Shown piece by piece: positions 1 to 64,000 of a DNA stretch of 64,000 nt. A program made the translations under genes and the position numbers. The notes below the pieces were generated by a model. The model was given only the letters and a program-made list of their open reading frames with translations, was not told the DNA's origin and ran no database searches. Where the stretch lies: positions 19,374,932-19,438,931 of the forward strand of contig OZ020254.1 in the NCBI GenBank assembly GCA_963971285.1. The letters are read 5' to 3'. Every line of letters starts with the position of its first letter. Within the stretch, counting starts at the first letter, position 1. This stretch comes from Astropecten irregularis. Its lineage: Eukaryota > Echinodermata > Asteroidea > Paxillosida > Astropectinidae.

Positions 1-43
1 ATCGTCTCTTGAGAAACGAATAGAATCTGCTTACGTCTATACA

Positions 44-268
44 GGGGCCAATTTCATAGAGCTGCTTAAGCACAAAAAGTTGCTTAAGCATGAAAAGTCT
101 TCCTTGATCAAACAGGATTACCAACCAAATGTTCATGTGATGTTTACTGCTTTTGACTTGTATTCGGCCATTGTTTGCTGAGCATAACATTCACAAGGAG
201 TTTTGGCTGGCATAATGATTTTATTTTCCAATTTTTTTGGTGCTTAAGCAAAATGTATGAAATGACCT
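44..268. mobile_element. GGGGCCAATTTCAT foldback family, copy 1
   Basis: Starts with GGGGCCAATTTCATAGAGC and the TGCTTAAGCA motif, and ends with another TGCTTAAGCA block. The middle (GATCAAACAGGATTACCAAC) recurs at about 10.2 kb. The intact foldback form of the family is at 20.9 kb. Confidence 0.7.
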
Positions 269-2109
269 TTGACCTTCAAGCATGTATGAATAATTCATAT
301 TGTTGCTTTGCATGTGATAATATTATTTTGTTCATACTGTTAATTTCTTTTCAATTGTTATATATGAAACGTGCATGACAAATGCCAAGGTGTTTAGTCT
401 CGGTGTGATTTTTGGCAGCGAAGATGCAGCTTATAACAACCCATAGATGGTACCCATTGAGGTTACCTATTAAGGCTACCCAGGAGGGTAACCAGTGCGG
501 AGACTCGAGTCCAGTCTCGGACTCGGGCTCCGTGACTCCATGAATCGCCGCCGAGTCCGGCAAATTAAACCAGTTTTGATTGTATGCCGAATGTTATTTC
601 TAACTGCGAAATCAGTAGCTTTTTTGCAGTGTCAAAAGAAGATTTCCTCATTGCAAAGCAAACATTAACCATACTCTTTGGCCAGTATTGTTCTGTGTAC
701 AATGTATACTGTGTCTAACCATTGAGGTTATACCCACTAAGGGTACCAGGTACCCATTGACGCGGGTAACCCAACGTACCTGCATCTTTCTCATGCCGTT
801 GTGGCTGTATCGGTACACTCCTCGTGACGTAACGGGCATCCTTCTCACGCCCTCTATCGGTGACTCCTTGCTCCACTGGCAGAAAGATGAGGGGTTCCTG
901 GGCTCGTTTGTGGTTTCTGGCTTGCTTTGGTTTGGCTTGGTATTTGATTGGTCCACCTCCAGTCAAACTGAAAATGACAAATCCAAATGGTTACATGTAA
1001 TGCATTAATATTACTTAGACTGTAGGGGCGTGGCTAAATGGTAAAAGAAGAGGGAGTGATGGGTTCATATTTAGGTATGATTGACGGCAAACATTATTAG
1101 GCCGAAAAAACTTTGGGTCGGGATTTGGTTTTTTTCTCCGAGTCCTAATAAAGTATAAAAACTCACCATTTTTGACAGAAAATGTAAGATTTAGCAGTAA
1201 AAAAGCGTGTCTCCTCAAAACGACCCAAGACCGTTGATTTATAAGCCCTGGTGACCATACATCCTGTATTTATTCTTAAATGTTTGAAAGTCGGCCAAAA
1301 AAAAATAAAATTAAAAATCGACCGACCGACCCAAAATTTTAATTTTTCCACTTGAGGGCAACACAACAATTTTTTTTTTTCGGCCTTATTTTCGGTCACT
1401 GCTAAATAAACACACTGCACTTTATTGTCAATAAACAAGACGTTCCGTTGAAAGGCTGTGTCATCATGGAGCCTATAGCTCCATCCACGGTCAGAATTGG
1501 TGAAACCACAGTGAGTGGTGGATCTAGAGGGAGTGTTGGGGGTTGCAACCCCTCAAATTCATACTAGCACACGCCTATCGATAAGTTCCTCAGGCCCACC
1601 ATCTTCATGTATGATTGCGACTCAGTTTAGGACTTGATTTAATGGAAATGGCACTTTAAGATCTCAACTTCCCTGTTTCAAGAAAGCTAGATCCGCCCCT
1701 GCAAATACCGCACTGCTCGAATAAAAAACACATGGGACAATACGTATTATCACTTATTTAATGACCTCTTTTACAACTACACACCGTGCAAAGCTACGAG
1801 TTTCCCTTTAAATGCAGAATCGTGTATAACCGATATGTGTTTTCACGTCTGTGAAACCCGTTGTTGACAAACATAGTGCACAGGTGATTTATTCAACGTC
1901 AACTTTGAGCTTTGTCACCAACTTATTGGCCCTTATCGCAAACTGGAACTGGATATTAAACATGACTTTTAACCCAAACTTAGCTGTTATTCAACTCCCC
2001 TTTTGAAATTTAGGAGAAGAAAATTAATTTTACTGGCCGGAATATCGAGTTAAACGTCTCTTTTCAGAGCCACACAACTCAAAAAGAGTATAGACCTATA
2101 ACTTGAAAG
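269..2109. other. Intergenic, no gene seen
   Basis: Only short chance reading frames. A GGTACCCATTG motif occurs twice (about 450 and 750) and a GACTCGGACTC-type simple tract lies at 500-545. No tRNA, splice-supported exon or clear element end is visible. Confidence 0.5.
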
Positions 2110-2438
2110 GCGGCAAACCAAAACAGATCGAAATATTCACAGATTTACGTATATAACTTCCAGGATATGAATATGGTGCAGGAAGAAACATACCGTTAAA
2201 ATATTTCCTCCTGAAATGGTGTATTTTATCCAAAAATAGTGACCAAACACCAAAAACATGTTTGATCTGGGTAAGATGGTTTTTAAGAAATATTGAGTCG
2301 GGTTTCGCTATTTTCTCGTGACTCAGATGTCCGTTTGAGCGCAGATTTTCACAGGCTTATTATGTCATGTACATGTTTGATCAGACAAAGTGTGAGTGCA
2401 GTCCTGTGACCTTTAGCAACGTTGTACACACCCTTTAA
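2110..2438. mobile_element. TTAA-type MITE, long form, copy 1
   Basis: Shares blocks such as CACAGATTTACG, the GATGGTG-like stretch, ACATACCGTTAAAATATTTC and TTTCACAGG with the other copies in the window. Ends in ACCCTTTAA. The left end is worn. Confidence 0.7.
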
Positions 2439-3084
2439 TTCTCATAACGTCATACCGCATCAATTAATTATCTTAAGAAGGTAGGCTATTTGAAGGACGC
2501 AAAACACAGTATTAACAGTAATTACTCGAAATAACACAGAACGGCATCCTGATTATTATTCAAATTTCAAAAAAGGAAGTTGTGTTTTTGTTCTTTTCGT
2601 AAAAAATAAAAAGTATTAAAGTTGTCTTTCTTTCTTTGTTCTCTTTTTGTTTCCTTTCCTTTGTGTTCCTTCAGGCTGCCACCATATCGACGCTTAAGAC
2701 ACTTTCTCGTAATTACAGTAGTCACTAATTCCAGTCACGTCGTGTTGTCAAAATAAACGCGCCACTACAGATCAGTGTTGATGTTTCTATCGGTTGCCTA
2801 GTAACAAGCTCAATACGAGAGCCACACTCAAATGCATTTCAATAGTTAGGCGATTATAGTTTCCATACAGCCAACGTTTGGCAATTTTTCAATCTAGCCT
2901 TTCTTTGCATGACTGGATCAACTTCAATAAGTGGAAACCTATTTTACTTGAAAATAAGCCAAATATAGGCCTTCAGTTGTGAACTTCGAATCAGCCATGC
3001 ACACAATGCATTGATTCCTTTTATACTGAGTACACATGTACTGTACACGTATGCTTTTCTATACCGTTCAAATGCAAGTTTACT

Positions 3085-3431
3085 TTAAAGGGCATAACAT
3101 TAGTAACAAACCAAAACAGAAATGTTCACAGATTTACGTTTAACTCACATGATATAAAGACGGTACTCTACAAATGTTTCTTCCTGAAATGCTGCATTTA
3201 TCCAGGAAAGAGTAAAATCAAACATAAGAACATTTGTGATCGTGGAAAGATGAAAAATGAGACAGCTATTCCAACACAATTTGACGTAACAATTTTGCAC
3301 TGTTTTCAACTGTTTCCAATGATCAATTGAGCTGCGAATTTCACAGGTTTGTTTTTATTCCATGACAAATCAATTTATGAGCAGCCTGCAGCTGTTCTGT
3401 CACCTTTACCAATGTTGTACATGCCCTTTAA
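3085..3431. mobile_element. TTAA-type MITE, copy 2, both ends visible
   Basis: Begins TTAAAGGGCATAACATT and ends AATGTTGTACATGCCCTTTAA-like, forming terminal inverted repeats flanked by TTAA. No reading frame of note. Piggybac-like target choice is inferred from TTAA and is supported by the empty site described for the copy at 34.2 kb. Confidence 0.8.
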
Positions 3432-4152
3432 CGATGTGAAATTTTGAGGTATAAAAATTTATTAAAATATAAAAGTACTCATTGTTACTCTCATACTACA
3501 AATCCTAATTTATTAATTGTATAAAATAAGATTTTATTTTGTGCGTTTTAAGGACGAAAAAATTAATGAATCGTTCAATTGAGTTCGTTTCATGCATTTT
3601 GGATGATTATGGAGATCTCAAAATTAGTTCCTGTGCATGGTTTAAAACAGTTACCGGTAAAGAAATGAAAATAAGCTAAGCAATTTTATCTTAAGACATA
3701 TAAATTATACTGTGGTTGATTTCACCAAGCACTAAGATCAATCTTGCTAAGCAAAGTGTGATGTCACTTTACAAATCACTATGGTGATAGTGACAACTCA
3801 TCTTAAGATTAATCTTTTAAAGTTTCGTGTAAACCCAGCCCAGCTGGGGTTGCACCGGCCGGGCCGGACGCGCTGTGATCCACGCTGTACATGCTGTTAA
3901 CCCCAACACAGCAAGACATCATGAAACTCATTGCATGCAGAAAATGGCATGCACAGAGAATGTGGTCATTTTTATACAATTTGGGTTTACTATTAGAACT
4001 GCAAAATGCGTTACATGAAGCTTAAATTGCATCAAAATGTCTCCCTGAATATGAGAATTCGGAATTTCATGCACAAGATCAATGATCTAAATCATGATTA
4101 CATCATAGTAAACATAAAAAATGACTCCATAGAAACACCGACTACACATCCC
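3432..4152. other. Intergenic, no gene seen
   Basis: AT-rich. The 68-codon frame at 4006-4212 has no recognisable domain and runs into the next MITE, so it is not called. Confidence 0.5.
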
Positions 4153-4505
4153 TTAAAGGTACTATCATACTTTGGTAGCGTAACAAAAATCTCCACAGAT
4201 TCAACTATATAATATATAAAGATGGTGATAGTAGAAACATACCGTTATACTGTGTCTGCCTAAAATGCTGTATGTATCCAGAAAAGAGTCAAACCAATCA
4301 CCAAGAACAATAAGTTGAAAAGATAAAAAATAACGGTGAATTTTTTTTTTTTTAATACCATGGCCGTTTCTCACAGTTTTATCAAAAAGTGGGCACCGTA
4401 TGGGACTGAAATTTTCACAGGTGACTGTTATTGTATCTTCCTTGATATTGTTGCTCATGCATCTGCATTTCTTTGACAAAAACCAAAGTATGATATTACC
4501 TTTAA
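4153..4505. mobile_element. TTAA-type MITE, copy 3
   Basis: Clear terminal inverted repeats: TTAAAGGTACTATCATAC at the left and GTATGATATTACCTTTAA at the right, flanked by TTAA. Internal blocks match the other copies (AAAAGTGGGCACCGTATGGG, TTTCTTTGACAAAAACC). Confidence 0.85.
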
Positions 4506-5444
4506 CAACCCTACGACTATACCGTGATGAACACTTTCAACAAAAGAAATCGCACTCCAAAAGTCACGACAGAAATTCGAAGCATTTTTTGTAATATAAT
4601 TTCGAACTATTATCAGACATGACGTCATATATAGACTATCTCGACGGAAATCACTAGAATCACTCCAATTTTTGTACAAAATCCTCTTGCAGACGAAAAT
4701 TGAAGAAAAATCGGTTCACTTCCAATCTTTCCCACCATCCACGCCCACACAACTTCTAGAAATTCCCAGATGCCTGAGTTTGTACACGGAAATTGACAAG
4801 AATTGAACACAATTTATTTAGCTTACCTAGGGAGGGACCATGGTTCGCCCGAAGCGGCAGTCATGTCAGCCATGGTCAGCGGCACTACTAGCATGTCACC
4901 TGACCCCATGATCAGCGTGACCAGGCTGAACAACCAACACACGACCGGCCACTTCACAATCTTGTGCTAATTTCTCAGGCACTTGCATGTCGAATTAACC
5001 ACGGAAGAATAAGAACTTATTCCTTCATCGAACTAAGTATTCCACAAGGTGTCTGACACGATCGACGGAACACTGTCCGAGTCCGAAACGTTTGTAGTAC
5101 TAGTAGACTACCGTATGACGGCCTACGAACACTTTTAGCTGAACCTTAACACGTCACACTCGCAGCGACTGAAGTCCGTGTGTGATAAGCTGTGAATGAG
5201 CTCTACTATCAAGCACACGTATATTATTATATTACATGTCGGGCAGCCGAAGCCCATACTGCATACACATGATATTAACCAATAAGCTCTCAAGGTCACG
5301 AGTTAGAACTTTCATACAACCAATCAAAATTGACAAGGAAGTTCAATTTATCCTGAAAAGCTTCGTTTTGGGGCATTCTAGGGGGATACCTTCTGAAATT
5401 GGCAATTTACTTGAATTTACTTGAAGAGTATATGTCATATAATA
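4506..5444. other. Intergenic, no gene seen
   Basis: No supported exon, RNA gene or repeat end. GC rises somewhat at 4830-5170 without a reading frame. Confidence 0.45.
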
Positions 5445-5577
5445 GGCCGTGTCTCAAATCACTGGCTGCGACCACAATAACACCCAGTCTATGGAAATGG
5501 CTGCAGTCACTGGCTAGTGGCTGCCATAGGTGTGTGTGTGTAATTTGCAGCCACAGCCAGAGAATTGGGACATGGCC
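5445..5577. mobile_element. 135-bp foldback MITE, copy 1
   Basis: A near-perfect inverted repeat starting GGCCGTGTCTCAAATCACTG and closing with its complement at GGGACATGGCC. The loop is centred on GGCTGCAGTCACTGGCTAGT. Two further copies lie at 8475 and 19848. Confidence 0.88.
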
Positions 5578-5830
5578 CTAAATTTACATCCTGCACGTTG
5601 TTTCCACGGCAACACAGATTTTAAGATGAGTGCGGAGTGTTAATACTAAGCAGTGTTTGGCTGGATTAACACTCGGCTGAGTATACTTAGCAGATTGCTG
5701 TAGCTCTGTTGAAAGATCCAAATGGCTTGCGTGCATGCCTTTGCATCACAAATGGATATTACAGATTATTTTGGCGAGGCTTAGGCTTAGCTGTCTTCTT
5801 TTAGTGCGCCGTGCGGTGGAATAAGCTCAT

Positions 5831-5937
5831 TTAAAGGCACAGTATACCGTATTGGTAAAATACCAACTACAGAAAAGTTCACCGATTTACGTATTACTTT
5901 CAGGATATGAAGATGGTGCTGGTAGCAACATAATGGC
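5831..5937. mobile_element. TTAA-type MITE, left-end fragment
   Basis: TTAAAGGCACAGTATACCG, then CACCGATTTACG and GATGAAGATGGTG-like blocks; matches the first 110 bases of the family only. Confidence 0.65.
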
Positions 5938-5977
5938 CTATTTTTGTGCTTACGGGCACTGTGATACGCGTGAAATA

Positions 5978-6205
5978 TATTTCATAGAATCCGTAAGCAA
6001 GACTTTTGGTTAGCGAAGAATTTCTATAGGGTAACCGGGATTATTTTCTGCTAACGCGCTGTCGTAATATGCATTCTGCAGAAATTCCTTGCTTACCGTT
6101 ACCAAAAAGAAAATTCTCCCGTGAAATACGCTAACCGTAAGCAAAAACAGAATCTGCTATCGTAAGCGAAGAATTTTTGCTAACGATAACGGATTCCATG
6201 AAATT
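5978..6205. mobile_element. Foldback element rich in GTAAGC/GCTAAC
   Basis: TTTCATAGAATCCGTAAGCA at the left is answered by TGCTAACGATAACGGATTCC and ATGAAAT at the right. Repeated GTAAGCAA and GCTAACG motifs lie inside. No coding. Confidence 0.7.
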
Positions 6206-6212
6206 GGGATCA

Positions 6213-6357
6213 GGGCTCGATTTCACGAAGCCCTACGATCGATCGTAACTCGAGTTACGAAGGATAACCCATCATACGTATTCTCTGTAGGGCTGCAATG
6301 CATCATAAGTCCTACGATTGATAATAAGTTACGATGAGTTTAGTGAAATCAACCCCT
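6213..6357. mobile_element. Foldback element, GGGCTCGATTTCACGAAG type
   Basis: The left end GGGCTCGATTTCACGAAG pairs imperfectly with TTTAGTGAAATCAACCCC at the right. Inside, CCTACGAT and its complement recur. It abuts the preceding foldback. Confidence 0.7.
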
Positions 6358-6983
6358 TGTCATATAAAAGCCCATAACCTTCAATAGTTCACGACAAGGA
6401 ATGTCTGTATTCGGGATTTTCCCCATCACTTACCCATTTTTCACATAACAAAAGAGAGATCTTTCAACAATGTGTTGGTCAGTGTGTAAACACTTCACAC
6501 AAACATCATAGTGTAAAGACAATGGCGGTGCTGTCTGAAGTAGGCCTAATAACTACAACTTATCACGAAGCCGCTTCAGGAGTTAAGCTCAAACGTTTCG
6601 CAAAACAATTGCTCCCAAGCCGTAACACAAACATGATTATTTAGCTGCGAAGCTGTTAAATACACATGATTTAAAAGATAAAGTCAACCATGTAAAAACG
6701 ATCAGAATCACGTTTCCCTGATAAAGAATTGAACAATAATCACCCTCGAATATAAATGGCACTGCCAAACGTCTAAAATATAATCCTATAAAATGTACAT
6801 GTATATAGGAACAAAAACAGTGATGAAGTAAAGGTTATGTAATCTAATTGTTTAATATTGAATTAACAGTTTAGGCCTATTGGACTTAAACGTATATCGT
6901 ACAAGTTCCCTTTGATTTTAAATCTTTCTTATTTTATTCGTGAAATAACCACAAGGGAAACTGACTGAGTTATTTTAAGTCAT
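6358..6983. other. Intergenic, no gene seen
   Basis: AT-rich sequence without supported features. Confidence 0.45.
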
Positions 6984-7072
6984 TGAAAAGTGAACAAAGA
7001 AAAATTGACTGGAGCGGGATTCGAACCGGCGACCTCCTGAATACCGTACAGGCGCTCTACCAACTGAGCCAT
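6984..7072 (-). mobile_element. tRNA-derived SINE
   Basis: On the minus strand: TGGCTCAGTTGGTAGAGCGC (A box), then GGTTCGAATCCCGCTCC (B box), then CAATTTTTCTTTGTTCAC as tail. The 3' tail is shared with copies at 21.4, 53.7 and 55.6 kb, which shows a SINE family rather than a single tRNA gene. Confidence 0.85.
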
Positions 7073-8150
7073 TTTGTTTGATTCATGAATTGTATCCTTA
7101 TAACTCCACTGAATCTCAAGTCGGTAGGCCTTGTCATACATACCGGCATTGCTCAAAGTCTAAGGATGGTGCTGAATACCCATCCAGCGAGCGCGTTCCA
7201 GCGTTTAGCGGGTGTGTTGAAGGTCTGGGTAGGTCCGCTGTAGCGGGCGTCGGCCGCTGAGAGCCTACCGATCCAGCGCTGCTGGCTCCCCGGGACTGCC
7301 GGGTCTCTTCACGGCTGACACTGCACCGGTCTACACGGTAGTGGCTTAACACAGGCGAAGGGGAATCTAGATCCTGGACTTCCATTTTTGTGAACGAGGA
7401 CTGGGAACTGGTTATGGATCCTTTTCCCTCAGTGGACTAAGTCAACTTCTATTTGTTCCAGGCTGGTTAAAACATCTAAGAACATACTGTACATGTATAC
7501 GATTTCTCCATCGTACGAGAGAAACAAGGTATCATTGACACGTTGCCATGGCAGCGGAGGTTGATAACAGTCTAGCTCCGTGTGTTTATCGTTTGCTCCG
7601 TGTTGAAGGAACCGCATCATGTTTCATCTTGGATTACTGAGTTTATATTTCTTCAGGGAGGTAGCTTGTGGCAGGACCGCTGGTAATGGTACTTGTTGAC
7701 CGATAACTGCACGGTGTGGTATTCGGACTAATTAAAATGATGTTGACACTGTCTAATTCTAATTGTTGACCAGTAGACTGCACTGTATGTGTGAAACAAG
7801 TCATAATCTGTGTTAATAGCGCGAATCATCGATTTGCAAAATGATCTGCGATTTTCATGGACTAGTTGGGTTGTGTAACACTCTACGGTTGCCCTGTTCT
7901 GTATTAACACTAAACGTGTGAACAACTACAGGTGTTGAAGAGGTGGTCTGTTTGCCAAGTTGGTTTGGAAGCCCTAATGTACACCCGACCTACCCTTGAA
8001 TCTGAAGTAGGCCCCAAATAGGGCCGTTGTACAGTAAATATCAGAGACTTGAACCAGCGTAAATGCGCCATGCATTTTACTGTATACCAAATTGCCGAGT
8101 GTTCTACAGTTGTTATCATGACAGTGGCAACCGTAATTCTCCTTGTATTA
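7073..8150. other. Intergenic, no gene seen
   Basis: 7130-7390 is GC-richer with open frames on both strands, but no domain, splice pattern or partner was recognised. Confidence 0.4.
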
Positions 8151-8345
8151 TTTAAAGGTATAATACATGATTGAAAGGTCACAGAACAGCACTTACAATT
8201 TATCTGATCCACCATGCATGTACATAATGATAAACCTGTGAAAATTGAGCTCAATCGGACATCTGAGTCACGAGAAAATAGCCACACAAAAAAACCGCGA
8301 CTCAATTTTTCTTTTGAAACATAAAGAATGGTTTTGATCTTATCC
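8151..8345. mobile_element. TTAA-type MITE, partial, reversed
   Basis: TTTAAAGGTATAATACATGA followed by the reverse complement of the family's 3' half (AGGTCACAGAACAGCAC, ATAAACCTGTGAAAATTGAG). The far end is missing and is followed at once by a GGGGCCAATTTCAT-family fragment (8368-8420). Confidence 0.7.
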
Positions 8346-8474
8346 CGAGGTCACATGAACATCACATGAACATTTGGTTGGTAATCCTCTTTGATCAAGG
8401 AAGACTTTTCATGATGAAGCAATATTATGCTCTGACCTCTAACATTAATTTCTCGTCATTGTACAGGCATAATA

Positions 8475-8606
8475 GGCCGTGTCCCAATCTCTGGCTGCGG
8501 CTGCAAATAACACACAAGTCTATGGAAACGGCTGCAGTCACTGGCTAGTGGCTGCCATAGGTGCGTGTGTAATTTGCAGCCACAGCCAGTAATTTGGGAC
8601 ACGACC
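8475..8606. mobile_element. 135-bp foldback MITE, copy 2
   Basis: GGCCGTGTCCCAATCTCTGG to TTTGGGACACGACC. Same hairpin as at 5445 with a few substitutions. Confidence 0.88.
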
Positions 8607-9217
8607 ATGGTACGTGAATGATATTTTGTGCACAGCTGATATAGACTGGATTTGTGAAAGAATCTCGTAAACAGATTTCGCACTTTTCATAAAACAGTAA
8701 AAATGCTTTAATGCCAAACTAAGTGTTCACATACAGTCACGCTTTACTAAGGTAAAATAATAATCTACAGTGTATTATTATACAGATATTCTATATGCTA
8801 TGTTATTGTATAATAAGTATATAATAAGTCTATGCTGCCGTTTTGTGCTTTTCCTGCGAAATCCAAACAAACAAACAAACACCCCAACAAACAAACAGTG
8901 TTCTCCCTGTTTAAAAGGTTGATAACTTGTCTTCAACAATACTGTTTTTAAAATTGTAATATAAGATGATAGTAAAAACCATAGTTTAGAATGTAACAAT
9001 AAGCTTTGGTAAGAATCTGAATAAAATAAACTTATAGCACCATATCATTTTGCGAGAGGGCGCCCTTTATCTAAGCGAGGCCAGATCTTGAGCGCTGTCG
9101 ACAATTTGCCAATAATTACGACCTCAGAATCCGCCATGTTTGGTCCAGCTCTTTCTTACTATATCTATGACTTTTGGAAACAAAGGTTCTGTTGTACTTT
9201 CGCTGTTCATACTCTTG
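8607..9217. other. Intergenic 3' of the IGFBP-Kazal-Ig gene
   Basis: Contains a CAAA/CAAACA simple tract at 8866-8898. Otherwise no feature. Confidence 0.45.
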
Positions 9218-9223
9218 TTTATT
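9218..9223 (-). terminator. Candidate polyadenylation signal of the IGFBP-Kazal-Ig gene
   Basis: AATAAA on the minus strand, about 53 nt past the TAA stop. It would give a short 3' UTR. Position and exact hexamer match are seen; use is inferred. Confidence 0.45.
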
Positions 9224-9275
9224 GTAAAATAGTAACTCTGTATGCCACGGTTCTTGGCAAACTTTACAAAATGAC

Positions 9276-10962
9276 TTATTTAGTTGATTCTGTCTGAGCC
9301 CCTCCTCCCACGACAGAGATGCTGCCCCGCCCACTGTCCTGTCCCAGCTCATTAATCCCAACGCACTCGTACTCGCCAGTATCTTCAACCTCGAGCCTCG
9401 ATATCTGCAGCCAACCAGTAACCTCGTACTCTTCGGGTCCACCCCTGGTCTGTACGGCCACCCTATCGCTGCCACTGTTGCCCGTGGGTAGGAAATCACC
9501 AGGGCCGTTTGGTCCCAGCTTGCGCCACTCCACCCTGGGGACGGGGTTGCCTTTGACTTCACACTGAAGACACACATTCCCAACGGTGGAGTTTGTGACG
9601 TCACTAGGTGGCGTAACAACCCTTGGTGCTATAACGAAAAACAATTTGCAAATCAAGTTTAGGTTTTGGTTTTGGTTTTGTTCCAGCCTAAACTGATATC
9701 GATACCGATATTTTATTGATATTTTTAGAAGACCAAGATGAATGCGGTCAGTCAATGGGAGGTCGGACCGTCATGCTGTGAATCATATCTTAGGTCAAGG
9801 CGATCCGCCGTGAGAAATGCAATCTGAACATCGCTATAATATGATCGGCACTGATAACGCATCGAAACCTCTTCGTACTTCTTTACGAATTATCGGATCT
9901 TCAAAGATGTCATAAACATCATTCTTGAAGTAGATTTCAACCTTCATTTTCATCCGATCCACGACTTATTAATCAAGCGTATTTTCTCGTAGCTTACGAT
10001 TATCGTAAGCAAAATACTCAGCTCATGCAAGGCTCTGTCTCAGTTTAAGTTTTGTGATTAATTTGGATTTCCCTAAACGATTTAAGAAGAGACAAAACGC
10101 ACGAAATTTGACTGAGACTAACTGTATATATGACTCTCAAGAATATTATAATATTACATGTATTTCCTATTAATAAAGCGGCAAAGATATTAAGCATAAT
10201 GAAAAGTCTTCCTTGATCAAACAGGATTACCAACCAAATTTTCAAGCGATGATTACTGCTTTTGACTTGTATTCGACCATTGTTTGGTGAGCGTAACATT
10301 CACAAGGAGTTTTGGCTGACATAGGGCCTACTGAGTTTTTGGTGCTTAAGCAAATTCTGGTGCTTAAGCAGCTCTGTGGAATTGGCTCATGTTGTGGGTG
10401 CGGAAGATGTAGGACACAAGGAATAATATTGCTTACCTTCTCTGCACATTCCTCGCTTCTGTTTACGGATGTTTTGTCCCGTCTGGAAGGCGATCTTCTC
10501 CAGACGGCAGACAGTCTCGTAGGTCACGCCATCAGATCCGCACACCATCTTCTCAGCCTGGCAGTAGCATATCATTTCAGGCTTGCCACCGAGAGGCACG
10601 CCGTAGTTGGCCCGGCAGACCAGGCCCTTGCCGCACCGGCCGAAGATGTTCTTCCTCCCGGCCAGCTCGTCGCTGTTGAGTTCCGACGGATCGCAGAATT
10701 CGTACTCGCCGTTGCCGCACTTCTTGCAGCATTCACACGGGTGATGCGTGTCGACCACCAGGCCATGGGGGCATTTATCCTCGGTGACCGTCTCCCTGCA
10801 AGTCACAGCTTCGCAGTTACATTGTCCTCCATCATCAGCCTGTTTCTGAAGCAACTTGTCATCATCCCTCCCTGGTTTATCAGGATCCTGAGAAGCTGTG
10901 GGCTTTTGCAGTAGGAGAAGAAGCCACACGCACAGCGCCGCACTAAGAAGCTTAGCCCTCAT
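9276..10962 (-). CDS. Secreted IGFBP-Kazal-Ig domain protein (KAZALD1 / IGFBP7 / IGFBPL1 type)
   Basis: Two coding exons, 10962-10437 and 9628-9276, joined in phase 1. The donor reads G|GTAAGC and the acceptor TTATAG|CA, giving 292 residues and a TAA stop; human KAZALD1 is of similar length (about 304). Residues 1-24 form a hydrophobic signal peptide. Residues 48-133 are a cysteine-rich IGFBP N-terminal domain, with a CECCKKC variant of the GCGCC motif at 77-82. Residues 132-173 are a Kazal inhibitor domain (VCGSDGVTY at 140-148). Residues 176-280 are an I-set Ig domain with C198, W210 and the DTGEYEC motif ending at C264; NST at 188 may be glycosylated. The family is extracellular and binds growth factors or matrix; the exact ortholog cannot be settled by eye. 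IGFBP and Kazal domains share one exon. The intron holds a repeat fragment. The domain order is certain, the name less so. Confidence 0.93.
10165..10386. mobile_element. GGGGCCAATTTCAT family fragment in the IGFBP-Kazal-Ig intron
   Basis: Shares the GATCAAACAGGATTACCAAC and AACATTCACAAGGAGTTTTG blocks with the copy at 44-268. Ends in TGCTTAAGCAGCTCTGTGGA. It lies about 50 bases inside the intron from the donor. Confidence 0.75.
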
Positions 10963-11998
10963 GATCAGATCAGCTTGGGAGATGTCAGCAAAGTGGTCAA
11001 ATCAAGACAGACCGGAGATGGTGTAGGGCAAAGCGTCTGTATTTTGCCGAAATTCCTGATTTGGCAATGTGCTTGGTGGTTGCTTCCTCCACCCACTGCT
11101 CTAAACTTGGTCGAAATTCGTCAGCGGTTTTGAGGTGTCTGTTCCGGACTGAAACACTCTCGACCGGCGAGCTTAAACCTTGATCTCAGAGCTGAAGAAT
11201 GCACCAATCACAGCACGACCTCTCAAAAAATGGTTTCGGCACCAGCAGGGGTCCTGACTACCCAACCTTTACCCAATACCACGATCTTTATTTTGGTAAT
11301 CATAATAATGTCGACTGGTGCCCTGCAGTCATACTGTGTCTTGTCACAACAGTATGTGGTCGTTACCATGCGAAAACCGAACTTTTGGTGCATGATGCTT
11401 GGCGATGGTGCTGAAATCACATATTGATACTAAACAAATATCGATAAAAAATATTTTCTCTCAAATTGTGCCCAGCCTATTAAAAAAATCATTCCTCAAT
11501 TTGGACATGGTGAAAAAAGTCTGCAAGGCTGGCTGCCATCTTTTAAACGTCTACAGTCATAAATAATAAATAATACTAATATTAATAAATACTGATTTCT
11601 AGTGTATTGTCAGCTATTCTATCTTGTATGTAGGCCTAATTACTCTGTATAATAATATTCTTAATGCTGTGCGATATCGCACTGCAAAAGATCAAACCCT
11701 GGGAGAAGCTAGATCTATAGATTATCAATTTCTGATTGAAATTGATGAAGTATAATAGGCCAATGAAGTTAGCGGCAAGGTTGGTTTTCCTCATGTCATT
11801 TCTGGGTCCCCGGTTCATATCCCTTCAAGTTCACAGTTTGTTTCTAGTGCACACCTATAGCAGTTGACCGCCTTGGTTCCTGAAGAACTAAGACTCGTTT
11901 TGCGACGAATTCCCTTTCCTATTTTTATCGTAAGGTACCTTTTTGCAAATTAATCGCGATAAAATTCCTAATAAATCAAACAAAAGAGCCGACATAAC
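10963..11998. other. Upstream region of the IGFBP-Kazal-Ig gene; no further gene seen
   Basis: Should hold the promoter, but no clear TATA or initiator was identified. At 11225-11425 the sequence is weakly self-complementary at its ends (GGTTTCGGCACCAG against GGTGCTGAAATC), a possible degraded foldback. Confidence 0.4.
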
Positions 11999-12382
11999 TT
12001 TAAAAGTACAGTACATTTACCATGATTGGTAACATATACCCAGACAGACATATTTACGTAGGCTTTCAGGGTATGAAGATGGTGCTGGTACTACATAACG
12101 TTAACATACTTCCGCCTGAAATAGGTGTATTTATCCAGAAATTAGTTAAACAAAGACCGAAAACAGTTTTGATCTCGGGGTAAGATCAAAACCATCCTTT
12201 ATGTTTTATAGGAAAAATTCAGTCAGGTTTTCGCTATTTTCTCGTGACTCAGGTGTCCGATTGAGCTCAAATTTTCACAGGTTTATCATCATTCACTTTT
12301 CATGCACATGCACATGCTGGATCAGACAAAGTGTGAGTGCTGTTCTGTGACCTTTACCAGTCATGTATTATAAACCTTTAAA
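11999..12382. mobile_element. TTAA-type MITE, long form, copy 4
   Basis: TTAAAAGTACAGTACATTTAC to ATAAACCTTTAAA. The internal order matches the copy at 2110, including CTATTTTCTCGTGACTCAG and CAGACAAAGTGTGAGTGC. Confidence 0.8.
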
Positions 12383-12805
12383 CATCAAGTCGATCCCAGC
12401 AAACCATTTTCAGCGAAACAATGCAATCTATTTTAAAGGAACCCAAACTTTGCCAAAGTGTCAAGGGACAGCAGAACGATTAAAAGGGTCGAAGACTTCG
12501 AAACACGCGGTGTCAAAAGGCCTCCAACTTACCCGCGAAGAAGATAAAAACTAAATTGACCCAACTTTATAGCCAAGAGATCGTCTTTCTTCATTTTACG
12601 CTACATCAATTAAGATCTGTGTGACAGGTTTATTTTCAAAACAACATTCCTCCAACGGTCATAAATTTACCCTATCAAATTACGAAGTCTTTAATAGCTC
12701 TGGCGAAGAAAAAAAATTGAGAAAGATGAACGGTTAACACGGAAGGGAAATATACCACAGTGAAGTGTAGGCCCTACATTGTACATGGAGACTTTAAAAA
12801 CTCTT

Positions 12806-13334
12806 TTAAAGGTAAAAGAAGTTAGGTTTGCGGTGAAACCATTGTAATCTCTTCTGTGAGAGTGTGTGGTTCTGAGAAGAACCGGTGGTATTATCTCGAC
12901 GTTCCGAACAGTGTGCTCTGTTCGTCCTCAGGAGAGTGACTGGTTGCCTGACTTCTAACGTACTCTGGTAGCATATCAAAACAGAAATCTTCACAGATTT
13001 ACCTCTAACTTACATGTTATAAAGATGGTGATGGTATATAGAAACATATATCGTTAAAAAGATTATGCCTGAAATGCTGTATTTATCTAGAAAAGAGTAA
13101 AACCGAAGACCAAAAAAAAAAAACACCAGTGTTGATCTCAGGGAGATCAAAACTCCTGTGAATAGATTAGTTTTTCAATGTTTTTTTTCAAAAAGTGGGC
13201 ACCGTATGGGTCTGGGAATTTCACAGATGACTGTTACTGTATCTTTCGTGATATGAATGAATGAATCCAATGAATGAAAACAATGAATCTGCATTTCTTT
13301 GACAAAAACCAAAGTATAATGAAGTTACCTTTAA
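12806..13334. mobile_element. TTAA-type MITE carrying a second, inserted element
   Basis: Outer ends TTAAAGGTAAAAG and GAAGTTACCTTTAA. A block beginning AGGTTTGCGGTGAAACC near 12832, with GAACAGTGTGCTCTGTTC, interrupts it until about 12960. This block belongs to the AGGTTTGCGGT foldback family seen at 57.1 and 60.3 kb, so a nested insertion. Confidence 0.78.
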
Positions 13335-13630
13335 ATTGCTTCAGCTATTGGAAGATTGTTCGTGAAAAACAAACCATAGCAGAGTGGCATGTTGCCATGT
13401 TGGCCGCCGTTATGTTGCTGTTGGCCACAGATAACGGATATAGTGTCATTGTTTTTAATGGATCGTAATCGTCGTTGTGTACTTTATACACACCATACCG
13501 TACTTCCTACACAGTAAACACAATGATCTTAACAAAACACTGATAGAATATTCCAACATTAATGTCATGTTATCGTTTCCTGAGCTTAGGAAGTGCATGG
13601 CCAATCTTAATGTCCTTCAACTTAATAATA

Positions 13631-13945
13631 TTAAAGGGACATGTAGTATCATACTTTGGTAGCATACCGAAACAGAATTCTTCACAGATGTACCTATAAC
13701 TTACAGGGTATAAACATGGTGATGGTAGAAACATACTGTTAAAATATTTCTGCCTGAAATGCCGTATTTATCCAGAAAAGAGTAAAACCAGTGACCAACA
13801 TTATTTTTGATCTTTTAAAGATCAAAAATAAAAGAGAAAAGACTTAAGAAATACTGTGGCCATTTTTCACTGTTTTCTCAAAATGTGGGCACCGCACGGG
13901 ACTGAAATGTTCACAGATGACCAAAGTATGATATTATACCTTTAA
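13631..13945. mobile_element. TTAA-type MITE, copy 6
   Basis: TTAAAGGGACATGTAGTATC and GTATGATATTATACCTTTAA as ends, with the usual internal blocks. Confidence 0.82.
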
Positions 13946-14439
13946 GTCCACCACACAGTGCATAACGGCAGCTGGTGTGAGCCTATAGGCCTCAGACTAT
14001 AGAGCAACATAGCTCTGTACTCAGAACAAGAATGATACAACATTTTGTATTTGTATTGACAGTGAAAGTCGTGGATAAACACGGTATAGACAAATCCCTG
14101 CAGTCCACACGTGACCTTGTACGTCACGTCAACGAACTTCAAAAAATAAGGACCACAAAACAGCCAGTCAGCCTTAAGGCCAGTTTTTCTGTTGATAACT
14201 TTTGCTCCATCATCGTAAGGTAACTGGGACCCAGATGCAAAAACAAAGCACTTAACCACTAAATCACCTCAAAAACCTCCAGAATGTAGACATGAGTTAA
14301 CTTTATTACACATAGTCATGTGAGTTTTGATACACAGCCTATGTGCGGTGTTGAAACTGACAGAGTTCACAGTTATACTCTATCACACTCATCGTACGGT
14401 ATGATCATCCACGTTGTGAGATTGTGTCTGACCAATCTT
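13946..14439. other. Intergenic, no gene seen
   Basis: A 105-codon minus frame (13942-14259) has no recognisable domain. Confidence 0.4.
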
Positions 14440-14725
14440 AACTCTTAAGATTTGCTTTCGATATTCGACAGCAAATAATTTATATCAACCATCAGGCAAA
14501 GTGAGACTCCGATCTTCTGGTGATAAACTTCTTCTGTCTAATCCTACTGGGTCTCAATCTTTCAGAGATAGATCATTTTCTATAGCTGGTCCCAAACTGT
14601 GGAACTCTGTCCCCATCAACATCAGGAATCATGCTCCTTCTGTCACTAATTTCTGTAAGAAGGAGAATTATTGTTCGATAGTATTCGCTTTGAATAAGCC
14701 CGTAGTTCCTTACTCTTAAATTGTC
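14440..14725 (+). mobile_element. Non-LTR retrotransposon (LINE) remnant, C-terminal end of the reverse transcriptase ORF
   Basis: The plus-strand frame through 14501-14719 reads LRSSGDKLLL, then RSFSIAGPKLWNSVP and NIRN. This is the conserved tail after the reverse transcriptase domain in many CR1/Rex/RTE/jockey-like LINE ORF2 proteins. Nothing of the catalytic core is present upstream, so it is a 5'-truncated fragment, as is usual for LINE insertions. The clade cannot be set from this tail alone. Confidence 0.75.
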
Positions 14726-15540
14726 CCGACTCTCCAATGCCCTGAAAAAGAGCATCCTGAAGCGCCCTCATCTGATCTTGCACGGTGATGCCAATCACTG
14801 GTCTCTATGGTAACAGTGCCCCTCCCCAATCAACACTACGACGAGAAATCAGAATTGCCCAATAGAGGGCGGTATAACGACTGCAACACTCGAATTAATA
14901 ATGGCAAAATGAATAGGGATGTTCGGGTCGGTCATTTTCCTTATGGCACAAATTACAACATCACTTCACGAAATCACCCTGCCACTTTCTAATCTTCCTT
15001 TTGTAAAGTCGGTCGATTTCTGCTGTGACTGTTTAAACAGAGGAATCGATACCGAATACAAAATAATGACGTAGGAACACGAGAAATCGATTATATTCGT
15101 GACGCGTTTATGCGAAATGCACACAAATTCCCATCACAAAATAATCGATAAAACAAATCGTACTGTCACGGTTTTTTTCTCGATTCTTCATTACAATCAT
15201 GTCACCGTGGCAATAGGAAATACTAACCCTGATCTATGGAAACTCCCCCATACCGACAAGCAACGCCCCGCCCCAAAACTATAGGCCTACATAGTTACGT
15301 CTTTATAGACTAACTTGATACGTGTGTACACACTAAAATACATGTACTTTGCAACAAGAATTAAACTTAGGTTAAGTGTCCAAAATATCACTTCTGAAAA
15401 AGCAGTTTTAAATTTAATGTCCATGAATATTAATGGTTTTGGTCAGGAAGTGGATGATAATTATGCAGATTAGGATTGCCCTTCACCGACGTGGATGAGC
15501 ACTGTATACCCAGTGCTTGTGAGTACACATGAAAAAAAAA
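14726..15540. other. Intergenic, no gene seen
   Basis: No supported feature. Confidence 0.45.
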
Positions 15541-15600
15541 GCATGCACTGGCTCAGGTGGGATTCGAACCCACGACATCATGCTTACTAGTGCAGAAGAA
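15541..15600 (-). repeat. tRNA-like fragment
   Basis: On the minus strand GTGGGTTCGAATCCCACC forms a T-arm-like hairpin with a consensus B box. No A box or full cloverleaf is found, so it is called a tRNA-derived remnant. Confidence 0.5.
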
Positions 15601-17635
15601 CATCAGTTGTGATGGATCGTGGACGTAGTTAACGAACAAGTTAATTTGCTTGCAAACTTAGCAGCTTAACCCGTTATACAAACCTTGTCTGGTCCCTATA
15701 TTCACCCCTTCATGTTTATCCAACACCTCTGGTCTTCCTCAACCCAACCCCCCTAATTCACCAGAGAAACAGCCACAGGGCGCTGGGTATCTCTGAATGG
15801 ATGCAGGTAAACATCTCCAAGCTATCCGGAGTCCGTTTGTCTATCACTTCAATGGGGCACCCCCTTGGTCCAACTAGAAAACTTATAAGTGGTAGACCTA
15901 TTGTCAGAAAGTTATTAAGTGTGAGATGTTTGTGCAGCGAATGGGTCTTCTCCTGTAAGGGTTGTTGTCTGGGGTAAACCTATCATCAAGCACTATACTG
16001 TCTAGGCCCTTGGTGTATGCCTGTGTACAAGGCCGGCCATGTTGGCATAATACTATTGAGCTTTTATGCAAAAAAGCTATTGAGTACGTGAAGGCGCTTA
16101 GTTAAACGCATCAGACAATTATAATACAGCACAACGTGGTATAGCTAGTACATATTGACATTGAGGATTATAACCATTCTCATGATAATTTCAGCCCGAG
16201 GGCGACATAAGTGAGTTAAAATAGAAACCACTTCCCTATATTTGTGATTGATCATTTTGCCTTTTTCTAAAATCCGAATTCCAACTGAACCAGTCCTTCA
16301 CGCATGAACGATTTGTGGCAAACATAAAGACCGCATTTCATATTTTTGTGAATTTTCAATTTCTATTTGCTTAGCAAACGTGGTTAATTTAAAACTTGTG
16401 ATCTCTTAAAAATACCAAGGTCATCGCCTTGGAAACGTGGAGCAGCGCAGTAAACAATCTATGACCTTTGACCTTGGCAATTTTACCTCCAGGAGAGTTT
16501 GTGCTGAATGGGAATAATATGTATTTATAGCACAAAGCTTTTGTATACATAGAATGAAGTGAATTTAGCAGTAAAAAGTGGTAGTGGCTGTTCCAAACAC
16601 AAGCTAAAAATCGATTGCTGTTCATACGTTTCGAGCTTATTATTAGATATTTGTGAACATCATGGAATAATGTTTCGTGGTTTCGTGTCAAAATCATGTT
16701 TCTATTTCTAGACTTTCAAGACGGCCCATTCTCCGTCATTGTGCGGATTTTGCGGCAGTATTTTGATACAGATTTTTTTTTTATCGTGGTTTCTGTTTTC
16801 ATAAAGACATTAAAAAATAATGTTCAAAGTGGAGTGTACTATGCCTGTGTACTGTGTACAAAGTCTATGTCATTTTGAACGACAAGAAGAGGCGGAAAAA
16901 GAAAAACAAATTCAACAAAAACAATACTTTTTCGATTACACACGGAAAAACCAATGATAATTGGGCATTTCTGTATTAGTATTAGCGTACTTAGTAGACC
17001 GTACTTAAAATTGCTTTGCAGTCGTGCATTACTGAGACTTTTCCTGGCAACTGCAGAAACCGGTCGGTAGCAGCAGAAACCGTAAGCCATTATCGTTTTG
17101 CAGTAGTGCATCCGACATGAGCACTATTTAAGTCAATATTTTCTCGAATATAATGTGTATAGGGCCTCAGACACACTCATAAACTCCTAGGCAACGAGGC
17201 CGACGGCAGAAACTCCGAGTCGAGATCAGAATCGTGTACCTTGATAAACTGTGCTTTGAACTACAGATCCAAACAATATTTCTAGCATTAATAACACACA
17301 CACAATGTCAAGTACCTGATAACCTATGGCTCTCCTTATAGTCACCTTTGATATCGAGAGCTCGACTCCAAAACACGATCCATACAAAGTCACTACTGAC
17401 ATTTCATGTTACATGAACTGTTTGAGCACGTACTTGAAACCTGTTAATTTTACCATTTGGGAGTGTGCATATACTCTAATTGCCATTAGGAGTGTTGGTA
17501 TGTTTGTTATGCGGGATTTTACTAAAGATACAATTAGCAATTTGATAAACGTGTGAGAAATTGGCGCCAAAATTAAGTCGACATTCACACAGAAAAGATG
17601 ACATTCACCAAAATACACCAACTAATAAATTATAA
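15601..17635. other. Intergenic, no gene seen
   Basis: Two kilobases without a supported exon or a repeat shared with the rest of the window. Confidence 0.45.
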
Positions 17636-17815
17636 TGATACTGATCCTCTCATCCATTTATGTGTATCTTTATTTGGATGTTATTGTCCTCTTGTCATTT
17701 AGCCTTCGATAAAGATCCTGCTAGGATCGAAACGTGTCTGCCCCTCCTAACTCCAAGCATTTGATAAACCCAGGTCATTATTTTGACTGATGAGCAGTTT
17801 GCAGCAGTTTATTAC
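17636..17815 (+). repeat. Dispersed repeat with a GATCCT-loop-AGGATC CGAAAC core, copy 1
   Basis: Contains GATCCTGCTAGGATCGAAAC followed by CCCTCCTAACTCCAA. The same block is at 58.45-58.61 kb and 60.74-60.88 kb on the opposite strand, the latter also sharing GCAGTTTGCAGCAGTTTATT. Confidence 0.75.
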
Positions 17816-18624
17816 TTGAATATGGCGTCATCATACTAATAAATAAAATAAAACTACCTGCATTTTACTTACATTTTATGCTCTGTCATCCGCAATGCTT
17901 CATATTTTTTGTACAGAGAGCGTACTGCATGGAGAATTCTTGCAAGTTCGCAATACACGATTTGGGCCTACATCAGTTTGCCAATTAGCAAGACCATAAG
18001 TGTATTGCATGTTAGGTACTAGTCAATAAAATCCATAGATAGAACCATGTATAGCGGCAAATTCAGACTATTCATCATTGATAATATTCCAGCAAATTCA
18101 CCATGGACCATCTTACATCTTCAAAGCTACAAAGTTAATATACACATCAACCTTTCGCCTCCGGGTATATTAATGCTAAACCACATTCTGCTACAATAAT
18201 GCTTTGCCATCCCTCAATTTTCTTTTCCAATCGATCCAGCTATTATCTGTTTGTCTTATTTCTTGGAACATCATTCTTGTCCTTTGTGAGCACCAAATCG
18301 ATGGTGGTCAGTTGAGAGAGGGGTCAGTCACATTGTCCGGTATGTGGTGGTCACAATGCATGGCCAAACCGTATCAGGGCAATACGGTCAATATTGACAT
18401 GAACAATGGAATTTTGCTCAATAATCAAGCATTTTCACTATTGGTTACGGTACCTGGAAGTTTGTTGCATCGTGTGAATGACAGGAAGGAATTAAATCTA
18501 AAAGACGGATAGGTTTTGATGAGAAGTTTTAGCGAATGATGTGTCCACCTTCGGAAGAAATGGCCAGAGATCTCGATATCGAGACAGATATGACCGGCAT
18601 GGCCGGCAATATTAACTCGGCCCT

Positions 18625-18820
18625 AAGTCAACTTGGTCCTCAGCTCAGTCAACTCGGTTCCAAAACCAACTCCCGGTCCCAAGTCAACTCGGTTCCTATA
18701 AAGTCAACTCAGTCCCAAGTCAACTCGGTTCCATGTGAACTCAGTCCCAAGTCAACTCGGTTCCATGTGAACTCAGTCCCAAGTCAACTCGGTTCAAAGT
18801 CAACTCGGTCCAAGTGAATA
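18625..18820. repeat. Minisatellite of CAAGTCAACTCGGTTC units
   Basis: About ten diverged units of 15-25 bases (variants CCAAGTCAACTCGG and CATGTGAACTCAG). The open frame over it is a by-product of the repeat. Confidence 0.85.
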
Positions 18821-19847
18821 CGAACGCGCACAGAACACAATTACACAAACTATTAATTATTGTTTTTTCGTAAACGTGAAATCTAAACTTCAATTGATCA
18901 ATGATAATAATAGTTATGAGGCAGGATGTTCCATACACGGACATTCGCTGGGCACCGACAGGTGACACCTGTCCCCGGGACGTTATGGCCATTTTACCCC
19001 AGGAATAAATTCCCACCACCCGCTACCAAACCACGGACTTAATTCTACCGCGGAGTTAAGGCAGCCACGTCCCAAACGGCATTTCGAGGTTTTGAGATTT
19101 GAACGCGCGACGCCTGTTATATCTTATGTTGGTTCAAGTCCATGGGGTATAGCTCCATGGTTGGTCTCACTCTTTGGTTGGATGTGTAAAGTTACTACTC
19201 AAACTGATATATGGAATACTCACGCAATCTTCAGCATGTGCTGCACCAAGTCCACGTCCGACCCCATGTCGATGCTGGGTTTGATGTACCGAGAGAACTT
19301 CGATCAAGTCCGGGTACGGAGGGAGAAACTTGTCATCATCTTGACTTTGCAGGAAGTTCCTAACTCCATAGTCTGGTGTCCTCCATAAGTATCTTGCCTG
19401 AATTCTACTCCTAAGTCTAGGTGTACTTTACATGCCCTCTGATGGCCAATAAATCCTCATTGATCTGTGAAACTGGTGGTACTATCTGGAGGACTATTGA
19501 CAGCGAACTTATCCCACTACGGCTTCCCCCAGTAATATCGATCTCTGCATGTATGTCACCATTCACAGACAGTGGGGCACGTTGTCAAGAGAACGGGCCG
19601 GACGCCGTATACACTGTGTTCGCTCGCTGGCTATGGTACACCGAGTTTACGCTCCAAAAGTCCCCAGCTGGCTACCCACGGGTAGGGGTCAGAGTATCAC
19701 CTCTGAAATTTTGGTTATAAACTCGTCGATTTCGTCGGTTGAATTTTCAAGGCTGTGATGAGTGGAACATTGTAACTCGTTGCATATTATCGTGTGTGGG
19801 CAGTGTTAGGTGTTGTTGGGGCAGCCAACTTGTATTGTTGGTCTCTA
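18821..19847. other. Intergenic, no gene seen
   Basis: Frames of about 100 codons at 19092-19388 and 19421-19720 lack domains or splice support. Confidence 0.4.
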
Positions 19848-19984
19848 AGGTCGTGTCCCAAATCTCTGGCTGCGGCTGCAGATTATACACACGCACATAT
19901 GGCAGCCACTAGCCAGTGACTGCAGCCGTTCCCATAGACTTGGGTGTTATTTGCGGTCACAGCCAGAGATTTGGTACACAGCCT
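19848..19984. mobile_element. 135-bp foldback MITE, copy 3
   Basis: AGGTCGTGTCCCAAATCTCT to GAGATTTGGTACACAGCCT. The hairpin is in the opposite internal orientation to copies 1 and 2. Confidence 0.87.
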
Positions 19985-20895
19985 AAGCCTTAATTGGAGT
20001 AAAGTGAAGCAATGGACCGATACACCATACTGGCGTCTAGGGGGCGGGACATTAATTGTGTGTTTGGGGGGGGGGGGTGGAAAGGGGACTGCTTACAGTG
20101 CAGTAGGTGAAAAGATAATGTATAAGCCATATGACATTTAACCCACAATGAGATAAACACGTTCTTTTACATTAGCGTGAATTTAATCAGATGTAATTGT
20201 AGTTAATTGTCATGTGCACAGAACACTCTTTCAAGATACAGTACAGGATTGGTAACATACCCAAACAGATTGTATCAGGTCCCTTTTAATGACATAGAGG
20301 ACAGAGAATGCTCTCAATGTGTATTCACAATTTCAAGTTCATTGGTTTGGAGGATGTTGAGAAATAAGTAAGTAATAAGTTTGTCCACGATCCTATGGGA
20401 ATGTTTTAAGTACCCATCGTCGGATATTCTTAATATTATTATCATGATCATTTTATCATTCCGTGTCTTTAGCTATTTTTACTACAAAAATTAATATTAC
20501 ATTGATATTAACTGTCCACAAAATTGACAAATGCATGTACAATAATATAATCACTTTCACAATTAATGATTTTGAACAAAATTAACTAGTACTTCAACGT
20601 TATTCAGTATTGTTAAGACTGATCTTTGCACACAGCACAACTATGGGGAGTACATGTACTTTTAATAGGCTTACGATGTGTCTGAAAGTTGTGATCGTAA
20701 CTAAGTCCGAACATTTGTAATACATGTATAGGAGATTTATGTTGCGCAGGCTACTATTATGAATATACTCTGATCTACTGCGCGTTACAAATTTTATTAT
20801 TATCCCTGGTCATCGGGCCATAATTTACATTTCTGAAACCATCTCAACGGCTATCGTATTCAGTGCACAGAGGCTAATCAAACCACAAAGCCATC
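19985..20895. other. Intergenic, no gene seen
   Basis: A short TTAA-MITE left-end fragment is recognisable at about 20236-20275 (GATACAGTACAGGATTGGTA). Otherwise nothing. Confidence 0.45.
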
Positions 20896-21139
20896 TGGGG
20901 CCAATTTCATAAAACTTTTAAGCACAAAAATTTGCTTAGCACAAGAATGTCTCGCCCCAAAAAACAAACCACCATTTGAAATTCCGTTTGATATTCATGG
21001 TCAGCGAACAACAGCCAAAGAACAATCACAAGTGATACACAACACATGGAAATTTGGTTGTTAACCCTGTTTTTATTAAGACAGAAATGTCATGCTTAGC
21101 AAATTTTTGTGCTTAGCAGTTTTATGAAATTGGCCCCTG
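20896..21139. mobile_element. GGGGCCAATTTCAT foldback family, intact copy
   Basis: GGGGCCAATTTCATAAAACT at the left is answered by AGTTTTATGAAATTGGCCCC (offset by one base) at the right; the TTGCTTAGCA blocks are also mirrored. About 244 bases, non-coding. Confidence 0.9.
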
Positions 21140-21179
21140 GGTAAAGAGTGGCACAATATTGTGACAACGCGTTTTGACC

Positions 21180-21290
21180 AAGAACGCAAGCACCATTAAC
21201 CCATGGCTGGATTCGAACCCACAATCTGTAGATTGACCACAAGACCTTGAGTACGACACGACAGACCACTATAGGCCACGGCACCCCACA
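21180..21290 (-). repeat. tRNA-like fragment
   Basis: TGTGGGTTCGAATCCAGCC on the minus strand resembles a T-arm. The 5' half does not fold as a tRNA. Confidence 0.45.
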
Positions 21291-21353
21291 TTCTATGGAT
21301 CAGATCATTTGTAATTTCACATCATAAAAATACTTAAAGTTTAAATATAGAAA

Positions 21354-21453
21354 TTGAAAAGTGAACAAAGGAAAATTGAATGGAGCTGGATTCGAACCAG
21401 AGTCACCCGAAATACCGCACCAGGCCCTCTTACCAACTGAGCTGTCTAGCCCT
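21354..21453 (-). mobile_element. tRNA-derived SINE, second copy
   Basis: Same layout as 6984-7072: AGCTCAGTTGGTAAGAGGGC, TGGTTCGAATCCAGCTCC and the TTTTCCTTTGTTCACTTTTC tail. Confidence 0.82.
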
Positions 21454-22038
21454 ATGTTGACCAGTCAGCCTCACCCTTGTGGATATGTGATGATTATAGT
21501 TTTAATATAGAGTGATAATGAATACCTAGATTTGTGTAATGGTGACATCGTTTGAGTGCATCATACCGTTTTTTCTCGCTGTGCAACACCAGAATCTAAT
21601 TATGCACCATTTTGTGGAGCAAACTATCTACATTTTTGTCTTATTTGGTTAGTGTGTAGAATAAAAACACTATAAACACGGAAACGACAGAAATGTAAAA
21701 TTGATATTTTGAAAGCGTGGCTATTAAGTGGATTTCTAGAGCACAAAATGAGCCACAGATTGATTACAATTGGGACAATGGGATGTTTCTCTAGCCATAG
21801 CTGGAACTAAATTAATTTAAGTTCCGTGTTTTTGCGAACTGTAGTGTGTGGTGCTAAGCGTAGTTTGGTGCAGCAATGCATACAGGTAGTCCCTCTTGAT
21901 TTGACGCATTGAAATTTGCTTAGTGTCGCAATTCCCGTGAAGTAATAAGGTTCAATTTCTCCCCAAAATGCAACTGATCATCATAATGCTTTGGTCTTTT
22001 ATATTAGTGATCTTATTATAATCAATATAGTGGCATAT
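21454..22038. other. Region 3' of the GPCR, no gene seen
   Basis: No clear polyadenylation hexamer was assigned. Confidence 0.4.
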
Positions 22039-23831
22039 TTACTGCAGTGTGGTTGAGATAAAGGACGGGCCATCAAGTTCAGCCTTCTGCCGTCTGGCAC
22101 GGCGCAGTAACTTTGTAAACGCCGCTAGATAGAGGGGGTTAGCCACGGCATAGCAGAACGGATTCACACTGCTGTTCACACGAGTAAAATACACTGCTGT
22201 CTGTTTGTAAATCAAGAAAAGAAAAAGCAATCCATTAATGTGCCACTCATCCATATACGGAGGTCTTGAGGTGCCATCTGACTTGTTGAGATCATGAGAT
22301 AATTGATCACGGGATGACGTCATTCTCAAATCAAGATGACGACATGCTCAAACAATAATATTTATCACGAGATGACGACATCCTTAAATCAAGATGACGA
22401 CATCCTGACATAATTTATCACGGGATGACGACAGTAAGATAATTTCTCACGGAATGACGACATCCCAAAATCAAGATGACGACATTCTGAGATAATTTCT
22501 CACTGGATGACGACATCCTAAAATCAAGATGACGACATCCACAAACAATTTATCACGGGATGACGACATCACAAAATCAAGATGACGACATCCTGAGATA
22601 ATTTATCACGGGATGACGACATCCTAAAATCAGATGACGACATCCTCACATAATAAATCACGGGATGACGACATTTAAAAATCAATTTAATTGGATCGAC
22701 TGTGGGTAAACTTACCTGGTAAATAATTAGCGGTACACAAGTTGGGCAGATAAAGTAGATAGTACCGATGATTGAGAAGGGAATGGTAGTAATAAGCATC
22801 ACGATGACAATGAGGGTCAGTGTACGAGTTGCTCGGTGACTCTCCTTCTTGGCTTTCATAGTCCCCCGGTCTTTGACTCTAGTCACCGGGACTGATGACC
22901 GGGGCTGCTGGGCGTTTGGCTCGGTAGCTTGACCAGTCGTGGTGTGCTGGGGTGTAGCATCTTCTGCTGATGTGGCTTTAGCAGAGATGGTGGCACTTTC
23001 TACCTCCTTCATCATTACAAGCTGTTTCCGCTGGGACAACGTCTTCTTTATGGTCAGATGAATACGCATGTTCAAGATTGAGACGATAGGTATCGGTACG
23101 CACATCACTAAGGCAAACGTCAAGATGGTAAATAAAGGACTTTCCTGGACATACTGAGGGTAACAGTAGCCAGAAGGGATGCCACCTCCTCCAAATATGT
23201 ACTGCCTGAGGGCGGTGAAAGGCAGCCAAGATATGATAGGAATAATGTAGGAGATGGAGATCAGGGAGACAGCATGGCGTAGGGTACGCTGCCTAAGGTG
23301 CTTCAAGGGATGACATACAGCCTGGTATCGGTCAATAGACATGAACACGATGATCAGTTGAGAGGTACCGATAAACACATGACTTACATATTGATATGCT
23401 TTACACAGTGTCATACTAAACGGCCAGTAACCCAAAACCCAGTATATGCCATACAAGGGCATAGAGAACGCCCCAATGATAAAATCTGCAATGGAGAGGC
23501 CTAAGATGTAGTAATTTGTGTAGGTTCGTAAGCGACGATCGATGTAGAACGCATACAGGATCAAGAGATTGCCACAAACAGTCACAAATGAAACGGTTCC
23601 ACCAACACCGGCAATCGCGACTTGAACCGCGTCGAGTGACAATCCTTCCCCTACTCCAGACGGGCGGGGAGTCGTTGAAATCTTGGTGATGTTAGATGAA
23701 TTGTCGTAAAATGATGCACTCAATTCTCGGTCTCCTTCAGTCATTGCCAGCCCTGATGAGTTTGTTAGGTGACTTTGTGTGGTATCCATGGTGTTCTTGG
23801 TCTTGAGTTCCAAGTGTTGGGAGATCCTCAC
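22039..23831 (-). CDS. Rhodopsin-class orphan GPCR related to muscarinic/histamine receptors
   Basis: Exon 1 (23831-22716) encodes TM1-TM6 and exon 2 (22200-22039) encodes TM7 and the tail, joined in phase 0 (CAG|GTAAGT; AAACAG|ACA); total 425 residues. A start at M15 is also possible. Visible landmarks: GN at 87-88 (TM1), D116 in SIAD (TM2), C143 and C223 for the TM3-ECL2 disulfide, DRY at 167-169, P351 in TM6, NPFCY at 385-389. The acidic, Ser/Thr-rich N-terminus has NSS and NIT glycosylation sites. A long third loop (about 262-333) and the overall sequence resemble muscarinic and histamine receptors. However, the amine-binding Asp at 3.32 is Ser150 and the TM6 toggle Trp at 6.48 is Thr349. 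An aminergic ligand is therefore unlikely, and I infer an orphan, perhaps of the echinoderm-expanded chemoreceptor-like groups. The short basic C-tail ends STTLQ. Confidence 0.93.
22310..22685. repeat. Minisatellite inside the GPCR intron
   Basis: Alternating GATGACGACATC and TTTATCACGGGATGAC blocks recur about every 53-80 bases, roughly six times. They fill most of the 515-bp intron (22201-22715) between TM6 and TM7. Units differ by small indels. The array stops about 30 bases short of the donor. Confidence 0.85.
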
Positions 23832-24534
23832 GGTATAGTTTGTAACGATATGAAGTTGTAAAGACAGTGGCGCTCAGTAATATAACTCGATCTTATCACC
23901 CTCTCTTAGCAGCAATGGACACGCCCATTTAGCATGCAGGCATGCATCCCTTTATTGTAACACCAGTCACTAGGCAACTCCCACTTACTAGTAGCAAACA
24001 CCACGTACTGCCTTCGCTTAAATCGCAAAACATGTCAAAAGGCACGTTTCATTAATTTCTGGGAATAAGATAATTATATAATTTATATTTTGGGAGTAGG
24101 GACATCCTTTTGTTTGTGAACAAAGTAATATCCATGCATATAAAAGTTCTTTTATGGTTGCGTCTTTGCTTAAGGCCTGTTTAAAGGGATTTGCTGATCG
24201 TGCTGATTTCTTGAGCTTCAGATCGAGAACGTTAATTGTGCAATATTAGATTTGGTTAATGGATGTACGTGCACGCCACAAACCTCCATAGCATTACATG
24301 GCAACCGTCTATCTAATTGATATGATCTAGAAATGTCATGATTTTGGTTGAAAACAAGGAATAGAAGGTTATATTCTGATACTGTCCATACGGTAATTTA
24401 AGTGCCCCTTGCCGTTAATTATTGTGGAAGCTGGTTATAGAGAGTATAGCATCCATGTGTACCCGTATATAGTCCAGACGCCGAATATATATATCGAGTT
24501 CGCTTTGAAGTTTGACCACTTATACCCTGAGTAG
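23832..24534. other. Upstream region of the GPCR, no further gene seen
   Basis: Expected to hold the promoter and any non-coding exon. None could be identified by eye. Confidence 0.4.
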
Positions 24535-24765
24535 ACCTAAGGCCTTTACGAAATGAGGCTTAAAGTTAGGCTTGGGATTTTTTTTTACCGCCATTTTGTG
24601 GCTTAAATGAAATGAAGGGCTTGAGAATGAGATACAATGGCGAAGCTGGAGCCTTTCTTCGGCTTCGTCATATAGGCCCAATCCCTTCATTTCGTTTTGG
24701 GTCTCAAATGACGGTAGCGAAATATGTCTCAAGCCTAGCCTGGTTTCTTAAAGGTCCCTAGTCTC
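24535..24765. mobile_element. Foldback element
   Basis: CTAAGGCCTTTACGAAATGA at the left and TTTCTTAAAGGTCCCTAG at the right pair imperfectly. Inside, GGCTTGGGATT and CATTTCGT blocks are also mirrored. Degraded MITE. Confidence 0.6.
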
Positions 24766-25378
24766 AAAATAATAGCAAAAGCCACAACTCTCTTAAACTT
24801 GCTTAATAGAACTTTATTCCAATGGGCGTAACTCAACTCCCTCGACTGCTACGTCTTGTTAAGACTCAACTGTAGAGGGCGGCCTTCATTTAAAAGCCAT
24901 GCAGCAGACGCATGGCAATTTCCTGACATAAACACAAGAAAAGACAACTTATTTCTCCATGTTTCAAGTAACAGGTAATGTATCTTGGTATAATTTGGCT
25001 AAAAGTTGATAAATTTCCCCTTGTAGAACCTTTTTGCCATGGATTAAATAAACGTATTGGTCCATAAAAACGTGAATTTGGATGGAGAGTGTCACTCTGT
25101 AATGAGCCATGTTTTGCAAGCAGACGTTCGTATTTACATACACGTACTGATGTAGGCCTTGTCTGTGTGTTGTGTGTTTGAGCTTTAGGCGTAAGAATCC
25201 ATTCATTTTACTGCGAAGTACAAGCTTTTGGTTGAATTTTTGTGCACTTCCCTGTATTACTATAGCTAGGGCATTGTTTTTTTCTGGCTTTGAATAATAA
25301 TAATAATAACAAAGTCTGCTGAACTAACGTTAGACTGTTTTGAAATTTGACCAACTCTAAAACTAAAACAAAAGACAT
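24766..25378. other. Intergenic, no gene seen
   Basis: No supported feature. Confidence 0.45.
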
Positions 25379-25500
25379 GGGGCCTGTTTGTTCAACGCAC
25401 AGGATCGCAAAATTGCGGATCCACGTCCTATGCAGGGTACGCTAAAATGGGATCCGGATCAGTAGAATCCGTGATTCTGTGCGTTAAACAAACAGGCCCT
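25379..25500. mobile_element. 122-bp foldback MITE
   Basis: GGGGCCTGTTTGTTCAACGC to GCGTTAAACAAACAGGCCCT: terminal inverted repeats of about 24 bases. The middle also folds (GGATCCAC against GGATCCGG regions). Confidence 0.85.
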
Positions 25501-26740
25501 AAGTCTCTACATGTGTGTACGTGTGTAGGCTATAGCTTAATATGGAGCCTAGGGGATTACCTAGTTCAGAAATAATTCCACTGACGGCCATGGCCAAATT
25601 TACCTAATTTTGGGATATGTGACAAGTTCAGAAGGGGGAAATCAATTTGGAGGGTTTTTATGTGTGAGAGGGGGCTCAGTGACTAGGGGAAGAGGGTGGC
25701 AAAAAAAAGGGGGCAAATAAAAAAAAAAAAACCTCTTTTCACTTCTTTCTTCTCTCCTACCTCTCCTATATCCCTTCCTCTTCTACATTATCACTCTTAT
25801 TTTCCAACTTTTTTTACCTTGATCTCACTGGGATTCGAACCCGGGCTGTGGAAGAAACAAGAATATTATTACAAATGCAATGGATTATCTGAGCACGCCA
25901 CACGAGCACTTGCTGCCATATGACGGTTAATACGTTCTATTTGAAGTTAAGGTCAAGTAAAATTGGCGGGGGAGTCCCAATATGGGATGGTTAAATCTAA
26001 GCTGCGTACCGCATTTCAATGCAGACCTTCCAAAAATGTCCATAGATTATAGGATAATGCTATTTTGAATTTCCCACACCTAATCCCTCCCTCAATTTTC
26101 CTACTGTTATGAACTTACACTAAACACACCCCCCCGACCCCGCCCCCCACCCCACCCCGCCACCTGCCAAACAATGGTCCCTCCTGGATATAAATATTCA
26201 ACAGCTCCAGTACCCATTGCCCTCTGTCATGCGCACCACACATAAGTTCACAGATAGAAAATGGCTGCCTCCGTTGTGCACTACTGCTCCGAAGTGTGAG
26301 TCCCAAATACCCCGTAAAACTCACAAGTGCCACACTGGTAGCACATCTAACCCTAACCCTAACCCTAACCCATCATGGCCGTCAGTGGAATTCTTGCCCC
26401 TAGTTGGGCTCTGATTACGTATGATGTTGTAATGTGTTGTCTGTGTAAAATCTTAGACATAAAACCACTCATTTTACGAGTATATAGCCGTTCATTAAAG
26501 TGCATCATGCGTTGAACTGCGGGTGTGCACTGAAAATGTAAGCAGATTGTGCTCTCTTGCCTTCCATAAATTACTGTGATGAGTGGATTCAGTACGTACT
26601 ATATTCAGGCCATGAAGTTCTTTGTTCAGTGGATCTTGAAGAAAGAGACTCTGGCATTCTTCGTACATTTAACATTCCAATTTTTCTGAATCTGCCCCAA
26701 ATCCAGTGCTTTTAAAGAAATGTTCCCGTCTTTATTGTTT
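25501..26740. other. Intergenic with tRNA-like, C-rich and telomere-like tracts
   Basis: GGGATTCGAACCCGGGCTGTG at 25829 is a B-box T-arm remnant. 26128-26165 is a C-rich low-complexity tract. No gene seen. Confidence 0.5.
26348..26371. repeat. Interstitial telomere-like tract (TAACCC)4
   Basis: Four exact hexamers of the animal telomere repeat. Confidence 0.9.
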
Positions 26741-26749
26741 GATGTTGCA

Positions 26750-27257
26750 GTGAGCCACAATGAGAGATCTGTTTGAAACAGCAGACCATGGGGAATTCAT
26801 CCATCGCCAGCCACAGACCTAGTGGAAGATGACCTATGGCTAATTCTACCCAGCCAGACAGAGAATGGGCTTGCTGGTTGTCCATCTGCAAAGAGTACAA
26901 CCATGTAATGTGAGCCAGTTATCAGCGTTGAACCATCCACCTACAACCCACTCAGCTACCCAGCAAGTAAACCACCAAGACAACCAGTCATCTGGCTGTC
27001 TATCAGGAGAGACAGTCTGCCGAGAAAGATGATAATCATCCATCTTGCCGTTCATCAAACCAGGTGGAGAATGATTATCCAACTAGCCAACCGGCCAGCC
27101 AGCATACCAACCAGCTGGCCATCTGATCTATCTGGGGAGACAGTCACCAGTCAACCAGGGTGTGACTTTCCAACCAGCCAACCAGCCAGATACACAGCCT
27201 GCCATCCAGCCAGCCAGCCAGCCAGCCAGTCAAGATGCCCCACTGGAATTGGGACAG
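26750..27257 (+). other. Splice-flanked CCAGCCAG cassette, left copy 1
   Basis: Ends GGGACAG|GTACATTTTT, a good donor that matches the ends of the other cassettes. The probable acceptor is TGATGTTGCAG|TG at 26750-26751. Rich in CCAACCAGCCAG units. Reading frames are interrupted. Probably one of a set of non-coding or UTR exons; function unknown. Confidence 0.5.
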
Positions 27258-27280
27258 GTACATTTTTACAAGTATTGATT

Positions 27281-27463
27281 TGTGGATCGGTTTGCGGAAA
27301 CACTATGTAATAATCGTTCGTACCTTCGAACTTCTTTATCGTTCACACTTCTTGCAATAAATTGCAAAACACCATATAGTAATTAATTGCAAGAAGTGTG
27401 AACGATATAGAGATGCGAAAGTACGAACGATTATTACATGGTGTTTCCGCAAACCGATCCACA
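27281..27463. mobile_element. Foldback MITE next to a cassette donor site
   Basis: TGTGGATCGGTTTGCGGAAA at the left is mirrored by TTTCCGCAAACCGATCCACA at the right. The repeat runs on through ATGTAATAATCGTTCGTA, giving arms of about 80 bases. It lies 23 bases past the cassette donor. A solo end of the same family lies at 36779-36828. Confidence 0.9.
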
Positions 27464-27820
27464 TACCAATTGTCACCATGCAAAGCCTCAAATCTTTCTT
27501 GAAGTATTGATTTATTATGCACTTTTCTGCCAATGCTGGATTGCCCACTTATCAATCACTAATGTAAGCTGATGGGAAGGTAGTCAACCAGCAATTGGTG
27601 AACAAAGACCAAGGACAAACATTCATCTACTTATGGTACATGTACTTCAGACTCTGGTGAGCTGTGTTTGTATATCAGGTGTTCTTTGCAAGGAATAAGG
27701 CAGTGCGAGGGTTTCCACTTTTTGCTGGCTTGGCTAGTGAATCAGACATTCACAAGCACTCATTTTTGCCAGCCCTCCAATTATCTCAACATCTAATGTG
27801 TTCATTATTTCTTATCATAG
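27464..27820. other. Between cassettes, no gene seen
   Basis: No supported feature. Confidence 0.4.
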
Positions 27821-28032
27821 GTTTGACAACCAACTTGCCGCAGCCTGATCTCAAATCATGCCAAGACCCCAGATACCAGCAAGGCAACCAGTCATCGGGC
27901 TGTCTGTCAGGAGAAGACAGTCACCAGCCACCCAGCCAGTGAGAGTGTGATTGTCCAACTAGCCAGCCTCTAAGGAAGCAGTCATCTAGCCATTCAGCCA
28001 GCCAAGAAGATGCCACACTTGGATTGGGACAG
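27821..28032 (+). other. Splice-flanked cassette, left copy 2
   Basis: Acceptor CTTATCATAG|GTTTGACAAC and donor GGGACAG|GTACG bound 212 nt. The reverse complement at 63761-63973 is 213 nt with the same boundaries and near-identical sequence. All three frames carry stops, so it is not a coding exon as it stands. Confidence 0.6.
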
Positions 28033-28185
28033 GTACGTTTTGACAAGTATTGATTCATTTCTAGTCTTGTTCATCCATGTTTCTTAAAGTTCAGCGGGTC
28101 TGATTGTGTTTCTCAAGTGAATTTGGCTAATGCAAGTAATGCTTTCAACAAGCTTGCATCTTGTGCAACTTGTGCAACATCAGTA

Positions 28186-28330
28186 GAGAGAAAAGGTTTA
28201 TTCATTGCGGTAGTTGAAACAGCGGAAGTAGTTAGTCAAAGTCACGTGATGTCGTGTTGCTGGTGGCGACGTTTCAGTTGTAAGTACTGCTAACCTTCAT
28301 CAGGCAACTGAAGACTGGTCCATGCTCCTA
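28186..28330 (-). repeat. Repeat with CCTTCATCAGG...CGTTTC core
   Basis: Shares ATGTCGTGTTGCTGG, GACGTTTC and CTTCATCAGGCAACTGAAG with the foldback at 29.47-29.84 kb, and matches 63437-63600 in reverse. Confidence 0.65.
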
Positions 28331-28690
28331 GTCTATTTTAAAGGTGACTCGGACTCAGACTCGACCTGGATGACTCGGGACTTGGACTTGAGAGATGTGA
28401 CTCAGACTCGGACTCAGATGTGATATTTTATGACTCAAATACAAGTCAGCTAACTACTATGAAGTATCAGTTTCCTGTTTCATTCAATGGGTTTTTATTG
28501 ATGAACTAACTGCATGTTATTTTATGTACATGTTAAATCTGGTAAACTGTGGATGCTGCTCTGTGACATTCACAAATCATGTGCTAAACAAACAATTGAA
28601 ATGAATTTGTATTTGTTATGGATGTTAATAGTCATATCAGTGCGTGTTAAATGGTTAACCAATCTCTCTCTATTTCTATTATTGTATTAG

Positions 28691-28775
28691 GTGATCTTGT
28701 CAAGGCATTCTACCAATGAGATGTCACCCATTCCAGTGATGTTGCCTGTCCAGTACTAGATGGAGTCATCATAAA
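28691..28775 (+). other. 85-nt exon-like block in the left arm
   Basis: ATTGTATTAG| acceptor and ATAAA|GTAAAT donor bound 85 nt. It differs at about one position from 50072-50156 in the other arm, which has the same boundaries. One frame is open for 23 codons (VILSRHSTNEMSPIPV...) before a stop. Confidence 0.5.
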
Positions 28776-28929
28776 GTAAATTGAATTATTTTATTTATTA
28801 TTGTGCATTAGACTTGTACTTCTATATGTTACCAAGAATTCATTCAGCTTTAAACATTAATGTCAGATGTCAATGTAGGTGGTAAATCTCAGCAGGATTA
28901 CTCATGAAAATGTGCAGCCATCAGGCTCC

Positions 28930-29190
28930 TCTGGTGGGATTTGAACCAGAGACCAACCAAAAACCTGTGAGAGAAAAAACCCAAAGCTACAATTCTGTGA
29001 TCAAGAATGTGTAGCATTGCTGAAGGACAATTACTTTGCTGTGAATGTGACATAAGGATTTCAACACTGATACAGTTCCTCTGGTGGGATTTGAACCAGA
29101 AAACTTTAGGTTAATGCTCTGATTACCTGAGAAACTTAAGTAAAAACTCAATCCACATTGGTGCCTCTGGTGGGATTTGAACCAGACACC
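28930..29190 (-). repeat. B-box (T-arm) repeats, left arm, three units
   Basis: CTCTGGTTCAAATCCCACCAG-type hairpins at about 28936, 29082 and 29161 carry the GGTTCAAATCC B-box consensus. At least six counterparts lie in the right arm. No complete tRNA fold surrounds them. Confidence 0.75.
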
Positions 29191-29469
29191 CTTTAACTGA
29201 AAAACTATGAAATGAACCTTACCTTATGAACCTAGCTAACCAAGTGGGCTTTGGTTTACCTCCATACATTGACATTTGACATCTAGTTTTGTTTACTTCA
29301 TTGATGTACATGTATAATTGTATAAACCATTGCAACATTGATCCATACATTTATATTTTTTGCCGGCTGTACTGAAGAAACACTCAATGCTATGACAGCT
29401 GAATGTTTGTGTTAATCATTGCTGAACAAGGAAAGGATTATTCATTGCGGTAATTACAGTTAAGGAAAA

Positions 29470-29839
29470 TGGTGATTGATGTCACGCGATGTCGTGTTGC
29501 TGGTAGCGACGTTTCGGCTGCTGGAACTGCTACATCCCCGGATTCCGGCTTCCCACCATCCGGCACCTTGACCACTGCAACGCCACAGATGGAACCACCG
29601 AAGCCACACCGAGGACACACCGAGGACACGCCCCCGACCACCCACGGAGAGAAGCATGCGACGCCCACCAGAGTGACACGTTCGACGTCCGAAGTACACT
29701 ACAGTGAGCATGAGGGACTGACCAACAGGATACAACGGACACCGCAGCATCCAGTTCTTCAGTTGCCTGATGAAGGCTAGCAGTTCCAGCAGCCGAAACG
29801 TCACTACCAGCAACACGACATCGCGTGACATCGATCACC
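29470..29839. mobile_element. Foldback element with a GCCGAAACGTC core, left arm
   Basis: GTGATTGATGTCACGCGATG at the left and CATCGCGTGACATCGATCAC at the right give arms of about 70-100 bases. Both arms include GTGTTGCTGGTAGCGACG and its complement. The GC-rich centre is unrelated between arms. Its counterpart lies at 49001-49305. Confidence 0.85.
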
Positions 29840-31974
29840 TATCACCTTATTGCTGAACAAGTTCGCTTTTGCAATTTATCTGAAAAATTTCAAATTCTTG
29901 CCTGAGATGGCCATGATATGAAGAGGAAGATAATTTGTAAATTTGGTCTTTCTTGATCCAAAACTATGTATGCATACAAACAAATACCTACAACTCTTTT
30001 TTTGTGAATCTTGTCAAATGCAGTGTAAAGTGGTCATGTGCATTGTGTGTTTCTGACAGCTAGCAAGGGTTTATGTCAAAGTTGGGATGGATTCATGATA
30101 TTTTAGCTTTTTTTTAAGTCTCCAAATTATAACACTGCCTTGGTGGCAAATCAATTTCAATTCTGTATTGTGTGTCACACCTTGTGCCCCTCTAACAAAA
30201 ACAATTTCCCCTGGGTGGGAACTGTTTATCGGATTTACTTTTCCCCTGGTTGGGGCAACTTTCCACAATGATCAGGCTTTTCCTCTGAAACATTCTAAAT
30301 GTGGCATCTGTGAATACCAAATTCTGCCATCAAATTATATCATGCTGCTGCGCCATCAATTTTTCACCCATTCCTCTTTCCTCTTTTCCTTCACAAATGG
30401 ATCCATCCCTTCTCATTGTAAAAGGTTCTAAAACTTGCATAGTGGTTCAGGATTTGATATCACATTTAGACATGTAGAAAATATCCATTTTTATTTCCCT
30501 TTCTTGCATGAATTTCTTTGAGAGCTATTTTAGAAAGCTTTTTTTCCCATTTGATCTCCATTTCTAAAACATCAATTCTAGTCATTTTTGGAATTGTTCT
30601 GAAATGTCAGCATCATTTTAATCTTCATGGACATAATACATGTAATTAAACAGTATTGAGTCCATATGTTTTCACTCACAATCCTTTCTACATATTTCGC
30701 ATAAATTTCTCATCCTCTGCACAATCTCAGACTCTTACCAGTTGTACCCCTGGGTGGGACTTGAAAACAAACCTTTTTATGGCAAAATTCTATCTCCACT
30801 TTATGTTTAAATGTGATTCACAATCCTGAACCATATCTTTTTCTAGAATCTTAAGTATTAAATTTGTAAATGTTTTAGGGTTCATTCATTTGAAGTGACA
30901 GGGGTTGTAGTTGTACGTGTCTTATGTCCAAAATTTGGGTTTGACAAAAGTTTCAAATTTATACTTTTCAAATTCTTTTTAAATTATACCAGTATTCATA
31001 TGTCATTTTTGGGGTTGAGGTCCAAATTATTTATCACATTTTTATTAAATTGGGGGTTTCATTTGTTCTTTTTAAATTCTGGAATTATTTTTTTTCACTT
31101 AATTCGGTCATTTTGTGTACATATTTATCCCATTTTTATTCAATTCGTGGGTTGAAAGTTTTTTTTCTTCTCTGTTTTTTTGTTTTTTTTGGGGGGCGGG
31201 GGTTTGGCAATTTTTTCCCCCTAAAATTCTTGTCCACACTTGATGAACAACTCCATCATTTCAAATGAATGCACTCTTAAGTTATATTTTTTTGCCTTTT
31301 TCTTAAAAATGTATTCCTTGTGTCGGTATGTGAGTTTCTCCAACAGACAGATTGATCATGCGCCGCTAACTCGGCTAAGCAACAATAACAAACTAAAAGA
31401 AAAATGCATGAATATTCATGCAGAAGCACTGGAAAAGCTGCGAATATTTGCTCGTGTTGCTCTCTAAATACCAATGTTTCCTACAAAATTGTGTGCCAAA
31501 TCTTTTGAACTGTGTGTCTTAAAATTCAAAACGTTTTTAAAACACCATGACAAAATTTTCTATAATGTTCTCTTTAAACAGTCAGGCACGAAAAAGCAAC
31601 CTTTTCATCAAGATAGTACAAAACCTTTCTTGCAGATGCACTGAAAAAAAGCATATAATTTGTGCATGTTTCACACTCAATACTATTATTTCCTACAAAT
31701 TCCTTGAACTGTGTGTATCTTAAAATTCAAAACTTTGTCAAAACATCATGACGATTGATGCAAACAAAATCTAAAATGATCTTTTCAAAACTACAAACGC
31801 CAAAAGCAATTTTTCATCAGGACAGAACAAAACCTGTCTTGTCTAAAATGTTCTTCCCATGTAGATTGACACACTGTATGTTAATGAGCTGATATCAACT
31901 CTGTTTGTTGGAGTAATTCTCATACTGTTATTTCAAACTGTTCTAATCTGTTGTTAAAGTGTTTAAATCCTGTA

Positions 31975-32630
31975 CAGATCAAATACACATAGGAAAGAAG
32001 CTCAGACGAGCATGTGAGTGCCGGTTGGTGCGTTCCTCTGCTGTCTATAGGATGTGGAGCAACTTTAATGACCCGGGTGCATTGGTTGATATGCGTCAGC
32101 TTGAGTGAAACCTGTCTTCAGTGTTGCTGGTATTCTACTCTGTAAGTGTTCTGCCTCACATGATTTGACAAGCTCATACCCAAATTCTGCTTGCGGCAAA
32201 AACTAGAAGAAAGGAATTGATTGTTGTACACTAAGATGCTGATAGCGCTTGTATGATTGGTGCGAAGGACAGAGGACCCTTTTTTCGCACAGTTTTTTTC
32301 GCACTGATACTTTTGTTATCCTAAGTTGGTACCCTTCATCTTACTGTTCCTGTGTAACCAGGTCTCTTTTTAGGCCGGTCATGATGACCAACCCTTTTGC
32401 ATAGGACATCTGCTTCTGATCTGAGGGGGCTCTTGACCTGATAGATGATGGTGACCTCTACTCAGTTGTTGATGTGATGATTAGAGAAACAGTTTTTTGG
32501 CATCGCTGGTTTACTTTGTTACAGTTCTCAGGTTTTGACCATTGGTTTCACTTGTGTAGTAGAAATTAGGGTTGTGTAGGAAGGCAAGAGGGACCACTTA
32601 AAATATTTAGCAAGCTGTAGTGCTGTGATA
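31975..32630. repeat. Most conserved block of the palindrome, left copy; outer member of a nested inverted pair
   Basis: Nearly identical to the reverse complement of 46450-47130. Part of it (31975-32225 and about 32540-32570) is also a diverged reverse complement of 35335-35610 and about 34940-34970 within the same arm. Protein-level similarity to the inner copy is visible (GILL, then SA.H, then TSS). Confidence 0.75.
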
Positions 32631-33740
32631 AAAATTATAAAAACATTTCCTTAGTGCAGTAACTGTTAAAATTAAATCTTGCTAAGAAGACCACAGTAAT
32701 TTATCCAAAGAACAGAAATAAAAATAAATCTGAAATAACCTTTAAATAACCATAGCAAGTTCCTTTCATATTAACTTCATTTCTCCCTAAAAAATACTGA
32801 CAAAGTCAGTACAATAATTGAGATTGAAAACATAGGCCCCTACAAATCTAAATAAAAACATATCAAAGAATAATCATAGTAACAATAATGGAATAATTTG
32901 GAACAAACCAATATGAGGGCATTTTCAGAAGCCCCAAAAGCTTGTATAGATATGACCTTTGATAAAAACACACAGACAATCCATGTTGAGCAGAATCCTG
33001 AAACAATGATAGGAATTGAACTTAGCAAAGGTTCATTAATTCAACCGAAATACTAGTTGTAAAAAACTTTTAGGAACAAAACCAATATTTTCTGAAGTCA
33101 TATAATTCTTGGACAAACCAATGCAGATGATTTAGCAACATATAAACAAATAACAAACAAATAATAATACAACATTCAAGTTAAAGAAAGATACATTAAC
33201 TTCAAACTAAGTATTAGTTATGAAATAATAATTCAATTCTTATAAGGCAGGCTAAAAACGAGAAAGATTTCTACCTTCAAAAAAATCACTGAACAATTTC
33301 CAGTAATATCATAAATAATCTTTAAGGACATGCATCAAGGCTGCGTGTAACCAGGGATCTTCTCAACATTTTGACTAGTATGCGACATTTTTTATCTAAA
33401 GATTAATTTATTCACGCAGATCTAGAATAAATCAGTAAATCACTTTAAAAATATGCTACCAGTACCATAGGAAACCTTGATAATCGAGACTAGAGAATGC
33501 AATAGGTTTAGGATTCCTAAACCTATGGTATAAACCATCTATCTACATTAGGAGTCAATTCACTTTAGTTCAGTTTAATCCACATAGGTCAACATATTGA
33601 CAAAGTCAGTACAGTTATTGAGATGAAAATCAGACAAGATCTAAATGAAAGTTCCAATAGGCCTGTATCAAAATGGTCGTTGACAAAAACATGCCGACGA
33701 TCCATGTTACAACAGAAACAAATAATAACTAGACAATTAA

Positions 33741-33766
33741 GTGTTCGTCCCGTGGACGAACACTAA
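33741..33766. repeat. AGTGTTCGTCC hairpin at the left secondary axis
   Basis: AGTGTTCGTCC and its complement surround a 3-base loop. It lies midway between the two members of the nested inverted pair in the left arm. The same hairpin sits at 45293-45318 in the right arm. Confidence 0.85.
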
Positions 33767-34194
33767 GCTGTTCCGATTTTGTTTCAATTGAATCATTAGG
33801 CTGATACTAGAGAATTGTCTATTTCCGTAAGCACCGATTCTACACTTAGAGTAAGCAGTGCCCTTCAGACGATGTTTTCTACACATTGTATTTCCTATTT
33901 CAATGCATATTTGCATCTGTAGCTATGGTTACAAAACCGACGTACAATGACATTTTTTCCTCAGTATCTGATGATGTCATAATGACTTCATCATTTAATA
34001 GGTAGATTATTTGTAACACAGAGAATATACACACTCTTTTCTATTGCAAAAAAAATAGAGCGCTAACAAATTAATGAACTAATTAAGTATTCAAATGACT
34101 GTCACGTGACTAAATAATAGATTAACAAACAAAAGCAGTTTTCAACACAAATTATTTACCTCATAAGCTTTCATATGATTTACCTTTTGAGCTT

Positions 34195-34559
34195 TTAAAG
34201 GTAGCATCATACTTTGGTAAGAAACTAAAACAGAAATGTTCACAGATTTACGTATTACTTTCAGGTTATGAAGACGGTGCTGGTAGAAACCTACCGTTAA
34301 AATTGTTCTCCCTGTAACGGTGTATTTATCCAGAAATTAGTAAAACAACGACCGGAAATCTTTTTGAACTTTTAAAAGAAAAAAAAGAAAAGAGAAAAGA
34401 CTTAAGAAATACTGTGGCCGTTTTTCACGATTTTCTCAAAAAGTGGGCACCGCATGGGACTGAAATTTTCACAGATAACTGTTACTGTATCTTCCTTGAT
34501 ATTTTTGCCCATGAATATGTACTTCTTTGACAAAAACCAAAGTATGAAAATACCTTTAA
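34195..34559. mobile_element. TTAA-type MITE inserted in the left palindrome arm only
   Basis: Full copy with TTAAAGGTAGCATCATACTT and AGTATGAAAATACCTTTAA ends. At the matching place in the right arm (about 44755-44770) a single TTAA remains between the same flanks, an empty site. Confidence 0.88.
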
Positions 34560-35180
34560 AATAAAGAAAAAGAAGTTGAATACAGTTTATTAAAATAAAA
34601 ATCACAACATAAAAGCTAGGGAAGCTTGATAAAGAATAATGAAAATAAAATAAAATAATAATAACAAACACTGTTCTGCCCTGGAATACGTTAGAACAGC
34701 TAAAAATGTTAGTACCAGAGTAAAGTTATTAAGATATTACCGTAGGAAATACTGGTAACATTCTTCTTCTATGGAAGAAGGGCGATAATTAATAATCACA
34801 AATAAAAATAACAAAAATAATCTCAATCTATTTAAAACCTGTTCCGCCCTGGAACACGTCGGAACAACCCAAATAAACTTTTAGCACCAGGATGGTTAAA
34901 AGAAAAGGCATTTAGGTATTAGCTTAGAAAATACTGGTAGCATTCTTCTTCTACACAAGTGAAACCAAGAAATCCATGAGGACATGATTGTTTCATTACT
35001 GCGCCTATGAATACATGTTTTTTCATGGGGTAATTTGTAATTCAGAATACATAAACTATCAAATTTGGGGGCAAAAACGTTAATCCAAAATTTGAAGTAA
35101 GCTGCATGTTGAAATTTTGTTTCTCTGGTCAGCACATCATCATCTGGGCTGAAGTTGTTATTATTTTGAAGGTCAAGGAC

Positions 35181-35513
35181 TCAATTAGTGATGGAGTGGA
35201 AGTGTCCAAATGAATCGGTCTTTATTTTTGCTTTTTTGCCACCAAAGTTCACCACAAAAATGTCTTCCAAGAACATATAGCGGCCTGGTTGCCCGAACAG
35301 GGGGTGAAGTCTGAAGTACACCCATGCAGGTCTATTAAGATTTAAGTGTACAACAATGAATCCTTTCTGAGCTTTGTTCAGGCCTTTGTTAGTCTTTTCA
35401 ATGCGCGGCATTTGCATGCCAACAAAAGCCTGCATAGGCAATGAGCTTGTTGAAATGTGTGTTGCAGAATGCCTATGGAGCAGAATACCAGACACACTAA
35501 GTCTGGTTTCAAC
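35181..35513 (-). CDS. Unrecognised reading frame in the left arm, conserved in both arms
   Basis: An open frame of 110 codons before its stop, with no clear ATG at the front (first ATG-like starts are internal), so it could be an exon. It reads GILLHRHSATHISTSS, then AFVGMQMPRIEK, then GFIVVHLNLNRPAWVYF, then LFGQPGRYMFLEDI. The right-arm counterpart (43951-44244) is open over the same stretch with only a handful of residue changes. The diverged outer sub-repeat keeps the GILL, SA.H and TSS positions. I recognise no family. It points outward from the palindrome centre. Real coding status is unproven. Confidence 0.4.
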   Translation of the reverse strand, partial: VETRLSVSGILLHRHSATHISTSSLPMQAFVGMQMPRIEKTNKGLNKAQKGFIVVHLNLNRPAWVYFRLHPLFGQPGRYMFLEDIFVVNFGGKKAKIKTDSFGHFHSITN

Positions 35514-35929
35514 TCAAGAGGGCGCTTTATCAGCCGATGTGCTTGGGTCATTAAGTTGCTTCATGTTCTGGACAGCAGAGGGCGCACCAGCCGGCACTTG
35601 CAATTAAAAAAAAAAATAATAAAAAAAATAATTGACACAATAGACAGTGATCTCTTTTTGCATTTTTATTTTGTCAATACTTAAACTACCCCCTCTATTT
35701 ACAAATAAGGGACTACATTGCAAACAGCATCTCTGAAAAATGGACAACAGTAAGAGGGCGCTATTTGAGCAGACTTTATCCTGCATCAACAGCGCCCTCT
35801 CACTATGGACCATTTACAAAGATGCTTATTGAAACAGTTCCAACAATACAAACTTCTGGCAATTTCCATGTGACCTCCATACACATTAACCTGGCACTGC
35901 ACAGAGGTCATATGTAAATTACCTAAAGG

Positions 35930-36118
35930 TTGTATGACTGGGACACATTTCAACTTGCAATGCAGACCCTTTGCAAAGATGCCATTTTAAACCTTATCTA
36001 TGACCTTGTTTATCTTATTACAGCGCAAGCAATGCAACAAAAATATAAAGGTTTTAGACTTGTACGAATGAGAGAACTTGCGAATAGTAGAACAGATGCA
36101 AAGAATATTGACTTTTGA
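35930..36118 (+). CDS. Unrecognised small reading frame in the left arm
   Basis: 62 codons starting YDWDTFQLAMQTLCKDAI. The right-arm counterpart (43328-43498, minus) is 56 codons with four replacements and a clean 18-nt in-frame length difference. A TTATTACAG site inside it could act as an acceptor, so it may be two pieces. Directed toward the palindrome centre. No homolog recognised. Confidence 0.35.
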   Translation: MYDWDTFQLAMQTLCKDAILNLIYDLVYLITAQAMQQKYKGFRLVRMRELANSRTDAKNIDF

Positions 36119-36530
36119 ATGTTGACGCGCATACCAAAGTTTCTTTCTTTGTACATGTATTCCTTTTTGTATTTGCAGGAAAGTGCTTTTGTTTGTAACA
36201 CGATGATTCTAATGTGAACGAACAAAGTCAAGCAATACGTAATTCTGATGTTACTTTTGAATGTTGACGCGCATATCAAAGTTTCTTTCTTTGTATTCCT
36301 TTTTGTATTTGCAGGAAAGTGCTTTTGTTTGTAACACGATGATTCTAATGTGAACGAACAAAGTCAAGCAATACGCAATTCTGATGTTACTTTTGAATGT
36401 TGACGCGCATATCAAAGTTTCTTTTTTTGTATTCCTTTTTGTATTTGCAGGAAAAGTGCTTTTGTATGCAACACGATGATTCTAATGGGGACGAACAAAG
36501 TCAAGCAATACGCAATTCTGATGTTGGAGC
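36110..36530. repeat. About 134-bp tandem repeat, left arm, about three units
   Basis: Units begin near 36119, 36253 and 36397 with TGTTGACGCGCAT and include TTTTTGTATTTGCAGGAAA and ATGATTCTAATG. The right arm has four units (42790-43345). Confidence 0.88.
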
Positions 36531-39179
36531 GCAGACAATTTGGAAAGGTCACAGAATAATGAATGAAACAGCACCCTTGAAACCAATAGTAACCTGTTAC
36601 CTTAATCGAGTCAGATTCAAATTATTGCTTGAGAATTTGGTTTTCTTTTATGCTGAACCAAAACGAATAACGCACAATTGAAAATGAAAAATGTATCAGT
36701 AACTAAGAAGTTCTGAAGAAGCAGGCTAGTCGTAGTCGAAACATTGAGACCTTACGAGAACTGGGAATGAAACAGAAGTGTGAAAGTACAAACGATTTTT
36801 ACATGGTGTTTCCGCAAACCAATCCACATAACTAAGAAGTTTATTTTTGGAGTTATTTTGTTTTCTGTCAAGCCCAATCAAATAATTCATTGTAATTATG
36901 ACATTTCAGATTGATTGCAAAATGCATTAAAATTCAGGTCAAAATTTCTGGTTGGAAAAGGAATTTCAAACAATGATATTTCCAAAGAAACTTTCAGATG
37001 CAGGATTTTGCTTTAAAAAAAAAGCACTGGGCATGGACGTATTAAAACCAGAAATTGTAAAATGCCAAGAGAGGTTGTCAATTTTAGCACAGGTAATATT
37101 TGAACTCGCTTTGTACCGACTCAGTTTATGGTAACAGGTTACATGTACCTATGGTTAACCACTTAAGGTATGGTGACAATTTGCCAGCTGAGAACTTGAC
37201 TCCCAGTTAAATTTAGAAAAAACAATTTGATATTGAAAAATATGCGTTTGCATTTGATGATTGTTTTGCAAATTGTAATGCCTGCTTTTTGCCAACTGTT
37301 GACCTCAGTTTTGCCAACTACATGTATTTCTTGTAGAAAACATCTTCTTTTTTCCCTTTTAGATTGATCACATATTTTGCTTGGCATAATCAAAATTGCC
37401 TCAATTTAATCACAATGCACTATCTTGAGTTTGAAATGTAGAGAATAAATTCAAGTTTTGTGGCGCATTTAACCCCAATGAAAGCTACAAGAGTCAAGTA
37501 CAACAACTGGCATAATTGTAACCATACACAAGAAAAAATGACTGGTATCTTGTCCATCTTGCGCAATCCAAAAAGCAAAATGGAAATTTGTGCTTAATTT
37601 GAGAAATGTGCTCGATTCAACAATTGCAGCCAAAAGTGTTGAACAATTAATCACGACTATTTCATCCAAACTTAAGTAGAAAACAATACCAAGAAAACTA
37701 TCTGCAGCAGTTTTGAACGTGAACCAGATACCATTGTTTTTTCTTGAACCATACTATCCGTGCTCTTCACTAAATTTAGTTCCCTTTAAACAAAATAAAG
37801 TTGTAAAGTTTGTTGCTCTTTCTAAAGAAACTTTACATTAAATAAGTCTTCCATATATAGGTCGTAAAACTCTCACTTAGATGGTTTGAGAAGTAAACAA
37901 TCTCATGGTAATTTGAGGATGGCTCATGAACTACTTGATCAATTGCTATTTGTAGGTCAATTGTTCGATGTCCTATGTGAAAAACGTCAGTGATTATGAA
38001 ATGCTACACATCAATAATTTCATGTTGTTATTCATTGTTAGGAGTGACATTCAAAAGAGCACGGATAGTTTGTAATTTAGGTCAAATAAAGCACACAACA
38101 AATGAGTGCACCAGGCACTCGTTTATTTCATTATCTTCATTTACAAAACTTATCAGGAGTTTCACAGCGAGTCATGCACTGAGTCTAAAAAGTTCACATG
38201 TGCAAGTTCCAAATCTGTCAGCATCGGTGTATTTTCAAGTACGCAGTTTATGCACATTTAATTTGTACGCTGTATCGTTATTTGGAAAGTTGAGTCTATT
38301 CTTGAGTGACGTTTCTTCATCGTCCTTCCCGTAATTACTTCAGGAGTCATTTAAGATTTGATCATTTGTGATACTAATTTCTCAGAAGGCAAATGTTCGG
38401 ATTTTGAGGTCAGAATTTCAAATTGTTAAACTGCAGTTGAAGCATGTTAAAGTGGTAGAGATGTTGAAAGCAATCACATAGTGTAGGTCCGTCCACCTCC
38501 GACTTAGAAAGGCTCCCATCAAATACAGCAAGGTCATCTTGGAAAAACAGCATAGATCTGCATTCTCTACGTCTTCTCAGATCTGAAAATATTAAAGATG
38601 GCAATGAATTAAATATCAGAAGATTGTGTTCTATTAAATCACATTATTTTGGGGTTAATTCTTGCAGCCAGAACAGTTTGAAGACAATAAAAGAATGGAA
38701 ATGGCAAAAAAAAACGATCATGTTTTGTAATTATTGTGTAATTTTCCCCCTGTCATTCCAGTTAAGTTACATGTTTTGGTCCCAAATATGTTTCACAGGA
38801 ATCCCCCTTTTATTTGGAGTGGTATCGTCCATGTATAAGACCATTTTTTATTATAACTTGTAATAAGATACAATTGTGACATATCCTTGTAAGCAAATTA
38901 CCAAATTCTATTTTTCAGAAGGTAGGAAACTTACCCTTTTGGTTACTTCTGTTGAAACCAAGCCATGCCAAAAGCTTAATTCCCCTCTGAAAAAGAAACA
39001 ATCTGGTATTGTATTAATTTTGGGGGATAAAATTTCGGCGATTTCTTCTCAGGAATATTACACGTCTTTCCTCGGCGGACACTTGGCGCGAAATGACGCC
39101 AATTATTTGAAAGATGCACAAATCAATGCAAAACCATTCAGAATCACTGGTGCGTGGCTTAAATAGCGCCCTCTATACT

Positions 39180-40066
39180 TGTGTTTAAAGCCAAAACAAA
39201 GCCTTTTAGACTAGTCTCTTTTCAAGTCTCTTTTTCCCGGGGCGCTGCCTAAAAGACCGTAGATTGCGGTAATTTTTGCTGCCCCGGGGGAATCTGGACT
39301 TGAAACAAGACTAGCAAACGTTTAACAACTCTGTGACTAGTCTTTTTTCAAGTCGGTACCACCCCGGACGTCCCTAAAAAGACCGTACTTTGCGGTCTAT
39401 TTCATCACGCTCGGGACAGTAAAGACTTGAAAAGAGACTAGACATAGTTAGTTGGTAGTTGGTCTCTTTTCAAGTCTTTATTATTCTAAGCGTCGTGAAA
39501 CGGAGGGAAAATTACGTTTACTTTCGTACCATAATAAAATTGAGAATGGAGATACTTTAAATATACTAATAACGTCTATTTACATTTAAAAACGACTTTT
39601 AAAGCATGGTTTGTGTCATAGGGACTTAAAATTGGACAAGAAACACTTCTCCGATGTCTAGTCTTGTTTCAAGCAGGCACTATCTCGAGCGCGGCTAAAA
39701 AGACCGTACTTTGCGGTCCATTTCACGACATTTGGAATATTTAAGACCTGAAAAGAGACTAGCTACTAAATAACCAAAACGAACACATGGTCGGTGTTAG
39801 TCTTGTTTCAAGTACAAACTTTCGCGGGCGCGGCTAAAAAGACCGTACTTTGCGGTCCATTTCACCACGCCCAGAATAGTTCAGACTTGAAAAGAGACTA
39901 ACTACCAACTAACTGCTGCTAGTCTTTTTTCAAGTCTTTATCTTTCCGGGCGCGGTGAAATAGACCGCAAAGTACGGTCTTTTTACTCGCGCCCGAGATA
40001 GTACCGACTTGAAACAAGACTAGCAACAGAGTGACGTAGCTCCAGGCCTATTGTCTTTTGCCTGAA
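39180..40066. repeat. Central hairpin array at the main axis of the palindrome
   Basis: Five to six units, each about 105-130 bases, bounded by CTAGTCTTTTTTCAAGTC-like and GACTTGAAAAGAGACTAG ends. Each unit has a mirrored core GACCGTACTTTGCGGTC at about 39256, 39383, 39704, 39840 and (inverted) 39965. GC-rich spacers such as GCGCGGCTAAAAA are shared. The array is bounded by AGCGCCCTCTA on the left and TAGAGGGCGCT on the right, where the arms begin. The third unit is worn (39451-39650). Confidence 0.88.
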
Positions 40067-40261
40067 ACAATAGATAGAGGGCGCTGTTTTATTTAATGCC
40101 CCAGCGATTCTGAATGGATTTTAGAGCATGATGGGAATAATGCTTTGTTCAAATCAAGACGCGCCATTTCACGCCTGCGTTCCGTCGAGGTAACACGATG
40201 TCTACTCCACGGGAGAAATCACATCAATTTCTTCATCCGTGTTTTCACAAACCCCAATAAA

Positions 40262-40334
40262 ATGGAAGGTTCCCGCCATATTGAGAAAGCTCTTGACTTG
40301 ATTTGTCTTTTAAGAAACTCTGAAGGCCCAAAGG
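40262..40334 (+). CDS. Candidate first coding exon close to the palindrome centre
   Basis: ATG in AAAATGG context, then MEGSRHIEKALDLICLLRNS and a donor CAAAGG|GTAGGT. The equivalent left-arm position on the minus strand also has a donor, AAAAGG|GTAAGT (exon about 38986-38935), but a diverged reading frame. Both point outward from the central array. No downstream partner exon was established. Confidence 0.3.
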
Positions 40335-41162
40335 GTAGGTTTTATTACTCTCCTGACCAAATTATTATATTTTTGCCGAGAGCCGCGGCAAAATACTTGT
40401 GTAATTTAAGGGTGCGGCACCATGCCGTTTTTTGAGGCTCAAAATATTACCAAATGATAATGTTAATAACGTTAAATTGGTAGAGGACTGAATTATATTT
40501 TCTTATAAAACACAATACGAACCACAAAGATGTTAAGGGAATGAAACAATAACGCCACAAAATTGAAGGCAATGTCTTTGGTAATTTTTTCAACAGGATA
40601 TTCTTTATTGTCTGAGAAACAGCTCAGATTTCCGGCTTCATATACATACTCCTGCCTAAAATTACATACAAATATGAAACCATTTGGAAAAGAAAAATAT
40701 TTTCATAGGTGACCCTCTCAGTCTTAATGGTGGTCCGTTCCTAAAAGTTACAGAAGCCATCTGAAATATAATGCATTTTGAAAATGAAATCTTACAAAAA
40801 AAATTACGAAAACACACGACTCGTTTGAGACGTTGACCTATCATTAGCAAAGTGATGGTCATCTGTGGAACTATTCCACTCTTTAAGAACATGAGAACTA
40901 CCAGGTTTTTAACAATTAAAAAAAAAAGAGTGCCTAGTATTTCAATTACCAATCACAGAAGGTTTGTTCTCGGCATTGCGGAGGATTCTCAGAATGTGCA
41001 TTCTGCTCAAATTAATTTCCATTTCAAAGAAACATACTTATTATTTGTGGTCTCATTCCATCATTTTGTTGTTTTTTTCTTGTTCAGATCTTTAAAAGCC
41101 TGAGACGATTTTGCTTTGACGTTTGAAGACACAAGAGATGACCTCCGTGTAAATCTACCTGA

Positions 41163-41408
41163 ATGACATCAGAAGTGAAGTGTCGGCATGTGTTTGAACA
41201 TCTCCAAGATGAACATATACAACCTATTCATTTGTGGAAAAATGGAGCCTTCAACTTGATTCAAGAAATAATTATGCCTCCATCTGAACCAGAGACTCCT
41301 ACCTTGGAAGAAACTTTACAATGCAATATGCAACTTCAAGGACTGAATTTGGAAAACTGTGTTTCACAGTTAGATGGACTCGTTAACAGTTATTGTACAT
41401 TGAAGTGA
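41163..41408 (+). CDS. Unrecognised reading frame, right inner arm
   Basis: 81 codons with HVFEHLQDEHIQPIHLWKNG and ENCVSQLDGLVNSYC. A polypyrimidine tract and TTGTTCAG lie about 65 bases upstream. The left counterpart (38604-38410, minus) encodes a diverged C-terminus (LFFQDDLAVFDGSLS, FQHLYHFNMLQLQ). The two are similar in place more than in sequence. No family recognised. Confidence 0.3.
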   Translation: MTSEVKCRHVFEHLQDEHIQPIHLWKNGAFNLIQEIIMPPSEPETPTLEETLQCNMQLQGLNLENCVSQLDGLVNSYCTLK

Positions 41409-42789
41409 TTAAAGATATGAGTGCCTGGTGCACTCATTTGTTGTGTGCATTATTTGAACCAAAATAATTCTGCTATCTGGTCATATTCACTTTCGAATAG
41501 CTGCGGCAAAGAATTTTAAGCAAAGTGTTCTTTTTGAAAATTTCCTTTCAACTGTGTGCCTTTTTTGCTTTTAAATTTGTCAACAATACAAATATTCTTG
41601 TCACTAACAAAATGGACCTGAAGTACTTATAGTTTTCATTGATGAGTATCAAATGCAAACAGTTATTGAATTCTATGCAAATCTGTTACAATCTAAAATT
41701 AGATTGATTCATATGCATGTACCAAACTTACAAATTGAGCAGTAATGAAGTATTAGAAATGCGCGTTATTGACCAGATTCCAGTCTTTTTTTGGCATTGC
41801 ATTGAAACGATGTGAATGGTTGGTAATTTTGCCAGTTGATATCCTTGACCTTGTTACCTATTTTTTCAAGCAATGATTTTGCTGTCCCAATAAATGAATA
41901 TTAAGTGAAATGTTTTTTCTTGAAAGATTTTACAGAAAAAGATGGTTTATAAGAAAGGGGTTTTCTCTTTTAAATTGTCCCATTGTACGTTTGACGTACT
42001 GAACAAAATCATTTTTTGTTAACGAAGGCTGTAGATTGTACATCTCCAAGTCACAAATTCGACAGTTGATTCTGAGATGGTTTTGTGTCAAATACTGCAA
42101 CATTGTTCAGCAACTTTTCAGCTGCATATAAAAGTGATTTTCATGAAATAAGGATATTTGGGGTAATTTTGGAATAAAAAAAAAACCTCTTCAATGATTA
42201 ACAAGAGTTAAGTTATCAGCTGGCAAATTATCACCATACTTTAAGTGGTTAACAATAGGTACATGTAACCTGTTACCATAAACTGAGTCAGTAAGCCATT
42301 AGTACCTGTGCTCAAATTTACAAGCTCTCTTGACATTTTTTACTTTCTGATGTTAATATGTCAATGCCCAGTGCTTTTTTTTAAGCAAAAACCTGCATCT
42401 GAAAGTTTCTTTGGAAATATCATTGTTTGAAATTCCTTTTTCAACCAGAAATTTTGACCTCATCCCATTTTTTTCGAAAATTGTAAACACCTGCATCTGA
42501 AACTGTTTTCCTAACATCAGTTGTTTGTTCTGCAAATACTTTACCAGCCAGGAATTTTTACACGACTTTTTATATGTTGCAGCGCTCAAAAAACCAAAAT
42601 GTTTTCTCCAAAAATAATGTCTAAGTTGCTGATGTCTTTTTCATTTTGAACTGCACATTATCATATTGGTTTAGCGTAAAAAAAACACACAAAATTTTGA
42701 AGCGACGATCTGACTCATTTAAGGTAGCAGGCTACTTACTACTGGTTTCAAGGGTGCCGTTTCGTAGGTTATTAATGTGACCTTTCCAA

Positions 42790-43345
42790 ATTGTCTGCGC
42801 TCCAACATCAGAATTGCGTATTGCTTGACTTTGTTCGTCCACATTAGAATCATCGTATTGCACCCAAAAGCATTTTTCTGCAAATACAAAAAGGAATACA
42901 AAGAAAGAAACTTTGATATGCGCGACAACATTCAAAAGTAACATCAGAATTGCGTATTGCTTGACTTTGTTCGTTCACATTAGAATCATCGTATTGCATA
43001 CAAAAGCACTTTCCTGCAAATACAAAGAAAGAAACTTTGATATGCGCGTCAACATTCAAAAGTAACATCAGAATTGTGTATTCCTTGACTTTGTTCGTTC
43101 ACATTAGAATCATCGTGTTACACCCAAAAGCACTTTCCTGCAAATACAAAAAGGAATACAAAGAAAGAAATTTTGATATGCGCGTCAACATTCAAAAGTA
43201 ACATCAGAATTGCGTATTGCTTGACTTTGTTCGTTCACATTAGAATCATCGTGTTACACCCAAAAGCACTTTCCTGCAAATACAAAAAGGAATACAAAGA
43301 AAGAAACTTTGATATGCGCGTCAACATTCAAAAGTCAATATTCCT
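42790..43345. repeat. About 134-bp tandem repeat, right arm, four units
   Basis: Reverse complement of the array at 36110-36530, with one more unit. Confidence 0.88.
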
Positions 43346-43950
43346 TGCATCTGTTCTATTTCGTACAAGCCTTAAACCTTCATATTTCTGTTGCATTGCT
43401 TGCGCTGTAATAAGAAAAACAAGGTCATAGATAAGGTTTAAAATGGCATCTTTGCAAAGGGTCTGCATTGCAAGTTGAAATGTGTCCCAGTCATACAACC
43501 TTTAGGTAATTTACATATGACCTCTGTGCAGTGTCAGGTTAATATGTATGGAGGTCACATGGAAATTGCCAGAAGTTTGTATTGTTGGAACTGTTTCAAT
43601 AAGCATCTTTGAAAATGGTCCATAGTGAGAGGGCGCTGTTGATGCAGGATAAAGTCTGCTGAAATAGCGCCCTCTTACTGTTGTCCATTTTTCAGAGATG
43701 CTGTTTGCAATGTAGTCCCTTTAAAACCAGTTAAGTGTACTCTTGGTTAACCACACATATTTGTACATAGAGGGGGTAGTTTAAGTATTGACAAAATAAA
43801 AACGCAAAAAGAGATCACTGTCTATTGTGTCAATTATTTTTTTTATTATTTTTTTTTTAATTGCAAGTGCCGGCTGGTGCGCCCTCTGCTGTCCAGAACA
43901 TGAAGCAACTTAATGACCCAAGCACATCGGCTGATAAAGCGCCCTCTTGA

Positions 43951-44244
43951 GTTGAAACCAGACTTAGTGTTCCTGGTATTCTGCTCCATAGGCGTTCTGC
44001 AACACACATTTCAACAAGCTCATTGCCTATGCAGGCTTTTGTTGGCATGCAAATGCCGCGCATTGAAAAGACTAGCAAAGGCCTGAACAAAGCTCAGAAA
44101 GGATTCATTGTTGTACACTTAAATCTTAATAGACCTGCATGGGTGTACTTCAGACTTCACCCCCTGTTCGGGCAACCAGGCCGCTATATGTTCTTGGAAG
44201 ACATTTCGGTGGTGAACTTTGGTGGCAGAAAAAGGCAAAAATAA
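43951..44244 (+). CDS. Right-arm counterpart of the 35181-35513 frame
   Basis: 97 codons reading LSVPGILLHRRSATHISTSS to LFGQPGRYMFLEDISVV. Its end differs from the left copy, so the two products would not be the same length. Coding status uncertain. Confidence 0.4.
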   Translation, partial: VETRLSVPGILLHRRSATHISTSSLPMQAFVGMQMPRIEKTSKGLNKAQKGFIVVHLNLNRPAWVYFRLHPLFGQPGRYMFLEDISVVNFGGRKRQK

Positions 44245-45292
44245 AGACCGATTCATTTGGACACTTCCACTCCATCACTAATTGAGTCCTTGACCTTCAA
44301 AATGACAACAACTTCAGCCCAGATGATGATGTGCTGACCAGAGAAACAAAATTTCAACATGCAGCTTACTTCAAATTTTGGATTAATGTTTTTGCCCCCA
44401 ATTTTGATAGTTTATGTATTCCGAATCGCAAATTACCCACTGACTGAAAAAACATGAACTCATGCGCAGCTATGAGACAATCATGTCCTCATGGATTTCT
44501 TGGTTTCACTTGTGTAATAGAAGAATGCTACCAGTATTGTCTACAATAACCTGTTAATTTTATAGCTTAATTCAACTTTTAACCATCCTGGTGCTAACAT
44601 TTTATTGGCTGTTCCGACGTGTTCCAGGGCGGAACAGGTTTTAAATAGCCTGAGATTATTTTTTTATTTTTTTTTATTATTCTTTATCACCCTTCCCTAG
44701 CTTTTATGTTGTGGTTTTTGTTTTAATACTACACTTCTTATTCTTAGCTTTATTTTTAAAGCTCAAAAGGTAAATCATATGAAAGATTATGAGGCAAATT
44801 CGCATTAAAAACTTATCTAATTTGATCATTTATTTTTTAAGAACATGGGATAATTAGTCAATTATGAGCCCTATTCTTCATCTGCAATAGTACTGCTACA
44901 TCTTGTAGATATGACATCATCATGATGTCATCAAAAAGACAATTTTCATTTTACCCCCGGAATAATGGTGGGTATGATATCTGTGTTACATATAATCTAC
45001 CTATTTAATGATGAAATCATATGACATCATCAGATTTTGCGTTATGTATTTACATTTTTTATTCCTTCGTTCTTTTTCTTTAGCATTCAACCTGTTAAAA
45101 TTATGTCAAAACTGTTTGATATTTTCAGTGATGATTTTGCTATACAGAATGGAAGAAAAAGTACTCTTAAAAGATGAAATTTAGGCTTTAAACCCCAATA
45201 TTTTTGTAACCATAGCTACGGATACAACTGAAGCTACAGAACTTTTTTTTAAATCGGCCTAATGAGCAAATTAAAACAAAATCGGAACAGCT

Positions 45293-45318
45293 TAGTGTTC
45301 GTCCACGGGACGAACACT
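45293..45318. repeat. AGTGTTCGTCC hairpin at the right secondary axis
   Basis: Same hairpin as at 33741, mirrored. Confidence 0.85.
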
Positions 45319-46449
45319 TAAATGTCTAGTTATTATTTGTTTCAGTTGCAACATAGATCATCTATGTTCTTTTTAGTCAATGGCCATTTCTATAACTATT
45401 GTTTTATTCCTATTTCTTTTGTTTGTCACAGTGATGCGACTGATTTTTATGTGTTTTTTATTTTTATTTAGATTTTGCTTGTTTTTAATCTCAATAATTA
45501 TACTGACTTTATCAATATGTATACTTATGAGGAAATAAATACTGAAGTGAACTATTAAAAGTGAATTGACTCCTAATGTAGATAGATGGTTTATACCATA
45601 GGTTTAGGAATCCTAAACCTATTGCATTCTCTAGTCTCGATTATCAAGGTATCCTATGGTACTGGTAGCATATTTGTTAAAGTGATTTACTGATTTATTC
45701 TAGATCTGCGTGAATAAATTAATCTTGGTGCATACTAGTCAAAATGTTGAGAAGACCACTGGTTATATAAAGCCTTGATGCATGTCCTTAAAGATTATTT
45801 ACATGACATTACTGAAGATAGTTGAGGGATTCTTCTTTTTTGTTTTAAGGTGGAAATCTTTCTTGTATTCCAGAATTGAATTATTTTAAATCGGTATTAC
45901 ACAACTAATATTTAGGTAGAAGTTAATGCATCTTTCTTTCAATTAAATTCTGTTATTATCTTTATTTCTTTTTGTTGCAACATCATCTGCAAAATTTTTG
46001 CCATTTATATTGGGGCTTCTGAAAATACCCCCATATTGGTTTGTTCCTAATTATTTTGTTATCTAAAATCGCTATTACACAATTAATGTATTGAAGTTAA
46101 CGTAACTTTCTTATGTTTAACTTCTATTAAGTTGTTACTGTTGCAATGTGGATCATTTATAAATGTCTTTGTAAAAAGACATTTCTTTGCAAGCCTTTGG
46201 GCCTTCTGAAAATGCCCCATATTGGTTTGTTTCTAATTTTCTGATGATTCTTTATATGTTTTCATTTAGTGTTTTTAATCTGAATAATTGTACTGCCTTT
46301 GCCAGCATTTTTAGGGTCAAGTTAATAATGAGATTACTTGCTATGGTTATTCTATGGTTATTTTAGCCTCTATCTTCATTTCTGTGGATTTATTGTTGCT
46401 TAAATTACTGTGGTCTTCTTAGCAAGATCGAATATTTGTTACTGCACTA

Positions 46450-47130
46450 AGAAAATAATTTTATAATTTTTATCACAGCACTACAGCTTGCTAAATATTT
46501 TAAGTGGTCCCTCTTGCCTTCCTACACAACCCTAATTTCTACTACACAAGTGAAACCAATTGTCAAAACCTGAGAACTGTAATAAAGTAAACCAGCAATG
46601 CCAAAAAACTGTTTCTCTAATCATCACATCAACAACTGAGTAGAGGTCACCATCATCTATCAGGTCAAGAGCCCCCTCAGATCAGAAGCAGATGTCCTAT
46701 GCAAAAGAGTTGGTCATCATGACCGGCCTAAAAAGAGACCTGGTTACACAGGAACAGTAAGATGAAGGGTACCAACTTAGGATAACAAAAGTATCAGTGC
46801 GAAAAAAACTGTGCGAAAAAAGGGTCCTCTGTCCTTCGCACCAATCATACAAGCGCTATCAGCATCTTAGTGTACAACAATCAATTCCTTTCTTCTAGTT
46901 TTTGCCACAAGCAAAATTTGGGTATGAGCTTGTCAAATCATGTGAGGCAGAACACTTACAGAGTAGAATACCAGCAACACTGAAGACAGGTTTCACTCAA
47001 GCTGACGCATATCAACCAATGCACCCGGATCATTAAAGTTGCTCCACATCCTATAGACAGCAGAGGAACGCACCAACCGGCACTCACATGCTCGTCTGAG
47101 CTTCTTTCCTATGTGTATTTGATCTGTACA
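46450..47130. repeat. Most conserved block of the palindrome, right copy
   Basis: Reads almost without change against the reverse complement of 31975-32630, including GCACCAATCATACAAGCGCT and AAGAGTTGGTCATCATGACC. Confidence 0.8.
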
Positions 47131-49000
47131 GGATTTAAACACTTTTAACAGCAGATTAGAACAGTTTGAAATAACAGTATGAGAATTACTCCAACAAACA
47201 GAGTTGATATCAGCTCCTTAACATGTGTCAATCTTCATTGGAAGAACATTTCAGACAAGACAGGTTTTGTTCTGTCCTGATTAAAATGAAAAATTGCTTT
47301 TGGCGTCTGTAGTTTTGGAAAGAACATATTACTTTTTTTTGGCATAAATCAATTTTGTCATGTTTTTGAAAACCTTTCAAATTTTAAGATACACAAAGTT
47401 AGATTTGGGACAAATTTTTGTAGAAAATTATAGTATTTTGTGTGAAATATGCAAATATTTGCATGTTTTTTTCAGTGCTTCTGCATGAATTTTCATGCAT
47501 TTTCTTGTACGAGTATATACAAATTTAGTTTGTTATTGTTGCTTAGCGGCACATGATCAATCTGTCTGTTGGAAAAACTCACATACCGACATACAGAAAA
47601 CATTTTAAAGAAAAAGGCAATGAAATGTAACTTTAGAGTGCATTCATTTGAAATGATGGAATTGTTCATAAGGTCTTTAAAATAATTTTTGGGAAAAAAT
47701 CCCCTCCCCCCCCCGAAAAAAAAAAAAAAAAAACATGAAAAGGAAAAAAAAAGAACAACCCCAAAATATGAATACTAGTATAATTTAAAAAGAATTTGAA
47801 AAGTATAAATTTGAAACATTTGTCATACCCACATTTTGGACATCAGACACGTACAACTACAACCCCTGTCACTTCAAATGAATGAACCCTAAAACATTTA
47901 CAAATTTAATACTTAAGATTCTAGAAAAAGATATGGTTCAGGATTGTGAATCACATTTAAACATAAAGTGGAGATTTTTTGCCATTTTTGCCATAATGAA
48001 TTTTGCCATAAAAAGGTTTGTTTCAAGTCCCACCCAGGGGTACAACTGGTAAGAGTCTGAGATTGTGCAGAGGATGAGAAATTCATGCAAAATATGTAGA
48101 AAGGATTGTGAGTGAAAAAATATGGACTCAATACTGTTTAATTACATGTATTATGTCCATGAAGAGGAAAATGATGCTGACATTTCAAAACAATTCCAAA
48201 AATGACTAGAATTGATGTTTTAAAAATGGAGATCAAAAATGGGGAAAACAAATCTAAAATAGCTCTCAAAGAAATTCATGCAAAAAAGGGAAATAAAAAT
48301 GGATATTTTCTACACGTCTAAATGTGATACCAAATCCTGAACCACTATGCAAGTTTTAGAACCTTTTACAATGAGAAGGGATGGATCCATTTGTGAAGGA
48401 AAAGAGGAAAGTGAAATGGGTGAAAAATTGATGGCGCAGCAGCATGATAAAATTTGATGGCAGAATTTGGGATTCACAGATGCCACATTAAGAATGTTTC
48501 AGAGGAAAAGCCTGATCATTGTGGAAAGTTGCGTCAACCTGCTCAACCAGGGGAAAAGGGACTAACATGAGCAAAAATACAAAGTAGCAAGTGGACCTGA
48601 TAAACAGTTCCCACCCAGGGGAAATTGTTTTTGTTTTACATGGACACAAGGTGTGACACACAATACAGAATTGAAATTGATTTGCCACCAAGGCAGTGTT
48701 ACAATTTGGGGACTAAAAAAAGCTAAAATATCATGAATCCATCCCAACTTTGACATAAACCCTTGCTAGCTGTCAGAAACACACAATGCACATGACCACT
48801 TTACACTGCATTTGACGAAATTCACAAGTTTAAGAGTTGTTGGCATTTGTTTGTATGCATAAAACCTGTACATAGTTTTGGATCAAGAAAGACCAAATCT
48901 ACAAATGATTTTCTGCTTCATATCATGGCCATCTCAGGCAAGAATTTGATTGTTTTTTTACATAAATTGCAAAAGCCAACTTGTTCAGCAATAAGGAAAT

Positions 49001-49305
49001 AGGTGATCGATGTCACGCGATGTCGTGTTGCTGATAGCGACGTTTCGGCTGCTGGAACTGCTAGCCTTCATCAGGCAACTGAAGAACTGGATGCTGTGGT
49101 GTCTGTTATATCCTGTTGGTCCGCGTCCCTCGTCCGGGTGCGTGTCCTCGGCATGGCTTCTGTGTGCTTCGGTGGTTCTGTCAGTGGCGTTGCGGTGGTC
49201 ATGTTGCCGGATGGCGGGAAGCCGGAATCCGGGGATGAAGCAGTTCCAGCAGCCGAAACGTCGCTACCAGCAACACGACATCGCGTGACATCGATCACCT
49301 TTTAC
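49001..49305. mobile_element. Foldback element with a GCCGAAACGTC core, right arm
   Basis: GGTGATCGATGTCACGCGAT to ATCGCGTGACATCGATCACC. Counterpart of 29470-29839 with a shorter centre. Confidence 0.85.
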
Positions 49306-49549
49306 CTTAATTACCGCGACAAATAATGCTTTCCATGTTCAGCAATGATAAACATGAACATTCAGCTGTCATAGCATTGAGTGTTTCTCCAGTACAACAA
49401 GCAAAAAATACAAATGTACGATACAATAAATTACACTAATGAAGTAAAGAAAATTAGATGTCAATGTATGGAGGTAAACCAAAGCCCACTTGGTTAGCTA
49501 GGTTCATAAGATAAGGTTCATTTTATAGTTTTTCTGTTTTCAAGTTAAG

Positions 49550-50480
49550 GGGTGTCTGGTTCAAATCCCACCAGGGGCACCATGTGGATCTGCCATCATT
49601 CACCACAATCACTCAATTGTCTTTGATCACCTAAACTCTCACCTATGAGCATAAACAGGGTCTCTGGTTCAAATCCCACCAGAGGCACCAATGTGCATTG
49701 GGTTTTTACTTGATGAAACGGGTTTCTTTGATAATCCGACCTTAAGTTTCTGGTTCAAATCCCACCAGAGGAACTACATCAGTGTTGAAATCCTTATGTC
49801 AAAGTAATTGTTTTTCAGCAATGCCATGCAGTCTTGATCACAGAATTGTAGCTTTGCTTGTTTCTCTCACAGGTATCTAGTTGGTCTCTGGTTCAAATCC
49901 CACCAGAGAAGCCTGATAGCTGCAAGTTTGTATGAGTAATCCTGCTGAGATTTACCACCTACATTGACATTCGACATTAATGTTTAAAGCTGAATGGATT
50001 CTTGGTTACATAGATGTACAATTCTAATGCACAAATATTATAGTAATAATAGATAAAATAATTCAATTTACTTTATGATGACTCCTTCTAGTACTGGACA
50101 GGCAACATCACTGGAATGGGTGACATCTCATTGGTAGAATGCCTTGACAAGATCACCTAATACAGTCAAAGAAACATAATTTGGTAAATAATTTTACATA
50201 AACTGACTAAATCCATATCAAATATATATAAAACTCACACTTAAACAATTTTGACATGTACATGAAATAATAACATTTAGTTAATTTATCAATGAAAACG
50301 TATTCAATGATAGGAAACAGATACTTCATGGTCTTTCAGTGAGAGGTTCAGTCCCACCAGAGGCAACATGTGGATTCTGATATCCTACACTATAATCACA
50401 CAAGTGTTTTTAATAACCTAAGCTTTGACCTGTTAGCATAAAGAGGGTCCTTGGTTCAACTCCCACCCGGGGCACAATGT
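49550..50480 (+). repeat. B-box (T-arm) repeats, right arm, six units
   Basis: GGTTCAAATCCCACCAGAGG or close variants at about 49554, 49671, 49750, 49887, 50345 and 50452, spaced about 80-460 bases. The left arm retains three. Confidence 0.75.
50072..50156 (-). other. 85-nt exon-like block in the right arm
   Basis: Mirror of 28691-28775 with the same candidate acceptor (ATTAG|) and donor (|GTAAAT). The most strictly kept short block of the outer arms. Confidence 0.5.
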
Positions 50481-50539
50481 GGATTGAGTTCTCTACTTGA
50501 TCATACGTTTCTTATATTTCAGGCAGATATATTTGAATG

Positions 50540-50640
50540 GAAAGTTTTTACTATCATCATCATACTGTGAAAGTCACATGTAAATCTGTGAGGATTTCTG
50601 GGTTTTTTTTCTTACCAATCATGTGTTATCCCTTTAAGGT
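50540..50640. mobile_element. TTAA-type MITE end fragment, reversed
   Basis: Reverse complement of the family's first 100 bases, ending TTATCCCTTTAAGG. Confidence 0.6.
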
Positions 50641-50683
50641 TAAACATCTTGACTAACATTTAGAAGGAGAAGTCACACTTACT

Positions 50684-50805
50684 TGTTTGATGCATAATTG
50701 ATTCCAGATGATGCTCATGGTACCAGCCATGCTGTGTGTACTGATGGGAAATACAGTGAGTACAGGCACTGGTATGTAGGGTCTTGGCATCAGTTGAGAT
50801 CAAAC
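50684..50805 (-). other. Splice-flanked block on the minus strand
   Basis: Acceptor CTTATCACAG|GTTTGATCTC and donor CAAACAA|GTAAGTGTG bound 122 nt. Its 5' part matches the start of the larger cassettes. Confidence 0.5.
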
Positions 50806-51034
50806 CTGTGATAAGAAAACACAATTAAGATGGACTTGTTAAATGGGTCTCCAAATAAATACTCTCCTATTAGCTTAACCTCAGTGCTTGACAATGTACA
50901 AGGTACAGGTATACAAATTCACAAGCAACTGATTCCAAATCCTCTGAAGCTTAATTGTGCTGGTAAAAGTCTTTCTTTAAAGTTCATGCTCCTTCAAGAT
51001 GCAAGTTCATTGAATGTATGACTTCTATTTGTAC

Positions 51035-51263
51035 CTGTGGCAGTCCAAGTGTAGCATCTTCTTGGCTGGCTGAATAACTGGATGACTGCTTCCTAAGGGG
51101 ATGGCTAGTTGAACAGTTAGACTAGATGGCTGGGCTGGGTGGCTGCATGATGACTGTCTCCCTTGACTGATGGACAGATAACTGGTTGCCTTGCTGGAAT
51201 CAGGGGGTCTGGCATCAGCTCAGATCAGAACATCAGGTCCAGCAAAGTTGACTAAGATCAAAC
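51035..51263 (-). other. Splice-flanked cassette on the minus strand
   Basis: Acceptor TTGTCACAG|GTTTGATCTT and donor CCACAG|GTACAAATAG bound 229 nt rich in CAGCCAGC units. Same plan as the other cassettes; no long frame. Confidence 0.55.
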
Positions 51264-51462
51264 CTGTGACAAGAAAACTACATCAAAGGTCAACAGAGTG
51301 TTAACAAAAATGCAAATGAAACTGAATAAAACAGCACATCGGTCAATGTCTTATTTCATGAAGATTATTTTAGTCCTGCAAGCACCACCAGATAAAATTT
51401 GCAACTTGGTCCTCGTATGGATGAACAAGTCTGAAAATCTAGCAATGATTGTTAAAATGTAC

Positions 51463-52255
51463 CTGTCCCAATCCAAGTGTGGCATCTTCTTGGCTGCCTG
51501 AATGGCTGGATGGCTGTTTCCTTAGAGGCTGGCTAGTTGGACAGTCACACTCTCACTGCCTAGGTGGCTGGTGACTGTCTTTTCATGATAGACTTGAAGG
51601 CAAGATGGCAGGTGGGTAGGTAGTCTTGGAGGATAGTCATGAATGCTCTGACTGGTTGGATGACTGGCTGGATGGCTGGTGACTGTCTCCCAACAAACCA
51701 GAAAGCTGTCCAGTTGGTCGGCTGGCTTGCAGGTTGGTTGGTAGGTAGTCTAGTAGGATAGTCATGAATGCTCTGACTAGTTGGACGACTGGCTGGATGG
51801 CTGGTGACTGTCTCCCAACAAACCAGAAAGCTGTCCAGTTGGTCGGCTGGCTTGCAGGTTGGTTGGTAGGTAGTCTAGTAGGATAGTCATGAATGCTCTG
51901 ACTAGTTGGACGACTGGCTGGATGGCTGGTGACTGTCTCCCAATAAACCAGAAAGCTGTCCAGTTGGTCGGCTGGCTGGTAGGTTGGTTGGTAGGTAGTC
52001 TAGTAGGATAGTCATGAATGCTCTGACTGGTTGGATGACTGGCTGGATGGCTGGTGACTGTCTCCCAATAAACCAGAAAGCTGTCCAGTTGGTCGGCTGG
52101 TAGGTAGTCTAGTAGGACAGTCATAAATGCTCTGACTAGTTGGACGACTGGCTGGATGGCTGGTACCTGTCAAATGACTGGTTGTCTTGACAGCATCTGG
52201 GATCTTGGCATCAGTTGAGATTAGGCTGGACCAAGTTGAACTTACGAAATCAAAC
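51463..52255 (-). other. Splice-flanked cassette containing the 125-bp minisatellite
   Basis: Acceptor TTTTGTCACAG|GTTTGATTTC and donor GGGACAG|GTACATTTTA. An alternative internal donor is TTTGACAG|GTACCAGCC at 52166. Frames carry stops. Directed into the palindrome. Confidence 0.55.
51631..52140. repeat. 125-bp minisatellite, four units plus a short one
   Basis: Units starting GGATAGTCATGAATGCTCTG at 51631, 51756, 51881 and 52006, exactly 125 apart, then a 109-base step to 52115. The 115-codon frame across it is repeat-driven. Confidence 0.93.
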
Positions 52256-52510
52256 CTGTGACAAAAAATAACAAAAAAATCAACAAAAGTTAAACCAATC
52301 AATAAAAGCCTCATATGAATTTCTCACTTTGCTGAGCTGACCAAGTAATTGTCAAGTATAATGACCAAAATAAGTTAATAATTATGTCTGACTGGAATAA
52401 CCAGAGTATAAAAACAAAACATGATGTTGAACAGCGCCCTCTGTTGACAATAATCGACTGCACTCACACACAATTTTTTGTCGGCTACACCATTTGACAG
52501 AAATCTTGAT

Positions 52511-52800
52511 CTGGGGTGCGTTCCACTCCAGCTAACTAAGCGCACGGCGCACAATGTGCGCCACCGTTTTCAAACTGGAACGCGCTGTTCGCCAAACATG
52601 CACACAACGTTCGCCTAACATAGCTAACGGTGCAGAGGAGGTGTTTGCTGAAGTTGGCTAACTACATTGAATGAAAGATGGATGCAGTGCCCAACACATG
52701 TTCGCGTTTTGTTGCGTGTGCGTTCCACTACAGAATCCAAGCTTAACGCAAACGGCGCGAACATGTTCGCGTATGTTCGCGCAAGCGGAATGCAGCCCAG
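52511..52800. mobile_element. Foldback element, TGCGTTCCACT type
   Basis: GGGGTGCGTTCCACTCCAGC at the left pairs imperfectly with the complement of GCGGAATGCAGCCC at the right. Inside, GTTCGC and GCGAAC tracts are mirrored. Confidence 0.65.
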
Positions 52801-53096
52801 GATGGAGTTTACAGTGTAAACAAACACAGTGTGCGACTACGCAACGAACAAAGAGAATCGAATAGAATAGAAATTGCTGACCAAAAGTAAGCAGGTGGTG
52901 GCGCCTTTTTGACCCCTGTGCATCCCACAACTCCCTGCAGTCGTTATTTGCAATACGGTCTATAATAGGGCCTACCATACATAAGTCATAACATAACATA
53001 AGTCATATTAACATTGTAGGCGCGGCCTATTTTAGTAAAACTAGGCCTATTTGTAATTGTAAGTTCAACGAAGTCGAAAAAGACGTACAAACTTAC

Positions 53097-53285
53097 GAGT
53101 TTTTGGTGACGATCGGCTCCAATCCGAGCTTCACGATGCGTGGGAATATCTCCAGGGCTGCTACCACGCCATGAATAAAAATGAGGTTACTCTAGATGAA
53201 AGAATTACTGCTAAACACAAACTTAAAAACGAGAGGAATTCAACCAAAACACGAGACGATCCAAGATGGCTGCGCCCATAGAGGT
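53097..53285 (-). promoter_or_regulatory. Candidate promoter and first exon of the inward minus-strand transcription unit
   Basis: A GC-richer stretch ends in a strong donor AACTC|GTAAGTTTG at 53097/53096. Upstream, GCCATCTTGG at about 53263-53272 (minus strand) matches the YY1 site common near animal start sites. The next acceptors on this strand are those at 52255, 51263 and 50805. A frame without ATG (VAALEIFPRIVKLGLEPIV) crosses the exon. Confidence 0.45.
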
Positions 53286-53299
53286 CAAATAACTTGTCT

Positions 53300-53520
53300 C
53301 AAGAGGGCGCCATAGCGCTTCAAAAAGTGGGACGACTCGTCACAAGAGGGCGCTATAACATAAATGCGCTCGAAAAAGGAGGATAACTTGTCACAAGAGG
53401 GCGCCATAACATAAATAGCGTTTCAAAAACCGGGATGACTCGTCACAAGAGGGCGCCATAACATATTTGGCGCTCGAAAAATATGATAATTTATCACAAG
53501 AGGGCGCTATAACACAATTG
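53300..53520. repeat. Minisatellite with CACAAGAGGGCGCCATAAC units
   Basis: Five units at about 53301, 53344, 53395, 53447 and 53498, mostly about 51 bases apart, alternating GGCGCTCGAAAA and AGCGTTTCAAAA spacers. Confidence 0.85.
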
Positions 53521-53651
53521 GCACTCCATGCCTTTGATTTAAAAACATGATTAATTAACTACCGTAGTTTTAATGCCAGTTATAAGAACTACTAGTACTA
53601 CTTTGACAAAATGACTTAGCTCCCTCCTAGGATTCACAACCTACAATTGTC

Positions 53652-53745
53652 ATTGAAAGTGAACAAAGAAAAATTGACTGGTGGCAAGATTCGAACCACC
53701 GACCACTAGCAACCATCAATTTTTCTTTGCCCACTTTTTAGTGAC
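53652..53745. mobile_element. tRNA-SINE remnant with inverted tails
   Basis: GAAAGTGAACAAAGAAAAAT at the left and ATTTTTCTTTGCCCACTTTT at the right are the family tail in opposite directions around GGTTCGAATCTTGCC. Two SINE pieces or a rearranged copy. Confidence 0.65.
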
Positions 53746-54850
53746 TTTAAAATTTAATTGTCATTTTCCCTCGCAATTTGTTGATTATATTAACATAACT
53801 GTATAAATTACCATTGTTGAAAAAGCTTATAATAACAGCTTGAATTATTATGAAATTTATTGCATATTTAATATTCTTGAAAAGCAATTGACTTTACTTT
53901 TCTAACTTAATATTAATGCAAATAAATTATTATAATAAGCAACACAAAAAGAAGCGAACACAGAAACATTACATATTGAAACTGAATTTGATAACTTTTT
54001 TTTATTCCTTTATGTTCAAAACACTTAAAATAACTCTTTGAACAAGACAATATCATATTAACAAACAGATAACATTAGTAACTTTAGGCTGGTTAATTAA
54101 ATAACACAATGATTCTTTAATTATTTATTCAAATCTGTCAGGTTAACAAACTTTCCAACGATATTCCGAGACGAAACAAGGCTATAGTCTTGGGAAACAA
54201 CATTTGAACAAATTTGTGTAATCAACATTGGATTTTCCGCACAATGAAATCATAGCTTCCTTTATCAGCAAGTCTTATATAAACAAAAGAAAATTTGAAC
54301 TAATTTCCCTTTGAGGATTCTGGTTTTTCAGCACAAAATATTCCTTAATTTTGTATGCAAGTCTATAAATTTACCAAACAAACTATCTTTGTAAGCAAAA
54401 ATTATTTTTTTTATCACAATTTTAACATAATTCGATGGCAAAATGTTAACTGCCAGAACGACACAAACAAGACCTGTTTTTCAAATCATTTGTCAAAAGA
54501 ATTAACCTAATATATGAAACAATTGATTTTGTTTTCAAGATTTTGATTATGAAATTCAAATCACTTGTAATTTAACACCTGATGATGTCATGATGACATA
54601 TTTGCGGGACACATCTACCCTATAGGGACTTTGTTTGGACCAAGTTTGGTTAAGATCGACTGTTTAAAAGTAACCAAAGTGGGTGCCACAAAAACACATG
54701 CACAAAGTCTATGGGACTGGACAACAAAAAGAGGAATGAAAAAAAGAAAAGAAAAACAGAACAGAAACAAAGGCTTTCCAGGATCAATGTCATGGCCCAG
54801 CCTGAGGGCCAATCTCATGCATTGTGCAAACAATTTCCAATATTTCATGC
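53746..54850. other. AT-rich intergenic, no gene seen
   Basis: A 77-codon frame at 54631-54864 has no domain. Confidence 0.45.
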
Positions 54851-55155
54851 AGGCGCGGTTCTAGAGCCAAAATTTTTGGGGGGCTAGAAGAGCCATTATT
54901 TTTGGGGGGGGGGGGGCTAGAAGACCCAATATTTTCAGTTATTCTAACACTCACTTCTGCTATGTCTTATTAGGGGTCGAAAAACGTGCACATTATAGCC
55001 CACACAGCGCGTTTTTATGTAATTGGCGCTTAATAACTGAAAAAATCTAGTATTTTCAAGAATTTTTTTTTTTCACTTGCATTTTTTTTTGGGGGGCTAG
55101 ACAAAATTTTTGGGGGGCTACAGCACCCCCTAGCCCCCCCGTAGAACCGCGCCTG
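54851..55155. mobile_element. Foldback MITE with CAGGCGCGGTTCTAG ends
   Basis: GCAGGCGCGGTTCTAGAGCC against CGTAGAACCGCGCCTGG, with TTTTTGGGGGGCTAG blocks repeated inside four times. Confidence 0.85.
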
Positions 55156-55539
55156 GTTTCATGTTGACAGAATAGGCACAATAACCTGGACCTTACTGCT
55201 AGCAAATACATACAGTGTCACCACGCCCATTACAACAATTCAAATCAGCAATATCTTAGGTATCAAATATAATGCTATCAAAAAACTCATGGCAACAACT
55301 TTGGCCAAACAATATACAACATGATTTTTAATGAAAGGAAAAAATATCATCTACCGACTACTAGCTCTTCTACAAGTTGTTAAAAAATAATGATGAATCT
55401 TTACTGTTATTTTCTTCAACAGATTGTTAAAAAAAAAAAGAACAAAAAGAAGAAGATAAATATAACATAAAACCTGCCTACAGGTTTAGGAAAATATGAA
55501 GAATTTTTTTTGTTTTACGATAAATTTGTGGTTGTTAAA

Positions 55540-55700
55540 CTGGCTGGCTGGGGTTCGAACCCACTTTTTAGTCAGCTTTCCCTCGTCTTAAGACTTGACA
55601 TATTAATTAAAATGAATCTAATCAACGGTACGGTATTCCGGTGGCCACTGGTTCAAATCTCGCTCCAGTCAATTTTTCTTAGCTCACTTTTCAATGAATT
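55540..55700 (+). mobile_element. tRNA-SINE, plus strand, plus a second tRNA-like arm
   Basis: ACTGGTTCAAATCTCGCTCC then CAGTCAATTTTTCTTAGCTC: the B box and family tail. GGGGTTCGAACCCAC at 55550 is another T-arm-like remnant. Confidence 0.7.
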
Positions 55701-56401
55701 AAAATTAATCTTTTTTTAATTAATTTTTTTTTTTTATTGTTGTAATGGGCGTGGTGACACTGTGGTTAAGAGAAGATTTTTTCTCTCCAAGTTTCAAGTC
55801 TTTTGAAAACTTCATATTTTGCTGACATCATATCAAATAAATTATAATAAATTTTCCGTAATCAAAGAGGGAATCTTTTTAGTCCCTAGAAAAAAAAGAT
55901 GACCACTGGTCGTTTTTTTTTACCAAGAACCAAGATCAATCTCAAATCATGAACCAATCTTTAAGTGCTGAGCAAAGTGTGAAAGGAAAGCTGTGAGTGG
56001 CCACACACACACAAAATCTGAAAACACCAAGGAAAAAGCTGAAATTTAAAAGTTCCTATACTTTTGTACCGAGCAGGTGTACAAAAAAACTCAACATTCT
56101 GAGTTTAAATCTAAAAGAAGAAAAATTCTGAAATCAGATTAATATCTGAAGTCTCACATCCCTGGTGTGATGTCACAAGACAAATCCCTATGGTGATATT
56201 GTGTGAAATCCGGGCGACGATGTTTACATTCTGTTACGGAAATGAATTTATCTCGAGAATTAGACAAAAACATCAAGATTTCCATGAATAAAACAGACCG
56301 TTTCAATCCAAGATGTTCTCTTATCTAAGCTCTACGATAATGAACCAAACACTGTTATCTTATACAAGACTGATGGCCCAACTCAAGTCAAAAGGTTATG
56401 C
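55701..56401. other. AT-rich intergenic, no gene seen
   Basis: No supported feature. Confidence 0.45.
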
Positions 56402-56641
56402 TATACAGTAATTCAAGCACACGGTTTTGAATGGCGCCCTCTTTTGATTAAAACAAGAAACTGGTGGTGTCAGTATATTATTCTGTACACCACCAATCAT
56501 CTTTTATTGAAATCTGGGAAGCTGGAAAGCTAATCATGAGCAAAAGACCAATGGGGAAATCCGGGAGATGTTGTCCATGCCGAATATTCTTCCAATCAAT
56601 AGAGGGCGCCATTCAAAACCGTGTGCTCGGATTACTGTATA
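56402..56641. mobile_element. Foldback MITE in the Tudor gene 3' region
   Basis: Arms 56402-56445 and 56598-56641 are reverse complements over about 42 bases. Both contain CACACGGTTTTGAATGGCGC or its complement. About 150 bases of loop lie between. No coding capacity. Confidence 0.85.
56503..56508 (-). terminator. Candidate polyadenylation signal of the Tudor gene, inside a foldback element
   Basis: AATAAA on the minus strand, about 290 nt past the TAG stop. It lies in the loop of the inverted repeat at 56402-56641. If used, the transposon supplies the 3' end of the host mRNA. Confidence 0.4.
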
Positions 56642-56797
56642 GGATTGCTACACAGTACGGGTGTTCGTTTAGCTCCCACAGGACAGTCCTGACCAGTGGA
56701 TAGGGACAAGTTTGACTGGTGTCGACTCGTGGAAGCTAAACACATGCACCCATTGTAGGAGTATGGCATATCTAGAAAGCTACCTAGCCCAACATGA

Positions 56798-59700
56798 CTA
56801 GTGATATAGAGCCAGTGCATGACCTTTTGCCGATGGAGCGTCACCTGACTGATCTGCTGACACAGGACTCATCTGATTGGAGTGTCTACGGTCACCTGAC
56901 CCCGATGCATGGACCCGATTGGATGTTGGAGAACTTTGAAGAAGTGCCCAGCCCTGTTGGATAAGCTCTCTTTTGACCGATGAGAGATCATTTGTATTAT
57001 CGTCAGCACCGGAGTATAGAAGCTCAACTTCACACAACCCATCCTGATTCCTGACGACGCTCACATGACAGGGCTTATTCAAGACCTACGGGTAAAACCA
57101 GACAAAACAACATCAAAATATACTCAATACGGTAGGTTTGCGGTGACATCTCTTCTGTAAGAGTGTGATTCTGACAAGAACTGATGATTTAACACTCGAC
57201 GTTTCGAACAGTGTGCTCTGTTTGTCTTCAGGAGGTTGACTCAAACAGGGCACACTGTTTCAGTTGAACGTCAAGTGTTCACTTCTTCTCAGAATCACAC
57301 ACTCATAGAAGAGATTCTTCCACATGGTGCTACCGCAAACCTCACCTTACTAATACTTCCACCATGACTAAATGTAGTCTTGTCACAAACATGCAGTATT
57401 GATCAATTTTTTGAAAAAGTTCCTTTACTCAATAGAAATTTGGGCTGGTGAAATCACAAATCCTCGTCAAAATATGTAAAATGAATCAAAATCGTTTCTT
57501 CGTGAGAAATAGGCAAAAGGAATTATGTATCAGTTGACTCAATGGTACTTCTATATTTCAGATTGTAAACCACATTAATACCTTTTCAGTAAAATGTGTG
57601 ATGTCCGCTTTGTTCCATTGCACTTTGTCAGCACTAGAGGGAGCCGGCAGGCAAGTCAAACTACAGTGAAGAGCCATGATGGGCATCACGTAGAATCTTT
57701 CTTCAAGCTCACGGATTTTATCGGACGGCAGCATCTCCACGTTCCCATAGTCCACAAAAAGCACCTTGAATGCTGATTCAGGGGCCACAAACTCCAGAGC
57801 AATGGCCCTGTACCATGCATTGTCAGAGTAGATGGCGGCGCATGCCTCTCCGATCTTGGGTTTGTAGGAGTCAAAGTCTTGCAACGTGTATCTTGTGTTG
57901 AGGTGCTCCATCAGGGTTCGAAAGGTCTCCCTGTTGGCGTCGCTGTCCACTTGGAGGTAGAAGTCACTGGGATCGTTGACGATGGTCACGAATCCTTGGA
58001 ACTCGGTTTGAGGGTGCTCCGCTGGAGGCAGGCTTCTTGGTGGCAAGCTCCCAGAGCCTAGATCAGGTGTAGATTCACCTGGAGCTGTTGCCGAGGCCTG
58101 AGCACCTGCGTCGCTTAAGTTAAAGCCAAAGTTTTGCAGAATCGCATTGAAGGATGTCTCCGGCATTTCGGACTGCGGCGAGAAAATTTCCACGTTGACC
58201 TTACAGGAACTTTTGGATTTGACCACGATGCTCGTGCGGCCGTCCACCACCCATTCCTTGAAAGCCTCGGTCATTTCCTCCGGCCAACCCTCGCTTGATG
58301 TAGGCCCCACGCTGGCCAGTCCGCACGGACTGTGGGCGGAGGTGCTAGGGGTAGCGCTGCTGGCTGGCTGGGCTAGTCCGGCGGAGATCAGGACTGATGA
58401 AACGGTTTTGGCTGCAGGCAAAAGAAATTGATGAAAATCATGTTATTTGATTTATAATTCGATTGGAGTTAGGAGGGCCTGTCGTTTCGATCCTAGCAGG
58501 ATCTTTCTCAAAGACTCAATGACAAGAACAGACACACGTAAAGATACACATAAATGGATGAGAGGATCAGAACAAAGGGTGCAGCGTGACCAGGGAAACC
58601 GGGAAAGCATACAATAAGGCTGGGAAACCACAAAGAGAGTATAGAGGTGGGCAAGTAATTTTATAATGGATTCACGAAATGGAGCCAGAGCCGGAGCTGG
58701 AGCCGAGCTTGGAGAAAGACCCAAGTACACCAATAAAGTCGGAAAGGTATCCTTTGCTGGATGAACAAAATTGAGTTAATTTTTATACCATAGAACAAAG
58801 ACAAGTTCTGCTGGATTTCTGAATTAACTTACCATGATCCTCTGCAGTGTAGATCTCAATCTCCTGACCTTCTGGCCCCTGACCTATGAACTTTGACCTG
58901 CTGCAGCCGCCATCTTTATTGACCAAGGATTGGACCATGGTAAGGGCGTCTTTGGACCAGGGACCACGTAGGGGCTTGATGCCGCTCAAGGAGCATCTGA
59001 GAGCCTGACGAAGATGAGACAAGAATCGGGATAATAAGTATTCCGACGAATTCCGCATTGGGGAAACAGTCCCAAAAAATGAGCACAACGCAATCCCCCC
59101 CCTTCCCCGCCCCCAAATAAACTCTTCGTTTTTTTCCTTTGTTGGAAAACCCAGCTGAACCAAAGTTTACGACAAAGTTTTTGGACTACGAGGATCCCCC
59201 CCAAAAACAAAAATGTCCGATGATAAAATTCTTCCTTGTTTTCAAGAACAAATATGAGGCCAAAATAAATTTGTCGCCCTGTCGACCTAACATAGCTTTT
59301 TTCTGTAAACCGATCCGACTGCGCGAACATGGAAGTGAAAAACACCTGCCATTACTGTTGTGTCCCCGTCCGTATTTTGTCCGGCAATAAAAGAATTTAC
59401 GTCCTCCGCACTCGATACTACAGGGTGTACATCCCCTAATCATGGGACATAGACCCGGCAATTATCGAGTGCAACGGACGTTAATTCTTTTGTTGCCGGA
59501 CAAAATACAGACGGGGCACACCAGTAATGGCGGGTGTTTTCACCTCCATGTTCACGCCGTCGGATGGGTGTATTGCGGAATTCTGTGAAATAACGGTCAT
59601 ACTGTGCAGTAGGAGCGGCTTACTAGATCACTCCAACAACTGTATCAACCGAGACAGAACTCGGAACCAGTTCATCCAACTCGCACACTTCTCAATGCTT

Positions 59701-60682
59701 CAGAAGAATGGTCTGGTTTCGGACTACAACCAAAACGCAACACACAATTACCTGCTTGGGCAGTTTCAGCATCTGCTCGCGCAGCTGGCGCAGATTGACC
59801 TTTGACACGGTGTCCAGGTTGCCAAAGTCGATCAGACGGACTTGGTATCTGTCGTTATTGATGGACACCAGTTCAGCGCGGTACCAGTTCTCATCTTCGC
59901 TGTACAGTGCAGCACACACGCTCCCAACCTACAGAGTATCGTACAATGAAAACAATGATTAATATGGAATAATTAACATTTCTCACAATTTCAATCCTTT
60001 TTGTAATATTCAATTTTCAAATAATTTCTTGATGATTCTCATATTCAAGTTGAGGAAAAAGCTTGAAAATATCGAGGTTATTCATGTGACATCATTGGCC
60101 ATCAAGCACAATGAGTGCAAATACGCTTCAGTGCAGATATGCTTCAGTACACATGCAACATACAGTGTCGTACGCATAACCATGGACAACGTAGAAAGCT
60201 TGACGGCCAATTACATTATTTTATGACGTCGGTGAATAACCTCTATAGAAGATATGAAGCTATGCATGGTGGAAGTACTAAGTGAGGTAAGGTTTGCGGT
60301 AGCACCATGTGTACAAGAATCTCTTCTATGAGAATGTGGTTCTCAGAAGAACCGGTGGTGATTGAACACTCAACGTTCAGAACAGCTTGGTCTGTTCGAG
60401 ATTAACTAGCCACCCTCCTGAAGATGAACAGAGCACACTGTTCGGAACGGTGAGGGTCCACCACTGATTCTTCTCAGAACAAAAACTTACAGAAGAGGTT
60501 TTTTGTACATGGTTCAAATCCTGATGCTTTACCTTGGGTACGTAGTTGAGGTCCTCACTGCTGGGTTGGTCCGAGTACGCGGCAGCAAGATCGTCACAGA
60601 TCTTTGAGAATCCGGTCACACTCCGTTCCTGAACGAGCTGCACCCACAATGAGCTAGGGCTCTCCACTTCGGTTACAAGCAC
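56798..60682 (-). CDS. Multi-Tudor domain protein, C-terminal part (TDRD1/6/15-like)
   Basis: Five exons fit perfectly in frame: 60682-60533, 59928-59752, 59004-58833, 58411-57582 and 57085-56798 (TAG stop). Phases are 0, 0, 1 and 0, and every junction is GT-AG. Together they give 538 residues. The 5' exons are not in view, so the gene runs off the right edge. Visible residues about 1-140 form one extended Tudor domain (core with NWYRAEL and LIDFGN, then LRCSLSGIKP of the SN-like half). About 330-480 form a second (AWYRAIAL, LFVDYGN, MALHCSLTCL). The cage positions keep W, Y/F, D and N, as expected for binding methylarginine. A Ser/Pro-rich linker lies between them. The last exon ends in a low-complexity tail. 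Family members scaffold PIWI proteins in germ granules. The exact TDRD class cannot be decided without the 5' half. The introns contain several foldback elements. Confidence 0.93.
57130..57350. mobile_element. AGGTTTGCGGT foldback in a Tudor intron, copy A
   Basis: GTAGGTTTGCGGTGACATC at the left and GGTGCTACCGCAAACCTCAC at the right; arms of about 90 bases with AACAGTGTGCTCTGTT near the middle. Lies between the last two exons. Confidence 0.85.
58450..58610 (-). repeat. GATCCT-loop-AGGATC CGAAAC repeat, copy 2
   Basis: Reverse complement of the 17.64-17.76 kb block, starting right next to the 58411 exon boundary in the intron. Confidence 0.72.
59313..59570. mobile_element. Foldback in a Tudor intron
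   Basis: GCGAACATGGAAGTGAAAAA and TTTTCACCTCCATGTTCACG are mirrored, as are TATTTTGTCCGGCAATAAAA and TTTTGTTGCCGGACAAAATA; arms of over 100 bases. Lies between the exons at 59004 and 59752. Confidence 0.88.
60285..60510. mobile_element. AGGTTTGCGGT foldback in a Tudor intron, copy B
   Basis: TAAGGTTTGCGGTAGCACCA at the left; the right arm is worn (AGAAGAGGTTTTTTGTACAT). It ends about 20 bases from the exon at 60533. Confidence 0.75.
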
Positions 60683-60742
60683 CTACATGCAACAATTTAA
60701 TTAAAATCGAATTTAAAAAACATAACTTATTTTCAACTGAAA

Positions 60743-60880
60743 TAGTAAACACAATACAAGAAATAAACTGCTGCAAACTGCTCATCAGCCAATTACCTGA
60801 AATTTGTAAAATGCTTGGAGTTTATAGGAGGGCCTGAATCATTTCGATCCTAGCAGGATAATCTCAAAAAGCCATTAAGC
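60743..60880 (-). repeat. GATCCT-loop-AGGATC CGAAAC repeat, copy 3
   Basis: AATAAACTGCTGCAAACTGC to GATCCTAGCAGGATAATCTC; the reverse of 17.69-17.82 kb. Confidence 0.72.
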
Positions 60881-60894
60881 CTTGTCAAATAGCC

Positions 60895-61261
60895 CTTGAG
60901 TTGGTTGGCTGGCTGGTTGGCAGGCTGGTTGGTTGGCTGGTTGGCTGGCTCCCCGGCTGGTTGGCTGGTTGGCAGGCTGGTCGTCTGGCTGGTTGGCTGG
61001 TAGGTAGTCTTGTAGGATAGTCATGAATGCTCTGACTGGTTGGATGGCTGGTTGGATGGCTGGTGACTGTCTCCTCAATAAACCAGAAAGCTGTCCAGTT
61101 GGTTGGCTGGTAGGTAGTCTAGTAGGATAGTCATGAATGCTCTGACTAGTTGGACGACTGGCTGGATGGCTGGTACCTGTCAAATGACTGGTTGTCTTGA
61201 CAGCATCTGGGATCTTGGCATCAGTTGAGATTAGCCTGAACCATGTTGAATAAAATCAAAC
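60895..61261 (-). other. Copy of the 125-bp-unit cassette upstream of the Tudor exons
   Basis: 61010-61320 matches 52000-52320 directly, including the acceptor TTGTCACAG|GTTTGATTTT (61261) and internal donor TTGACAG|GTACCAGCC (61177). 60900-61000 is a GGTTGGCTGGCT-type array. Confidence 0.6.
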
Positions 61262-61853
61262 CTGTGACAAATACAAAACGACAAATGGTTGACCAATCAG
61301 CAAAAGCCTTGTATGAATTTATGAAGAGGTAGGGTTTAGTTAATGTTAAAGGAATGTGTTACGAATTAGAACCATAATGTATTTTATCGTGAATAACAGG
61401 GCCTATACATTGATGTTGTACAAGTTTAATATTGTTTATTGCACAATGCCCAGACAGCTGGTCCAAGATGCCAACAACATTACACCGTCAAACAATATGT
61501 GGGGCCCGGTTATTGGGAAAGTTGTGTCTGTGGGAAATCTTGGGTTTGTTTCTGTTTACAATGATCAGCTGTCATGACGTGACTTGCACTGCCTAACATC
61601 AGTGACTGACAAGGTACAGGAATGGAATTCATTAACACCTGGTTCAAATTCCCCAGAACTTAATTGTGATAGCAAAAAATCACTTTCTGCTTGGACTCCT
61701 TCAAGATGTAACTTTGTTGAATGCTTTACTTGCATTTGCCAAATTTTAATTTCATAACACAGGCAGGTCAGCACAAGTTTAGCCCAAAGGTAAGACACAT
61801 GGGATGAACAAGTCTAAGAATGATTTCATACTTTATTTATACTTATAATTTAC
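61262..61853. other. Between cassettes, no gene seen
   Basis: No upstream Tudor exon could be recognised here. Confidence 0.4.
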
Positions 61854-63083
61854 CTGTCCCAATCCAAGTATGGCATCTTCTTGAATGAATGGGTGACTGC
61901 TTGTTGCTGCTTCCCAAGAGGCTGGCTAGTTGGACAGTCACACTCTCACTGGTTTGATGACTCCAAGGATGACTGGTGACTGTCTTTCATTGTTAGACTA
62001 GATGACTGGGCAGGCTGGTTAGCTGGCTCCCTAGTTGGATGGTCATAGTCTAAATACTGGTTTGATGACTCCAAGGATGACTGGTGACTGTCTTTCCTTG
62101 TTAGACTAGATGGCTGGGCTGGCTGGTTAGCTGGCTCCCTAGTTGGATGGTCACAGTCTTACTGGTTTGATGACTCCAAGGATGGCTGGTGACTGTTTTT
62201 CCTTGTTAGACTAGATGACTGGGCTGGCTGGTTAGCTGGCTCCCTAGTTGGATGATCATAGTCTTACTGGTTTGATGACTCCAAGGATGGCTGGTGACTG
62301 TCTTTCCTTGTTAGACTAGATGGCTGGGTTGGCTGGTTAGCTGGCTCCCTAGTTGGATGGTCATAGTCTTACTGGTTTGATGACTCCAAGGATGGCTGGT
62401 GACTGTCTTTCCTTGTTAGACTAGATGGCTGGGTTGGCTGGTTAGCTGGCTCCCTAGTTGGATGGTCATAGTCTTACTGGTTTGATGACTCCAAGGATGG
62501 CTGGTGACTGTCTTTTCTTGTTAGACTAGATGGCTGGGTTGGCTGGTTAGCTGGCTCCCTAGTTGGATGGTCATAGTCTTACTGGTTTGATGACTCCAAG
62601 GATGACTGGTGACTGTCTTTCCTTGTTAGACTAGATGGCTAGGCTGGCTGGTTAGCTGACTCCCTAGTTGGATGGTCATAGTCTTACTGGTTTGATGACT
62701 CCAAGGATGGCTGGTGACTGTCTTTCCTTGTTAGACTAGATGACTGGGCTGGCTGGTTAGCTGGCTCCCTAGTTGGATGATCATAGTCTTACTGGTTTGA
62801 TGACTCCAAGGTTGGCTGGTGACTGTCTTTCCTTGTTAGACTAGATGGCTGGGTTGGCTGGTTAGCTGGCTCCCTAGTTGGATGGTCATAGTCTTACTGG
62901 TTTGATGACTCCAAGGATGGCTGGTGACTGTCTTTCCTTGTTAGACTAGATGGCTGGGTTGGCTGGTTAGCTGGCTCCCGTTAGCCTGGCTAGTGACTCT
63001 CTCTTCTGATGGACAGCCAGATCACTGGTTGCCTTGCTGGTATTTGAGGTCTTGGCATCAGGTGAGATCTGGCTAAGATCACC
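61854..63083 (-). other. Splice-flanked 1.23-kb cassette containing the 105-bp minisatellite
   Basis: Acceptor TTGTTGTTACAG|GGTGATC and donor GGGACAG|GTAAATTATA. All six frames of the consensus unit contain a stop, so a coding role for the array is excluded as read. Confidence 0.55.
61985..62985. repeat. 105-bp minisatellite, about nine units
   Basis: TTAGACTAGATGGCTGGGTT recurs at 61993, 62101, 62206, 62311, 62416, 62521, 62626, 62731, 62836 and 62941: exactly 105 apart from 62101 on. Units differ at only a few positions (for example GATGGCTGG against GATGACTGG). Confidence 0.96.
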
Positions 63084-63436
63084 CTGTAACAACAAAAATC
63101 ATTGGAAGTTGACAGATTGAAAAGATTATGAATGAAACAATCAAACAGCACTCTAACCACTGTCTAATTTCCTTATTTTCCTTAAGGAATAACTGTATGT
63201 ACCATAAGATAAATAGATAGTTGCCATTGGTCCCGATCCACTACAAAGTACCAAGTAACTAATTTCCCATCAGCCAAACATTAGTAACTATCAAGGTACA
63301 GGAGTTAAAATTCACTTACACCCTGTGCCAGTTCCCCCTTGAACGGAATTGTTCAATCATTGCTTAGTTTCAAACCCTTGCAAACAAATTAGACACTTAA
63401 TCCTACCAGGTACTACAAGGCGGGCTGCTAGTGCAT
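63084..63436. other. Between cassettes, no gene seen
   Basis: No supported feature. Confidence 0.4.
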
Positions 63437-63600
63437 ATTTTGCAAATAACACAGCAGCACCCAGTCTTCAGTTTATACCCAACGAAGGTTAGCAGTCCTA
63501 CAACCGAAATATTGTCAACAGCAACACAACGTCATGTGACTTTGATTAACATCTTCCCCTGTTTCAATTGCTACAATGAATAAACATTTTCTCTCTACTG
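63437..63600 (+). repeat. Reverse counterpart of the 28.19-28.33 kb repeat
   Basis: GTTAGCAGTCCTACAACCGA and CAGCAACACAACGTCATGTG match the reverse complement at 28.2-28.3 kb with substitutions. Confidence 0.65.
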
Positions 63601-63760
63601 ATTTTATTCAACTTGCACAAGATGCAAGCTTGTTGAAAGTGTTTCTTGCATTTGCCATATTCACTTGAAAAACACAATCAGATCTGCTGAATTTTGAGCC
63701 AAAAGTTAAGAAACATGGATGAACAAGATTAAAAATGAATCAATACTTGTCAAAATTTAC

Positions 63761-63973
63761 CTGTCCCAATCCAAGTGTGGCATCTTCTTGGCTGGCTGAA
63801 TGGCTGGATGACTGCTTCCTTAGAGGCTGGCTAGTTGGACAGTCACACTCTCACTGGCTGGGTGGCTGGTGACTGTCTTTTCCTAACATACAGCCTGATG
63901 ACAGGTTGCCTTGTTGGTATCTGGGGTCTTGGCATGATTTGAGATCAGGCTGCAGCCAAGTTGGTTGTCAAAC
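63761..63973 (-). other. Splice-flanked cassette, right copy
   Basis: Acceptor TCTTATCATAG|GTTTGACAAC and donor GGGACAG|GTAAATTTTG bound 213 nt, nearly the same as 27821-28032 inverted. It lies upstream of the Tudor exons on the same strand; whether it belongs to that gene is unknown. Confidence 0.6.
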
Positions 63974-64000
63974 CTATGATAAGAAGAAATTAATCAATAA

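Follow-up and report, generated by a model that had tools for sequence, protein, structure and literature searches.

Mirror-paired palindromes clustered near chromosome ends of an echinoderm may each carry a noncoding RNA gene twice, in convergent orientation

Mammalian X and Y chromosomes carry ampliconic palindromes that have genes in both arms and an arm identity above 99%. They are large inverted repeats of several kb, several per region, with arm-to-arm gene conversion; the palindromes reported here share this build and show signs of such conversion. The foldback transposons FB, Tetris, Galileo, and TU, the last from sea urchin, an echinoderm, have long inverted repeats whose outer ends carry tandem repeats, again as here. 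Endogenous-siRNA hairpin-RNA loci are likewise inverted repeats able to give a fold-back transcript, and multicopy noncoding RNA families, e.g., snRNA genes, also comprise many constrained noncoding copies. A literature search at the level of titles and abstract openings returned no report of such palindromes from an echinoderm.

The analyzed window is a 64,000-nucleotide stretch of contig C18, and positions below refer to it unless a contig is named. Comparison of the window with itself confirmed a 22-kb palindrome whose blocks are mirrored in reverse order, as the preliminary description had claimed, in the form of a collinear chain of inverted matches. The left arm (28,673-37,202) is inverted relative to the right arm (42,205-50,174), neither being assigned a strand, and the chain includes 7,202 left-arm bases at a mean identity of 85.0%. 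Its seven main matches pair 28,673-29,192 with 49,657-50,174, 29,151-29,636 with 49,135-49,589, 29,712-31,017 with 47,756-49,131, 31,159-31,557 with 47,351-47,750, 31,627-33,805 with 45,253-47,489, 34,777-36,525 with 42,940-44,695, and 36,936-37,202 with 42,205-42,460. The best inverted match scored 2,519 bits; the best in 10 Markov-shuffled versions of the window reached 31-37.4 bits. The mirror proposed for 28,450-50,345 thus stood, but its limits did not, since the mirrored element extends outward to 27.82-28.03 and 51.04-51.26 kb. The outer ends of the mirrored arms carry tandem repeats, either minisatellite or B-box-like. Repeats of GGTTCAAATCCCACCAG, which we take to resemble a tRNA T-arm/B-box, occupy 49,550-50,484 in the outer part of the right arm (no strand), and a 125-bp minisatellite, CCAGCC-rich on the inward strand, adjoins the block termed D at 51,611-52,171 on the negative strand.

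A single transposon had been thought to interrupt the mirror, but no private insertion was seen. The inner left arm (37,203-39,330, no strand) has three weak mirrored matches to the right arm, at 65-84% identity (37,487-37,530, 38,073-38,150, and 39,063-39,316), and two 1.4-kb probes taken from it gave 92-94% full-length matches in four other palindromes. The unmirrored 37.2-39.3 kb therefore looks like a divergent arm version, common to those four palindromes, rather than a private transposon insertion. The center is an inverted-repeat array at 39,200-40,030 (no strand), with units of roughly 120 bp as judged by eye, which reads TAGTCT...TTTCAAGTC...GACCGTACTTTGCGGTC...GACTTGAAA...AGACTA. The 20-bp core of this repeat was found in these palindromes only, namely in all 18 on C18 and in the one on C23. 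A conserved center-proximal block follows on the negative strand (40,040-40,450), which we propose as the last exon of an inward transcript. It holds an inward AATAAA adjoining the center (40,088-40,093, negative strand) that is kept in 19 of 20 arms and is absent from the window's own left arm.

We evaluated how common such arms are by searching the 476-Mb genome with a 40-bp probe from one arm block at up to 3 mismatches, a search that misses arms beyond 3 mismatches. Sixty-eight arms were matched, and a control pattern gave 0 matches. Sixty-two of these arms form 31 inverted (-/+) pairs, the window palindrome among them, and the remaining 6 are single, so that both arms are kept at 31 of 37 loci. 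Because many diverged copies exist, the palindrome is not a read artefact, as had been argued at the outset. All 68 arms found lie within the outermost 3.7 Mb of four contigs, with no genome-wide dispersal, and the contig ends of C18 and C23 have telomere-type repeats. The host reads the echinoderm mitochondrial code, on which an amphioxus origin was dropped, and is probably a sea star; a search for the GFP family found no member in this genome or in its controls. Some 31 palindromes of this kind lie close to a few of its chromosome ends. They differ from the mammalian X/Y palindromes in that no coding gene was found in the arms, in that the same palindrome recurs 31 times, near the ends of several contigs, and in arm identity, which is 76-91% within the window's inverted chain, 91-93% in the C1 copy, and, for copy f, 92-96% across the main blocks, not above 99%.

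A giant foldback-type or other non-autonomous transposon would explain whole units at many sites, arm lineages that occur in either orientation, and long inverted repeats that end in tandem repeats. However, the palindromes depart from FB, Tetris, Galileo, and TU in their span, about 23-26 kb between the two D blocks in those copies for which both ends were listed, in their constrained internal blocks, and in their regional confinement; all arms found are restricted to four terminal regions. Comparisons not dedicated to duplications recognized neither sharp termini nor target-site duplications, and the ends sit in minisatellites. The outer limits differ among the 8 sequences compared and fall within repeats. 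Copies b and c have flanking DNA in common, as in segmental duplication, and no known domain scored above cut-off in 12 window frames. Since no defined termini or target-site duplication were recognized and single-arm private changes show constraint (see below), a pattern not expected from dead transposon copies, the undescribed foldback element suggested earlier is not supported, and we regard a transposon as improbable.

Protein coding in the arms was rejected on several grounds. A Pfam search of the 12 arm and center frames of the window gave no domain above cut-off, with two matches below it at E values of 0.07-0.08, in line with the earlier view that no transposon or viral gene is recognizable there. 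No codon periodicity in substitution phase or stops was found along the aligned right arm. A conserved small open reading frame near 40.26 kb was rejected as coding, with 12, 12, and 13 variable sites at the three codon positions; the exon proposed there measures 74 nt in the arms of C1 and C23 and 73 nt in the majority of arms. The arms show no coding signal. An Rfam search of the window at gathering scores returned nothing in the element, a histone 3' stem-loop and a tRNA lying outside it only. A permissive search of 39.6-51.0 kb (E up to 1) returned 4 matches, the best at 32 bits versus a gathering score of 105. Unlike snRNA-type families, then, the unit has no Rfam match at gathering score, and it is long, apparently spliced, and mirror-paired.

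The outermost block, D, is noncoding and exon-shaped, with conserved AG and GT borders and divergent flanks. Its left copy (27,821-28,032, positive strand, 212 nt) reads ATAG/GTTTGA ... GGACAG/GTACGT, and its right copy (51,035-51,263, negative strand, 229 nt) reads CACAG/GTTTGA ... CCACAG/GTAC, both pointing inward. D was found in 13 of 20 arms examined, several sequence pieces stopping short of it, and both borders are present in 13 of 13. In the divergent copies w_L and e_R, the exon body aligns and the flanks do not. After scoring of 40 of 122 candidates, 43 D matches were listed, on C18, C1, C15, and C23; 36 of them are 90-100% identical, and every one of the 43 is located outside an arm, facing inward. 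D is 187-234 nt long, with stops in every frame of the three copies translated.

We give an even chance to the reading that a single spliced noncoding RNA gene is present in each palindrome as two convergent mirror copies, the palindromes having multiplied as entire units and their arms having undergone partial gene conversion. The predicted gene would be about 11 kb long and present twice per palindrome. Its transcript would begin at or beyond the outer border of each arm, pass inward through exon D and then blocks C and B, and terminate at the polyadenylation signal next to the central repeat array; the array would keep the two 3' ends apart. Entire palindromes would have been copied within the terminal parts of several chromosomes, probably via segmental duplication, which we infer to be the general route. 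Both strands carry conserved splice-like sites, 18 outward and 19 inward, and only a few strong inward donors (4) are conserved, so the splice-site scan gives no direction. Outward transcription from a central promoter was also considered and dropped because D and AATAAA point inward; the splice-like sites remain two-stranded.

Block C lies at about 46,530-47,150 on the negative strand, with a left copy at 31,991-32,571 on the positive strand (C18:19,406,922-19,407,502). Between its right copy and the arms on C1 and C23, identity is 92-99.8%, as opposed to 74-86% for neighbors within 400 bp. Block B lies at 43,400-44,390 (negative strand) and, as mirrored from the right arm, at approximately 35,080-36,070 (positive strand, core 35,434-35,605); it is 88-97% identical, its outer neighbors 80-86%, and its inner neighbors 88-90%. 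The core of right block B (43,859-44,023) is an inverted relative, at 75-79%, of 46,924-47,084. Other arm windows are well kept too, including those at 41.8, 42.2, 48.0, and 48.3 kb (92-95%).

Exon-shaped AG/GT borders are present in C and B in part only. An inward acceptor-like site in C, TCTCTTTT[TC]AG/GCC, would place the exon side from 46,727; its AG occurs in 18 of 19 arms found, with T or C at the -3 base, and 1 of 20 arms has no C segment. In B, TCAG/CACATC would place the exon side from 44,333, and its AG occurs in 16 of 17 arms found, 3 of 20 arms having no B string. In copy a, one acceptor is altered in each of the two blocks. The borders where W-type and F-type copies cease to align are not clean AG/GT pairs in either block. 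In f and e_R, the most divergent for C and B, the blocks still align and the flanks do not. Neither strand of C folds better than shuffles (z of -0.37 and +1.46). C and B could be DNA elements instead of exons.

Changes private to a single arm were 4.5-8 times rarer in block C (33 of 10,958 cells, 0.0030) than in five other stretches (0.0135-0.0241 per cell). Block B had 138 in 16,303 cells (0.0085) and the center-proximal block 52 in 5,473 (0.0095). The counts exclude the F-type arms (both f arms and e17885_R) and have no aligned cells from i18892_R, nor from g18588_L in block C. When the F-type e17885_R was included for block C, 25 of 57 private changes fell in it.

These blocks might instead bind proteins in a structural DNA element of chromosome ends, such as a boundary, pairing site, or replication origin, with the mirror layout and central array under selection. 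The terminal position of all 68 arms found, the telomere-type repeats at the C18 and C23 ends, the two arms at 31 of 37 loci, the core motif restricted to these palindromes, and the B-box-like repeats at their outer edges would all suit such an element. Nevertheless, the exon shape of D, with its conserved AG and GT and divergent flanks, argues against it, and we consider it unlikely. In the convergent-gene reading, the RNA rather than the DNA would be the selected product. A more speculative extension, to which we assign a minor chance, is that these palindromes represent a novel type of chromosome-end element, with selection on the mirror layout as such: two convergent noncoding RNA gene copies around a central inverted-repeat array would have stayed two-armed across two or more old arm types and the hybrids between them, and pairing of arms or RNAs possibly acts at chromosome ends. 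If the convergent-gene reading is true, this constrained noncoding unit, with some 68 copies that mostly form mirror pairs close to a few chromosome ends, would be a large undescribed animal gene family. The family is also a natural test of palindrome persistence, in which selection on blocks is separable from gene conversion because subfamilies and hybrids keep the layout though most arm sequence has diverged.

The arms match in inverted orientation, at 85% along 7.2 kb for the window palindrome and more closely in copy f, and the center is built of inverted repeats, as the long-hairpin RNA locus suggested earlier would have it; transcription through the center into the other arm would then yield fold-back double-stranded RNA and small RNAs. 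However, conservation is concentrated in blocks and not spread along the arms, and an inward AATAAA is kept ahead of the center in 19 of 20 arms. Moreover, three C18 palindromes (e, j, and m) each pair one W-type with one F-type arm, and in e, the one compared whole, the arms are alignable only in blocks and near the center. Exon-shaped D, the inward signal before the center, and such partly unalignable hybrids also set the family apart from endogenous-siRNA loci. A hairpin locus thus appears quite improbable.

Trees were built for inner, middle, and outer regions, with 5 to 7 arms dropped from each and with both f arms and e17885_R absent from all. The C1 arms were sisters in all three trees and the C23 arms in two of three; the arms of palindrome d have grown alike in the outer tree and those of w in the middle tree. 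Grouping shifts along palindromes a and d. These patterns are signs that arms have been partly homogenized by arm-to-arm gene conversion. The earlier suggestion of a duplication kept alike by conversion thus holds for the C1 and C23 copies, but in the inner tree all five C18 palindromes with both arms included (a, b, c, d, and g) carry two different arm lineages. The alike arm pairs and shifting groupings would also suit functionless subtelomeric segmental duplications whose conserved blocks reflect repeated gene conversion. Block C, however, is conserved to about the same degree across contigs as among C18 copies, and w_L and e_R at D, like f and e_R at C and B, align in the blocks but have unalignable flanks, a pattern that recent conversion would not produce. 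We therefore find this explanation very improbable.

Comparison of the window (C18:19,374,932-19,438,931; the assembly comprises 475.7 Mb in 168 contigs) with itself yielded seven main collinear inverted matches between 28,673-37,202 and 42,205-50,174, with 85.0% identity over 7,202 bases of the left arm. The inverted-match score was 2,519 bits, as opposed to at most 37.4 bits in ten Markov shuffles. Thus, the palindrome with mirrored arms recognized in the preliminary description is real. The mirroring extends further outward, to 27.82-28.03 kb and 51.04-51.26 kb. For the inner left arm, at 37.2-39.3 kb, mirroring is confined to three short matches of 65-84% identity, and two 1.4-kb probes overlapping it found near full-length matches of 92-94% in four other palindromes. 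For these two reasons, we read it as a divergent version of the arm, not as a private insertion. The one transposon by which the arms were said to differ was therefore not borne out as a private insertion.

Arm and centre probes matched many places in the genome. A 40-bp conserved arm stretch, allowing up to 3 mismatches, occurred at 68 places (reversed control, 0): 36 on contig C18 (16.74-20.28 of 20.40 Mb), 26 on C1 (0.06-3.48 of 39.04 Mb), 4 on C15 (21.31-21.43 of 21.66 Mb), and 2 on C23 (14.98-14.99 of 15.41 Mb). Further copies, for which a same-genome search had been proposed, were thus found: the arms formed 31 minus/plus inverted pairs, with 13.9-22.9 kb between members, and 6 single arms, all on C1. 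A 20-bp core of the centre, with at most 1 mismatch, had 59 matches genome-wide. Three lay in the C23 palindrome and 56 on C18, where every match fell inside a palindrome and all 18 palindromes were touched. C18 and C23 both carry TTAGGG-type repeats in their last kilobase; C1 has none in its first. Among the matches listed, a long perfect TTAGGG run begins at C1:1,262,448, more than 1 Mb into the contig, and may be an interstitial telomere or a join.

Of 37 loci, the sequence comparison took in C18 copies a to f whole, most of copy g, and one copy each from C1 and C23. The C18 arms of the W type formed two lineages in the inner-arm tree, and wherever that tree included both arms of a C18 palindrome (five cases: a, b, c, d, and g), there was one arm per lineage, in either orientation. 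All three trees paired the C1 arms as sisters; the inner and middle trees did so for the C23 arms, and the middle tree for the window's two arms. The grouping of copies a and d shifted along the arms. Judging from these groupings, what multiplied seems to have been the two-lineage palindrome as a unit, and conversion between its arms seems to have been patchy. Copies b and c have flanking DNA in common. The second arm type, F, was first met in copy f; the main blocks of that copy's two arms agree at 92-96%. Of the 19 F-type arms found, C1 has 14 and C18 has 5, and on C18 three of them (in copies e, j, and m) have a W-type partner.

Two arm blocks appeared constrained. Block C (46.54-47.15 kb) was 92-99.8% identical per 100 bp to the C1 and C23 arms, as opposed to 74-86% for neighbours within 400 bp. 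Block B (43.4-44.39 kb) was 88-97% identical, with 80-86% on its outer and 88-90% on its inner side; some other arm windows also reached 92-95%. With F-type arms left out, changes private to a single arm occupied 33 of 10,958 cells in block C (0.0030 per cell), 0.0085 per cell in block B, 0.0095 in the centre-proximal block, and 0.0135, 0.0156, 0.0192, 0.0229, and 0.0241 in five other stretches. Codon periodicity was absent from the aligned right arm, and the blocks are not spanned by any open frame of note.

The outermost block, D, is shaped like an exon (right copy, 51,035-51,263, minus strand, 229 nt; left copy, 27,821-28,032, plus strand, 212 nt). AG precedes and GT follows it in all 13 arms where D was found, out of 20 examined, several of which end short of D; its flanks fail to align in the divergent window left arm and right arm of copy e. 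The variable length of D (187-234 nt among arms) and stops in every frame of three translated copies speak against coding. In a genome search in which 40 of 122 candidates were scored, all 43 listed matches lay outside the nearest arm and pointed inward, toward the palindrome centre; they included extra tandem copies, two at 13-15 kb and one at 22 kb from the nearest arm.

An inward AATAAA stands beside the centre in 19 of 20 arms, the exception being the window's left arm. Acceptor-like sites lie on the inward strand at block C (TCTCTTTT[T/C]AG before GCC; AG in 18 of 19 arms found, 20 examined) and block B (TCAG before CACATC; AG in 16 of 17 found, 20 examined). Together with the D borders, these signals are consistent with a model in which spliced noncoding transcripts would run inward, converge, and end at the central array; it is from such signals that we infer transcription of the arms and its direction. 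Against this model, a scan with assumed site frequencies gave similar numbers of conserved splice-like sites for the two strands (outward, 18; inward, 19), and the limits of blocks B and C in comparisons between arm types were not clean.

The core of block B (43,859-44,023) is an inverted relative of the block C core (46,924-47,084), at 75-79% across copies. By this kinship, each arm preserves what is left of an older inverted duplication. For each of the 40 scored among 67 genomic candidates for the B core, the nearest listed arm was less than 5 kb away. Block B also contains a 140-base hairpin (43582-43723; arms GAGGGCGC) that scores weakly against MIR4374 in Rfam (32 bits, where the gathering threshold is 105). 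Near the outer arm ends (49550-50484 and about 28,930-29,190), the motif GGTTCAAATCCCACCAGAGG is repeated, and a C1 copy (stretch L029, 1-1069) carries about nine tandem copies at roughly 103-bp spacing. We take the motif to resemble a tRNA T-arm/B-box; the repeats are possible TFIIIC sites.

By analogy, the palindromes would work like a multicopy noncoding gene in an ampliconic-style palindrome layout. Two marks of sex-chromosome palindromes, arm identity of >99% and coding genes, were tested for and not found, and neither was one of foldback transposons, genome-wide dispersal; the family is therefore classed with neither. Titles and abstract openings in the literature yielded no palindromes of this kind in echinoderms.

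Near the palindrome's right end, a Tudor-domain frame (57,558-58,442, within 56798-60700, minus strand) has TDRD1 and Tudor as its closest solved relatives. Elsewhere in the window lie a rhodopsin-type receptor gene adjoining a 53-bp tandem array (22297-23873), a gene with Kazal and immunoglobulin domains (9116-11001, minus strand) that presumably resembles IGFBP7, and a histone 3' stem-loop match (12844-12888, minus strand), with no histone noticed among the frames listed. A 105-bp minisatellite of ten copies occupies 61926-62979, and sequence from this stretch also flanks copy a. Among COX1 frames elsewhere in the assembly, that on C131 (stretch L034) lacks TGA and is perhaps bacterial, and that at C25:9,951,047 (L036) is a probable nuclear copy of the mitochondrial gene. 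In COX1 of C168, at positions we presume to be conserved, AAA stands for Asn, ATA for Ile, AGA for Ser, and TGA for Trp; these readings are those of the echinoderm mitochondrial code, which flatworms also use.
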